The position numbers were made by a program, and so were the translations under genes. From Gracilariopsis chorda (lineage: Eukaryota; Rhodophyta; Florideophyceae; Gracilariales; Gracilariaceae): DNA of 64,000 nucleotides. The notes beneath the pieces are model-generated. The model did not search any database. It saw only the letters and a list, made by a program, of their open reading frames with translations, and was not told the DNA's origin. The DNA lies in contig NBIV01000052.1 of assembly GCA_003194525.1 (NCBI GenBank), forward strand, positions 280,369 through 344,368, given 5' to 3'. Positions 1-64,000 of this stretch are shown here, in pieces; position 1 is the stretch's first letter, and each line of letters starts with the position of its first letter.

Positions 1-3000
1 TGGCCGAGTCACGGAGGAGGGACTGCGTATTGGTCGTGAGTCCCAGATGGCAGATGCGCTGCAGGAGCGAAGCCGGTACGCCACAGCGGACGACCTGCTG
101 CGGGAAATTCTGCTCTTCCCATCGGCGATAGCCACGTAACACGTGGACCATCATCGGGTATGGGGGAACTGGAATACCAGTAAGTATAAGCTGCATCTGG
201 CGAACAGCACTCAGGTACTGTGGGATGGAGGCGCTGCCCACAGAACGATGGCCGGCTTCGCGTTCCACCCCAAGCCATCCAACGAAGGAGAGGAAGTGCG
301 CCTCCGTGACTGGGAGGATGGGTCGGTTATCGGTTTCGCAGAAGGCAAGCCAGGCTCGCCACTGAGAGTGGCGCGACCTGCCTGTGCGATCACTCCAGGC
401 GTACTGCTCCAGGAGGCGTGCGGTCATGGCGGTTGCAGCAGTATGGCCTCCGGTGGCTGTGGTTGCCGACTGCAGACGGCGGGATGCGCGCGTACTTATG
501 CGTCCAGATTGATTTCCAGCATCAACAGGCGCCACCGTGGGTTCAACTTCCGATGCCCTTCCCATATTGCCTGAGGAGGCCCCTCCAGCCGCTTCACTGC
601 CTGGGCCAGACCTAAGGCCGCCGAGTGCCAGGGCTGACGGGGCCAGTCCGGGATCAGGAGCATTGCGGGGGCGCGTGTCGACCGCAACTTGTGCAATGTG
701 GCCGCGATGAGTTGCACCGGCGGGCAAAGGAGCCGTACTTGGTCTGACCACGGCGTTGCCAGCTCCTGATAGGCTTGTCGCTGGAGATATGACGGATGCT
801 CCCCGGTTGGCCGGAAGGGAAAAACGTCGATGGGAGCCTTCATTCCAGCCTGCACGGAATGCCGCAGCTGCCGTCTGATCTGGAAGTCGCCGCGTGGGAA
901 TCGTCGCGACAGCGCGTCCGCAAAGCGATTGGCCACGGAGGGAATCCATTCCGAGCGTATCTGGAAACCCAGTCGATCGAGGACACACTTCAGACGACGG
1001 AGTTCGCGCATCATGTGGCGACTCGCTGACACCATGGCGTTTGTAATATGAACGACGGCCATATTGTCGACATGGAGCAACAAATGCTTGCGGCCCTGGT
1101 TGGCGAGTTCCGACCCGATAGACCCTGTCAGCAGCTTCCGTATGGCTTTTAACTCTCTGAAAGATATGCTCTCTGCGCGATCTTCCCAGCTCCAAATGCC
1201 CTGATCTTGCAACTGTCCATCGATCCCTGCCGTCAACTCTTTCGTGTTCAACGTGCCTCCAAAGCCGACATCCGCCGAGTCCGAATGCACCGAAGCGGTC
1301 GGGACAAATGGGTGCATAGATCTCCCGAGCAGCTCTTGGCGGGAGAGGCGTTTCCATGAAAGTAAATCTCGAACGCTCTGATGGCTGAGACGGACACGGC
1401 TCCGATGGTCGAGGCGACGCCCGGACGACATGTCCCAATATAAGGCACGCGTGTAAAACCTTGCCCATGGCATCGCAAAGGTGAGCGAAACGCACAAACC
1501 GCAGAAGTGTGTCAGCTGCCTTCTTGAGACCCACCGCTTTCCATGGCGGACGCTTGTCAAAAGCTGAGCTGCCAATTGCCGCACTTTCGCAGCCTTCCGC
1601 GGGGCGACGAAGAACTTCATCTCCACACTGTCTATGTGAACTCCAAGGTGCTCGATCGAAGTAGAACCTACCCATTCCCCTTTGGTTGGATGCCTTCTCA
1701 GCCCAAGCTGCATCATTAGTCGATCGATAGCGCGCCTTGCCGCGATGCAATGGCGTTCTTGGGCGACCACCCCGAAAGGAGATGGAACGATGAGAAAATC
1801 GTCCAGATAGGCCAGCACTCTGTACCCCAAACTGCGCAAATCCGTTAGAAACGGGACCATCAACTGAGTGAACCATAGCGGCGATCGACCCCACCCAAAG
1901 GGAAGTGCGACACATTGGTAATACCGGCCTCCATACCGGAAAATGAACAATTTTCGCATCAGTGGATGGAGTCGAAAGTGCCGGTAGCCCTTCTGTATGT
2001 CCATCGACAAGAAATGGTCCCGCTTCTGAATCTCCATCGCAAATTGCGAGAGAGACTCCATCCGAACTGTCCCTTTCTTCCAATGCTTCGACTGAACGCT
2101 CAGGTTGACGACAAACCTTCCCTTCCTTCCTTCGACACCATCCTGCCATATCACAAAGGCTGATGATATCACTGCACCTCGTGATCTCGACCGCTGTGCT
2201 TCTACTGGAGATATCTCGTGGTAGATGCCGCTTCGGCATCCCTCTTCCAGGTCTGCTTTCGCAAACAAGCGATCCTCGTCCGTTTGCGGAATATCCCCCA
2301 GCTCTACCCCCGTTCCTGTGAAGGGAACCGAGGGCTTCTCGTATATTCCGAACTGAATGGCACGGCATAGAAATTCCGAACCACCCTTCTGGCGCCATGC
2401 TTGGACTCGTCGTTGAGTTCCGAGCCAAAGAGGGCGCCTCTGGACGATTGCTATCACTTCTCGCCGGTGGCACCCTTCCCGGCACGCTTCGTTGCGTTGC
2501 TCGCACTGAGGGTGGCACCGCTTTCATGAGCTGAGTTGCCATGAGATTTTCCAACTTTTCGAGGGACTCATACAGATCATCTGCCGCTGGAACTTCGCCC
2601 CGTTGTTCCAATGTCGGCATCACCAGCTTAGCATGTACCGGATCCCGAGCTGCCATCCTGTAGAACTCTGTCCGCAGGCCTACAACCCGGAGCCCATATC
2701 GAACTGCCATTAGGGACCATACATCGAATCGGAAAGCTTTTTCTTCGTCCTTGTCCTCGATAGCCTCCTGTCGGAGGCAAATGGCAGCCTGGTGAAACGA
2801 CATCCAGTAGCCAGACGAATTGATGTAGTTGGCTTCATATTCGTAGACAGCTCGCATGCTTGAATGTTTCTCGAGCTGCTTACGGGGAGGCCACTCACGG
2901 TGTTCAAAGAATCCACCTGTGAAAGCAGAAACCGAGTCTCCCTGCTCATATGGCCATCTAGTAAGGCGGAGTTCTCGGTCGTCCCTGCAGCGCCTTGCAA

Positions 3001-3136
3001 CTGCCGCGTAAGCCATGAGCCAATCGGAGTCAATCTCAGCTTCCTCGAGCGTCTTCCCCTTAGCCACAAGCTTGGCTTTTGCCAGCAGTTCTTCCATTTT
3101 CTTCCAGCTAGAAGAAAAACCAGACACGGACGTCAT
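1..3136 (-). CDS. Gag-like N-terminus to tyrosine recombinase, one uninterrupted frame of at least 1,045 codons (partial)
   Basis: Reading codon by codon from ATG at 3,136 (second in-frame ATG at 3,097), I find no stop before the window edge. Residues 1 to about 215 are charged and gag-like (start MTSVSGFSSSWKKMEELL). The end nearest the edge, from about Met at 427, reads as the core-binding domain of a tyrosine recombinase, with a stretch QYAWSDRTGRSRHSQWRAWL followed by FVGWLGVERE and HVLRGYRR. The catalytic R-H-R-Y residues lie beyond the edge. Between about 2,500 and 496 the frame overlaps the RT/RNase H gene in a different phase and its Arg/Ser/Pro-rich product there resembles nothing I know. 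Gag and recombinase could be one polyprotein or be joined by splicing. The recombinase call is inference from sequence resemblance and position. Confidence 0.75.
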   Translation of the reverse strand, partial: MTSVSGFSSSWKKMEELLAKAKLVAKGKTLEEAEIDSDWLMAYAAVARRCRDDRELRLTRWPYEQGDSVSAFTGGFFEHREWPPRKQLEKHSSMRAVYEYEANYINSSGYWMSFHQAAICLRQEAIEDKDEEKAFRFDVWSLMAVRYGLRVVGLRTEFYRMAARDPVHAKLVMPTLEQRGEVPAADDLYESLEKLENLMATQLMKAVPPSVRATQRSVPGRVPPARSDSNRPEAPSLARNSTTSPSMAPEGWFGISMPCHSVRNIREALGSLHRNGGRAGGYSANGRGSLVCESRPGRGMPKRHLPRDISSRSTAVEITRCSDIISLCDMAGWCRRKEGKVCRQPERSVEALEERDSSDGVSLAICDGDSEAGPFLVDGHTEGLPALSTPSTDAKIVHFPVWRPVLPMCRTSLWVGSIAAMVHSVDGPVSNGFAQFGVQSAGLSGRFSHRSISFRGGRPRTPLHRGKARYRSTNDAAWAEKASNQRGMGRFYFDRAPWSSHRQCGDEVLRRPAEGCESAAIGSSAFDKRPPWKAVGLKKAADTLLRFVRFAHLCDAMGKVLHACLILGHVVRASPRPSEPCPSQPSERSRFTFMETPLPPRAAREIYAPICPDRFGAFGLGGCRLWRHVEHERVDGRDRWTVARSGHLELGRSRREHIFQRVKSHTEAADRVYRVGTRQPGPQAFVAPCRQYGRRSYYKRHGVSESPHDARTPSSEVCPRSTGFPDTLGMDSLRGQSLCGRAVATIPTRRLPDQTAAAAFRAGWNEGSHRRFSLPANRGASVISPATSLSGAGNAVVRPSTAPLPAGATHRGHIAQVAVDTRPRNAPDPGLAPSALALGGLRSGPGSEAAGGASSGNMGRASEVEPTVAPVDAGNQSGRISTRASRRLQSATTATGGHTAATAMTARLLEQYAWSDRTGRSRHSQWRAWLAFCETDNRPILPVTEAHFLSFVGWLGVEREAGHRSVGSASIPQYLSAVRQMQLILTGIPVPPYPMMVHVLRGYRRWEEQNFPQQVVRCGVPASLLQRICHLGLTTNTQSLLRDSA
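496..2457 (-). CDS. DIRS-type reverse transcriptase and RNase H
   Basis: The 653-residue product copies element RNA into DNA. RT motifs are clear: FLSMDIQKGYRHF (Asp 153), LPFGWGRSP and AYLDDFLIV (YLDD at 217-220). RNase H covers about 390-515 with candidate acidic residues D393 (HSD), E435 (FREL), D464 (HVDN) and D514 (ADALSR). After RNase H comes a tail with RPTGEHPSYL and WPRQPWHS, typical in position of DIRS elements. No ATG opens the frame: it is open from just after TGA at 2,524-2,526, and 2,457 is a GTG codon used only as a marker. Expression therefore probably needs a +1 frameshift from the gag frame, splicing or internal initiation. The 2,523-2,457 stretch carries a Cys/His cluster. 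Stop TAA lies at 496-498. All RT and RNase H catalytic residues look intact. Confidence 0.9.
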   Translation of the reverse strand: MIAIVQRRPLWLGTQRRVQAWRQKGGSEFLCRAIQFGIYEKPSVPFTGTGVELGDIPQTDEDRLFAKADLEEGCRSGIYHEISPVEAQRSRSRGAVISSAFVIWQDGVEGRKGRFVVNLSVQSKHWKKGTVRMESLSQFAMEIQKRDHFLSMDIQKGYRHFRLHPLMRKLFIFRYGGRYYQCVALPFGWGRSPLWFTQLMVPFLTDLRSLGYRVLAYLDDFLIVPSPFGVVAQERHCIAARRAIDRLMMQLGLRRHPTKGEWVGSTSIEHLGVHIDSVEMKFFVAPRKAAKVRQLAAQLLTSVRHGKRWVSRRQLTHFCGLCVSLTFAMPWARFYTRALYWDMSSGRRLDHRSRVRLSHQSVRDLLSWKRLSRQELLGRSMHPFVPTASVHSDSADVGFGGTLNTKELTAGIDGQLQDQGIWSWEDRAESISFRELKAIRKLLTGSIGSELANQGRKHLLLHVDNMAVVHITNAMVSASRHMMRELRRLKCVLDRLGFQIRSEWIPSVANRFADALSRRFPRGDFQIRRQLRHSVQAGMKAPIDVFPFRPTGEHPSYLQRQAYQELATPWSDQVRLLCPPVQLIAATLHKLRSTRAPAMLLIPDWPRQPWHSAALGLAQAVKRLEGPPQAIWEGHRKLNPRWRLLMLEINLDA

Positions 3137-3145
3137 GTTTGTTTA

Positions 3146-5214
3146 GTTCCAAACGTGGGCGCGATAGCGTTCGCGCTTGGCCTACTTCTTTTGGCCGTAC
3201 TAGAAAGTCGCCTACCACCAGGATGTACTGGGGACTCTCTTGTAAAAGAGAGAGGCATACCCCAGGAGCAGCGCCGCTCCGGCAGGTACCGATCTCAAAT
3301 ACTTGTGCCACCCGGCGCCGGCGGCGGTGACTGCGGTTGATCCAATTCGGATTAATGATCTGATCATGACGAATTGCGTACACGGCGTGTCATACCACCT
3401 GCGTGGCTATCCTTGCTATCCATGACGTCGTTATGTTTCATCCGCGAAAACAAGTCTTCACAAGACAAAAACCCAGATTTGACAACCCGTACTGTAATTG
3501 GTTTGAGAATACCGAGAAGTGCAAAAACAACGAAAACTATAAACAGTGCTTTTTCCCAGCATTTACCCTTCAAAGGCTCTTAGGGTTGCTCTATGACGTT
3601 GTTATGCTGTACACTGCTAATTATGCCTTATAAACTTCGAGTTCTGGTCAGTTTCAGTTTCCGTAGAAAACGGAAGGGCACATCTATAGAAAAGCTTTCT
3701 ATTTCATTGGCAAGATTTTTCACGCCACCATTTAAGTATCATAAACTGATTTTATTTTCTTCTCACTTTATTTCTGTTCTTAACCTCGGTTCGAACAAAA
3801 GCATTACAAAAGCCTACAAAACAAAACACACAAAAACTAAGAATGCTATTGGGTCCTTTTAATATGATCTGCATTGCAATACACACTTAAATGATAGAAA
3901 CCGACATTCCATCATTCTTGGTGTCCCAACTTGATATGAAATTGAAGCACAAGCAGAACTCGACTTTTGATTGGTAGAAGGTGACCAAAAACGCAAGAGT
4001 ATGGGGATGAGATAAGTTGTTGATCACATGACTGCGGACACTTTTGTGCTACATAAAGAAAGTAACATAAACTTCCATGTTTTGCAAGCTGCTCTCGTTT
4101 TACTGGAAGTCGTGTAATCTCACTTTTACTGTTTTTGCATAAACAAATTCATATATCTGCCTTCAAATACGAAACTGTAATAAACAACGCAATTTTTTGA
4201 GTTAAAATTCAATAAAACATTTCCATCTACCATACAAAGTCATGACGCAGTGACAGTGGTCAACACCACAATGTTTTCATACAAATAAGGGTCAGTTTAG
4301 TGTTTTCATTTATTTAGTACACAACGCCAGAGCCTTTCGTTTCAAGTTTAGCTTGGGAGCAGTTCTCATCAAAGCTTGCCTCAAACTAATTATATATTCA
4401 TATGCCGCTGGAACATGTTACACGGTTTGGTCGATGGTGTCTGCCATGATTTTCATGTTCCCATAAATAAACTTTGACTGTCTATACGTTGAATATCTTG
4501 TACAATATCGTCGTTTTGTGTAAGGCTGTGTTTGAAGAGAAGATAAAACCACCACGTCTTTCGAAATCTTCCTTTGATGAGTTTAAACTACTCAAGAAGG
4601 CCTTTTAAGAAATGAAATGACTTTGTCGATGTTAGAACTGTGCAAAATATGTCTTGATCTGCGTAAGGTGATTAAGAGAGAAAAAATAATCCACTTAAGT
4701 GGTATAGTTTTCTTTCAGTGATGGCAGTGGTTTTAATTATGCGCAAGAAGGGCAATATAAAATACTAAAAGCTGAGCAAAGCAAGAGAATACCAGTCGTA
4801 ACTGGAAAACGGAATAAAAGAATATCTTTGTGATGACGGGGATCAACGAAGAGTTCATTGCCGATGGAAATCTTCATAAAATAATACAACAACAGGAATG
4901 AATACGATAATCTCCTTGATGGGTCTTTTTAGTTTTAAAAGGAGAGTTAGACCAATTATTGCAACAAATTACATGTCCATTGATAAGATGAAGTGTGGGG
5001 ATGTCGATTATTTCTGATGCCATACTTCTTTGGTTAGGGAAGGTGTACTGGTGCGGTGTCGGTGTACCGGCGCACCAAGTACAATTATCCTGGAAAGGGG
5101 TGTAGAAATGATAACTTAGTATACTCAAAGTCATCCCACGTTATGTAGCTCACGTCCACTACTTTGGCCAACCGGCTACGAACTCTGCCGTGTCTCAAAG
5201 GCCCAATATTCACC
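3146..5214. other. AT-rich spacer without recognisable genes
   Basis: Both strands hold only short frames, none with a motif I recognise. The longest (minus 4,874-5,134, 86 codons; plus 3,593-3,862, 89 codons) show no known domain. Base composition is visibly richer in A and T than the flanking elements from about 3,400 on, whereas 3,146-3,390 is GC-rich and probably belongs to the DIRS element. This is the only stretch over 1 kb that I cannot assign to a mobile element; it could be old unique host DNA or a decayed repeat. Confidence 0.5.
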
Positions 5215-6785
5215 AAAATGGGCCATAATTCACATAGGCACTATACTTTGTGTGCATCACCGCATCTTTTGGGAAAATACCCAAGTCGATAAATTTGTCT
5301 TTATGAGGAGGTGCTGGCAGTTCATCAATGACTGAAATATGTGGTATGGCACTGGAAATGTCTTCCATCGTACCCATCGACAGTTCCCATATGGACACGT
5401 AGGCTGATAGTGGTGCTACATCACACTTCTTCCATTTGGTCTCTGCGTTTATTCCCGAGTCCTCGCACCACGTAGAAACTCGAACGATCATGCTTGCAGA
5501 CAACACTGAAGTATGTGCAACGCAGCGGGGTGACGTAGTACTGCCATTTGAGAACGCAAACCTACCATTGACTGATGTCTTGCTCGTTACAGAACTGTAA
5601 TACAATTTGGTGTCCGTAGGATGGATGGTGGACACGGGCATTGAATCCTTCTTTCACTCAAGTGAAGTTCATCTCACCTTGGAAAATGGGGTTGTAGTCA
5701 GCAGTGGCCATTGCGATCCACGTTCGGGGTTGTACACCTTCCCCGATCCGATATTGCAAGGTACCAACCCAACCTCACCCTCGTCGCGACCTGGTGGAGA
5801 TCATTGCATGAACACATCGGAGTCCGGTATGGCTAATCTATGGCATCGGCGACTTGCCCATATCAATGGGGGCGACCTCCAGTCAGTTTACAAACATGCT
5901 GAAGGGGTGCCAAAAATGTCGAAAATAGAAGAGATGTGCCGCCCTGGTAGGCTTGGTAAGGCCCATAAAATTCCGTTTCCTGGCAAGTATGACCGAGCAC
6001 CAGCCGTACTTCAGGTGGTACAATCGACATACTAGGACCCCTTCTACCGTCATTCCCACAAGGGTTTCAATATCCCTCTAAATTCCTTCACGAGCATTCA
6101 AGATTTGCACTTTTAGGCTTCATGACGCATAATAGTGAAATTTCTGTTTTATTCGATGCAGTGGAGCACAAGTTCCAGCAGTTTGAATGAGTGGGTATTG
6201 CCAAAGTGCACACGGTTGATACTGGAGATTATATTGCGTTGGAGGTAAACCCTGCCGAAAATCTTCAAGACATTTCTTTCTCTCCTCCGAATACTCCGGA
6301 ACACAATGCAATATCCCAGCGCATCAATCGCACTATGGAGGAAGTTGCTCGAGCTTTGCTCATACAGGCAATTTTACCAGAGTGCTTGTGGCCATATGCG
6401 TCAAACCACGTCATACATGTTTGCAATAGGGTTTCTCACTCTGCAACTGGAAGCTGCCCTTAACTTTTGATGACTGGTTCAGAACCATCCCTGAAGCATG
6501 TCAAACTTCTTGAGCTTACTGCATTCCTGCTTAAGAGGAAACCAGATATAAATTTCCAGTCTCGTGGAATTGAGGGAGTGTACTTGTAGACTCTTGAGCA
6601 TGGTGTGTATGAAGGTTTAGTGAATGATAGTGGTGGGATTCCACGCATTGTAAATCTCAACATGTGACATTTGACGAGTCCAAGTTCCCTCGTGAACCAT
6701 TTCTGGAACATATTATGAGTCATGAAAGTGCATCAGGTGATACTTTTGAAAGCACCGATCACTCTGAACGTGATACCGAGAGTTG
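5215..6785 (+). pseudogene. Broken copia B copy: protease and integrase remnants
   Basis: The sequence matches the B copy read on the minus strand at 18,657-19,600. Recognisable in order are the aspartic protease motif DSGATSHFF (near 5,415), an LVSVGWMVDTGIESFF segment, the integrase zinc region LWHRRLAHIN with downstream Cys, and the end of the integrase core (EHNAISQRINRTMEE). In-frame stops and at least one frameshift interrupt it. Gag is missing apart from a short 3' remnant, and the copy stops in the linker after integrase, so RT and RNase H are absent. It is cut at 6,785 by the LTR-A of the next element. Confidence 0.8.
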
Positions 6786-7617
6786 TGTTGATGTTGGCAC
6801 ATGGTTGAGTGCCTGGTAGCCCTAGGAAATCATGGTAGACTACTCTGAAACAAAGTTTCATATAACGATGGGCGTTTTTGAGCACCTCCGTTGAAAAAGA
6901 GCATATGCCTGTGTGCTTAAACCCAACGTGAAATGGGCTTATGATTGGCTACTGCATTTGCCCCTATGCACTACGTGGTTTACAAGTAGTATGCATTTTA
7001 TGGGTCTTAGGCACAGCATGGGCCACTTGGTATAATGCGAGCAGACAACGTACATGAGATTCCGTGTGGCTACATCTGGTTTACAGGTACATCATGTTGT
7101 TCCAGAAGTGTCATTGTGTGTGCCAGCACGTGCATGATACGCAAAGACCTTAGGGTATCGAATCGGATGCAGTGTCATGTGAAGTTGTGCATGGTCATGG
7201 TCATGATGATGCAAGTAAGTCAGTACACAGGGCTGTAACATGCTGGCACAATGTTTTCATGGTGGTTGCACTAGCGTGCTTCGTTCGAATGTGCTGGAAG
7301 AATGTTATGTATGGTTGTAGTGAACTGTCACTAGTTTTTGCAACCCTTGTTATGTTTTGTTTGAATAGGATTGGTAGTATCGGCTGTCTGCACTTAGTGG
7401 TTAGGGTTTTCTATGTATTTGTAGTGCACTGCATTTGTGCTATAGAAGTTGCAGATGTTGCAGCTTCACGTACACCACCCCAATGCTGACATCCGTCACT
7501 CTTGTTTTCACTTCTTTCTTTCATTTTCATTTCAGTCGAAGCCCGACTTCACCTATCATCAACATTCATTTATCAACAACAATTTCTGTCAAGGCCCAAA
7601 TTCATCTATCATCAACA
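6786..7617 (+). repeat. LTR-A, 5' LTR of a copia A element (832 bp)
   Basis: It begins TGTTGATG and ends CATCAACA, an 8-bp terminal inverted repeat, and runs directly into the primer-binding site. Its U3 carries the ATGATTGGCTACTGCA block (inverted CCAAT box) near 6,940 that recurs in every LTR-A and LTR-C here. The TATA region at 7,439 is degenerate. It was inserted into the B remnant on its left; the other edge of that target is not found, so no target-site duplication can be confirmed. Confidence 0.85.
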
Positions 7618-8373
7618 GGTTATGGGCCCAGAGTGTCGACATATTACAGACGTCGCTCTCATTTAACTTTCTTTTGTTTCTGCGTCGCAAATATTTTGGA
7701 GACCTAGTTGGAGAGGTGAAATTAGGCAAAGCGTTCAGGGACTTGTCTCAGCTAAACCGGCCTGTGCCGGTTCCGATCCCTGTCTTTTTTGTTTCAGCGC
7801 TCAAAGATCGAGCTAAATTCCGTCAAGAGACCAGCAGGGGTCAGCTGATGAAAGCATATCGTGCCTGTAAGTAACCTCCCTGGGACGTTTCGTACGGAAT
7901 AAGCACCCTGCTCTCCAAATGCGCACGGTATAGCAGGTCGAAGAAACTCGCACCTGAAGAGAGCATCGAGAGTCCAGGGGTTCAACCCTTAGGGTAGCAG
8001 AGGCAGTTTTTCCTGTCAGTGCGCCCGCGTTTACGAAATTTCACATCTTATTTTCTTTTCCCAGTGTGCTACAGAGCTGCTCATGAGTACACTTCGGGTG
8101 TAGAGGACCCGACCTCCGCCTGTGAAGAGCCTATCGGAAGCGTCTGGGCGAGTGTTGAGACTTGTTCACATGGTCTCCACTGGCACCCTTCTTGTTGATA
8201 TTTGAGATTACTGCACTCCGGTATCCATTTCTTAGTGTGATCTCAGTTACAACTTTTGGCTGATCCTCCGATTCAGCACATTCCATGTCTTGGAAATCGG
8301 TTCTTGAGAAGTATTGAGTCCCTCAATCTGCTTCACAACATATATTCATTAGTGTTACAGCTCCTTCTGGAAA
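7618..8373 (+). other. Primer-binding site and leader of copia A
   Basis: The first 16 bases match GGTTATGGGCCCAGAG, complementary to the anticodon stem-loop half of initiator tRNA-Met, as known for Drosophila copia. The leader contains the repeated motif at about 7,979-8,028 (ggttcaaccc, then tagggtagcagaggcag, then gtcagtgcgcc), found in every leader in this window complete enough to judge. No coding frame is recognised. Confidence 0.75.
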
Positions 8374-10371
8374 TATGCCGGACTCTGTAGTTGAGAATGA
8401 GAATAAATCTGGTCTTAAAATCCCACACATTCATGCTAAGCGTGGTGAGGATTATGCACTATGACGAAATCGACTTCGTGCAGCGTGTCGCATTAAATGT
8501 TTCTGGAATGTAGTGTTGTCAATACTGGATGAGTCACCGAGTGCTCTATTGACCCAAGAATAGACCTCTGGTGCTGCTCCAAGCAGTTCCCGACTCATGG
8601 CAAAACGCGAAAAGGCATGTTCAATCACCGTCTGTGCACTTGGAGATGCCCCCAACGCGTAGTTATGGATGTGGGTGATGATCCGGGCCACATGGTAAGA
8701 CTATTACATACACTTTATTCCTCTAATCGAACCGTATCTCAAATCGCTGTACATACTCAACTGTTCCAAATGTCGTATAATAGCCAAAGTATGTCAGAAT
8801 ATGTCGACCAGTTTGCCACGTTAGTCTCACAATTGGACCGAATGGGGAAGGATGCTGCCATTCCACAGTTACATAAGGCTCTAATGCTGTTGGCGTCTAT
8901 TGACCCCAACTGCTCACTGGAGTCAAGTGCTGCTGCACTTAAAACTAAGGAGATCTCGGAACTACAGTGGGACTAGGTGGGAACTACTTTGATTGACAAG
9001 TAAAGCGCTCGTCAGCTTGGTTCTGCCAGTTCCAGTCCTGGTCCTAACCGCAACCAGAACCGAGTTAAGGGAAACCGCCGTCACTTTGAACGCAACAGAA
9101 TGTCAAATGGAGACCAAAATGATGGTAACGCATCAGATTCCAACTTTAATTTGAATCCAATGGTGGTGCTTATGCTGTTGCCAGCAAACACGGTTATCAG
9201 TGCACCTTTTGCGACGAATATGGTCAGACGCAGGACTGATGCCACATGACCCACGACAATCCGGACAACCCTTTACCAAAATTCATCTTGGACCAACTCA
9301 AATCTAGTTCTTGTAACAAGTCCAAACCCTCGGGGTAAGCCCCAAGAAGAGGTTATAAGGTCGGGATCACCGGGATGGGTTTCGAGAAGTCTACGTTCCT
9401 CCCATCTGCGTCCAATGGATTGTAAAACTATGCGGACAGCGGAGCCACGTCCCATTTATTTGGTTCTCCATCCGCGTGTGTACCCAACACATTGGTTGAG
9501 GTATCTCCGAGGTTGATTGGACTTGCTGACAACAACACGGTCACCGCGACACAACAAGGAGATGTGTTACCGCCCTTCGTCAAGGCTAGTCTGCGATTGA
9601 CAGATGTACTGCTCGTACCAGATCTTGGATACAACTTGGTTTCTGTTGGTCATAAGGCCCATAAAGGCATTCAATCGATGTTTGTTGCAAGTTAGGTTCG
9701 CCTTACACAGGAAAAATGGTTTGAAATTGGATGTGGTCAACGATTCATGCACTCTAGGTTGTACACGCTGCCACGTTCAATCATGCATACCAATCACAGA
9801 ACGCTCCTCTCTGCTAGAGACTTAGATCTCACAAAGATGTGGCACCGCCGAATTGCACATATGAACCCACGAGACCTTCAAAAGGTACACGAGCAAGTTG
9901 ATGAAATATCAACGCTAATGCAGATGGAGGAGGTATGTCCACCGTTTCCACCTGGCAAGGCGAATAAACTTCTGTTTTTGGGAATGTTTAAACGAGCAAA
10001 AGAGGATGGAAACATTGTGCACTCGGACATCCTTGGTCCTTTGCTCCCATCGCATCCTGATCGTTTTCATATGCGTCTGCGTTCCTTGATGACCGCTCCT
10101 TATACCCCGGAACATAATGCCATTGCCAAGAGCATCAATGGCACAATAGAAGAAGCTGCTCGAACTTGGCTGATTCAGGACCATTTGCCAGAATGCTTAT
10201 TGCCGTATGCATTAAAATACATTATACATGTTCGCAATAGGGCTCCCCAGTCTACCACCGGCATGACTGCATACCGGTTAGTGACCGTTAATAAGCCGTC
10301 AGTGAAATATGCTAGAGTCTTTTGATGCGCAGCATAAGTATTGAAAATGAGCCCGGACACTACGTTGAACA
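8374..10371 (+). pseudogene. Copia A gag-protease-integrase, decayed
   Basis: The gag starts MPDSVVENENKSGLKIP and is interrupted early by a TGA where relatives have Trp (8,451), then by further stops such as TAG at 8,974 and TAA at 9,001. The zinc knuckle region lies near 9,200, the protease motif DSGATSHLF near 9,437, and the integrase zinc region MWHRRIAHMN near 9,838. The integrase core is shortened: HSDILGPLLPSHPDRFHMRL is followed within a few residues by TPEHNAIAKSINGTIEEA, so the middle of the catalytic core, including the second Asp, is deleted. RT and RNase H are absent. The copy ends against an oppositely oriented LTR fragment. Confidence 0.8.
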
Positions 10372-10769
10372 CTATTTCACATGACACTGCATCCATATCG
10401 ATATCCTAAGTCCTTTTTGTACCTTCCACGTGCTGGCACACGCAAGCACACGTGTACAGCAACTTGATGTACCTGTAAACCACATGTAGTGACACAGAAT
10501 CTCATGTACGTTGTCCACTCACATTATGCCAAGTATGCCTTGCTGTGCCCACAACCAATACGATTAATACCACTGGTAGACCGCGTAAGGCATAAGAGCG
10601 AATGCAGTAGCCAATGATAAGGTTTGAGGTTGGGTTCGAGCACACGCGCATATGCGCTTTTGCAAAGGAGGTGCTCAAAAGTGCCCATCGTTATATGCAA
10701 CTTTGTTTCCAACAAGTCTACGATGATGTCCTAGGGCTACCAGGCCTCGAAAATGTGCCAAGATCAACA
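10372..10769 (-). repeat. Truncated LTR-A (about 400 bp of the U3 end)
   Basis: Read on the minus strand it starts TGTTGATC at 10,769 and follows the LTR-A U3 past the ATTGGCTACTGCAT block, but stops about halfway, at the junction with the A copy on its left. A purine stretch (cgagaagaat) just outside its start fits the polypurine tract of the minus-strand element at 10,770-13,628, whose 3' LTR this is. Confidence 0.75.
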
Positions 10770-13062
10770 ATTCTTCTCGAATTCCGGGGTAAGTTCGTAC
10801 TTTTTCATCTTTACCGCTCCACATCCATGGATTAGGGCTTGGGATGTATTTCCGTATCATTGTCTTCACTTTGCAACTCCTTCGGGCGGTAGTGGATAGT
10901 GTTGTGTATGAACGCTTGGACAACCCCAACCTTCGCAGACATTATGAACTGAGAGATTGTCTGAAATCCCGTCACAGTTCTGGTACCACGACCTACCATG
11001 GCCAAAGTGTGATGCACTTTCTTCATCCATATAGTTTGTGAGATATGGTGCACCAGGGAATGTAGATTTATCAAAAGTGACATTCTGGGACCCCTCATTT
11101 CGAGGACTCTCACGCGCATCGATGATCAGAACCTGGGAAGCACCATGCTTCAGGGTCTGCAAGTGAAATCCATGAAGTGCACGAGACTCCAACTTGGTGT
11201 CCAGGCTAATTCTCAATATGTATTCTGCGCATCGAAACACTTTAGTATACTTCAAAGACTGTTTACTGACACTCCTCAAAAGGAATAGATTCAAGCCTGT
11301 GGTAGAGTGGAGAGACCTATCGCGTATATAAAAAACATATTTCAATGCATACGGCTGTAGGCATTCTGGTCAGTGTGCTTGAATCAGCAAATCTTGAGCA
11401 GCTTCTTTCATTGTGCAATTGATGGGCTCGGCAATGGCATAATGTTCTGGGGTGTAGGGAGTTGAGGATAGCGTTCCTTGCAGACCATTCTTGGTTGGGT
11501 CTTGGAGAGCAATGCACTCTTCGGCATTGTCTGCGTGCAAAATCTAAACATGCACATGCGCTCCTTCAGCATTCTATTGAAGCACATGCGCTCCTTTAAA
11601 CACCAGGAGATTTTGCCCAACAACAAAAAACACTGCACTATCACCAAACCTATGCGAATCGAAGTCCTTATGCTCGATTGGACTTGGCAGCGTTTACAAA
11701 CGAGAGGACGTGTCACGTTGACCACATCCAATCTCCAACCCATCTTCGTGTATAACGCGGACCTCATTCGCACAGAAAAACGACTGAATGCCTTTATCGG
11801 GCATACGACCTACATACACACAGTTGCATCCAAGATCCGGCACTAGAAGTACACCTGTCAACCTTAGGTTCAATTCCAAAACAGGGAGTATTAGATCCCC
11901 TTTCTGTGTCGCTGAGACCGTAGTGTTGTCAGCGACCTTAATCTTTCTTTGCTGTATGTCAACCAATGTGTTTGGGACGAACGCAGAAGCACAACTGAAG
12001 AAGTGGGATGTAACACCACTGTCTGTGTAGGTTTCTATGAAAGTGGATGCAAGGGGCACCTCTACAGGCTTTTCAGCAGATATGGCAGCGATCTCAATGT
12101 TAGATTCCTTTCGTGATGACCTTTCGGAGTGCTTGGGTTGGTCACTTGAACTAGGTTTGACTCCAAGACAGCTTCAGGCAGGTTGTTTTCTGGATTGTCA
12201 GGATTCATTTTACATCTGTCCTGCGTGTGAACATCGCCGTCACAGAAACTGCAATGATAACTATTTTTGCCTGCAACGGCATACGCGTGCCCATTGCACT
12301 CATTGTTTGAGTTGGAATCTGATGTACTTGCATCAATGTGGTACCCTTTTGACAATGTAGTGTGTCCACTTGAATGGCTACTTCCCTTACCTCTGCTCTT
12401 CCTGCGTTTGCGACTATGAGCAGAACCGGCGGAATTAATTTGAGGAGCATTTTATTCGTCTATGAGGGTAGTCTTCACGCAGTCCCATGTCCATTCCGAG
12501 ATGTTCTTTGTTCGGAGTGCCGCAGCCGTGGACTCCAATGAGCAGTTGGGATCAATACAGGCTAGCAATATTGTCCCCTTGTGGGATTCGGAAATGACAG
12601 CATCCTTCCCCATTCCGTCCAGCTGCGAGAATAGGGACGCAAACTGGTCAACATAGTCCAACATATTCTGACCATTATACGAAATTCGGAACAGTTGGGT
12701 CTGTGCAGAAATACATGACACTGTCCTGTTAGACGCATACCTCAAATCAAGAAGTTGGAGCATACGACCAGGGTCATAATTGACGTCTATAATCATACGC
12801 GGAGGGGCATCTCCAAGTGTGCATATTATGATTGCGCATGCCTTTTCTCGTTTGGCAAGCACACGGAAAGTAGTCGGTGGAGCGCTTGCTTCCAACGCCT
12901 GCGTCGGGGTAGAACTGGATGACCCCTCCAAGCCTGACATTACGACATTCCAGACTCCTTTGATGCCACATGCAGCCCGGAGACCATGCTGCCATAACTT
13001 GTAATCCTCACCATTTCTACGATGGAAGCATGGACGTTTCACACTAGAGGTGGTTTAGGAAT
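10770..13062 (-). pseudogene. Copia A element lacking RT: gag, protease, integrase remnants
   Basis: In minus order, gag covers about 13,062-12,452 (best stretch KRPCFHRRNGEDYKLWQHGL onward), a zinc-knuckle region with HCSFCDGDVHTQDRC about 12,260, the protease motif DSGVTSHFF about 12,020 (Ala to Val), and integrase remnants at 11,773-11,345. Downstream the target-capture linker (FDKSTFPGAPYLTNYM) is present, but the frame then passes almost directly to the LTR at 10,769, so RT and RNase H have been deleted. Several stops and frameshifts occur. The gag segment 12,452-13,042 is a clean 196-codon stretch. Confidence 0.78.
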
Positions 13063-13628
13063 CATCTGCGGAGTCAGATATTGTCCTAGAATGAGTTCCA
13101 ATACCAAACTAAATAATACAAATGTAACAGAATGAAGGACTCGATGCATTGAATCGACGATCAGCTGGGATTAAAAAACGATGATCGCAGTACAGCAGTT
13201 GTATTGTAGCTGATGTCGCACTTAGAAAGAAATATTGGAGTAGAGATTTGTCGACACTCAACAGCTCGGATGCCAGTGGAGACCGTGTAACAAAGTCTCA
13301 ACGCTCAGTAGGACGAGTCCCGTATGCGAATCACAGGCAGAGTTTGGGTTGTCTACGCCGGTAGTATACTCACGAGCAGCTGTGTAGCACACTTGGAAAA
13401 GAAAATAAGAGATGAAACTTCGTAAAAGCGGGCGCGATGACAGGGGAAACTACCTCCGCTACCCTAAGGGTAGAACCTCCGACCATGGATGCTCCATGTG
13501 CGAGGTGCGATTTTCTTCGACCTGCTCTACTCTGCGTCCTTCGAGGGCAGAGTGCTCTCTCCACACGAAACGCCCTAGGGACATTACTTGTAAGCGTGAT
13601 TTGCTTTCACAAGTTAACCCCTGCTGGA
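13063..13628 (-). other. Leader of the minus-strand copia A element, cut by an LTR
   Basis: Read on the minus strand this is an A-type leader including the shared motif at 13,430-13,476 and the AGCAGGGGTT segment at 13,614-13,628. The primer-binding site and 5' LTR that should follow are missing, because LTR-A in plus orientation abuts at 13,629. Confidence 0.7.
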
Positions 13629-14379
13629 AGTTGATGTTAGCCCATTGTCGAGTGCCTGGTAGCCCTAATACATCATGATAGAATACTTGGAAATAAAGTT
13701 GGCTATAACGATGGGCACTTTTGAGTACCTCCTTTCCAAAAGCGCATATGCTCGTGTTTGCTCGAAACCAACGTGAAACGGACTTATGATTGGCTACTGC
13801 ATTTGCCCTTATGCATTACGTGGTTTACAAGTGGTATATATTGTGTGGGTCCTAGGCACAGCATGGGCGCTTGGCATAGTGTGAGTGCACAACGTACGTG
13901 GGATTCTATGTGGCTACATCTGGTTAAAGGTACATCACGTTGTTGCAGACGTCTGATTGTGTGGGCCAGGACGTGAATGAGGGGTCATGTGAAGTTGTGC
14001 ATTGCCATGGTCATAATGACGCAAGGAAGTCATTATACACTGCTTTGACAGCTGGCACATTGTTGTCATGGTTGTTTCACTCGTACGTCATTTGCATATT
14101 AGCATGTGCTGGAATAATCTTATGCATGGTTATAGTGAACTTTCACCAGTTTGTGCAACCCTTATTGTGTTATGTTTGAATATGATTTATAGTATTAGGT
14201 GTCCGCACACAGTGGTTAAGGTTTTCCTTGTAGTCGTAGTGCACTCTAAGGGTGCTATATAAGTTGCAGTTGTTGCAGCTCCAAGTAAATCACCCCAAGC
14301 TCGACAACCTTCACTGCAGATTTTACTTCTTTCTTTCTTTTCTATTTCTGTTGAAGCCCAACTTAATTTATTACCATCA
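13629..14379 (+). repeat. LTR-A, 5' LTR of a truncated copia A element (751 bp)
   Basis: The first bases are AGTTGATG instead of TGTTGATG. The sequence follows LTR-A through the ATGATTGGCTACTGCA block, the ATTTATAGTATTAGGTGTCC block and a TATA box (ctatataagttgcag, about 14,255), and ends CCATCA next to the primer-binding site GTTTATGGGCCCAGAGCG (14,380-14,397). Confidence 0.85.
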
Positions 14380-15143
14380 GTTTATGGGCCCAGAGCGTGG
14401 AAATATTGCAGAGGTCGCTCTTATTTAACTTTATTTGTTTTTGTGTTGCACATATTTTGGAGACTTAGTTGCAGAGGTGAAAGTAGGCAAAGAGTTCATG
14501 GGGTTGTCTTTGGAAAACCGACCTACTCCTGTTCCAATCCCTGTTTCTTTCGTTTCAGCGCACAACGATCGAGCTAATTTACCGCAAGAGACGAGCAGGG
14601 GTTAGCTGGTCAAAGCATATCCCACTTGTAAGTAACCTCCCTGGGACGTTTTCTACGGATTGAGCACCTTGCTCTCGAAGTGCGCAGAGTACGTCAGATA
14701 GGTGAAAATCGCACCTTGCACTTGGAGAGAGCCTCCAGGGTCCAAGGGTTCAAGCCTTAGGGTAGCGGAGGTAGTTTATTCTGTTAGTGCGCCTGCTTTT
14801 ACGAAGTTTCATGTCTTATTTTCGTTTCCTAGTGTGCTACAGCGCTGCTCGTGAGTAAACTCCGGTCGTGGAGGACCCGAACTCTACCTGTGAATCTCGT
14901 ACCAGATGGGTCTGAACCAGCTTTGAGACTTGTTTACACTTTCTTCGCTGGCAGCCTTGTTGTTGAGTATTGATATTACTCCACTCCAGTATTCATATCA
15001 TAGTGTGACCTCAGCTGTAACTTACTGGCTGACAATCAGATTCAACAATTTCCCTCTCTTGAAAATTGGTTCTTGAGAAGCATTAATTCCCTCACTCTGC
15101 TTCGCAACATATATTCATTTATATTCCAGCTCCTTCTGGAAGT
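14380..15143 (+). other. Primer-binding site and leader of copia A
   Basis: The half-tRNA-Met primer-binding site is followed by the A-type leader. The shared motif lies at about 14,745-14,793. No coding frame is recognised. Confidence 0.72.
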
Positions 15144-15567
15144 ATGTCTGACTCCAAATTTGAGAATGAAACTAATTCCGGTCTGAAAATCCCACGCTTC
15201 CATTGTAAGCGTGGTGAGAACTATACACTATGGCGACATGGACTTCAAGCAGCGTGTTGCATTAAAGGTGTCTCGAATGTATTGGTGTATACTCTGGATG
15301 AGTCATTGAGTGCTATATTGACTCAAGATTCAACCTCAGGTGCTGTTCCGAGCAGTTCCAGACTCATGGCATAACTCGAAAAGGAATGTGCAATCATCAT
15401 CTGTGCACTTTGATATGCCCCCCTACGCGTGGAAATGGATGTGGAGTATGGTTCTGTATGTACGTTAAGAGTATTAGATGCATATTATGCCTTTAATCGA
15501 ACGGTATGTCGTATCGCTGTACATACTCCCCTGTTCCGAATGTCGTATAATGGCCGACGTATGTTAA
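15144..15567 (+). pseudogene. Copia A gag N-terminus, truncated by LTR-B
   Basis: The frame opens with ATG at 15,144 (MSDSKFENETNSGLKIPRFH) and resembles the gag N-terminus of the intact copy at 55,814. Stops appear from about 15,372. The copy ends abruptly at 15,567, where a minus-strand LTR-B begins in the middle of the conserved segment YNGQNMSEYVDQF of relatives. Confidence 0.8.
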
Positions 15568-16304
15568 TGCAACGCACGCGGGTTATGAAAAGTAAAAGGG
15601 AGAAAAAGTAGGAAGAAGAAACAAGAAAGTAGAACAAGATACGTTGTCAGCCTTAGTCTACCAGTTTACTCGAGAGCGGGCAAAGGCAACATGCAAATAC
15701 TGTACCGCACACGCTTCACCGTCGTTGCAGCAAGCAACGGCGGTAGTTGCACCATTACAATACACGTTCTTCTTGTGTGCAGGTGTACACGAAAAGCTCG
15801 CGCATTCGAGACTCTCACACATTCAAATAACTGAATCAATCAATGCCACAAATCCTTTGCCAGTCCCTTGATCTAGAACCAGCTCAAAAAAAATCAACCA
15901 TTTCCATCCTGGCACTCCAACCCCTCAGCGCAGCTCACAAACGCGCATTGTCTCAAATCGCCCAATGCAGCTCCCATTGGCATCTTTGTCATTGCACTAC
16001 AACCGTCTAATGCATTCAAACTTAAACCAACCATATTGCTCTACTTTTGCATATCCGCAATATAGTACCACACACTCCATAACACTTGAACGATGTACAA
16101 TGCATATAGCGTTTTGCAGTAGCCAATCACATGGCCGTTTCGCGTTGGTTTTAGGAGAGGTGCATATGGGCTTTTTGGAGCGAGGAGGTCCAAAAGTGCC
16201 CATCGTCCCCTGAATGTCTGGTTTGGAACCAAGTTGAGGCCTTCTGGGGGGGGGGGGGGGGTACGGGGGTTGGCCAAGCATTCGACCACTTCCAGACTTC
16301 AACA
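15568..16304 (-). repeat. LTR-B, 3' LTR of the minus-strand copia B element
   Basis: On the minus strand it starts TGTTGAAG at 16,304, directly after a purine-rich polypurine tract (gaggaggag), and ends near TTGCA at 15,568. It shares with LTR-A the GATTGGCTACTGCA block. A run of about 16 G (plus strand, about 16,246-16,261) lies in its U3. The left edge is placed by comparison with the second LTR-B at 52,561-53,281 and is good to a few bases. Confidence 0.78.
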
Positions 16305-19300
16305 CTCCTCCTCGAATCTCTGTCCAGAACCCATACGTTTCAAAATTGTATTAACACTCATACGTTTTAATGGCTTGGTAAGTGTATCTGTATAGTTTAG
16401 CTCACTTGGGACGTAGTGAACACTAATCACATTGTCTCTCATGAGATCTCGGATAAAGTGAACGTTTACATCAGTGTGCCTAGCACGACTAGAAGAACAC
16501 CTTTCACCACCAGCACACTCCAATGCGCACTGGTTGTCAGAGTGTAGAGGAACCAGGTCTTTCGCGTCGAAGCTGCACTATCGTAGCACACAAGCAACCC
16601 ATACCATTTCCTGTGCAGCCCACGTCAGAGGATAGTACTCCACCTCGCCAGTTGATAGCGCAATTGACGCTTATTTTATACCACCATACCAGCAAGTTGC
16701 TGACCTAAGTTTAAAGATATACTCGGACGTTGACTTCTGACTCGCAGTGTCTCCAGCGTAGTCACAGTCCACCAAACCATGCAGATCTAGCGATCCAGGT
16801 CTGTAGCATAGCCTATGCTGTCCCATTCCACACAGGTACCTGAGCACATGCTCACAGCTTTGTGACACCAAACGGTAGGAGCACTTTCAACACCATCCAG
16901 AATGAGAACTGGAGTAGGTATATCCACCCTTGTACGTAGTGCAAAGTACAGCAGAGACCCGATTATCTTCGGGTACAACTGCAGATCCATTGGTGATTTG
17001 GAGTCCTCCGTTGCTAGAGATGTGAAGAAGCACTTCACTACAGGGTTAGGTACTGGTTTAGCGTTCTGGAGACCAAATCGTCGAAGTATACTCTCAATAT
17101 ACAGCGACCCTCTCAGCTTGACACCAAGGAGTTGTCGGGCTGTACCTATCTTCTAGGATAGCTCCAAGGTACAGAGTGATTCAGTTCTCAATGCGGAGGT
17201 CATAGAGTGCTTTGAGCTCCTCTAACACCGTAGTCCGTTGCTCCAGCGTTGGCATGAGCACCAAAATCTCGTCCACGTACATGAGTATGTAGGCGTTCCT
17301 GCGATCTCCAACCTTTCGCTTGAATACGCACGGTGCGCTGGGTAGTTCCTCAAAACCCAACCTCTTCGTGACTGCTTGAACTTGGTATTCCATGCTACAT
17401 GAGCCTGTTTCAAGCCGCACATAGCCTTGAGTAACCTATAGCACTTTGCGGTCAAACGGGGATCAACACGCGGCGACATCACCCACACGTCTCCTTTAAG
17501 CTCACCGTTGAGAAACGCAGTCTTAACATCTACTTAAGCAACATACATCTGAAGACAAATTGCAACGTAAATGAACATGTGGACCAGACTAAATGGCACT
17601 AATGGCGCATATATCTCCATGTAGTTCTGCCTATATGTTTGGTGATTGTCACCAGCCACAACCCTAGCATTGAATCTATCGACCGATCCTTTGGCATAGC
17701 GCTTAACCTTTAAGATGGCATGAGTAGGAAGAGGCTAAGGGGCAGGAGATTCATTCTCCACCCAAGTGTTCTTCTCCTCCAGAGATGTCAGTTCTCCATC
17801 AATGGCATTCTTCCAAAGTCTCTGCTCAAGTGGTCTTTGCCCAGATTAGGTTCATCAATGGTAGTAATATTCATTTGTGACATTGCACTACCCGCCATAT
17901 ACCACCACTTAGCTGGTGCAAGTCGTGTACAGCGAGGAGAGCGTGGTTCGGATTCAGATTCTGGGTAGACATCAGTGTTCGAAGTATGTGACTAACACTT
18001 AGGGCATGCTCACCACCATTTTCTGGGTGCGAATCGTCATTTGAAGTATGCTCACTATCATCTGGATGCTCGGTACTGCTTTCAGTACTCGGTGCCGTTG
18101 GTATTGGAGTGGATTCAGTAGGCTCCGTATATTTCTTAGTATCGAATGGATTGTCCACCGAAACCATACTACCACTCTTAGTATCAATTCCAGATTGATC
18201 TGCACATTCATAAGTATCATCTGATGCACGTTTATCAGTCATAACATGTTCCAGAAATGGTGCACCAGGGAACTTGGACTCGTCAAAGGTCACATGCCAA
18301 GACTTTAAAAAGCATGTAATCCCATCACTATCATTGACTAAAACGTCATACACACCATGTTCAACAATCGACAATTACACTCCCTCAAGTGCGCAAGACT
18401 CGAACTTGGTATGTGGTTTCATCTTAAGCACGAATGCAGCATACCAAAACACTTTGGCATGCTTCAAAAATGGTTTTAAAGCACTCATCAAAAAGTAAAG
18501 GCTGCTTCCAGTTGCATAGTGACAAAACCTATTGCAAACATGTATGAAGTGCTTTAACGCATATGGCCACAATCACTCTGGTAGACTTGCCTGTATGAGC
18601 AAAGCTTGAGCAGCTTCCTCCATAGTGCAATTGACGCGCTGGGCTATTGCATTGTGTTACAGAGTATATGGAGGAGAGAAAGAAATGTCTTGAAGATTGT
18701 TGGCAGGGTTTAACTGCAACAAAATATACTCTTCAGCATTAACCGAGTGCCCTTTTGCAATAACCACGCCTCCAAGCTGCTGGAACTTGTGCTCAACTGC
18801 ATCGAATACAACAAAAATTTCACTATTATGCGTCATGAAGCCTAAAAGTGCAAATCTTGAATGCTCGTCAAGGAATTTAGAGGGATATTGAAACCCTTGT
18901 GGGAATGACGGTAGAAGGGGTCCTAGTATGTCAGATTGTACCACCTGATGTACGGCTGATGCTCGGTCATACTTGCCAGGAAATGGGATTTCCTGGGCCT
19001 TACCAAGCCTACCAGGGCGGCACATCTCTTCCATTTCCGACATTTTTGGCACCCCTTCAGCATATTTGTAAACTGACTGGAGTTCGCGCCCATTGATGTG
19101 GGCAAGTCGCCGATGCCATAGATTAGCAATACTGGACGCCAATGTGTTCATGCAATGATCTCCACCAGTTCGCGACGAGGGTGAGGTTGGGTTGGTACCT
19201 TGCAATATCAGATCGGGGAAGGTGTACAACCCCGAAAGTCGATCGCAATGGCCACTGCTGACTACAACCCCATTTTCCAAGGTGAGACGAACTTCACTTG

Positions 19301-19777
19301 AGTGAAAGAAGGATTCAATGCCCGTATCCACCATCCATCCTACGGACACCAAATTGTATTGCAGTTCTGTAATGAGCAAGACATCAGTAAATGGTAGGTT
19401 TGCGTACTCAAATGGCAGTACTACGTCACCCCGCTGCGTTGCACATACTTTAGTGTTGTGTGCCAGCATGATCGTTCGAGTTTCTACGTGGTGCAGGGAC
19501 TCTGGAATAAACGCAGAGACCAAATGGAAGAAGTGTGATGTAGCACCACTATCAGCCTAGGTGTCCATATGGGGACTGTCGGGGGGTACGATGGAAGACA
19601 TTTCCAGTGCCATACCACATACTTCAGTATTTGATGAACTACCAGTCGGCTTACTTAAAGACTTGGACGCCAAAGATATGCTCTTTGACCTGACTTTAAG
19701 CTTTTCCAGGATGCTTTTGGGTAAATGATTATCCGGGTTATTGGGATTCACATGGCATCTGTCCTTTGTGGGACCAT
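16299..19777 (-). pseudogene. Copia B pol: zinc knuckle end, protease, integrase, RT, RNase H
   Basis: In minus order: end of gag (CHVNPNNPDNHLPKS), protease motif DSGATSHFF about 19,550, integrase from LVSVGWMVDTG and LWHRRLAHING to about 18,570, the integrase-RT linker (FPGAPFLEHVM near 18,250), RT remnants (17,488-17,181, YVDE in place of YVDD) and RNase H (16,871-16,299). The 288-codon stretch 19,523-18,657 is the best preserved. Numerous stops break the remainder. The last residues are FEEEC and the stop codon is formed by the first bases of LTR-B. The gag N-terminus is not adjacent: it is at 29,173-30,027 in opposite orientation (see the inversion finding). Confidence 0.82.
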
Positions 19778-20559
19778 TGTTGTAAAACTACCTGTTCTGT
19801 CACCGAAAACCAAAATTTCCGGGGAGCATGGGCTGTTTTAGAGGGTACCTCTGCAAAAGTGCATGTGCGTCGCTGTACAAACTCAACGTGAATCTGGCTT
19901 GTGATTGGCTACTGCAAATGCACATTCGCACTGTAGTGCGTACAAGTGGTGGTGCACAAGTGGGCTAGACTGGCACACCCACGTGTCCAGCTAGTACAGT
20001 CCGCACAGTGTACAGGGCACGTACCTATGATATTTGGAAATACCGGACATGTGGTACAGCATTGGAACTTTGGTGAGGAGTATGGGTACTATCATCAGGT
20101 TTACAGGTACACGAAGTGGTTAATGACGTGTGAGTTTTCGCATTTACACGTACACGTGATGTGGCGAATTACTGTGGCGTGCATGGATTATTTTGGATGC
20201 GTTGGCATGCGTTGGCATGCGTTGGCATGTGAATCTGTGTTGTGAATTTAGGCTTTGTCATGGTTGTGTGCAGGCACGTAACTTATGGTGCAGTGTTGGC
20301 ACCTTATTTTGTTGAGCTGTTGTAAGGTATCATGAGTTAAGTGCGAGCGGGGCTATGTTATGTTTGGTGATGATTGGTAGTATTGAGTGTCCCCGGCTAC
20401 TGGTTAAAGTTTCAGTTGAAGTCAAAGTTGCGACGAAGACGAAGTTAGAGTTCTATATAAGTTGTGATTGTAGCACCTCCAAGTAAATTCGAGCCAGAGC
20501 TGGCGAACTTCCTTTGCATCCCCCTACCTTTCCTTACCCTTCCGCTTAAACGTCTTACA
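19778..20559 (+). repeat. LTR-C without internal sequence (782 bp), at an inversion junction
   Basis: It begins TGTTGT at 19,778, follows LTR-C of the D elements (ACCGAAAACCAAAATTTCCG, then the GATTGGCTACTGCA block), has a TATA box (ctatataagttgtg, about 20,452) and ends CGTCTTACA at 20,559. Near 20,197-20,229 the 12-bp unit GCGTTGGCATGC is repeated about three times. Its two flanks are unrelated: on the left the B zinc knuckle, on the right an A2 gag. Confidence 0.85.
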
Positions 20560-21170
20560 GTTCCCACGTAATCCCATGGGAGTTCTGAAATCTCCTTCGT
20601 TCTAATTGCTGCTGCGGTTGACTTCAATGAGCAGTGAGGGTCAATACATGCCAGAAGCATGGGTGCGTTATGACATTCAGGTACGGGGACATCCTTGCCG
20701 ATGCAGTCCAGCTGCCAAAACAAAGAGGCAAACTGGTCCCCATACTCGGACACGTTTTGGCCGTCATACGACATTTTGAACAGTTGCATTTGCACTGCTA
20801 TACGATAAACTGTCCTGTTTGATGCATATTGCGCATCAAGTAGCTGAAGCATGCGACTGGGGTCATTATCCACATCCATAAATACACGCATTGGGGCATC
20901 AACAAATGCACAAATGATGATTGCGCCTGCCTTTTTGCGCTTGGCAACTATACGGGAGGGGGTCTGGTTAGCACTAGAACCAGGCGTTTGTGTCATTATA
21001 GCACTGCATGAGTCCTCCAAAATGGACATGACAACATTCCAGACACCTTTAATTCGACACGTGGCACGTACAAGGTGTCGCCAAAGGGTGTAATCTTTGT
21101 CCCGCTTACCGTAGACGCGCGGGCTCTTCACACCAGACGTGGTTTCTGACTCAACTTCGGAGTATGAATT
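20560..21170 (-). pseudogene. Copia A2 gag N-terminal half
   Basis: The frame is closest to the gag at 55,814. It reads MKSPRVYGKRDKDYTLWRHL onward and ends with ELPWDYVG directly at LTR-C. The original start codon position (21,170) is AAT instead of ATG. The rest of this gag is found at 44,948 in plus orientation, where the reading frame resumes in phase after the D element. Confidence 0.8.
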
Positions 21171-21830
21171 GGGTCCAGAAGAAGTTCAGTAAACAAAATA
21201 CGAACGAATAATGTACGAAAATGAAGCAAAGTTAGGGACTCGAAGCTTAGAAGCGCTATCAGGACACACAAAAGAGCTGTTCGAGAGATACAGCTTTGGA
21301 CTGATAGCGGATGTCACAATATGAGGGTGATACTGGAACGGAGTATTCTCAACACTGAACAGTGCGGGTGCCAGTCGAGACCGTGTAATTAAGTCTCAAC
21401 GCTCGTCCAGACGCGTCTGGTACCCGAATCACAGGCGGAGTTCGGGTCTTCGAAGGCCAAGTATACCCAAAAGTGGCTCTGAAGGGCACTCGGAAAAGAA
21501 AGTAAGAGACTAAACTTCGTAAAAGTGGGCGCACTGACAGGAGAGACTACCTCCGCTACCCTAAGGGTTGAACCCATGGACCATGGTGGCTCTCTCTAGG
21601 TGCGAGGTGTGAATTTCTTCAACCTGCCCTACTCCGCGAACGTAACGAGCAGGGTGCTCATTCCGAATGAAACGTCCCAGGGAGGTTACTAAAAAGCACG
21701 ATATGCTTTCACCAGTTAATTCCTGCTGGTCTCTTGCCGGATATAAGCTAGATCTTACGCGCGCACGCAAAGATAAAAGAAGTTGAAACGGAGCGATGTC
21801 TGCAAATATCGATGCTCTAGGCCCATAACC
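21171..21830 (-). other. Leader and primer-binding site of the A2 element
   Basis: On the minus strand this holds the primer-binding site GGTTATGGGCCTAGAGC (21,830-21,814) followed by the leader, with the shared motif at 21,524-21,574. No coding frame is recognised. Confidence 0.75.
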
Positions 21831-22638
21831 TGATGTTCGGAACGAGTATTGGGCAACGGCGCATCTGCTGAACAAAGAAAGAAAGAAAATAAAGAGTGAA
21901 GGTTACCAGTCTTTGGGGCGAGTTTACTTGGTCCTGCGACTTCAGAGTGTTATGTAGCACGTGTAATTCGCACTAACACTACAAGAAAACCCTACACCAC
22001 TAATTGGGGACCCCCAATACTACCAATCATAAATAAACATAACATAATAAAAGTTGCACACACTGATTGCAGCTAAGTACAACCATGCATAAAAACATAA
22101 CAACACATTACAACAACGCACACCAAGTGAACCAAGCAGCCAATTATGCGCAACATGTGAACCAGACAAGCCAACAATGTGCGAGCATGTCACAGCACTG
22201 TGTAAACACTTACTTGCATCATCATGACTATGACAGAGTACAAACTAACATGTCACCGCATCCATGGACGTACCCTAGGGTTGCGTGCATGGTATGTGCT
22301 TACTTTCACAACTGCACCTATGCAACATCTGCATGTAACTGTAAACCAGATGTAGCCACACATATTTCTAAGTACCATGGCCATTCACCTTATGCCTAGT
22401 AGCCAGTTCCGTGCCCATGACCCATAGTATGCACAAAACTTGTAACCAATGCATTGCAGATGAGTATATGCAGTAGCCAATCATATGCCCGTTTCATGTT
22501 GGGTTTGAGAACACAGGCATATGCGCTTTTGCAAAGCAGCGCCAAAAAACAGCCGCGGGTATATGAAACTTTGTTTCCAAAGGCTGCACCATGATTTCCC
22601 AGGACTACCAGGCACTCGGCCATATGCTAACATCAATA
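21831..22638 (-). repeat. LTR-A, 5' LTR of the A2 element (808 bp)
   Basis: On the minus strand it starts TATTGATG (first bases mutated from TGTTGATG) at 22,638 and ends CATCA at 21,831 beside the primer-binding site. The outer flank (22,639 on) is a copia pol fragment in the opposite orientation. Confidence 0.83.
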
Positions 22639-24096
22639 GACTCACCAAAGTCTCAGCCCCTACCAATGCATGTCATACTGTATGTGAAGTGTGACGCAGA
22701 CGACTCCGTTGAACGATTTCTAGATCGAATAATGGCTGGAGGCAACCACCAGACATTTGTTCATGACTATTTAGAGACGTATGCACCAGTTGTTTCGTTC
22801 AATTTGGTTGGCATGTTCTTGTAACTGATGTTGTGCCTGCAGATGTTTGTTGCCAGGTTGACATAAAAACAGCATTCCTTAATGGTGACCTTAAGGAAGA
22901 CGTGTGGGTTATGTCACCGCGTGGCATTCCTGGTCTCAAATAACAATGCTCCAAACTGCTAAAGACTATATACGTGCCTAAGCAGGCTCATCTGGCATGA
23001 CATACGACGTTCAGCACAGACATTACAGGCATAGGTTTAGAAGAATTACCCAGTGCCCCATCTGTTTTCAGGCGCAAATTAGCCACTAACACTTATGCGT
23101 ACATGCTGGTATACGTGGATGACCTTCTCATATTTACGTTTATTGCCGAACAACGTTCTCACATTTTGGAGGAGCTCAAGTCGTTCTACGACCTACGAGT
23201 TGAGACTCGTGTCAGAATGTATCCTAATGCCAAGTTAACATGGAACATGAACCTCAATGGCTAACTGCTAGGTGTGAAACATTCACAGCCGTTGTATGTC
23301 AGTGGCATGTTACTGCAGTTTAGAGTTGAGTATAGGAAGCCTCACGGAGCCCAATGGGGGTATCCTTTTTTTCTTCACTTGATTTGGAGGAAGATAAGTC
23401 ATTGCATGAATTCCAGTTGTATCAGTAGATGATCGGATGTCTGCTGTACCTGGCATTACGACCCGTTTGGACATATTGGCACCTGTACTTATCTTAGCAC
23501 GCTTTCAGAAAGCCCCAACTCGATATTGTCATCGAGTGGTGAAGGGCGTTCTGAGGTATTTACGTGGCACTACTCACCATGGACTTGTGTATCACTCTGG
23601 GAACCTCTTGCTGAATGGTTATGTAGACTCTGATTACGCAGATGATACCACTGATCGGAAGTTTTTGTCTGGCTTCATGATCAAAGTCGGGTCATGTTTT
23701 TTTTTGAACAGTGCCCGTAAGCACGCGTCGGTGGCATTGGCAACAGGCGAGTCTGAGTACTAGTCATTATGGATGGCAAGTCAAGAGCTAATGTGAATAT
23801 TTCGAGTACTTGGAGAATGTAGATTATTGGTTAATGATAGTACTATACTAGGCTCAGACAACCAGTTTGCAATTGAGTGGGGCATTGGTGAGCGTTGCGC
23901 CTCTGGACATGCCAAACACATTGAAGAGAAAAAGCACTTTATCCAGGACTTGGTCAAAAGCAAGTTGATGAGTGTGGAGTATGTGCCAAGTTAGGACAAC
24001 GATGCTGACGTACTCACTAAGCCACTTAATCCTGGTATGACGCAAGTGATCTTGGACCGAGTTGATCTGAACCAGGAACTTGAGGAGGAGTGTTGA
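22639..24096 (+). pseudogene. Copia A-type RT and RNase H, 3' half of an element
   Basis: The copy starts in the RT N-terminus (SPKSQPLPMHVIL) with nothing upstream, and carries RT motifs including a preserved LVYVDDLLIF near 23,110, then RNase H (DSDYADDTTDRKF, ATGESEY, DNQFAIEW, about 23,630-23,880). Stops and frameshifts interrupt it. Its last residues are LNQELEEEC, and the terminal Cys and stop codon are the TGT TGA that begin the following LTR, while GAGGAGGAG immediately before is the polypurine tract. Confidence 0.83.
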
Positions 24097-24717
24097 TGTT
24101 AGCACATGGTCGATTGCCTGGTAGTCCCGGGACATCATGGTGCAGCACTTGGAAACAAAGTCTCATATAACGGAGGGCTGTTTTTGAGAGCTGATTTGCA
24201 AAAGCGCATATGCGTGTGTTCTCAAACCCAATGTGAAACGGGCATATGATTGGCTACTGCATATACTCCTATGCAATGCATTGGTTACAAGTGTTGTGCA
24301 TCCTATGGGTCATGGGCTCGGAACTGGCCACATGGCATAAGGTGAATGGGCATGGTACTGAGGAATATGTGTGGCTACAATGCGTTTGTGGGTGGGGCTG
24401 AGTGGCTGAGGTGCCAGGATGGAATTTGTTGATTTTTTAGAGCTGGTTCCAGATCAAGTGACTTGCAATGGATTTGCTGCATTGATTGATTCAGTTATTT
24501 GAAAGTGTGACACTCTAGATTGCGCGCGCTTTTCGTGTACACCTGCACACACGAGGAACGTGTAGTGTAATGGTGCAACCGCCACCGTCGCGTGCTGCAA
24601 CGACAGTGAAGTGTGTGCGGTAGGGTATATGTAAGTTGCGCTTACACGCTCTCGAGTAAAGTGGTCTAGTAAGACTGGCAACCTTGACTTTTTTTTTCTT
24701 TCTTTCATTGTTGAACA
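24091..24717 (+). repeat. Chimeric LTR: LTR-A front, LTR-B back
   Basis: From TGTTGATG at 24,091 to about 24,384 it follows LTR-A. From about 24,385 (gcgtttgtggg) it matches the second half of LTR-B, as seen in reverse at 52,561-52,930, including the segment GTGCCAGGATGGAA and the TGTACACCTGCACACACGA stretch. It ends near TTGAACA at 24,717. No half-tRNA primer-binding site follows. Confidence 0.75.
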
Positions 24718-25363
24718 GATCAGCCGTATACCAATACTAGTTATATATATCAGTTTTTGCTTTGCGCATATTGTGGAGACGTAGTTGCAGAGGTGGAAGT
24801 AGGCAAAGCGCTCAGTGACTTGTCTCTGGTGAAAGCATATAGCGCTTTTAAGTAACCTCCTTGGGACGTTTCGTACGGATTGAGCACCCAGCTCTCGAAG
24901 TGCACAGAGTAGGTCAGGTCGAAGAAAATCGCACCTCCCACCTGTAAAGAGCATCTAGGGTCTAGGAATTCAACCCTTAGGGTAGCGGAGGTAGCTTTTC
25001 CTGTCAGTGCGCCGGCGTTTACGAAGTTTCATCTCTTACTTTCTTTTTCGAGCGTGCTGAAGAGCTGCTCTTGAGGACACTCCCCTTCGAGAGGACCCGG
25101 ATTCCACCTTTGAATCGCGTACCACACGCGTCTCGATGAGCCTTGAGACTTTTTCAAACGGTCTCCGCTGGCACCCTTGTTTTTGAGTGTTGAGATTACT
25201 CCATTCCGGTATTCATTCCTTATTGTGGTCTCAATTTAAAATTTTGGCTGATCCTCGGATTTAACCCTTTCCATCTCTTAGAAATCGGTTTTTTAGAATC
25301 AGTGAGTCCCCCATTCTGCTTTGCAACATATTTCCATTGGTGTTTCAGCTCCTTCTGGAAGCA
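24718..25363 (+). other. A-type leader without primer-binding site
   Basis: The GGTTATGGGCCCAG site is absent and the first 50 bases are diverged; from the segment CATATTGTGGAGACG on, the leader is A-type, with the shared motif at 24,966-25,013. Confidence 0.65.
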
Positions 25364-27334
25364 TATCTGACTCCGAAGCTGAGACTGAAACTATCTCTGG
25401 TGTGAAAGTCCCACGCATTCATGTTAAGGGTGGTAAGGATTATACACTATGGCAGCATCAACTTCGTGCAGAGTGTCACAATTAAAGGTGTTTGGGATTT
25501 AGTGGCGTAAACTCTAGATGAGTCATCGAGTGCTACATGTACTCAAGATTTAACCTCCAGTGCTGCTCCGAGCAGTTCCCGACTCCAGGGAAAACGCCAA
25601 AAGGCATGTGCAATCATCATTCGTGTACTTGTATATGCCCATTAACGGGTAGTCATAGATATGGATGACAATCCTGGCCACATGCCTAGACTATTACATG
25701 CACGTTATGCCTCAAATCGAACGGTATCTCATATCGCTGTACATATTCAACTGTTCCAAATGTCGTATAATGGCCAAAGTATGTTGGAATATGTCGACCA
25801 GCTTGCCACGTTATTCTCACAGTTGGACCGAATGGGGAAGGAAGCTGCCATTCCAGATTCACGTAAGGCTTCAATGCTGTTGGTGTCTATTGACCCCAAC
25901 TGGTCACTGGAGTCAAGTGCTGCTGCACTTAAAATTAAGGAGATCTCCGAACTAGAGTGGGACTATGTGGGAACTACTTTGATTGACAAATACAATGCTC
26001 GTCAACTTGGTTCTGCCAGTTCCAGTCCTGGTCCTAACCGTAACCAGAACTGAGTTAAGGAGAACCGCCGTCACTTTGAAAGCAATAGAATGTCAAATGG
26101 AGACGAAAGTGATGGTAGCGCATCAGATTCCAACTTCAAATTTGAATCGAATGGGGGTGCTTATGCTGTTGCCAGCAAAAACGGTTATCACTGCACCTTT
26201 TGCGACCAAAACGGTCATAAGCGGGAGCGATGCCACATGAACCCCGAAAATCCGAATAACCCTCTACCGAAAATCATCTTGGACCCTCCAAACCTTCCGA
26301 GAAAGGCCAAAGAGGAGGATCCAAGATTGAGATCGCCGGGATGGGTGTCAAGACGTTTACGGTCCTCCCATCTGATTATAAAGGACTGGCCACCAATACG
26401 GAGAGAGGAACCACGTCCCATTTCTTTTGTTCTGCATCCGCGTTTGTACCAAACACATTTTTTGATGTTTCTCCGAGGTCAACTGAGCTTACTGACGACA
26501 CCAGCGTCACAGCGACATAACAAGGAAATGTTTCACTGCCATTCGTCGAGGCTAACCTGCGATTGACAGAAGTACTGCTAGTACCAGATCTTGGGTACAA
26601 CTTGGTTTCTGTTGATCGTATGGCCAATAATGGCATTCAATCGATGTTCTGTGCAAATTAGGTTCGCCTTACACACAAAAAGGGGTTTCATATTGGATGT
26701 GGTCAGCGATACATGCGCCCTAGGTTTTACACTCTGCCACGTCCAATCGAGCATACCAAACACAGAACGCTTCTATCTGCTAAAGACTTAGATCTCACAA
26801 AGCTGTGGCATTGCCGAATGGCACATATAAACCCACGAGACCTTCAAAAGGTACACGAGCAAGTTGATGGAGCGCCAAAGCTAAAGCACATAGAAGAGGT
26901 ATGTTTGCCGTGTCGACTGGGCAAGGCGCTTAGACTTCCGTTTTTGGAAAGGTTTACGCGAGCAAAAGAGGTTGGAACCATTGTGCACTCGGACATCCTT
27001 GGTCATATGCTCCCATCATTTGCTGATCGTTTTCAATTTGCGGCTGCGTTCATCGAATACCCCGCACGGTATGCTCTGCTTGGCTCTATGTTGCATAGAT
27101 CTGAGATTACTGATGTATTTTCGGGGATAGGGCAGAAGCTCCAGCAGCTTGGAGGAGAGCATGTGCTTGTTCAGAAATTGCACTGGCACAATTCAGAAGA
27201 GTACATTTCACTACAAGAAAATCCTGCCAATGATCTGCAGGCAGCGTCGTTCTGACCTCTTTATACCCTGAAACAAAAAGCCATTGCCGAGCGCATCAAT
27301 CGCACTACGAAAATGTCGGCTCTAGCTTTGCCAA
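25364..27334 (+). pseudogene. Copia A gag, protease and integrase, split by a solo LTR
   Basis: The start codon is ATA in place of ATG (25,364). Gag is recognisable through 26,053 (QLDRMGKEAAIPDSRKA), the knuckle as HCTFCDQNGHKRERC near 26,190. The protease has lost its catalytic triplet: relatives have DSGATSHF, this copy has RGTTSHFF. The integrase zinc region (LWHCRMAHIN, CLPCR) and most of the core follow to 27,255. A solo LTR-A at 27,335 splits the conserved segment RALLIQANLPE; the reading continues at 28,128. Confidence 0.8.
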
Positions 27335-28127
27335 TGTTGATGCTGGCACATGATTGAGTGATTTGAAGCCCTAAGAAATCATGAGAGCCTACTTGAACAC
27401 AAATTTACATATAACGATGGGTCGTTTTGAGCAGTTTATTTGCAGAAGGGCCTATGTGCGTTTGCTCGAACCCAACGTGAAACGGGGTTATGATTGGCTA
27501 CTGCATTTGCCCTTATGCATTACGTGGTTTCCAAGTGTTACGCATTGTATGGGTCTTAGGCACAGCATGGGCCACTTGGCACAAATTGAATGGACAACGT
27601 ACATGAGGTTCTGTGTGGCTACATCTGGTTCCCAGGTACATCACGTTGCTGCAGAAGTGTGATTGTGTGTGCCAGCACGTTCACGGCACGCCAAGGACTT
27701 AGGTTATCGATATCGATGCAGTTTCATCTGAACTTGTGCATTGTCATGGTGATGATGACCCAAGAAAGTCATTATACAGGGCTATGAAATGCTGGCACAT
27801 TGTTGTCGTGGTGGTTTCACATACCGTGCTTCGTTGGCACGTGCTGGATTAATTTCATGCATGATTGTAGTGAAATATCACCTGTTCGTGCGCCCCTTAT
27901 TATGTTAGGTGTGAATATAATTGGTAGTGTTGGGTTTCCGCACTTAGTGGTTAGGGTTTTTCTTGTAGTTATACTACACTCTATTGGTCCTATATAAGTT
28001 GCAGATGTTGCAGCTCCAAGTAAACTACCCCAAATCTGACAAAATTTACTCCTGTTTTTACTTCTTTCTTTTTTTCTCACTTCAGTCGAAGCCCAACGTC
28101 ATCTATTCAGTTCATTTATCATCAACA
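27335..28127 (+). repeat. Solo LTR-A (793 bp) inside a copia A integrase
   Basis: The ends are perfect: TGTTGATG at 27,335 and CATCAACA at 28,127, so this copy defines the LTR-A termini. A TATA box (ctatataagttgcag) lies about 27,990. The flanking pentamers are GCCAA (left) and GCTCA (right), an imperfect pair; relatives read GCTCA here, so this is a plausible decayed target-site duplication. Confidence 0.88.
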
Positions 28128-28867
28128 GCTCATTCAGGCCAATTTGCCAGAATGTTTATGGCTGTATGCATTAAATAATGTTATATGTGTTCGCAATAGA
28201 GTTCCCCACTCTACCATTGGCTTGACTCCATACCTGTTAGTGACTGGTAGTAAGCCGTTTTTGACGTACGCCAGAGTGTTTGGATGCGCAGTATATGTAC
28301 TGAGAAAAAACTCGGACACTAAGTTTGAGTCTTGTGCACTTGCGGGAGTGTACCTGTAGACTCTAGATCATGGTGTTTACGAGATTTTGATCACTGATGA
28401 CTTTATTATTCCTCGAATTATGAGGTCCCGGTATGTAACGTTTGATGAATCCACATTCCCTAGGGCACCATATCTCACCATTTACATGGTAACAAAAGTG
28501 CATCAGATATTGACTATAGTAGCACTGGGTACGACAGCTGTAGTGAAAGCTCAGATGCGTTCTCACTTCATGGTTTCGAAGAACTCCGATCTGTCCCAGA
28601 AACTATTACAACGGATCATGCAGCAGAAACTATCAATGATGTTGAAATTCCAGTTTTAGACCCTTCTTCTAGTGAAGCCGGTGACAGCGAGGACAGCGAG
28701 AGTGATCTTAGTGATCTTGGTGAGTCGAATCTTCAGTCTGGAATAGGCTTTAGGTATCCTCGACGCAATCGGCGTGCACCATAACGTTGGTTGCATATGG
28801 CTGGTGCTGCTACTTCTCAAGTCCAGGTGACCACCAGTAATGACCCAACACTTCAAGAAGTTTTATT
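28128..28867 (+). pseudogene. Continuation of the copia A copy: integrase end and linker
   Basis: It resumes with IQANLPE-like sequence (cattcaggccaatttgccag) and continues through the C-terminal integrase part (YALNNVICVRNRVPHSTIGL), the FDESTFPRAPYLT segment and the acidic linker to the ATSQVQVTTSNDPTLQE stretch before RT. It breaks off at about 28,867 against an unrelated leader, so RT is missing. Confidence 0.78.
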
Positions 28868-29172
28868 TGTGTCCAGGCTCGTATCCATACGTCCTGTGAG
28901 TATAATCTGGGCGTTGAGTACCCAAACTCTACCTGTGATGGCGTATGAGACGCGTCTCGATGAGCGTTGTAGACTTGGTTACACGGTCTCCGCTGACGTC
29001 CTCGCTGTCTAGTGTTTGAGATTCCTCCCCGCTCCAGTTCTTTTGATTCTTTGTATAACAGAAGCCTTGAAATCTCTCCTTCTGTTTCAATAGATTGTGT
29101 GCATATCGCTAAAATTTGGCAATTACATAGTTGCTTTTGTTGTTTTTCTTTGCGTTTAGTCCACTATGAACC
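28868..29172 (+). other. Truncated leader of the displaced copia B gag
   Basis: The start matches the later part of A-type leaders (gacgcgtctcgatgagcg, then acacggtctccgctg); the rest is diverged. LTR and primer-binding site are missing. Confidence 0.6.
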
Positions 29173-30027
29173 ATGTGTGACTCCGAATTTGAAACGGAAT
29201 CCACCTCTTCAATGAAAATTCCTCGTTTTCCTGGTAAGCGTGGTGGTGATTATATGCTGTGGCGTCGCTGTCTTCGTACTGGATGTCGTAATAATTGTGC
29301 CTAGAATGTCGTGAATTCCTCTGGTGTTCAATCTACTACAGATAGTTCCACTCAGGACACAACTAGGGCAGGTAACGGCACTGAAGTAGTAGCTCCCCGC
29401 ATCATTGCCAAATGATAAAATACTTATGGTATCATCATATGTGCTCTTGGTTATGCCCCACTACCCGTAATCATGGACGTGGATGATGATCTTGCACGTA
29501 TTTTGAAATTCTTGGATGGACGTTACGCATCCAATAGGACTGTATCTAGGATTGCAGTACAGACCCGATTGTTCCGAATGTGGTACAGCGGTGAGCACAT
29601 GTCCAGCTATGGGGATCAATACACGGCATTGTTCGCTCATTTAGACCAGGTGGGCAAGGATGCTGCTATACCAGATTCTCACATGGCACCTATGCTACTT
29701 GCTTTCATTGATCAGAGCTATTCATTGGAGTCCACGGCTGTTCCACTACGTACCAAATACACATCGGAATTCAACTGGGACTATGTGGCAACCACTTTGA
29801 TCGATGACTACAATGTTCCTCAGGTCAGCTCTTCTAGTTTTGGACGTATGCGAAGTCGAAAGAAGAACCGAAGCAAAGGTTCTGGTGCTTCGCTTGTGTC
29901 GAAAAGCTCTTTTCATACGCAAATCAGGGACGGAAGTGACTCTGATGATTGGCCAAGTACAGCTGGTAGAGCATTCATGGTGTCCGGTAACCGGATTTAT
30001 CACTGTCAATTCTGTGATAGTGATGGT
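29173..30027 (+). pseudogene. Copia B gag N-terminal half, displaced by inversion
   Basis: ATG at 29,173 opens MCDSEFETESTSSMKIPRFP. The 197-codon stretch 29,473-30,027 is clean and clearly gag (MDVDDDLARILKFLDGRYAS), though divergent from A and A2. Two adjacent stops sit near 29,413. It ends within the zinc knuckle, just after HCQFCDSDG, at ATGGT, where LTR-C begins. The same pentamer in reverse complement (ACCAT, 19,773-19,777) flanks the LTR-C at 19,778, next to the missing remainder of the knuckle. Confidence 0.8.
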
Positions 30028-30799
30028 TGTAAGAATTTGAAGTGCAAGGGAAAGGAAAGGTAGGGGGATGCAAAGGAAGTTCGCCAGCTCTGGCTTGGAT
30101 TTACTTGGAGGTTATACAATCACAACCTATATAGAACTCTAACTTCGTCTTCGTCGCAACTTCGACTTTAACTTAAAACCTAAACCAGTAGCCGGAGACA
30201 CTCAATACTACCAATAATCATCTAACAAAACATTGCCACGCTACCACTTAACTCATGATACCTTACACCAACTCAACACAATAACGCGCCAACACCGCAC
30301 CATAAGTTACGTGCCTGCACACAACCATGACAAAGCACAAATTCACAACACAGATTCACATGCCAACGCATGCCAACGCATCCAAATACATCTATGAACG
30401 TCACAGTAATTCACCACATCACGTGTACGTGTTAGTGCACCAACTTACACGTCCTTAACCACTTCGTGTACCTGTGAACCTGATGACAGTACCCATACTT
30501 CTCACCTAAGCTCCACTGCTCTAGCTCATGTGCGGTGTATCCAATTATCCTAGGCACGTGCCCTGTACACTGTGCGCACTGTAATAGCTGGACACGTGGG
30601 TGTGCCAATCTAGCCCACTTGTGCACTATCACTTGTATGCACTACAGTGCATATGTGCATATGCAGTACCCAATCACAAGCCAGATTCACGTTTAGTTTG
30701 CACAGCGGGGTATATGCGCTTTTGCAGAGGCACCCTCCAGAACAGCCCATGCTCCCGGAACATTTGGTTTTCAGTGAGAAAAGAGATACTTTTCGAACA
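30028..30799 (-). repeat. LTR-C, 3' LTR of the copia D element (772 bp)
   Basis: On the minus strand it starts TGTTCGAA at 30,799, directly after the polypurine tract (gagagaaggaggg, 30,812-30,800), and ends CTTACA at 30,028. It aligns end to end with the 5' copy at 44,170-44,947. Its inner or outer half may have been exchanged with the LTR at 19,778, since the inversion breakpoint lies within the two repeats. Confidence 0.87.
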
Positions 30800-33700
30800 C
30801 CCTCCTTCTCTCACTGACTTCATAAGTATAGGGGTAGCAGGCCACTGTCACTGCGAAGTGTCTCCAGCTTCACCCCACCAAGTGCCTTTGTAAGCATACC
30901 AGCAACCATGTCTTCCGTAGAGCAGTACTGCAGCTGAATAGCTCTTTACGTAGAGCCTCTCGTTTGAAGTGAAAGCGAATGTCGATATGCTTCGTACGCT
31001 TATTGAGAACTCCATTCCGGGCGAGGTCTATGGAGCCTTGGTTGCCCACATAAACCAGTGTGGGTTCAACCATCAGCATTACTGACTCATCTACGTTCAG
31101 GCCAATTGCATCACTAATGGCACTCGAAAATTGTCTCAGCCAGATCGCCTCTTTCGCTCCAGAACATAGACTCACATACTCAGCCTCGGCCCTGGACAGC
31201 GCAACTACTTCCTGTTGGCGTGAGCTCCAAGACACAGGAGCACCACCCATAGTGCATACATACCCCCTAGTAGACTTGCGAGTGGATGTGTCACCTGACC
31301 AGTCCGAGTCTACATATCTATAAAGCTGAGTATCCGCGCATGATCCATACGTGAGTCCAAAAGATCTAGTGCCACTGAGGTACCTCAGTACACGCTTGAC
31401 TGCATTTCAATGAGTCTCTCCAGGTGTCTCAACATATTTTGCTAGCTTGGAGACTGCAAAAGATATGTCCAGTCGAGTACCCACAGAAAGATACATTAGA
31501 GAGCAACTCACTGGCATGTAAGGGATGCTTGTAATAGGTTCCTCAATCTGAGTAAGGTTCACTTTGGAGTCCATGGGAGTGTCCACTGGCTTCGATTGAC
31601 ACATGTTGGAGCGTTCGAGGACCTTGTGCGTGTACGCTGACTGCGTGAGTTACAACGTTTTCTTAGCTCGGTTCCAACGAATCTCAAATCTTAGAGTCAT
31701 GCGAGCATCATTCAGGTCCTTCATTCGAAAACGGTTCGACAGGTCAGTCTTCACTCGATCTATTGCATACATTGATGGACTTGCTATGATTTGGTCGTCC
31801 ACGTACAGAGCAATGATCACCAGCACTTCCAGTATCATCCCGATTTAAACACACTCGTCAGCACTGTTTGGCTTCAGACCCAGTTCTTCAACAAGGAAGG
31901 CATCAATCTTTGCATGTCATTGCCTTGGTGCCTGTCGCAGCCCATATAGAGCTTTCTTTAGTTTGCACACCAAATCCTCGTCGCCAGCTTTGACGAACCC
32001 ATCTGGCTGCGCCATGTACACAGTTTCCTCTAGGTCGCCATTCAAGAATGCAGTATTCACATCCATCTGGTGTAGGTGGTAGTACTGCACTGCCACAATG
32101 GAGATAATCACCCTTATGGATGTAAACTTGAGTACTGGTGCATACGTCTCTGAAACATCGACGCCCTCAACTTGTACGAAACCACGAGCAACCACGAGAG
32201 CCTTTTACAGCACTGTTGGTTCACCACTTGCACTGTCCTCATACGTTTGCACAAATATCCATTTGGACGAAATCGAGTTGCTGTTGGCTGGTCTTGGCAC
32301 TAAGTCCCATGTGTCATGCTCTATCAAGGACTCATACTCACTGTCCATAGCTTTGATCCACGCTTTGGAATCTTGTCGGGACACTGCATCTGAATACGAA
32401 GATGGGATGTCATCACTGGCTGTGAGTAGGGCTGTGCCACGCCACCAAGACGTAGGTGCTTTGCGTTCACGAGTGCATCTTCGGAGTGTTTGTGGTTCTG
32501 GTATAGCGAGGTCACTCTGAGAAGCAGCTGTGGGCGCATTATGACGGTCTGAATCATCGTCAAGTGCAGTGTCTGGTGCAGCAGGATCATCTTGAGCAGC
32601 ATGGGTGGGTGTTGTAGAAATAGAAGTGACGTTCGATTTCAACTTTTCTGATATTTCAATTTCAGCATAGTGGTCATCATTGACTTGTTAAGTACCTTGA
32701 TCGGAATCACTACACTCGTCAAATATAACATCCCTGGACATAACTACCTTCTTTTTCTGATCATCCCACAATTTGTACCCATGCAACCAGATGTGTACCC
32801 AATAAAGGTCGCCTCTATTGCACGTGGCTCTAGCTTTTTCAGCTTTTGGGCCACTATTTTGTACCAGCATCGACTACCAAACCCACGCAGATTGCTCAAG
32901 TCAGCCTTTTGGTCTACTCCACAATTCGAATGGTGTGAAGTTATTTGGGAGGGCTTTACATGTCACTCTATTGCGCACGTACACTGCAACGTTCCGTGGC
33001 TCTGCCCAGAAACTGTTAGGCAGATTTTATGATGCAACATTGACCTCACCAAGTCCATGAGTGTTCTGTTAAAGCGTTCTGCGTGACCATTCTGCTGTGG
33101 ATTGTAAGGAACCGTGCTCTGAGGTTCAATACCATGGCATTCACGTTCGTGTGTAAACTTCTATGACGAATATTCACCAGCGTTGTCTATGCGTAACGCA
33201 TGTAAGACACATTTGCGGGCAGTTATAGTCTTCACATGGTTGCCAGTCTGGCTTTTGGCAAGCTTTAGCCACTTTGCAAACATTCGCAGCTCCTCAACTT
33301 CGGTCTTGACGTGTGAACGAAGCAAAAACGGGAGTAATCATCAATGAATGTGACAAAGTACCGCGAGCCACCCAAGGAAACAACCTGTCTTGGACCACAG
33401 ATATCAGAGTGGACGAGGTCCAATGGTGCCTTAGCCCGTCCCCCCCTTGCTTGAAGTGGGAGCGCGGGTAGACGTGGCCACAATACAGAAGTCACACACA
33501 TCAACCGATTGAGTCACATCCCCATTCAGCCCTGCCACAGCACCAATTTGAGCCATGTGCTTGATGCAATTCACATTTATATGAGCCGTTCGTCGATGCC
33601 ATAGTGAAAAGTCTGACAAAAGTGCGCGATTGGATTGTCTCGATGGGTCAATTTCGGTGCAGAAGTAGTACAGGCCTTTAATGCGACGCCCGTTTGCAAA

Positions 33701-34606
33701 CAGTGCCGAGCCCTTTTACACACACACTTCGTGCTTTTCGACCACTACAGTAGCACCCCAGTCACACATCGAAGATACTGAGAGCAGATGGTACTTCACG
33801 GTCGGTACATGCACCACATTTCTCAACCGGCACTCAAGCTTTTGCACTCAATTATCAAGATCAATGTTGACACTGCCATGGCCAGGTGACTCTAACTTGG
33901 AATCATTACCGATGCTCACACCAGACAAAATTTTGCTCTCGTACGTTTAAAACATGGATTCATCATAAGTCATGTGCGCAGTTGCTCCAGAGTCAACGAT
34001 CCAGTCACTGTTGGTGGCCTTGTTAGAACCGCTGGCAGTGAGACAAACGTAGGCAGAACCACTGCAGCCCACAGCCTCCTCGTTGCAGAGAACTGTGTGC
34101 AAATTTGGGTGGGCAGCAGCATTTTGTCTTTTGTTAGCCTCATCACGCTGTTTCTTAGAACAGTTTCTCTGGATATGACCCATCTTGCCACAGTAGTAGC
34201 ACACAACTGACTTCTGCCAAGACTCCCTGCCGACCAAAGCTGCGTCACTACCAGATTCTTCCTTTGCAAAGTCATGCATTCGCTGCTCTTCTTGCAGCTT
34301 ACGACTCTTCACAAACTCCAGCTCGAGTTTGCAGTCACCAATTGTATTTTCAGTGGCAACAATGAGGTGCTATAAGCGTTCCGGTAGTTCACATAGGATA
34401 GCCATAGAAATGTCTTCCTACTCAACCGTGACGTCCATACTCTTAAGATCCGATGCGGGATGAAGTACGCGATTGATGAAATGTAACATTTTTTCTTCAT
34501 CCCGCATCTTGGTGGTATAGAAAGAACGTCGCACATTGATTCGGTTCAGCAACGTCTTGCGCTGAAACACATCGTATATGGCTTTCCACATTTCTGCAGC
34601 ATTTTC
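30800..34606 (-). pseudogene. Copia D gag end, protease, integrase, RT and RNase H
   Basis: In minus order: gag remainder from 34,606 (TENAAEMWKAIYDVFQRKTL), knuckle CYYCGKMGHIQRNC about 34,200, protease DSGATAHM about 33,985, integrase zinc region LWHRRTAHIN about 33,600, integrase core (HSDICGP near 33,405; the NPQQNGHAERFNRTL region near 33,080), a linker with RRCTRERKAPTSWW, RT (32,195-31,650, with ALYVDDQIIA near 31,800) and RNase H (31,250-30,870, RAEAEYVSL and VGNQGSIDLA). Stops interrupt most modules. It is the same family as the copy at 61,387. Confidence 0.85.
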
Positions 34607-34611
34607 GGTGT
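34607..34611. repeat. Left target-site duplication of the gypsy element (GGTGT)
   Basis: GGTGT precedes the LTR at 34,612 and recurs at 42,783-42,787 after the other LTR. The D gag reads through the site when one copy is removed, as in the uninterrupted relative at about 61,608. Confidence 0.93.
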
Positions 34612-35136
34612 TGTAGTAGAATACTACGTCTTTTGGCCAACTGCGGTAGTAGTCTACTAGGGGTTAGTAGCAGCAGAGAGCCAACCACTGGGGTGACAAT
34701 CCACTGGGTCTATTAGTACGCGGGCACCAACTGGCAGCGAGGCGCAATGGGCGGGCGCTATCTCAAGTCCCTACAGGTCAGGAGAATGGTAGCGATGGCT
34801 TGGACACCTTTGGATTCCTACTGGCTGTATATGGCGGCAAGAAGACGGTGAGGGTGCTTCTCTTTACGCTTCAGAGATCGGCGGCACTCGAGCCAACCTA
34901 TATGGCTGGCGAGGCACTCTGACCTCCGAACACTATCCTAACAAATTAAATAAAATTAGCTACATAATAAAACCTATGGCCACAGTGCATTGGCACTTGC
35001 ACTGTCACCTCGTATCTCCTGCATAGGCACCCAGATTGGTCAGGTGGAATATTTCGGCCAGCAATGTTCTGACCTCTGCCAGCCCAGCCTCATGGTTACT
35101 TCAACACTGCATCTGCCCAATGGTCATTCTCCTACA
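34612..35136 (-). repeat. LTR-G, 3' LTR of the gypsy element
   Basis: The termini are TGTAG and CTACA. A palindrome near one end (tgtagta, gaa, tactac) could form a hairpin. On its inner side the minus strand reads GAGGGTGGAGGTC, a good polypurine tract. It lies just upstream of the plus-strand frame at 35,177 and could supply that frame with a promoter; this is inference. Confidence 0.9.
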
Positions 35137-35176
35137 GACCTCCACCCTCAAGATCCGACGTCCTGTGGGCACTTCC

Positions 35177-37498
35177 ATGTTGGTTAGCTATCCTTTTCTT
35201 CCGCTGGCGTTCTTTCCTCCCGCCAAATGGGGTTCTTATTCTCGCGTCCTCTCCCCCGATTAGGTCTATCGCCTCCTGGTTGACATGGCCAGTCGGCCCC
35301 TCCACAGGAGGTACGGTGGCGGTACCGGTTTGCGTCCATTTGGTTGCTTTTTCGGCAAGTGGCACGTTGCCGCTACCATTCCATCGGTCACCTATGAGGG
35401 GGCCTCATTAACTAGTGAGTGTCAATTGCGAGGCGCTCCTCGTGTTCCTGCATTTCACCGACCCCTGGCGCTGACGCCCGTACTTCCCTCTAGAATACCT
35501 CCTCCTTCTGGTCGCTCTTTTCTCGGCATACCGCCTTGGTGCATCCACCATAACCGCCCCTTCGGTGGATCGTTATGCAATCCCTCGGCCTTTCAGATTC
35601 CTGACCGTTGGTCTCCCCTGGCGCCGTGTCCGCTGTACCTTCTTGTTGATCGCGTCTACGCCATGTTCCCGGGGGCCTATAAGGGCTCCCATGGCTACCT
35701 CTTGGACTAAGACGGCATCGAAAGTATCCCTCGGGTGGCAATAACTGTAGACTCGACCAACATGGCTCTGGTCCCCAGCAGCGCACATGACCACCCCGGG
35801 GACAAGTACGACCACACTTTGGGTTGGACTCCTATGGCCGTGAGGAGTACCTATCTACCCAGTTCGGTCGCCGAGTGCGTGCAGTATGCTGACCAGTACT
35901 TGGACGCCCGGCAGTTCGCTGCAATCCCCAACTATGCTCGTGCGAAGAAGAACTCCCAAGAGGACTCCTGGTACAACCGTTGGCTCCACCTTCCTGCTGA
36001 TGCCCGTTCGGTCGCGCGTTACCGCGCTCTGGTCCCACCGGATATGCCCTTCGTCCGCTGCAGTGAGGAGTGGGATTACCAATGGAGAGTTAACAAGCCC
36101 CTGGAGGACTTGTATTCGATGCATGGGGACCCTAAGGCCCCATTTCCTCCCCCTGGTCATAGCCTCCTGGGGTTAGTCTGCTTCAGACCTCCATATGACC
36201 GCTTGTACTGGTTATCGAACCGGACCTATTGGAATGATATGATCGAGCCCGATGGTCGTATTTGAACCAACCTCAAGTACTTCTTCTGTTGGCACCAAGT
36301 GGAATTTCACGATATGCCTCCGTCCAGCAGGTCTTCTCTATATCTCATGCTACCATCACTTAGCGCCGGACATGAGGCTGCCCTCTGGCACGTTTCCGAT
36401 CTCATTATGGTCCCTACTCCGTCCGTGGTGGCCTACAACACCTATCAGCTCCAGGGGGACCTCACTAAACGTCTCCCATGGCTGACCTGGCAGGTTGTTT
36501 TTGCCAAATGGGCCGTGTTCTGTTTGATGGCCTTTCTGGATACCGCCCGCTATGGGGTCCAAGCTAACGTCCGGAAGGCCGACTGCCGTATCTGGATCGA
36601 ACGGGTTCTTCCCATTCCTGAAGGCCGACTCGTGCCCCTTCCGTGGCCCTTGATCCGGCTCATCCGTGAGTTGGGAGTGCAAAACATTGTCCGGGGTACG
36701 GAGTACGAGAGTAAAGAGGCCGAGGCCCTATGGGATTATGTCCTTCAGGTGGACTGGGCGCAGACCCCCGGGTTCCTTTGATACGATTATGACACCGACA
36801 CCTTCTTCCCGATCCCGGGACATACTTTAGGCAATGATGACGGGAACGTCTACAAGGCCAAACCATTTCTGGCTGTCTCCGTGAACGACCCACGTCAGTC
36901 AGTGCCAGATTAGTACCCTCAGGCCATTGTGTTTGACAAAGATTGTCTTCTTCCTCCAATACGGAAGCAGGCGGTAGTTCCTGTACCGGCCCCATCGGTA
37001 GCGCCGTCTTTCGTGCCAGCGCATGCGGTTGCCGTGGTAGAGCCCCCAGAGGCGTCCATCCGTCCCTTGGCTTCCCAACCTCCTACGTCGATGACGGTTT
37101 CCGCCCCTATGATCCCTCCTTTGCCTCCCGTGCCGGTCTTTTAAGAGGTCATTACAATGGCCTTCGATGACCTGAAGAAGGTATGCACTTCCGTTGGTAT
37201 CCTTGAACCCACTGATATCGTAGAAGCTCTTCGTTCCGCCCAATCCTGGGCTCGCCAGGCTTTGCGGTACCACTCGCTGGTTCAGCGTAACCAAGAGGTC
37301 AAAAACGCCTTAGCCACCTACCCGGAGGAGAACTCTAAGGAGTTGTCTGAGCGTGTCGCGACCGACCTTGATAAACGCTTCGGTCTTAACCGTTTGGACA
37401 CGGAGTCCGCTGGTGATGCCTCATCCTCTTCCGCCCGAAGTCCGGCTCGCAAGCGCGCCCGCACGGGATCCCCTCCTCAACTGGCTGCGTCGTCCTAG
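35177..37498 (+). pseudogene. Unrecognised 2.3-kb reading frame, antisense inside the gypsy element
   Basis: One plus-strand frame runs from ATG 35,177 to TAG 37,496-37,498 (about 773 codons) without a frameshift but with six in-frame stops: TAG 35,261, TAA 35,708, TGA 36,263, TGA 36,779, TAG 36,911 and TAA 37,142. The product is rich in Trp, Tyr and Pro, e.g. EEWDYQWRVNKPLEDLY and YDRLYWLSNRTYWNDM, then LPWLTWQVVFAKWAVF and a Pro/Val-rich linker about 36,960-37,140. The last 114 codons are charged and probably helical (LRSAQSWARQALRYH) and end in a basic stretch PARKRARTGSPPQ resembling a nuclear localisation signal. I recognise no family. Position between integrase and 3' LTR, antisense to pol, recalls the additional antisense frames of some plant Ty3/gypsy lineages. 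All six stops could arise by C-to-T change from CAG, CAA or CGA. Confidence 0.65.
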
Positions 37499-37734
37499 TG
37501 GTCGTCCTTGTGGTTAATAGTCCTTAGTAAACACTATGGTTCCCTTTTTGGCCCTTCTAGCGTCAAGGTAGGCGTCTTCTCTGTCGTGCTCCATTGGTCT
37601 TCATCTCAACCCTTGAATACCACTAGGTCGGTTTTGAACTAAGTCCCTGTGGTTCTGGTGCGCTCTCTTAATAAATGAGCCGTCCGCGCTTCGTTCCTGA
37701 GTTTTTCGGCCTTGACGACCGAGGGACTTTGGAG
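37499..37734. other. Spacer between convergent pol and antisense frame
   Basis: The two coding regions of the gypsy element meet tail to tail here. I see no motif in this 236-bp stretch. Confidence 0.5.
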
Positions 37735-40700
37735 TTATGTGGCGTCCAAGTTGGTCATCGTCGCGGTAGACCTTCGGAAGAACTGGAGCGCGGCCAGCGA
37801 GTGGGGCGGCATGGGAGGCGGTTCCGTGGGGGCCGTGGCCAAAAGCAGTGTTCCTATTGGGTGGAGGCAGGTTGGGCCCGTGCTGGCGCAAATTTGTGGC
37901 CAGGGATACCATCCCTCCTTAAGGTCACGCTCCGTGTGGCCTGTTTTTGACCAATAGCGGGCCACAAAATTATCCGGGATGTCTAACCTCGGAAGCGAAG
38001 TATCGTCCTTTGGCTCATAGCCATACCAACGGACTTTGTAGCGCACTTCGCCATCGTCGGTGAGCCCAGCAGAGATGATGCGGTCAAGAACATATTCTCG
38101 TTGGTCGTCGACTTCAGCGTCCTCGCGCACGTCCATTTGGTCCAAGGGGCCGTATCCATCAGCATCCGAAGGAACAGCGACGGGGGTCCGCGTAGCGATG
38201 TCCATAGGGTCGGGTACTTCTTCAGGAAGTACCATTTCGTCCAGGGGACCGTAGACATCGGGGAAGGGCCTTCTGGATCCGCGGAGACCTGCGGTTCCTG
38301 AGGGACCATAGGGTCTTTGCCCAGTGGTTGCGTAGGGATGGAGGGTGGGGGTTGGGACGAAGGGAGAGCGCGCGAGTCCAATGGTTCAGTTGAAGGTGGG
38401 CGTGGCGCCAGAGAGACTCGGTCCATTGTGACTGTGTCCTGGAGCCCATCTCGGTCGATAGTAACCGCCTGCCCAAGGGACTTAGGTACCTTGAAGGGCC
38501 CAGTGGACTTTGGCAACAGCGTCTTGGTGAGGTCCTCGTCCTCGGGCTTTTCCTTCGGTGGTCTGTCCAAGTGGACATAATCTCCCACGGCCACTTGCGG
38601 TGTAAACCAACGGACCGATCGAAATCGGCCTTATGGTTCGCTTGCACTTTGTGCAACGAGGTCTGTGCGGCCTTCAAGATACAATCATTTCGCTTCCGCG
38701 AATACCGTTTGGCCTGGCGGGAGTCATTTCCTCCGTTATGCCCTGATGTGCTCCTAAGTCCTGTAGGTCAACCATGTACGGCGCAGGGGCACGTAAGAGG
38801 GTGAGGTGAAAAAAAGTTGTACCAGTGAACTTATGCACTTGATTATTATATGCATAGACCAGCGGCTGAACATAGTTATCCCAGTCCAATTGGTGTTCGG
38901 AAACCTAGTGAAATAGCCTCTTGGCCAGGGTTCGGTTAAACCTTTCGGTTTGTCTATTGCTCTGAGGATGGTACGCGGTGGTGAGGAGATGTTTTAGACC
39001 TAAGGCCAAGCACACATGCTCAAAGAATTTGGAGATAAACTGAGAGCAATGGTCCGTAAAGAGATAGAGTGGCAGTCCATAGGAATAAATCAAATAGACA
39101 AGGAAAGCCATGGCGACGTCCGTGGCGGTTGTTGATTGGAGTGGAATTGCTCGCGTCAAGTTGGTAAACGGATCGGTAATCACCAACATAAATCGGTTGC
39201 CGTGGGTCGACTTCGGAAATGGCCCTAGGATATCCAGAGCAATGAACTCCAAAAGCCCGGCCGCTGGGAATAACTTCAGTTTCCCTTGATGTACTGCTCT
39301 TGTCCTTTGGATCTTTGCGCACGCTGCACAAGTCCTTGCCGTCTCCATTATGTCATTGACCATCAGGGGCCAGTAAAAGTATCTCCTCAGGGTCTGATAC
39401 ATCTTAGTCCCTGCAGGATGGCCAGCCAACCTCGGATAGGGCGCCAGGTAAAGAAGGCGTGCCCGTAAGGCCTTAGGCACTACCAGCTGTATTGCCCCGT
39501 CCAATGGTGACCTGCTACATAATATGCGTCGGCGGTCATAATCAAACAGCGAACCAGGGGTCCCTACTTTCTCTCATATGTGGGCGCAGTATTCGTCCGT
39601 TTTCTGGGCCTAAAGGAATTCCTCGAGGGGTATTGGTGTAGTATCTGCGCTTTCCTACTGGGCCACATGGATATCCAACGGTGAATCTTCCGAGTCCACG
39701 GCGCATAAGATTGCTGCGCCGTGTCCGTCCGTCCATTCGGCCATTCTCACCTCAGCCACACGTTGTTCCTCTCCCTCGTCATCAGTGTACTGTGGTCCGT
39801 CCCAGATGGTGGGAATCTCATCGTGTAGGGGAGTTTGGTCCGTACCATCGGTCAGGATGCGTGATAGCGCATCTGCAGCCTGATGTTTCAGCCCTGGCCT
39901 ATAGGTCACTTCGTAATCGAATTTGGCCAGGCGCAATCTCCATCGGGCCAGACGGGAGAATGCGTCCGTCATGTTCAGTAACCAGCGGAGGGAGTGGTGA
40001 TCTGTCCTAATGGTAAAGCGAGTTCCTTCCAAATAAGGCCGAAGATGGAGCACTGACTACACGATGGCCAAACAGTCCTTTTCCGTGGTGCTATAGTTCC
40101 TTTCGGCCTTGGTCAGGGACCTACTCCAGTAGCTAGTTGGGCGACAGTCCTTAGGGGACTCCTGATCTTGTAGAAGGGCACAGCCCACTTGGGTCGCAGA
40201 TGCGTCTATATCTAGGATACACGGTTTATTGGCCTTGGGTAGCGCCAAGACCGGCGGATTAATCAAATGGTCCTTGAGGTTCTGGTCGGCCTCATACTGC
40301 TCGTCCCTGAGGTCTTCAAATTCCGAAGGGGTCCCTTTCTTCAGCATCTCATTGAGATGTGCTGCAGTTTTTGCGAACCCTGGGACATATCTACGGTAAA
40401 CACTACAAAGGCCAAGGAAGGAGCGCAATTCCGTATGGGTCCTAGGGGGTCGTGCTTCCCGTATGGCCCTTGTTGTAACTTGGGCCATTTGGAGTTTACC
40501 CGGCAGGAACACATGGCCAACGTAGTCCACAGAGGACTGGAAGAAGAAACACTTCTTCAATTCCAATGTGACACCAGCCTGCTGGAGTAACCTAAGGACT
40601 GCATTCACATGTGCAATGTGTTCCCTAATGGACCTGGAAAAGATGATCACATCATCTAGGTAGACCAAGGCGAACTTCCATTTGACCCTGGACAAGATGA

Positions 40701-40764
40701 TGTCCATGGCCCGCTGGGAAGTAGCTGGCGCATTCATAAGACCAAAGAGCATCCGTGTAAATCG
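37735..40764 (-). pseudogene. Gypsy pol: RT (N-truncated), RNase H, integrase with chromodomain
   Basis: RT starts in the middle (FTRMLFGLMNAPATSQ) and carries YLDDVIIF near 40,660. RNase H includes TIRTDHHSLRWLL and HQAADALSR. Integrase (39,504-38,905) has an HHCC-type zinc region (CAACAKIQRTR) and a DD35E triad: D in ALDILGPF, D in LFTDHCSQF and E in TERFNRTL. The C-terminal part has KSTGPFKVPKSLG in another phase. A chromodomain (REYVLDRIISAG, then RYKVRWYGYEP and DNFVARYW) lies at about 38,107-37,950. RT, RNase H, integrase and chromodomain are all in one phase, broken by nonsense codons; only the part near 38,720-38,240 shows frameshifts. Confidence 0.88.
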
Positions 40765-42133
40765 GAATAATCCCTCGTGGGTCGTCCATTATGTGGTCAT
40801 CAGTCGCATACGTTTCTAACAGGTAATGAACAACCTCTGGATAGGTCCTTACGAGCTCCCAATCTCAGGCATCAATGGGGTTGGCCGAGCCGGAGATCTT
40901 GCCAACCACTTGGTCTTTCGCTTGTCCACTTAGGAAAAACTGGAAGCAATAAAGCGCCATTCCTTCATGGACACCATTCTGATCACAGGCCACCTGGAAC
41001 AAGCTCAAGAACCTAAAGACTGTAGTGGGATTCTTCCCAGAAAACTTGTCTGGGACGTTCAGTTGCATTCTCTTTGCCCACCTGGCAATCTTCTTGGCGA
41101 CTGAAGAGGTGTACCGCGTGGACCGATCCATCAAACGGTACGTGTTCACGTCTAAGACCTTCAGGAAAAGCTCATTAGTCGTGTCCAATGGTTTGAGGCG
41201 CCGAACATCCGCCTCATCCGTATAGGTATCGGAAGAGTCCGACGAGTCCAAATGGTCATCGCTCGAGTCCGAGTGGTGCCTCTTCCGATGGATCGTCCTC
41301 GAATTTCGCCTTCGGCTGCGTCTCTTCTATCTATGGGTCTCGGTATCTACGAGGTCTTCTCAGGCGAGCTCTTCATCGTCCTCAAGGTGCTCGTTGGCGT
41401 ACCGAACGCCGTGTTGTCCATTGGTCTTATCTCCCGCACGGCCTCTTTGCCTCTGGAGTCTCTCTTCTCCGGGCAGTATATAACCCAATGGGCCTTCCTG
41501 TGCTGTACCCAGGCGAGGGGCTACTTCTATAGCTGCTCCCTGAGGTCCAGTGTGTGTTGACTGATGGAACGCCAATGGTAAACTTTGAGAAACAGCCCGA
41601 GGGCTGTCAAATGTGTCTGCCTGGCGGGTGATTTCCCCTTGGATGGTCGTGGAAATGGACTCCACCAGTAAATCTGATTGCAAAACTTGAGGAATCACAT
41701 GGTCTGCGAAAGAGGGGAGGCGCTCCCGTAATACTCTATCCAGGTGGTCCCTAAGGAACTGCCCTACTTGGTTTTCGCACAAAGAGCGGAGTTGCGGCCA
41801 TAGGAGAGCGGTGGCATCGTCCACCATACGGGGGGTGGTTACGGTAGCAGCTAAGTCCTGAGGCTGTTCTGCATCATTCCTTGGGCCTTGCGGAAGATTG
41901 AGCTGATCCGTCCTCTCGCGGAGGCGAGCGACCAATGACGAATCTCTGGTAATCCTTTCAGGATTGTCCACAGGGTTTATAAAACGTCCACCGGAGCGGC
42001 TGCGGGTACTCCAACGGTCAGTAGTATTGTCCGCTTGGGCGGCCAATGGGGCTACCGCGACTGCGGGAGATGCGGCTGCACCTGGGGTTCCTGGTTGGTT
42101 TTCGTTCCTTGGGTTGGGTTGTTGGTTATCCAT
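40765..42133 (-). pseudogene. Gypsy gag, joined by deletion to mid-RT
   Basis: Gag starts MDNQQPNPRNENQPGTPG at 42,133 and stays in one phase to about 40,765, with in-frame TGA (41,360), TAG and TGA (about 40,865). The capsid-like part is at 41,251-40,865 (LNVPDKFSGKNPTTVFRFL). The frame continues after the last stop (WELVRTYPEVVHYLLETYAT) and then breaks off against RT at about 40,765. The zinc knuckle, protease and first RT motif are therefore missing. Confidence 0.8.
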
Positions 42134-42259
42134 ACGGTCGTTGTTGCTTTTGAGCCAGTTGCGTTGACTTATAGTCCAATGGTAGAAGTCCTATGCGTAA
42201 GCTTCTTTGCTAAAGGTCCAAACGGCTGTTCCTGTAGGCTTCTAGGTCGAGAGACCAGT
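42134..42259 (-). other. Gypsy leader with candidate primer-binding site
   Basis: Two bases inside the 5' LTR the minus strand reads TGGTCTCTCGACCTAGAAGC (42,257-42,238). It starts with TGG, as expected for pairing with a tRNA 3' CCA end. I could not assign the tRNA. Confidence 0.55.
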
Positions 42260-42782
42260 TGTAGTAGAATACTACGTCCTTTGGCCAACTCGGGTAGTAG
42301 TCTACTCGGGGTTAGTAGCGGCAGAGAGCCAACCACTGGGATGACAATCCACTGGGTCTATTAGTTACGCGGGCACCAACTGGCAACGAGGCGCAATGGG
42401 CGGGCGCTATCTCAAGTCCCTACAGGTCGGGAGAATGGTAGCGATGGCTTGGACGCCTTTGGAGTCCTACTGGCTGCATATGGCGGCAAGAAGACGGTCA
42501 GGGTGCTTCTCTTTACGCTTCAGAGATCGGCGGCACTCGAGCCAACCTATATGGCTGGCAAGGCGCTCTGACCTCCGGACACTATCCTAACAAATTAAAT
42601 GAAATTAGCTACAAAAGAAAACCTATGGCCACAGTGCCTTGGCACTTGCACTGTCCCCTCGTATCTCCTGCATAGGTACGCAGCTTGGCTACGTGGAATA
42701 TTTCGGCCAATGTTCTGACCTCTGCCAGCCCAGCCCCATCGTTACTTCACCACTGCATCTGCCCGATGGTCATTCTCCTACA
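42260..42782 (-). repeat. LTR-G, 5' LTR of the gypsy element
   Basis: This 523-bp repeat differs from the 3' copy by scattered substitutions and a few short indels. It begins TGTAGGAGAATG on the minus strand and ends CTACTACA. The right duplication GGTGT follows at 42,783-42,787. Confidence 0.9.
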
Positions 42783-43013
42783 GGTGTCTCTAACATGATC
42801 CAAATGATCATCACTGATGGTCAGACCAATCACAGCTCGTTCCTTGGCAGCTTTCATTTTCCACTCTGACAACTCATCATTGTCCGTGGGTTTGGTTGTT
42901 TTGAGATGTTCATTGAGGTCTTTGAGTGCCAGAAGCAACTCAACGTTTTGCTTCCATATGTAGAAGCTATCGTCTCCCAACTTCTCGATCTCGATGCCAC
43001 AAAACAAGTCCAT
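42783..43013 (-). pseudogene. Copia D gag N-terminus, cut by the gypsy element
   Basis: ATG at 43,013 opens MDLFCGIEIEKLGDDSFYIW, close to the copy at 61,387. The frame is intact to the insertion point (AVIGLTISDDHLDHV) and continues on the other side of the gypsy element at 34,606. Confidence 0.88.
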
Positions 43014-44169
43014 TGTATGTGAAAATGAACAACAAGGTGCAATCACAACAACAGACAGTCACCAATAGTAAGAAACAAAAACTTCAAATTCAGGCGCACT
43101 GGCAGGGAATACTATTCCTGCTACCCTACGGAGTCGGACCCGTGCCCCCCAGACACCCTCCGGGTAGGAAACGACTTCTTCTGTCTACCTCCTCCTGCGT
43201 TTGAGGAGAAGCTGCGATGCTCTTTAAAAGACGTCCAGAGGATGGTTAATGGCCAAAGATATGCCTTCACCAATACACCCTCTCTAGTCTCTTGCAAGAA
43301 CTTGCGTGACCTTGAGACTGAAGTTACTCTAGTATCCAAAGTACGCTACTGATGTGCAACCAAAATAAGTTACAGGCGGCCTGATCCTGAAAAGGAGGTC
43401 AGCCAACGCCACGTCGCCTCCCCGTACAAACGCCCAAAGTTCAGATGCACAGATCAAAAGCTCGTTATGGAATACCTTTCCCACAGCCTAAGTATCCCGA
43501 CACAAAGTCAGGATCAACACGAAGAGATAAATATTTGCACCAGTGTAGTACGCCACGACACCCCTTCCAGGAATGCACCTGCTGAACTTACCAGGTCTTT
43601 GCAACCAACACCGTTATATGCCCAAAAGAACCGGTGAGAAGCCACTCGGCAGTACACTGGCTTTGGTTCAAGGCAGCAGGCTAACTTCCCTGATTACTTG
43701 GATCAACCACTCGTCGCACTAGACACTGATTATACCCAAAAAGAGCACTGAGCAACACAAACCCCAGACTCCACGAACTGCTGAGCACGATAAACAAGTC
43801 CACAGACTTCAACTACAATGGTCTTAAACCTTTTCAGATCAGAACCCGCCAATACGACGAGAAAATCCAAACAAAACCAGAACAGAGAGAAACACAAACA
43901 GGCGATAGCGATCGATAACACGGGCAAAAATGGCTGCCCAACCACAATCACGATAGAGAGTCGACGTCGAACCACTACCACCACAACACCCTGAGGGAGG
44001 AACGCAAACCAAAAGGAAAGATCAACACCAACCAGAGCCAAATGAATACACCAGACGCAACGGTAGACGGCAACGGAAAGAGCGAAACGGATGAACGGCA
44101 GTGAGGGTGAGTGGCGATACACTAACAAAACGATGACAGCAGACGTCAGCAGAGCTGGGCCAATAATCT
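43014..44169 (-). other. Leader and primer-binding site of the copia D element
   Basis: A degenerate primer-binding site (GATTATTGGCCCAGCTC, 44,169-44,153) adjoins the LTR. The leader is about 1.1 kb, with the shared motif at 43,095-43,140. A 176-codon hydrophobic frame (minus 44,260-43,730) crosses from the LTR into the leader; the same region of the D copy at 60,168 is not open in that phase, so I do not call it a gene. Confidence 0.7.
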
Positions 44170-44947
44170 GCAAGAAGTTCAAGCGAAAGGGAAAGGAAAG
44201 GTAAGGGTGTGCAAAGGAAAATCGCCAGCTCTGGCTCGGATCTACTTGGAGGTTATACAATCAAAACTTATATAGAACTCTAACTTCGTCTTCGTCGCAA
44301 CTTCGACTTCAACTGAAACCTAAACCAGTAGCCGGGGGCACTCAATACTACCAATCATCATCTAACACAATATAGCCACGCTACCACTTTGCTCATGATA
44401 CCTTACACCAACTCAACACAATAACGCACCAACACCGCACCATAAGTTACGCACCTGCACACAAATATGATAAGGCACAAATTCACAACAAACAACACAG
44501 ATTGACATGCCAACGCATGCGAACGCATCCAAATTCATCCCTGCACCTCACAGTAATTCGCCATATCACGTGCACGTGTAAGTGCACCAACTTACACCTC
44601 ATTAACCACTTCGTGTACCTGTAAACCTGATGACAGTACCCATACTCTTCACCAAAGTTCCGCTGCTGACCCCCATGTCTGGGGTGTCCAACTATCCTAG
44701 GCATGTGCCCTGTACACTGTGCGTACTGTACTAGCTGGAAACGTGAGTGTGCCAATCTAGCCCACTTCTGCACTACCACTTGTACGCAATAGAGTGCATA
44801 TGTGCATTTGCAGTAGCCAATCACAAGCCAGATTCACGTTTAGTTTGCATAGCGACGCATATGCACTTTTGCAGAGGCACCTTCCGAAACAACCCATGCT
44901 CCCCAGAACATTTGGTTTTCAGTGACAGAAGAGGTACTTTTCCAACA
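44170..44947 (-). repeat. LTR-C, 5' LTR of the copia D element (778 bp)
   Basis: On the minus strand it starts TGTTGGAAAAGTACC at 44,947 and ends TTCTTGCA at 44,170. A TATA box (acttatatagaac in plus orientation) lies at about 44,266-44,278. The right flank GCGAC is the A2 gag. Confidence 0.88.
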
Positions 44948-47311
44948 GCGACAACCCTGACTGATGAATAAAATGCTAGCCAAATGTGCCCTATCAGTTC
45001 TGGTAGAGGTCGCAGTTGCAAGAAGAACAGGAACAGGGGTGGTGCCCGTATAAGTGGACACAGCAAATCATCAAATGATAACGAAAATGATGTTAATGCA
45101 TCAGTTTCAACAACAGTTAATGACCCTACTGGTCGTGCATATGCTGGAAGCAAAAAAGGGTACCATTGCCCCTTCTGTGCGCGTGATGGACACAATCAAG
45201 ACCGCTGTCACTTGAATCCAGAAAATCCTGACAACCACTTGCCACAAGTGATCTTGGATCTGCTGAAGCTCAACTCAGTCGAAAAGCCCAAGCGATCCGG
45301 GAATTCATCACAGAAGGCGTCCAAGGTTGAGATTGCTGGAGTTGCAAGTGAGAAGTCATCAGTGGTACCGCCGGTTATTGATTGCATCAACACATTTGCA
45401 GACAGTAGTGTTACTCTCATTTCTTCTGTTTTGTATCTGATTTCGTACAAAACACACTGATTGACATACCGAATAAGACAATTGAACAAGCAGAAAACAC
45501 CACTGTAACTGCCACCCCACAAGGAGATGTCATACTAACCTTCTTTGATGTTAACCTCAGGTTGTCTGAAATACTGCTTGTTCCGAATCTTGGATATAAC
45601 TTAGTGTCTGTGGGTTGTTTAACTGAGAAGGGTATCCAATCATTGTTCTGTGATAAGGAGTTACGCCTACAACATGAAGATGGGTTTCAGGTTGGACATT
45701 GGTCTCGTCATCATCGCTCCGGTTTATACACCTTGCCCAACCCAATTGAGCGTACGGACATATCCACGATGCCTTCTGCAACGGACGACCGCACAAGTTC
45801 ATTGTGGCATCGCCGATTGGCACATATGACTTAGCATGACCTACAACTAGTTCATGACCATGTCTTCTGAGTCCCAACGATCAAATGCATGGAGGAGCTA
45901 TGTCGGTCATGTGGCCTTGGCAAGGCACATAAGCTACCATTTCTGGGCAAGTTTAAACGAGCCAGAAACGTTGGGGACATTGTCCACTCAGACAATAGGT
46001 GTCCGTCAGTGCCATCATTCCCAGACCGATTCCGCTATGCATCTGGATTTGTGGATGATCACTGGCGATACGCAGTACTTGGTTTCATGTTGCAAAGGTG
46101 TAAGATCGGTGAAGTGTTATTAGTTGTGAGGAAGAAGCTCAAACAGCTTGGAATTGAGCATGTGCTTATTGGAAAACTGCACTCTGACAACGCAGAAGTG
46201 TATATTGCCTTGCAAAAATATCCCAAGAATGGTTTCCAGGAGATATATTTTTCTCCACCATATACCCCAGAACATAATGCTATGTCAGAGCGCATCAATC
46301 GCACTATGGTTGAAATTGCTCGAGCTTTGCTCATTCAAGCAAGTATTCCAGAATGTTTGTGGTCGTACGTCCTAACACACGTGATTTATGTTCGCAATAG
46401 AGTGCCACACTCCACGACTGGCATGACTCCATATGCCCTACTGACTGAGATTAAGCCTTCTTTGACGTATATCGGAGTATTCGGATGTGCCGCATACCTA
46501 TTAAAAATGAATCCGGACACCAAGTTCGGGTCTCGTGCACTTGAGGGAGTGTACTTGCAGACTCTTGAGCATGGTGTTTACGAGGTCCTAGTTAATGATG
46601 AACACGATATTCCTCGAGTAGTAAGGTGACGTCATGTCACCTTTGATGAGTCTAAGTTCTCTGGTGCACCATATCTTAGCAAGTATATGGATGACGAGAG
46701 TACATCAGATTATACTTATAGTTCTTAGGATGATATGGATGCCCTCAGCTCAGATGAGTTCTCTGTTGACGATGTTGAGGACGTCATGTCCACCTCAGAG
46801 AATGCTACCATAGACCACCCTGAGGCAGCTACAGACATCATGGTTGACCCTACAACATCAAATATTGATGATGCCGAGCACAGTTCTAGTGGTGAATAGG
46901 GGTCAAATGACGATGAAGGTGACATTGAACAAGTAAATGATGACTCTGAGTCACAGTCACGCCATCCTCGTCATACCAGGCGTGCACCACAACTCTGGTG
47001 GCATATGGCCGGCACGGCCATATCTGAGCTTGAGGTTACCACAAGTGATGATCCCTCACTCAAAGAAGCACTGTCTGCAACCCCACTTGAAAGAGAGAAA
47101 TGGCGGCATGCTATTGATGACGAGTTGACACCTTTAGAAGACAAGGCTACATGGGTTTTGGATGACTCACCAAAGTCCCAGCCCCTACCAATGCATGTCA
47201 TACTGAAGGTGAAACGTGATGCAGACGACTCCGTTGACCGATTTCGAGCTCGAATACTGCCTGGAGGCAACCACCAGATACATGGTGAGGACTACTTAGA
47301 GACGTATTAAC
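44948..47311 (+). pseudogene. Copia A2: gag C-terminus, protease, integrase, RT start
   Basis: The copy resumes gag at the segment ATTLTDE of the A2 family, with knuckle HCPFCARDGHNQDRC near 45,170. The protease motif is altered (DSSVTLIS where relatives have DSGATSHF). The integrase is good: LWHRRLAHMT near 45,800, then 246 clean codons at 45,889-46,629 with HSDNRCPSVPSF, LHSDNAEVYIALQ and MSERINRTMVE. The acidic linker and RT N-terminus (SPKSQPLPMHVILKVKRDA) follow to DYLETY, where LTR-A at 47,312 cuts it. Confidence 0.83.
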
Positions 47312-48103
47312 TGTTGATGTTGGCACATGGTCGAATTCCTGGAAGCCCTAGGACGTCATGGTAGACTACTTGGAAATAAAGTTGCATATAACGGTGGGCA
47401 CTTTTTGAGCACCTCCGTTGCAAAAGCGCATATGCGCGTGTGCTCGAACTCAACGTGAAACGGGCTTATGATTGGCTACTGCATTTGCCCATATGCACTA
47501 CGTGGTGTACAGTGGTATACATTGTATGGGTCGTGGGCACAGCATGGACCACTTGGCATAATGGTAATGGACAACGTAAATAAGATTCTGTGTGGCTGCA
47601 TTGGTTCACAGGGACATCACGTTGCGGCAGACGTGTGATTGTGTGTGCCAGCCCGTGCACCCCACGCAATGGACTTAGGTTATCGATATGGATACAGTGT
47701 CATGTGAACTTGTGCATTGTCATGATCATGATGACGCAAGTAAGTCATTGTACAGGGCTGTGACATGCTGGCACATTGTTGTCATGGTTGTTTTACTTAC
47801 TGTGCTTCGTTGGCATGTGCTGGAATATATTTATGCATGTTTGTAGTGAATTGTCACCAGTTTGTGCAACCCTTATTGTGTTATGTTTGAATATGATTGG
47901 TAGTACTGGCTTTCCGCACTTAGTGATTAGGGTTTTTCATTTATCTGTAGTGCACTCTAGTGGTGCTATATAAGTTGCAAATGTTTCATCTCCAAGTAAA
48001 CGACCCCAAGGCTGACAACCTTCACGCTTGATTTTACTTCTTTCTTTCTTTCTCATTTCAGTCGAAGCCCAACTTCATCTGTCACCTTCATTTATCATCA
48101 TCA
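47312..48103 (+). repeat. LTR-A, 5' LTR of a copia A element (792 bp)
   Basis: It starts TGTTGATG, has the ATGATTGGCTACTGCA block near 47,468 and a TATA box (gctatataagttgc, about 47,967), and ends CATCATCA next to AATTATGGGCCCAGAGCG (48,104-48,121), the half-tRNA-Met primer-binding site. Confidence 0.87.
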
Positions 48104-48866
48104 AATTATGGGCCCAGAGCGTCGACATATTGCAGACGTCGCTCTTATTCAACTTTCTTTTGTTTTCGCGTTGCACATATTGTGGAGACCTAGTTGCAGA
48201 GGTGAAAGTAGGCAATGCGTTCAGGGACTTTTCTCTGCTAAACCAACCTGTGCCTGTTCCAATCCCTGTTTCTTTGGTTTCAGCGCACAAAGATCGGGCT
48301 AATATCTGGCAAGAGACCAGCAGGGGCTAACTGGTGAAAGCATATCGCACTTATAAGTCACCTCCCTGAGACGTTTCCTACGAATTGAGCACCCTGATCT
48401 CGAAGTGCGCAGAGTAGGGCAGGTCGAAGAAAATAGCACCTCGGACCTGAAGAGAGCATCCAGGGTCCAGGGGTTCAACCCTTAGGGTAGTGGACGTAGT
48501 TTCTCCTGTCAGTGCGCCCAATTTAAGGAAGTTTCATATATTTCTTTCTTTTCCGAGTGTGCTTCAGAGCTGCTCGTGAGGACACTCCGGGTGTAGAGGA
48601 CCCGAGCTCCACCTGTGATTCGCGTACCAGACGCGTCTGGACGAGCGTTGAGACTTGTTCACACGGTCTCTGCTGCCACCCTTGCTGTTTAGTGTTGAGA
48701 TTACTCCACTGCCGTACTCTTTTCTTAGTGTGATCTCAGCCACAAAGTTTGCCTGATCATCCGATTCAACACATTCCCTCTTTGGAAATCGATTTCCGAG
48801 AAGCATTGAGTCCCTGACTCTGCTTCGCAACATATATTCATTGGTGTTTCAGCTCCTTCTGGAACT
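48104..48866 (+). other. Primer-binding site and leader of copia A
   Basis: The primer-binding site is followed by the leader. The shared motif is at 48,473-48,520. No coding frame is recognised. Confidence 0.72.
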
Positions 48867-51800
48867 ATTTCAGACTTCGAAGTTGAGACTGAAACTAATT
48901 ATGGTGTGAAAATCCCACGCTTTCATGGTAAGCGTGGTGAGGATTATAGATTATGGCGACATCGACTTCGTGCAGTGTGTCGCATTAAAAGTGTCTGGAA
49001 TGTAGTGGCGTCAACTCTGGATGAGTCATCGAGTGCTACATTGACTCAAGATTCAACTTCCAGTGCTGCTCCGAGCAGTTCCCGACTCATGGAAAAACGC
49101 AAAAAGGCATGTGCAATCATCATCTGTGAACTTGGAGATGCGCCCATACGCGTTTTTATGGATGTGGACGATGATCCTGGCCGGATGGTGAAACTATTAG
49201 ATGCACGTTATGCATCCAATCGAACCGTACCTCGTATCCCTGTACGGACTCAACTGTTCCAAATGTCGTATAATGGCCAAAATATGTCGGAATATGTGGA
49301 TCAGTTTGTTACGTTATTCTCACAATTGGACCGAATGGGGAAGGACGCTGCCATTCCAGAGTCACATAAGGCTCCAATGCTGTTGGCTTCTATTGATCCC
49401 AACTGCTCACTAGATTCAAGTGCTGCGGCACTTAGGACTAAGGAGATCTCGGAACGAACGTGGGATTATGTGGCAACTACTTTGATTGACGAGTAAAACG
49501 CTCGTCTATATGGTTCTACCAGTTCCAGTCGTGGTCGTAACCGCAAAAAGAACCGAGGTAAGGGCAGTGGCCGTCAATTTGCACGCAGGGGAATGTCAAA
49601 TGGGGACGAATATGATGGTAATACATCAGATTCCAACTCCAATTTCGAATCCAATGGGCGTGCGTATGCTGTGGCTAGTAAAAACGGTTATCATTGCACT
49701 TTCTGCGACCACGAGGGCCATACACAGGACTGATGCCACATGAACCCTGACAATCCGGAGAACTGTTTACCGAAACTGATCTTGGACCAACTCAAAGCTA
49801 GTTCTGCTGACAAGTCCAAACCCCCTTGGAGAGCCACAAGAAGAGGATCCAAGATCGACATCGCCGGAATGGGTGTCGAGAAGTCTACGGTGCTTCCATC
49901 TGCGTCTAATGGATTGAAACCCTATGCAAAAAGGGGAGCCCCCTCCCGTTTATTTTGTTCCGCATCTGGGTTTGTACCCAACACATTGGTTGATGTATCT
50001 CAGAGGTTTATTGAGCTTGCTGACAACACCACAGTCGCCGCCACTCAACAAGGAGATGTTTTACTGCCCTTTGTCGAGGCTAACCTGCGATTGACAGATG
50101 TACTGCTCGTACCAGATCTTGGATACAACTTGGTGTCTGTTGGTCGTATGGACGATAAAGGCATTCAATCCATGTTTGGTACAAGTGAGGTTCGCCTTAC
50201 ACATGAAGAAGGGTTTGAAATTGGATGTAGTCAATGAGACATTAGCTCTAGGTTGTACACGCTGCCACGTCCAATCGAGCATACCGATCACACAACGCTC
50301 CTATCTGCCAAAGACTTAGACCTCACAAAGCTGTGGCACCGACGACTTTCACATATGAACTCACGAGACCTTGAAAAGGTACACGAGCAAGTCGATGGAG
50401 TCCCAAAGCTAAAGCAGATGGAGGTGAGACATTAGCTCTAGGTTGTACACGCTGCCACGTCCAATCGAGCATACCGATCACACAACGCTCCTATCTGCCA
50501 AAGACTTAGACCTCACAAAGCTGTGGCACCGACGACTTTCACATATGAACTCACGAGACCTTGAAAAGGTACACGAGCAAGTCGATGGAGTCCCAAAGCT
50601 AAAGCAGATGGAGGAGGTATATCGGCCGTGTCGACTGGGCAAGGCGCATAAACTTCCGTTTTTGGGAAAATTTAAACGAGCAAAAGAGGTTGGACACATT
50701 GTGCTCTCGGATACCCTTGGTCCTTTGCTACCATCGTTTCCTGATAGTTTTCAATATGCGTCTGCGTTCATCGATGACCGTTCCCGGTATGCTCTGCTCG
50801 GCTCCATGTTGCATAGGTCTGAGATTGGTGATGTGTTTCTGAGGATAAGGCAGACGATCCAGCAGCTTGGAGGAGAGCATGTGCTTGTTCAGAATTTGCA
50901 CTCCGACAATGCAGAAAAGTACATTGCGGTACAAGAAAATCTTGCCAATGATCTGCAGGGAACGTCGTTCTCAGCTCCTTATACCCCGGAACATAACGCC
51001 ATTGCTGAGTGCATCAACTGCACTATGGAAGCAACGGCTCGAGCTTTGCTGATTCTGGCCAACTTACCAGAATTCTTATAGCCGTATGCATTAAAGTACG
51101 TTATATATGTTCGCACTAGAGTTCCCCACTCTACCACTGGCTTGACTTCGTACCTATTAGTGACTGGTATTAAGCCGTCGTTGAAGTACGCTAGAGTTTT
51201 TGGATGCGCAGCGTATGTATTGAAAATGAACCCGGACACTAAGTTCGAGTCTTGCGCACTTGAGGGAGTATACTTGAAGACTCTAGAGCATGGTCTTTAC
51301 GAGGTTCTGATCACTGCTGACTGTGAGATTCCTCGAAGTGTGAGGTCCCCGCATGTCACTTTTGATGAATCCACATTCCCTGGGGCCCCATATCTCACAA
51401 ATTACATGGTTGACGAAAGTGCATCAGACATTGACTATTGTAGGGCTGGGTACGACGGCTGTAGTGAAAGCTCAGATGAGTTCTCACTTGATGGTGTCAA
51501 AGATCTTTGGCCTCTCGCAGAAATTAGTACAACAGATGCACTGGATCATCCCGCAGAAACTGTGCCGCCACCTACATATGTTATTTTTAATGTGAAACGT
51601 GATGCAAATGCTGGATTTGACCGATTCAGAGCTCGGATCGTAGCCGGAGGAATCCACCAGACATATGTTCAGGATTATATGGAGACTTGTGCAACAGTTT
51701 TGTCTTTCAACTTGGGTGGCATGTTCCTATACGTTATGTTATGCATGCAAATGCATATGGCACTGGTTAACATTAAGACTACATTCCTGAATGGTGACCT

Positions 51801-52560
51801 GAAGGAAGACGTTTGGGTAATGTCTCCATGTGGTATCCCTGGACTGAAGTCTCGATGCTACAAACTGCTAGAGGCCATATATGGGCTCAAGCAGGCTCAC
51901 CTTGCGTGGCACACAAAGTTCAGTGCTGACATTAAAGGCTTAGGATTTGAATAAATGCCTAGTGCGCCATGTGTGTTTTGACGGAAGTTGACCAGTAACA
52001 TCTATGCATACATCCTGGTACACGTGGAACACCTGCTCATCTTTACGCCAAGTGCTGAAGAACGGTCCCAAATCTTGGAGGAGCTCACAACATTGTATGA
52101 TCTGAGGGTTAAAGATCGTGTCAGACTCTACCTAAGTGTTGAGTTTACCTGGCACATGGACTCCAATGGGGAGCTACTGGGTGTAAAACTCACTCAACAC
52201 ATATATACCGAGCGATACTGCGCAGGTTTGCACTGCGGAGTTCGAAACCAGCACCACGCCTTATGGTGGAACCGTTCTTTACTTCATTTGATGTTGAGGA
52301 GGACAAGTCGCCTCGTGATGTTCAATTGTATCAGCAGATGATCAGGTCTCTGTTGTACTTGGCATTACGTATGCGTTTGAAAATTTTGGCTTTTGTTGTT
52401 ATACTGGCGCGCTTCCAGAATGCTCCTCTTGCATACTGCCATCGAGTAGCCAAACGTGTGTTACGATACCTACGTGGTACTCGTGATCACGGTTTAGTGT
52501 ATCGGCATGGACGTGTATGTTTAAATGCTCTTGTAGACTCTCATTTTGCGAGTGATATAT
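48867..52560 (+). pseudogene. Copia A gag-pol through RNase H, decayed
   Basis: The start codon is ATT in place of ATG (48,867). Gag is clean at 48,906-49,496, then TAA replaces Tyr in DEYNAR. Protease has lost its active site (KRGAPSRLF for DSGATSHLF). A 190-bp tandem duplication disrupts the integrase zinc region at 50,235. The integrase core is readable to 51,081 and its end to about 51,480. Part of the acidic linker is deleted, so the text passes quickly to RT (PPPTYVIFNVKRDAN, 51,560). RT continues to 52,341, with LVHVEHLLIF where YVDD should be, and RNase H begins at 52,400 and is cut by LTR-B at 52,561. Confidence 0.83.
50235..50615 (+). repeat. 190-bp direct tandem duplication in copia integrase
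   Basis: The unit starting tgagacattagctctagg at 50,235 is followed without spacer by a copy at 50,425 that I cannot distinguish by eye. It encodes the LTKLWHRRLSHMN zinc region. As 190 is not a multiple of three, it shifts the frame. Confidence 0.93.
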
Positions 52561-53281
52561 CGCAACACACGCGGGTAATGAAAACAAAAGGGAAGAAATA
52601 AAGGGAGGAAGAAGAAATAAGAAAGTAAAACACGGAAGGTTGTCAGCCTTAGTCGACCAGTTTACTCGACGCCAGGCAAAGCTAATCTAGATATACCCTA
52701 CTGCACACACTTCACCGTCGTCGCAGCAAGCGACGGCGGTGGTCGCACCATTACACTACACGTTATTCGTGTGTGCAGGTGTACACGAAAAGAGCGCGCA
52801 ATCTAGAGGGTCACAATTTCAAATAACTCAATCAATCAATGCAGCAAATCCATTGCCAGTCCCTTGATCTGGAAGCAGCTCCAAAAAATCAACAATTTCC
52901 ATCCTGGCACTCCAACCCCTCAGCGCAGCCCACAAACGCACATTGTCCCAAATCTCCCAATACAGCTCCCATTCGCATCTTCAGCATTGCAGCACAACCG
53001 TCTACTGCGCGCACACTTGGACCAACCACATTGCTCCACTTGTGCATATCTACAATCCAGTACCATACACTCCATAACACTTGTACGGTATACAATGCAT
53101 ATAGCATTTTCACTAGCCAATCACATTGCCGTTTCACGTTGTGTTTGAGCAGAGGGGCATATGCGCTTTTGGAGCAAGGGGCTCCAAACGTGCCCATCGT
53201 CCCCTAAAGGTTTGGTTTTAGACCAAGCTGAGACCTTCTGTGGGGGTTGGCCAGGCAGTCGACCACTTCTAAAGTTCAACA
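52561..53281 (-). repeat. LTR-B, 3' LTR of the second copia B element
   Basis: On the minus strand it starts TGTTGAAC at 53,281 after the tract gagaaggag and ends about GTGTTGC at 52,561. It aligns with 15,568-16,304. Its left flank is a copia A RNase H gene, so the B element inserted there. Confidence 0.8.
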
Positions 53282-54209
53282 CTCCTTCTCGAGTTCCTGT
53301 CCAACACCAAGACGTTTGAGAATTGCATTAACACTCATACGTCCCAATGGCTTGGTGAGTAAATGGGCATCGTTCAGCTCACTTGGGACGTATTGAACAC
53401 TAATCACATTGTCTCTTATAAGATCTAGGATAAAGTGAACCTTTACATCAATGTGCTTAGCACGACTAGAAGGGCACCTTTCCCCACCAGCCCACTCCAA
53501 TGCGCACTGGTTGTCGAAGTGTAGAGGAACCAAACTTTTCACGTCAAAGCCCCATTCTCGTAGCACACGAGCAACCCATGCCACTTCTCGTGCAGCCAAA
53601 GTCAGAGCATAGTACTCCGCCTCGCCAGTTGATAGCGCAACTGACGCTTGTTTTCTACCACCATACCAGCAGGTTGCTGACCCAAGTTTACCGATATACC
53701 CGGACATCGACTTCCGACTCGTAGTCTCTCCAGCGTAGTCAGAGTCCAGAAAACCATGTAGACCTAGCGATCCAGGCCTGTAGCATAGCCCATGCTGTTG
53801 CGTTCCACACAGATATCTGAGCACACGCTTCACAGCTTTTTGAAACCAAGCAGTAGAAGCACTCTGAAAACGAGCCAGGATGAGAACTGGAGCCAGTATA
53901 TCCAACCTAGTCCGTAGTGCCATGTACAGCAGAGACCTGATCATCTGCTGGTACAGCTGCACATCCATTGGTGATTTGCCTTCCTCCGTTGCTAGAGATG
54001 TGAAGAAGCACTCCACCATAGGGCTAGGTACTGGCTTTGCGTTCTGGAGACCAAATCGTCGGGGTATACTTTCAATATACAGCGACTGTCCCAGCTTGAC
54101 ACCAAGGAGTTGTCCGGCTCTACCTATCTTCCATGACAGCTCCACGCCAAGTTACAGAGTGATTCGGTTCTCAATGCGAAGGTCATAGAGTGTTTTGAGC
54201 TCCTCCAAC
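53276..54209 (-). pseudogene. Copia B RT end and RNase H (5' part missing)
   Basis: A 289-codon open stretch (54,145-53,276) covers the RT connection (PRRFGLQNAKPVPSPMVE) and a complete RNase H: DSDYAGETTSRKSMSG, STGEAEYYAL and FDNQCALEW, with the copia-specific LTKPLGR near the end. It stops ELEKEC, the stop codon TGA being the fourth to sixth base of the LTR. Upstream, RT reads to EELKTLYDLRIENR and is cut at 54,209 by the LTR-A of the next element. The stretch itself is undamaged, but the gene is truncated. Confidence 0.87.
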
Positions 54210-55022
54210 TGTTGATGTTAGCACATAGTCGAGTGCCTGGTAGTCCTGGGACATCGTAAAGCAACACTTGGAACCAAAGTTTGATATAACGGAGGGCTGT
54301 TTTTGGGACCTGCTCTACAAAAGCGCATATGCGTGTGTTCTCAAACCCAACGTGAAACGGGCATATGATTGGCTACTGCAAATACTCATATGCAACGTAT
54401 TGGCTACAAGTGTTATGCATTCTATGGGTCCTGGGCACGGAACTGGCCACTTGGCATAAGGTGAATGGGCATGGTACTGAAGAATATGTGTGGCTACATG
54501 TGGTTTACAGGTATATGGAAGTGTGTCATGTGTGCGCTTGTGCAAGTAAGCACGTGCCATGCACGCAACACACCTAGGGTATGTACATGGATGCGGTGGC
54601 ATGTGTATTTGTGCTTTGTCATTGTCATGATGATGCGAGGTAGTGTGTATACAGTGCTGCAGCATGCTGGCACATTGTTGGCATGTCCGGTTCACTTATT
54701 GTGCGTTGTTGGCTGCTTGGTTCACTTGGTGTGCGTGGTTGCAATGTGTTGTAATGTTGTTATGCCTGGTTGTACTAAGCTGTAATCAGTTTGTGCAACC
54801 CTTATTGTGTTATGTTTGATTATGATTGGTAGTATTGGGTGTCCCCACTTAGTGCTGTAGGGTTTTCTTGTAGTGGAAGTGCGAAGTAGATGTGCTATAT
54901 AAGACTCTGAAGTCGCAGTACCAAGTAAACTCGGCCCTAAGCCTGGCAACCATCACTCTTTATTTCCTTTCTTTCTTTCCTTTTTCATTTCCGCCGAAGC
55001 CCAACTATCGTTTACATCATCA
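54210..55022 (+). repeat. LTR-A, 5' LTR of the A2 element (813 bp)
   Basis: It starts TGTTGATG and ends CATCATCA, with the ATGATTGGCTACTGCA block near 54,365, the ATGATTGGTAGTATTGGGTG block near 54,820 and a TATA box (gctatataag, about 54,892). Confidence 0.9.
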
Positions 55023-55813
55023 GGTTATGGGCCCAGAGCGTCGATATTTTCGCAGACGTCGCGCTCTTTTGACTTTCTTTCGTTCGATTCATCGTCTTGC
55101 GCAGATCATCTTTGCGAGTCTTGTGGAAGTACTTGGTGCTGTGGTGAAAGTAGGCAAAGCGTTCAGAGACACCTTCTCTGGTAAGCCGACCTGCGCCTGT
55201 TCCGATCCCGTCTCCATTGCTTCAGCGCACAAGGAAGACCGCGCTATTTTCCTGCAAGTGTCTAGCAGGGGTTAACTGGTGAACGCTTATCGCGACAGCT
55301 ACTAACCTCCCTGGGACGACACGTACGGATTGTAAAGCCCCTCCTTCTGAAGTGCGCAGAACAGGGTAGGTCAAGAAGAATTTCGTACCTCACCTGGAGA
55401 GAGTTACCAGGGTCCAGGGGTTCAACCCTTAGGGTAGCGGAGGTAGTTTCTCCCGTCAGTGCGCCCGCCTTTACGAAGTTACTTTCATTTCCGAGTTTGC
55501 TTCAGAGCTACTCGTGACTCTACTCCGGGCGTAGAGGACCCGACCTCCGCCTGTGATTCGCGTACCAGACGCGTCTGGACGAGCGTTGAGACTTGGTTAC
55601 ACGGTCTCCGCTGGCGCCCTCGCTGTTGAGTTTTGAGATACTCCACTCCAGTTCCCTCCTCATAGTGTGACATCAGCTGCAAGTCAATAGCTGTATCGCG
55701 ATCAGGCATTCATATTAGCTTCTGGTCAACTTTCTAAGCATCGAGTCCCTCACTCTGCTTCATTTTCATTTCATTTGGTTTCATTTTTTGGTGGTTGATC
55801 TCCTTCCGGAACA
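55023..55813 (+). other. Primer-binding site and leader of copia A2
   Basis: GGTTATGGGCCCAGAGCG (55,023-55,040) follows the LTR without spacer. The leader carries the shared motif at 55,421-55,467 and the palindromic CCAGACGCGTCTGG at about 55,566. No coding frame is recognised. Confidence 0.8.
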
Positions 55814-58800
55814 ATGTCTGACTCCGAAGTTGAGTCCGAAACCACCTCTGGTGTGAAGATCCCACGCTTCCATGGTAAGCGAGGTGAAGATTACTCCCTA
55901 TGGCGACACCGTCTACGTGCCGCGTGTCGAATTAAAGGTGTCTGGAATGTGGTTATGTCCAGTTCGGAGGAGTCATCTAGTGCCACAATGACACAAGCGT
56001 CTATTTCTAGTGCGACCCAGACACCCTCCCGTATACTTGCAAAGCGCGAAAAGGCATGTGCAATCATCATTTGTGCACTTGGTGATGCCCCACTGCGTGT
56101 TGTCATGGATGTGGATGATGACCCTGGTCACATGCTTCAACTACTTGATGCGAGATATGCCTCAAACAGGACTGTGTCTCGTATAGCTGTGCAGACTCAG
56201 CTGTTCAGAATGTCATACAAAGGCCAAAACATGTCTGAGTATGTGGACCAGTTTGCCTGTCTGTTCTCGCAGCTGGACCGCATGGGCAAGGATGCGGCTA
56301 TACCTGAGTCTCACAAGGCACCTATGCTTCTGGCCTCTATTGACCCCAACTGCTCTTTGGAGTCAACTGCCGCAGCACTTAGGACCAAGGAGATCTCCGA
56401 ACTGACATGGGACTATGTGGCGACAACCCTGATTGATGAATATAATGCTCGTCAAATGGGTTCAGGTAGTTCCAGTAGAGGTCGTAATCGCAAAAAGAAC
56501 AGGTACAAGGGTGGTGCCCGAATAAGTGGACACAGCAGATCATCGAATGGTAATGAAAATGATGGTAACGCGTCAGATTCGACCACTGTTAACGACCCCA
56601 CTGGTCGTGCGTATGCTGCTGGAAGCAGAAACGGGTACCACTGCACCTTCTGCGACCGTGATGGACATACCCAAGACCGATGTCACGTGAATCCAGACAA
56701 CCCTGACAACCATCTGCCACAAGCAATCTTGGACCAGCTGAGGGTGAACGCAGTTGAGAAGCCAAAGCGTTCTGGGAAGTCATCCAGTAGAGCGTCCAAA
56801 GTTGAGATTGCTGGTGTTGCTAGTGAGAAGTCTTCAGTGGTACCGCCAGCTATTAGTCACATCGACACTTATGCGGACAGTGGTGCTACGTCTCATTTCT
56901 TCTGTTCTGTATCTGCGTTCGTTCCAGACACACTGACTGACATACCAGAGAAGACAATTGAGCTAGCTGACAACACCACGGTGAATGCCACGCAACAAGG
57001 AGATGTCATACTACCCTTCTCGAATGTGAACCTCAGGTTGTCGAAAGTGCTGCTAGTTCCGAATCTTGGATATAACCTAGTATCTGTAGGTCGCTTAGCT
57101 GACAAGGGTATCCAGTCACGGTTCTGTGGTAAGGAGGTAACCCTACAACATGAGCACGGGTTTGACATTGGACGTGGGACTCGTCATAATCGTTCCCGTC
57201 TGTACATGCTACCCAACCCCATTGACCACTGGGATACATCCAAGATGCTTTCTGCAACAGACGACAGCACAAGTACATTGTGGCATCGCAGACTGGCACA
57301 TATGAATGAGTATGACCTACAAAAGGTTCATGAACATGTCGACGGAGTACCAAAACTCAAGTGCATGGAGGAGATATGTCGATCGTGTCGGCTTGGCAAA
57401 GCACATAAACTGCCATTTCTGGGCAAGTTTGAAAGATCTGACAACGTTGGAGACATTGTGCACTCAGACATTATGGGTCCATTAGTGCCATCGTTCCCAG
57501 ATCGATTCCGGTATGCCTCTGGATTTGTGGATGATCACTCGCGATATGCAGTACTTGGGTTCATGATGCATAGGTCTGAGATTGCACCAGTGTTCTTGGG
57601 TGTGAGACAGAAGCTCAAACAGCTTGGAGGAGAGCATGTGCTTATTCGAAAGCTGCACTCTGACAATGCCGAAGAGTACATTGCCTTGCAAGAGAATCCC
57701 AAGAATGGTCTCCAGGAGGTATCGTTTTCTCCACCGTATACCCCAGAACATAATGCCATTGCAGAGCGCATCAATCGCACTATGGGTGAAGCTGCCCGAG
57801 CTTTGCTCATTCAAGCAAATCTTCCAGAATGTTTGTGGTCATATGCACTGAAACATGTTATTTATGTTCGCAATAGAGTGCCGCACTCCACCACTGGCGT
57901 AACACCGTATGTGCTAGTGACTGAAACTAGGGCTTGTTTGAAGTATGTCAGAGTATTTGGATGTGCCGCATATGTATTAAGAATGAACCCGGGCACCAAG
58001 TTCGAATCTCTTGCACTTGAGGGAGTGTACTTGCAGACTCTTGAGCATGGTGTTTATGAGGTCCTAGTTACTGATGACGACGATATTCCTCGAATAGTAA
58101 GGTCCCGTCATGTCACTTTTGATGAATCTAGGTTCCCTGGTGCACCATATCTCGGCAACTATATGGATGACGAAAGCACATCAGATAGTACTTATCATTC
58201 TGAGAACGATATGGATAGCATCAGTTCGGATGAATTCTCTGTTGATGACGTTGAAAACATCATGTCAAACTCAGAAAATGGTACAATAGACCACCCTGAG
58301 GCACCAACAGACATTATGGTTGACCCTGCAACAGTAAACTTTGATACTGCCGAGGACAGTTCGAGTGATGAAGAGCAGTCAAATGACGATGGAGGTGACA
58401 TTGAACAGGAAAATGTTGACTCTGAGTCACAATCACGGTATCCTCGTCGCACAAGGCGTGCACCACAACGCTGGTGGCATATGGCTGGCACTGCCAAATC
58501 TGAGGTTGAGGTGACCACGAGTGATGATCCCACACTAAAGGAAGCACTGTCTGCCACCCCAACTGAAAGCGAGCAATGGCTAAATGCCATTGATGAAGAG
58601 TTGGCATCTTTAGAATACAAGGCTACATGGAGTCCTGATGACTCACCAAAGTCCGAGCCACTACCAACGCATGTCATACTGAAGGTGAAACGTGACGCAG
58701 ATGACTCCGTTGACCGATTTAGAGCTCGAATAGTGGCTGGGGGCAACCACCAGACATATGGTCAGGACTACTTAGAGACGTATGCACCAGTTGTTTCGTT

Positions 58801-59008
58801 CAATTTGGTTCGCATGTTCCTGTACCTGATGTTGTGTATGCAGATGTTTGTTGCACAGGTTGACATAAAGACAGCGTTCCTTAATGGTGAACTCAAAGAA
58901 GATGTGTGGGTGATGTCACCGCGTGGCATTCCTGGTCTCAAGTCACAATGCTACAAACTGCTAAAGGCGATATACGGGCTTAAGCAGGCTCATCTGGCAT
59001 GGCATACG
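55814..59008 (+). CDS. Copia gag-pol polyprotein, single frame, C-truncated by insertion
   Basis: The frame runs from ATG 55,814 (MSDSEVESETTSGVKIPRFH) uninterrupted into the inserted LTR, where it ends after 1,068 codons at 59,020. Gag covers about 1-300 with a CX2CX4HX4C knuckle CTFCDRDGHTQDRC (277-290). Protease has DSGATSHFF (355-363). The integrase zinc region starts LWHRRLAHMN (about 489). The integrase triad is D in HSDIMGP (about 552), D618-region LHSDNAEEY and E in AERINRT about 33 residues later. A linker with the acidic stretch SSDEEQSNDDGGD precedes RT (about 920 onward, DIKTAFLNGEL), which is cut before YVDD. Gag and pol are fused without frameshift or stop, as in plant and insect copia; the relative amount of Gag may then depend on splicing or proteolysis (inference). 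Confidence 0.93.
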
Positions 59009-59767
59009 TGTTGGCAGTAGTACCTGTGCTGTCACTGAAAACCAAATGTTCCGGGGAGCATGGGCTGTTTTAGAGGGTACCTCTGCAAAAGCGCATATGC
59101 GCGTGTGCGCGAACCCAACGTGAAACTGGCTTCTGATTGGCTACTGCAAATGTACATATGCAACGTGGTGCGTACAAGTGGTATGGCATAACTGGATCGG
59201 TTGGACACACCCACGTGTCCAGCTACTACAGTGGTCACAGTGTACGTTGTGTGCAGGGGATACTGATGAAGTGGTTGACACCTGGTACAAGTGGTACAGC
59301 AGTGGTTGGTACAATGGTAAGGTGCGCATGCACTGTCAACAGGTTTACACATGCACGGGTATATTGATGACGTGGGTGTTGTGTGCATTGTTGGCAGTAG
59401 TACCTGTGCTGTCACTGAAAACCAAATGTTCCGGGGAGCATGGGCTGTTTTAGAGGGTACCTCTGCAAAAGCGCATATGCGCGTGTGCGCGAACCCAACG
59501 TGAAACTGGCTTCTGATTGGCTACTGCAAATGTACATATGCAACGTGGTGCGTACAAGTGGTATGGCATAACTGGATGGGTTGGACACACCCACGTGTCC
59601 AGCTACTACAGTGGTCACAGTGTACGTTGTGTGCAGGGGATACTGATGAAGTGGTTGACACCTGGTACAAGTGGTACAGCAGTGGTTGGTACAATGGTAA
59701 GGTGCGCATGCACTGTCAACAGGTTTACACATGCACGGGTATATTGATGACGTGGGTGGTGTGTGCA
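59009..59767 (+). repeat. 380-bp tandem duplication of the LTR-C U3
   Basis: The unit 59,009-59,388 recurs at 59,389-59,767 with only two or three differences by eye (for example ggatcgg versus ggatggg). Each unit includes the LTR start, the GATTGGCTACTGCA block and the region CACGTGTCCAGCTACTACAG. Confidence 0.95.
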
Positions 59768-60167
59768 TTGCCACATGATGACATGGCACTAACACCACAG
59801 GTTACGTGCCGACTTACCGTGACGTGTTGACTTACCGTGATGTGTTGGCATGTGCTGGCGTGTGTTGGAGTCGTGAATTTGTGCCTTGTCATGGTCATGT
59901 GTATGCACGTAACTATTACAGAACATTGGTGCGTTGGTGTGCGTTGGTGTAATGAGGTTGTGCTGAGCTGGCTATGTCATGTTAGATGATGATTGGTAGT
60001 ATTGAGTGTCCCTGCTTAGTGGTTTAGGTTTTACTTGTAGTTGGTGTTCCCGCGCAATTCGAGTTTAGAGTGGTATATAAGATGTGCCTGAAGGACCTCC
60101 AAGTAAATCCAAGCTAGAGCTGGCGAACTTCCCTTCCATCCCCTCAACTTCCTTTCAACTTTCAACT
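59009..60167 (+). repeat. LTR-C, 5' LTR of copia D, with tandem-duplicated U3 (1,159 bp)
   Basis: It starts TGTTGGCAGTAG and ends TTCAACT next to GGTTTTGGGCCCAG (60,168-60,181). Without the extra 380-bp unit it would be about 779 bp, the size of the other LTR-C. A TATA box (ggtatataag) lies at about 60,073. The left flank ATACG is the A2 RT gene. Confidence 0.88.
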
Positions 60168-61386
60168 GGTTTTGGGCCCAGCCCCGCTGACCGCTGCCGC
60201 TATCCCTTTCCGTATCGTTCGTCTGTCGCCGCTCTCCCTCACCGCCGTTCATCCGTTTCGCTGTTGTTGCCTCTTTCGTCGTTGCGTCGGGTGTCTTGAT
60301 CCCATTGTTGGTCGGTGTTGGTCATTCTCCTTTGGTTTGCGTTCCTCCCTGAGGGCGTTGTGGTGGTAGTGGTTCGACATTTACTTGCTATCGTTGTTCA
60401 GTTGGGCCTCCGTTGTTGCCCGTGTTGTCGATCGCTATCTACTTTGTGTGTGACACTCCCTCTATCTTGTGTTTTGGGATCCCCGAGTCGTTTGTCGGGT
60501 CGTATCCGTGAGGTCGAGTCGGTCTAGTTTCGAAGTCTGGGCTCCGTGATCGTGTGCTCAGCAGTTTTCTGTTTTTCGTGTTTCTTAATCATCATCTGGT
60601 GTCCAGTGCGACGAGCGGTTGATCCGGGTTACTTTGGGTGATTCCAGGTATCCGGGGACGTGAGCCTGGCGGCTTGAACCAAAGCGGGTGTACTGTCGAG
60701 CGGCTTCCCACCGGTCCATTTGGACAGATAACGGTGACGGTCGTTAAGACCTGGTAAGTTCAGCGGGTGCATCTGTGGACGGGGTGCCGTGGCGTACTGC
60801 GCTGGTGCGGGTGATTGAATTATTTGTTTTGATCCTGACTGCGTGTCGGGATTCTTGGGCTGTTGCGAAGGTATTCCATAACGAGCTTTTGATCCGTGCA
60901 TCTGACCCTTGGGCGTTTGTGCGGGGAGGCGACGTGGCGTAGGCTGACCTCCTTCTTAGGATCAGGCCGCGTGTGACCTTAAGTGGTTGCGCGTTAGCAG
61001 CGTACTTTGGCTGCCATAGTAGCTTCAGTTTCGAGGTCGCGCAAGTTCTTGCAAGAGGCCAGAGAGGGTTATACTTGGTGAAGGCATATCTTGGGTCATT
61101 AACCATCCTCTGGAAGCCTCGTAGAGAGCGACGCATCTTCTCCATAGACGTAGGAGAGGGAAGACAGAAGAAGACGTCTTGTACCCGGAGCATCTCCGGG
61201 GGCCAGGGGTCCGACACCCTAGGGTAGCGGAGGTAGTTTCTCCCGTCAGTGCGCCCGAATTTGAAGTTTTGTTGTTGTTGTTGTCGTTGTTTTTGTTGTT
61301 ATTGTTGTCGTTGTTGCCATTTTTGTACTTCTTAAGTGCCGTAGGTCTTTCATCGCACCTGTGCTGTTTGTTGACATCTACCAAGC
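60168..61386 (+). other. Primer-binding site and leader of copia D
   Basis: The half-tRNA-Met-like site opens a 1.2-kb leader, longer than that of the A family. It is pyrimidine-rich near its start. The shared motif (acaccctagggtagcgg, then gtagtttctcccgtcag) lies at 61,206-61,252, and GTTGTT repeats follow to the gag start. A block at 61,041-61,090 (cttgcaagaggccag, then ggtgaaggcatat) also resembles A-type leaders. Confidence 0.78.
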
Positions 61387-62577
61387 ATGGATTCATTCGG
61401 TGGCATCAAGATTGAAAAGTTGGGCGAGGATAACTTCCATGTATGGAAGCAAAAGGTTGAGTTGCTGCTTGCACTCAAGGACCTCGATGACCATCTTGAA
61501 TCAACCAAGCCTACGGACGATGACGAGTTGTCAGCATGGAAGAAGAAAGACTCCAAGGCCAGGGCTGTTATTGGTCTCAGCATCAGTGATGAGCATTTGG
61601 ACCATGTGAGGGATACCGAGAATGCTGCGCAAATGTGGAAAGCCATTTGCGATGTGTTCCAGCGTAAAACGCTGCTCAACCGAATCAATGCAAGACGTGC
61701 CTTCTACACAGCCAAGATGCGAGATGATGAGAAAATGTTACACTTCATCAATCGTGTTCGTCATCTTGCATCGGATCTGAAGAGCATGGACGTAGTGGTT
61801 GAGGAGGAAGACATCGCTATGGCAATCCTATGTGGGCTACCAGACCGCTTCGAACACCTCATTGTCGCTATTGACACCACGATTAGTGATCGTAAACTCG
61901 ATTTAGAGTTTGTGAAGAGTCGTTTGCTGCAAGAGGAACAGCGAATGAACGATCGTGCCAAGGAGGAGTCCGGAAGTGACACGGCTTTGGTCGGTGCGCA
62001 GTCACGAAAGAAGTCCATGGTGTGCTACTACTGTGGTAAGAAGGGGCATATCCAGAGAAACTGTTTCAAGAGACAACGTGACGAAGCTAGCAAAGAGCAG
62101 AGTGCTGCCGCAAACCCAGCTGTGCAGACCGATCTCGGCAACAAGAAACGAGGATGTGACAGTGACTCTGACTTTGTTTGTCTCATTGCGACAGGTTCTG
62201 TGGAAGAAAGTATCAGTGACTGGATCATTGACTCTGGTGCCACCGCCCATATGACGTATGACGAGTCCATGTTTGACAGTTATAGCAAAAGAGAGTCTGC
62301 CGGTGTGAGTATCGGCAATGACTCGAAGCTGGAGTCTCTTGGTCATGGCAGTGTCCACCTCGATCTCGCTGTTGAAGGGCGTAAGAGCAAGTGCCGGTTG
62401 GGTGAAGTAGTGCACGTACCGAATTTAAGGTATCATCTGCTGTCAGTATCTGCGATGTGTGACCTGGGTGCGCGAGTGGTGTTTGACAAAACCAAAGTAT
62501 GTGTATACAAAGGCAAACACCATGATCGCCCAGGGCCGTCGCATCAAAGGACTGTACTACCTATGTACCGCGATTGA
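61387..62577 (+). CDS. Copia D gag and protease, frameshifted before integrase
   Basis: The start is MDSFGGIKIEKLGEDNFHVW, a copia-type gag. The CCHC knuckle CYYCGKKGHIQRNC is at 213-226 and the protease motif DSGATAHM at 282-289. From about residue 377 the frame leaves the family consensus and ends PSHQRTVLPMYRD at 62,577, because one extra base near 62,515-62,521 shifts it. The minus-strand relative reads through this point without a phase change (though with a stop), so I interpret this as a mutation or sequencing error rather than programmed frameshifting. In a functional copy gag, protease and pol would form one polyprotein. Confidence 0.9.
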   Translation: MDSFGGIKIEKLGEDNFHVWKQKVELLLALKDLDDHLESTKPTDDDELSAWKKKDSKARAVIGLSISDEHLDHVRDTENAAQMWKAICDVFQRKTLLNRINARRAFYTAKMRDDEKMLHFINRVRHLASDLKSMDVVVEEEDIAMAILCGLPDRFEHLIVAIDTTISDRKLDLEFVKSRLLQEEQRMNDRAKEESGSDTALVGAQSRKKSMVCYYCGKKGHIQRNCFKRQRDEASKEQSAAANPAVQTDLGNKKRGCDSDSDFVCLIATGSVEESISDWIIDSGATAHMTYDESMFDSYSKRESAGVSIGNDSKLESLGHGSVHLDLAVEGRKSKCRLGEVVHVPNLRYHLLSVSAMCDLGARVVFDKTKVCVYKGKHHDRPGPSHQRTVLPMYRD

Positions 62578-64000
62578 AGTACCAGAAGACATGGACAACG
62601 CACTTGTGACTGACCTGTCACTATGGCATGCTCGAATGGCTCATGTGAATGTGGATGGTATCAAACATATGGCTCGTAACGGTGTTGTGTCAGGGCTGAA
62701 TGTGGACTTGAATCAATCGATGGATGTGTGTGACTCTTGTGTAGTGGGAAAATCTACACGTGCTCCAACTCCCAAGCAAGGGGGGGAACGGGCTTTGCAC
62801 CCATTGGACCTAGTGCATTCGGACATTTGTGGTCCAATCCAAGTAGGTTCCTTGGGAGGTTCACACTACTTCGTCACATTCATCGATGATCACTCCCGTT
62901 TTTGCTTCTTGTACATGCTCAAGACCAAGGATGAGGTGTTCCACGTGTTCGTGAAGTGGCTCAAGATGGTTCAAAATCAGAGTGACCGACATGTGAAAAC
63001 CATTACCGCACGTGAGTCTGTGCTACATTCGTTACGCACAGACAATGCTGGTGAATATGTGTCAAAGAAGTTTTCACAAGAGCTTGAACGTCACGGTATT
63101 GAACATCAGCGAACGGTGCCTTACAATCCACATCAGAATGGTCTGGCCGAACGGTTCAACCGAACACTCATGGACTTGGTGAGATCGATGCTGCATCACA
63201 AGAAACTGCCAAAGAGCTTCTGGGCTGAAGCATTGAACGTTGCAGTGTATGTGCGCAATCGAGTCACCTGCAAGGCCCTTCCGAGTGACGTGACACCACT
63301 CGAGATGTGGAGTGGATATGAACCTGACTTGAGCAATCTGCGTGTGTTCGGTAGCCGGTGCTGGTACAAAATGGTGGACCACAAGCTGAAGAAGCTGGAG
63401 CAACGTGCCGTGGAGGCGATCTTTATTGGGTACACAACTGGATCGAACGGTTATAAACTGTGGGATGCGCAAAAGAAGAAGGTGGTTGTGTCGAGAGATG
63501 TGAGGTTTGACGAATGTAGTGGTTCAGATCAAGGTACTGACCACGTTGATGATGACGACTATGCTGAGATCGACATCTCGGACAAGCCGAAATCAAACAT
63601 CACCTCCACCTCTACTACACCCACCGATGCTGCCCAAGTTGAACCCGCTGCACCAGATACTCCACCAGAAGAAGCTTCAGGCAGTGGCCACGATGAGCCC
63701 ACAGCTGAGACAGAAGTTGAGCCAGACGTACCAGATCCACAACCACTTCGGAGATCCACTCGTGAGCGTAGAGCGCCTACCTCGTGGTGGCGCGGCACTG
63801 CCCTACTCACTGCCAGTGATGACGTCCCATCCTCATACTCCGATGCGGTGTCACGTCCTGATTCAAAAGCGTGGACCAAGGCCATGAACAGTGAGTACGA
63901 GTCTCTGATGGAGCATGACACATGGGAGTTAGTGCCAAGGCCAGCTGACAGCAACGTGATATCATCCAAGTGGGTATTTGTGCAAAAATATGAGGCTGGC
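62522..64000 (+). CDS. Copia D pol: integrase and start of RT (partial)
   Basis: Open without a stop from ATG 62,522 to the window edge (about 493 codons), in the +1 phase relative to gag. The integrase zinc region LWHARMAHVN with CDSCVVGKS comes first. The catalytic triad is D at 62,822 (HSDICGP), D at 63,041 (RTDNAGEY) and E at 63,149 (LAERFNRT), with 35 residues between the last two. A conserved FGSRCWYKMVDH and FIGYTTGSNGYKLWD part follows, then an acidic, Thr/Pro-rich linker, RRSTRERRAPTSWW, and the RT N-terminus (KAMNSEYESLMEHDTWELV, SSKWVFVQKY). The ATG at 62,522 is a marker rather than a proven start. All visible catalytic residues are intact. Confidence 0.9.
   Translation, partial: MIAQGRRIKGLYYLCTAIEVPEDMDNALVTDLSLWHARMAHVNVDGIKHMARNGVVSGLNVDLNQSMDVCDSCVVGKSTRAPTPKQGGERALHPLDLVHSDICGPIQVGSLGGSHYFVTFIDDHSRFCFLYMLKTKDEVFHVFVKWLKMVQNQSDRHVKTITARESVLHSLRTDNAGEYVSKKFSQELERHGIEHQRTVPYNPHQNGLAERFNRTLMDLVRSMLHHKKLPKSFWAEALNVAVYVRNRVTCKALPSDVTPLEMWSGYEPDLSNLRVFGSRCWYKMVDHKLKKLEQRAVEAIFIGYTTGSNGYKLWDAQKKKVVVSRDVRFDECSGSDQGTDHVDDDDYAEIDISDKPKSNITSTSTTPTDAAQVEPAAPDTPPEEASGSGHDEPTAETEVEPDVPDPQPLRRSTRERRAPTSWWRGTALLTASDDVPSSYSDAVSRPDSKAWTKAMNSEYESLMEHDTWELVPRPADSNVISSKWVFVQKYEAG

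What the first reader, a model, noticed from the sequence alone, without database searches (positions are those of the whole stretch)
19778..30799. A 9.5-kb inversion between two opposed LTR-C copies, proven by swapped target-site duplications
LTR-C occurs at 19,778-20,559 (plus) and 30,028-30,799 (minus). Left of the first is the 3' part of a B gag knuckle (minus) preceded by ACCAT; left of the second is the 5' part of a B gag (plus) ending ATGGT, the exact reverse complement. Right of the first is the 5' half of an A2 gag (minus) ending, in gag sense, GGAAC; beyond the D element, at 44,948, the same gag resumes with GCGAC. If 20,560-30,027 is flipped, both gags close in phase: a solo LTR-C with a perfect ACCAT duplication inside B, and a full D element inside A2. 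The sequence shows the flanks and frames; ectopic recombination between inverted LTRs is the inferred mechanism.
Basis: partly seen in the sequence, partly recalled or inferred. Interest (0 to 1): 0.86.

Follow-up and report, generated by a model that had tools for sequence, protein, structure and literature searches.

The report
Small inversion between opposed retrotransposon LTRs
A 9.5-kb piece of what is probably a red-alga genome appears to have been turned round by recombination between two oppositely oriented copies of the same retrotransposon end, leaving two interrupted genes in swapped halves; it is a clear example of a known kind of rearrangement.

Summary
LTR-C copies L1 (19778-20559, +) and L2 (30028-30799, -) bound a 9,468-bp segment. 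Mapped separately onto other genomic copies, the two B gag parts meet with exactly 5 bp overlap in 39 of 39 fetched loci with close B copies (34 distinct places), at ATGGT/ACCAT. The A2 gag halves also overlap by 5 bp in 5 of 5 close copies where both are adjacent, though that target-site duplication now reads GGAAC/GCGAC (3 of 5). L2 follows a purine tract and L3 (44169-44947) precedes a primer-site-like sequence, so they are taken as the 3' and 5' LTRs of one element, D; L1 has neither and is a solo LTR. L2 and L3 share seven derived sites up to LTR position 696 and form a clade (93.4/98), so the flank exchange lies in the last 86 bp. One inversion by ectopic recombination explains all this. 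A misoriented assembly predicts the same swapped flanks and cannot be excluded without reads, but is unlikely. Known mechanism, new instance.

The parts
19778..20559 (+). L1: LTR-C copy, solo (no purine tract before it, no primer-site-like sequence after it)
30028..30799 (-). L2: 3' LTR of element D, preceded in sense by a purine-rich tract (AGAGAAGGAGGG)
   Evidence: sister of L3 with support 93.4/98 over LTR positions 1-696
44169..44947 (-). L3: 5' LTR of element D, followed in sense by a primer-site-like sequence (GATTATTGGCCCA)
30028..44947 (-). Element D, both LTRs present, with element E nested inside
   Evidence: homology to the element at 59009-63995, whose gag ORF is copia-type; D's own domains were not scanned except 43730-44167, which had no Pfam hit
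34612..42782 (.). Element E nested in D; LTRs 93.6% identical; perfect TSD GGTGT; RT/RNase H and integrase pieces in gypsy order on the minus strand
20560..30027 (.). Inverted segment (9,468 bp between the LTR edges); the true ends lie inside the last 86 bp of L1 and L2
20474..20559 (+). Crossover interval in L1 (LTR positions 697-782); includes the 44-bp run identical to L2 at 20492-20535
30028..30113 (-). Corresponding crossover interval in L2; the 44-bp identical run is at 30052-30095
19773..19777 (+). TSD copy ACCAT of the L1 insertion in B
30023..30027 (+). Other copy of the same TSD, inverted (ATGGT), now beside L2
20560..20564 (-). TSD copy of D (GGAAC in gag sense), now beside L1
44948..44952 (+). 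Other TSD copy of D (GCGAC)
18171..19777 (-). 3' part of the B gag region
   Evidence: (ORF 18657-19523: Pol_BBD just over, gag_pre-integrs just under the Pfam cut-off)
28855..30027 (+). 5' part of the B gag region
   Evidence: no Pfam hit in its ORF
20560..22639 (-). 5' LTR and 5' half of gag of an A2 copy
   Evidence: (Retrotran_gag_2, below the Pfam cut-off)
44948..47307 (+). 3' half of gag and following region, taken as the same A2 copy

Best explanation
An LTR-C element inserted in the gag of a B element (5-bp TSD ACCAT) and was reduced to a solo LTR. A second LTR-C element, D, inserted in opposite orientation into the gag of an A2 element about 9.5 kb away (5-bp TSD). Ectopic homologous recombination between the solo LTR and D's 3' LTR, with the crossover in the last 86 bp of the LTRs, inverted the DNA between them and exchanged the flanks. 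Shown: orientation, LTR anatomy, exact 5-bp register at both sites, D identity of L2 up to LTR position 696. Inferred: order of events, solo formation by LTR-LTR recombination, and homologous recombination as the mechanism.
For: Exact 5-bp register of the B parts in 39 of 39 fetched loci with close B copies (34 distinct places) and in 19 of 19 adjacent pairs of the capped hit lists. Same register for the A2 halves in 5 of 5 adjacent close copies. Solo L1, purine tract before L2, primer-site-like sequence after L3. Seven shared-derived sites L2=L3 at LTR positions 17, 107, 246, 251, 355, 567 and 696, against one L1=L3 (388) and none L1=L2, judged on 32 other copies. L2+L3 clade 93.4 SH-aLRT / 98 UFBoot over positions 1-696. 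Both A2 halves fall beside the same copy, L050, with weak support (0.37 and 0.79). Two other solo LTR-C copies have perfect 5-bp duplications (AACTT, GAGTT).
Against: D's restored TSD matches at only 3 of 5 bases. Beyond LTR position 696 no site meets the shared-derived criterion, and the ambiguous ones (697 L2=L3, 743 and 780 L1=L2, 767 L1=L3) conflict, so reciprocal chimerism is bounded but not shown. L1-L2 identity is only 87% today; the 44-bp identical run is not longer than expected if mismatches are placed at random (P 0.12). Site 388 (C in L1 and L3, T in L2 and all 32 others) runs against the pattern and is taken as parallel change. No reads or relatives were available.
Confidence: 0.88

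Rival explanations
1. Assembly artefact: the 9.5-kb segment is misoriented between two inverted LTR copies, and the real chromosome still has a solo LTR in B and D in A2.
For: It predicts the same swapped flanks; the exchange interval contains the longest L1-L2 identical run, 44 bp; tandem duplications at 50235-50614 (100%) and 59009-59770 (99.5%) in the window could be join artefacts.
Against: There are no Ns in the window. L1 and L2 differ at 109 of 783 aligned columns, gaps counted, so a read longer than 44 bp can tell them apart. The same assembly keeps apart B copies that are 95.0-98.6% identical over 3.0-4.2 kb; three of the eight compared lie in contigs of 182-470 kb, the other five in contigs of 55-82 kb, which suggests long reads (inference).
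Confidence: 0.07
2. Breakage and end joining at both LTR ends, without homologous exchange, inverted the segment.
For: The exchange lies within 86 bp of both LTR 3' ends.
Against: Both junctions keep full LTR ends and full 5-bp flanks with no loss or gain, which requires breaks at the same LTR coordinate on both sides; homologous exchange gives this directly.
Confidence: 0.03
3. No inversion: four unrelated half-genes lie beside LTR-C copies through independent insertions, truncations and duplications.
For: The region is densely nested and some other LTR-C loci have mismatched flanks (C171). The tree support for the A2 halves being one copy is weak.
Against: Two independent gene pairs meet at the exact base with a 5-bp overlap, one with a 5/5 TSD.
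Confidence: 0.01

Closest known systems
Galileo-generated inversions in Drosophila buzzatii (PMC2775673; passages seen, one of them from the abstract)
   Same: Two copies in opposite orientation at the two breakpoints, exchanged TSDs, ectopic recombination as mechanism.
   Different: Galileo is a DNA transposon with 7-bp TSDs; there both copies were reported as chimeric and non-inverted chromosomes were compared. Here the copies are LTRs of a copia-type family with 5-bp TSDs, chimerism is only bounded, and no uninverted relative is available.
Chromosomal inversions attributed to LTR retrotransposons by ectopic recombination (a passage of PMC12368964 names such cases in D. melanogaster; mismatched TSDs as a mark of LTR-LTR exchange between endogenous retroviruses is recalled, not read)
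   Same: Oppositely oriented LTR elements as recombination substrates.
   Different: Here a solo LTR and the 3' LTR of a two-LTR element were used, both nested in other retrotransposons, over only 9.5 kb.

Membership tests
TE-mediated inversion by ectopic recombination (criteria as in PMC2775673) | Two homologous copies in opposite orientation at the breakpoints | tested here: met
   L1 + and L2 -, 87% identical over the whole LTR
TE-mediated inversion by ectopic recombination (criteria as in PMC2775673) | Exchanged target-site duplications | tested here: met
   ACCAT exchanged, 5/5; the second TSD is in exact register but 3/5 identical
TE-mediated inversion by ectopic recombination (criteria as in PMC2775673) | Both copies chimeric | tested here: inconclusive
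   L2 is D-type to position 696; no site beyond meets the criterion
TE-mediated inversion by ectopic recombination (criteria as in PMC2775673) | Uninverted order seen in another chromosome or relative | not testable with these tools
   No relatives are held for G000; every non-window row is at most 90% identical, so no second haplotype showed up in these capped lists
Ty1/copia LTR retrotransposons (A2 family) | copia-type gag and RVT_2, integrase before RT | tested here: met
   In-window A2 copy, ORF 55814-59020: Retrotran_gag_2, Pol_BBD, gag_pre-integrs, rve (below cut-off), SH3_retrovirus, then RVT_2
Ty1/copia LTR retrotransposons (LTR-C family) | copia-type gag and RVT_2, integrase before RT | tested here: inconclusive
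   Relative of D, ORF 61387-62577: Retrotran_gag_2, Pol_BBD and zf-CCHC; its integrase and RT were not scanned

The most novel reading that the evidence does not exclude
The confinement of the flank exchange to the last 86 bp of both LTRs is not chance but marks an end-specific process, such as integrase-made nicks at chromosomal LTR ends that start the exchange.
Probability: 0.03. Interest if true: 0.65.

Novelty: new member of a known kind. Interest (0 to 1): 0.36.

Why it matters
It is an unusually well-resolved inversion: both insertion sites can be read to the base in nested retrotransposon coding sequence, and the crossover is confined to 86 bp. If real in the living strain, it shows a solo LTR acting as a recombination partner in a retrotransposon-dense, probably florideophyte genome, and that rearranged LTR flanks can be decoded from family alignments alone.

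Tried and rejected
Chimerism test by raw three-way site counts: the cluster of L1=L2 sites near LTR positions 730-747 looked like a conversion tract, but one search shows that these are mainly changes private to L3. The 44-bp identical L1-L2 run is not significant on its own (P 0.12). The tree of LTR positions 697-782 has no resolving power. TSD edge finding by script misplaced several LTR ends (L2 among them), so TSDs quoted for other copies were read by eye, and only for the copies named. Organism naming: the gag search listed Chondrus crispus at 40-52% identity, below 23 unnamed hits; the actin search (best 120 of a capped candidate set listed) gave one 100% match without a name, Gracilaria domingensis 88% and Gracilariopsis 82-83%. 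The species stays open. Gracilariopsis chorda had been my guess from the assembly size and was dropped because of the actin result.

Literature searches (open-licence library only) listed no paper that I recognised as describing an LTR-LTR inversion with exchanged TSDs in a red alga. I saw listings and abstract openings, and passages of PMC2672092, PMC4079660 (nothing on inversions), PMC2775673 and PMC12368964.

Full report
Setting. The window is the last 64 kb of a 344,368-bp contig (C52) of a 91.3-Mb assembly in 1,081 contigs. Among named relatives of one of its gag ORFs are Chondrus crispus proteins at 40-52% identity, and an actin of the genome is 88% identical to that of Gracilaria domingensis, so a florideophyte red alga is likely; the species is not known. 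The window is a dense nest of copia-type elements with at least one gypsy-like element.

What is there. Three full LTR-C copies matter: L1 19778-20559 (+), L2 30028-30799 (-) and L3 44169-44947 (-). In sense, L2 is preceded by AGAGAAGGAGGG; 14 of the 36 other copies compared have a similar purine tract there (exactly ACAGAGGGAGGG in 4). L3 is followed by GATTATTGGCCCA; 15 others have a similar primer-site-like sequence there (exactly GGTTATGGGCCC in 11) (read by eye). L2 and L3 are therefore taken as the two LTRs of one element, D; L1 has neither mark and is solo. D contains a younger element E with a perfect GGTGT duplication and LTRs 93.6% identical; D's own LTRs are 87.8% identical.

The B site. 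The sequences left of L1 (19777 downward) and left of L2 (30027 downward) are the two parts of one B gag region. Genome searches with each part apart gave capped lists of 39 non-window rows each; the 19 pairs that lie adjacent on a contig all overlap by exactly 5 bp. In the fetched loci, 39 of 39 with close B copies (85-89% identity; 34 distinct places after removing five seen twice) overlap by exactly 5 bp; in 38 of the 39 the overlap reads ATGGT and in L058 AAGGT. Five further sources (L051, L052, L053 and two A-family stretches of the window) matched only at 65-73% with alignments ending before the junction and say nothing. The 5 bases are ACCAT at 19773-19777 and ATGGT at 30023-30027.

The A2 site. 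Position 56420 of the in-window A2 copy lies opposite both 20564 and 44948, which means a 5-bp overlap once the alignments are run to the LTR edges. In the fetched loci, 5 of 5 close copies with both halves adjacent overlap by 5 bp (L050, L051, L052, L058 and the window copy, 79-90% identity); L053-L057 do not hold both halves side by side. B-family loci also match A2 at about 70%, but their 5' alignments stop near query position 1308 of 2080 and do not bear on the junction. For the hit lists I gave the first 39 of the 64 non-window rows (the rest are shorter second pieces) and the 39: six adjacent pairs have raw overlaps of 1, -1, 1, -5, 5 and 5; running to the query ends, five of these become 5 and one (C436) becomes 13, presumably through an indel. 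The family reads GCGAC in four of the five copies and GCTAC in L052; the window has GCGAC on the right and GGAAC on the left, so the duplication is in exact register with two changes. Each half of A2 (the 3' half by its first 1,497 bases) falls next to the same copy, L050, in a six-row tree, with weak support (0.37 and 0.79).

Codon phase. From the ORF coordinates, the first base of ATGGT is a second codon position on both sides of the B site, and 20564 and 44948 are both first codon positions at the A2 site, as is 56420 in the in-window copy. The ORFs 29473-30063 and 44984-45460 had no Pfam hit, so their being gag rests on homology. The joined genes were not built.

Where the exchange happened. 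L1, L2 and L3 were aligned with 36 other copies (four partial matches left out) and compared against 32 of them after dropping four near-duplicates. Sites where two of the three share a state found in at most 15% of the others while the third has one found in at least 60%: L2=L3 seven times (LTR positions 17, 107, 246, 251, 355, 567, 696), L1=L3 once (388), L1=L2 never; 12 further sites are ambiguous and 113 are private to one copy. The tree of positions 1-696 joins L2 and L3 with 93.4/98. L2 thus remains D's LTR up to position 696 of L1's 782, and the exchange of flanks must lie in the last 86 bp. The longest identical L1-L2 run, 44 bp at 20492-20535 and 30052-30095, lies in that interval but would arise by chance with P 0.12. 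The sites beyond 696 are ambiguous or private, so the chimera itself is not shown.

Is the 5-bp duplication a family trait? Read by eye: two solos have 5/5 (C344 AACTT, C77 GAGTT), one solo 4/5 (C297 TCCCT/TCCCG), one two-LTR element 5/5 (C286, CATCA, with an eroded LTR edge) and one 4/5 (C272, CGAAG/CGAAC). Against: the solo at C171 (TGTGC/TTTCC), the C272 element at 60698-67441 (GTGTA/CCAAC) and the C98 pair (TTCTC/GAATA, which may not be one element) do not match. C171 and C272 lie in visibly rearranged surroundings. The remaining copies were not scored.

Mechanism and rivals. Recombination between inverted copies predicts opposite orientation, exchanged duplications and chimeric copies; the Galileo study names the same three marks (PMC2775673). 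The first two are met, the third is bounded. The serious rival is misorientation by the assembler. It cannot be refuted here, but L1 and L2 differ at 109 of 783 columns, the window has no Ns, and the assembly keeps apart B copies 95.0-98.6% identical over 3.0-4.2 kb, three of the eight compared in contigs of 182-470 kb and five in contigs of 55-82 kb, so long reads probably spanned these 780-bp LTRs (inference).

Verdict. A well-resolved case of a known process: new member of a known kind, moderate interest.

Noticed in passing
G000:C171:85900-88200 (L095): A solo LTR-C with unlike flanks sits in an A2 leader and is followed by about 67 bp of A2-type LTR in reverse and then A2 gag: a second rearranged LTR-C locus.
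   Followed up: partly
G000:C272:48000-68250 (L091-L094): Two two-LTR LTR-C elements in opposite orientation have outer flanks that are inverted copies of each other, 94% over 827 bp; the inner flanks do not match each other, though one inner flank (L093) matches the outer ones at 83% over about 430 bp. Looks like an inverted duplication.
   Followed up: partly
G000:C123:9317-19867: The A2 5' region occurs four times at exactly 2,825-bp spacing.
   Followed up: no
G000:C101:265630-279397: Five LTR-C copies in one orientation; one (272124) has a purine tract on the left and a primer-site-like sequence on the right, as an LTR shared by two elements would.
   Followed up: no
window 50235-50614 and 59009-59770: Tandem duplications of 190 bp (100%) and about 381 bp (99.5%, at the start of another LTR-C-like element); recent events or assembly joins.
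   Followed up: no
window 496-2457: 653-aa open frame (minus strand) with an RVT_1 reverse transcriptase domain at the left end of the window.
   Followed up: no
B family, many contigs: Eight B copies compared are 95.0-98.6% identical to one another, while listed B copies other than L058 are 86-89% identical to the window copy: probably a recent burst with the window copy outside it.
   Followed up: partly
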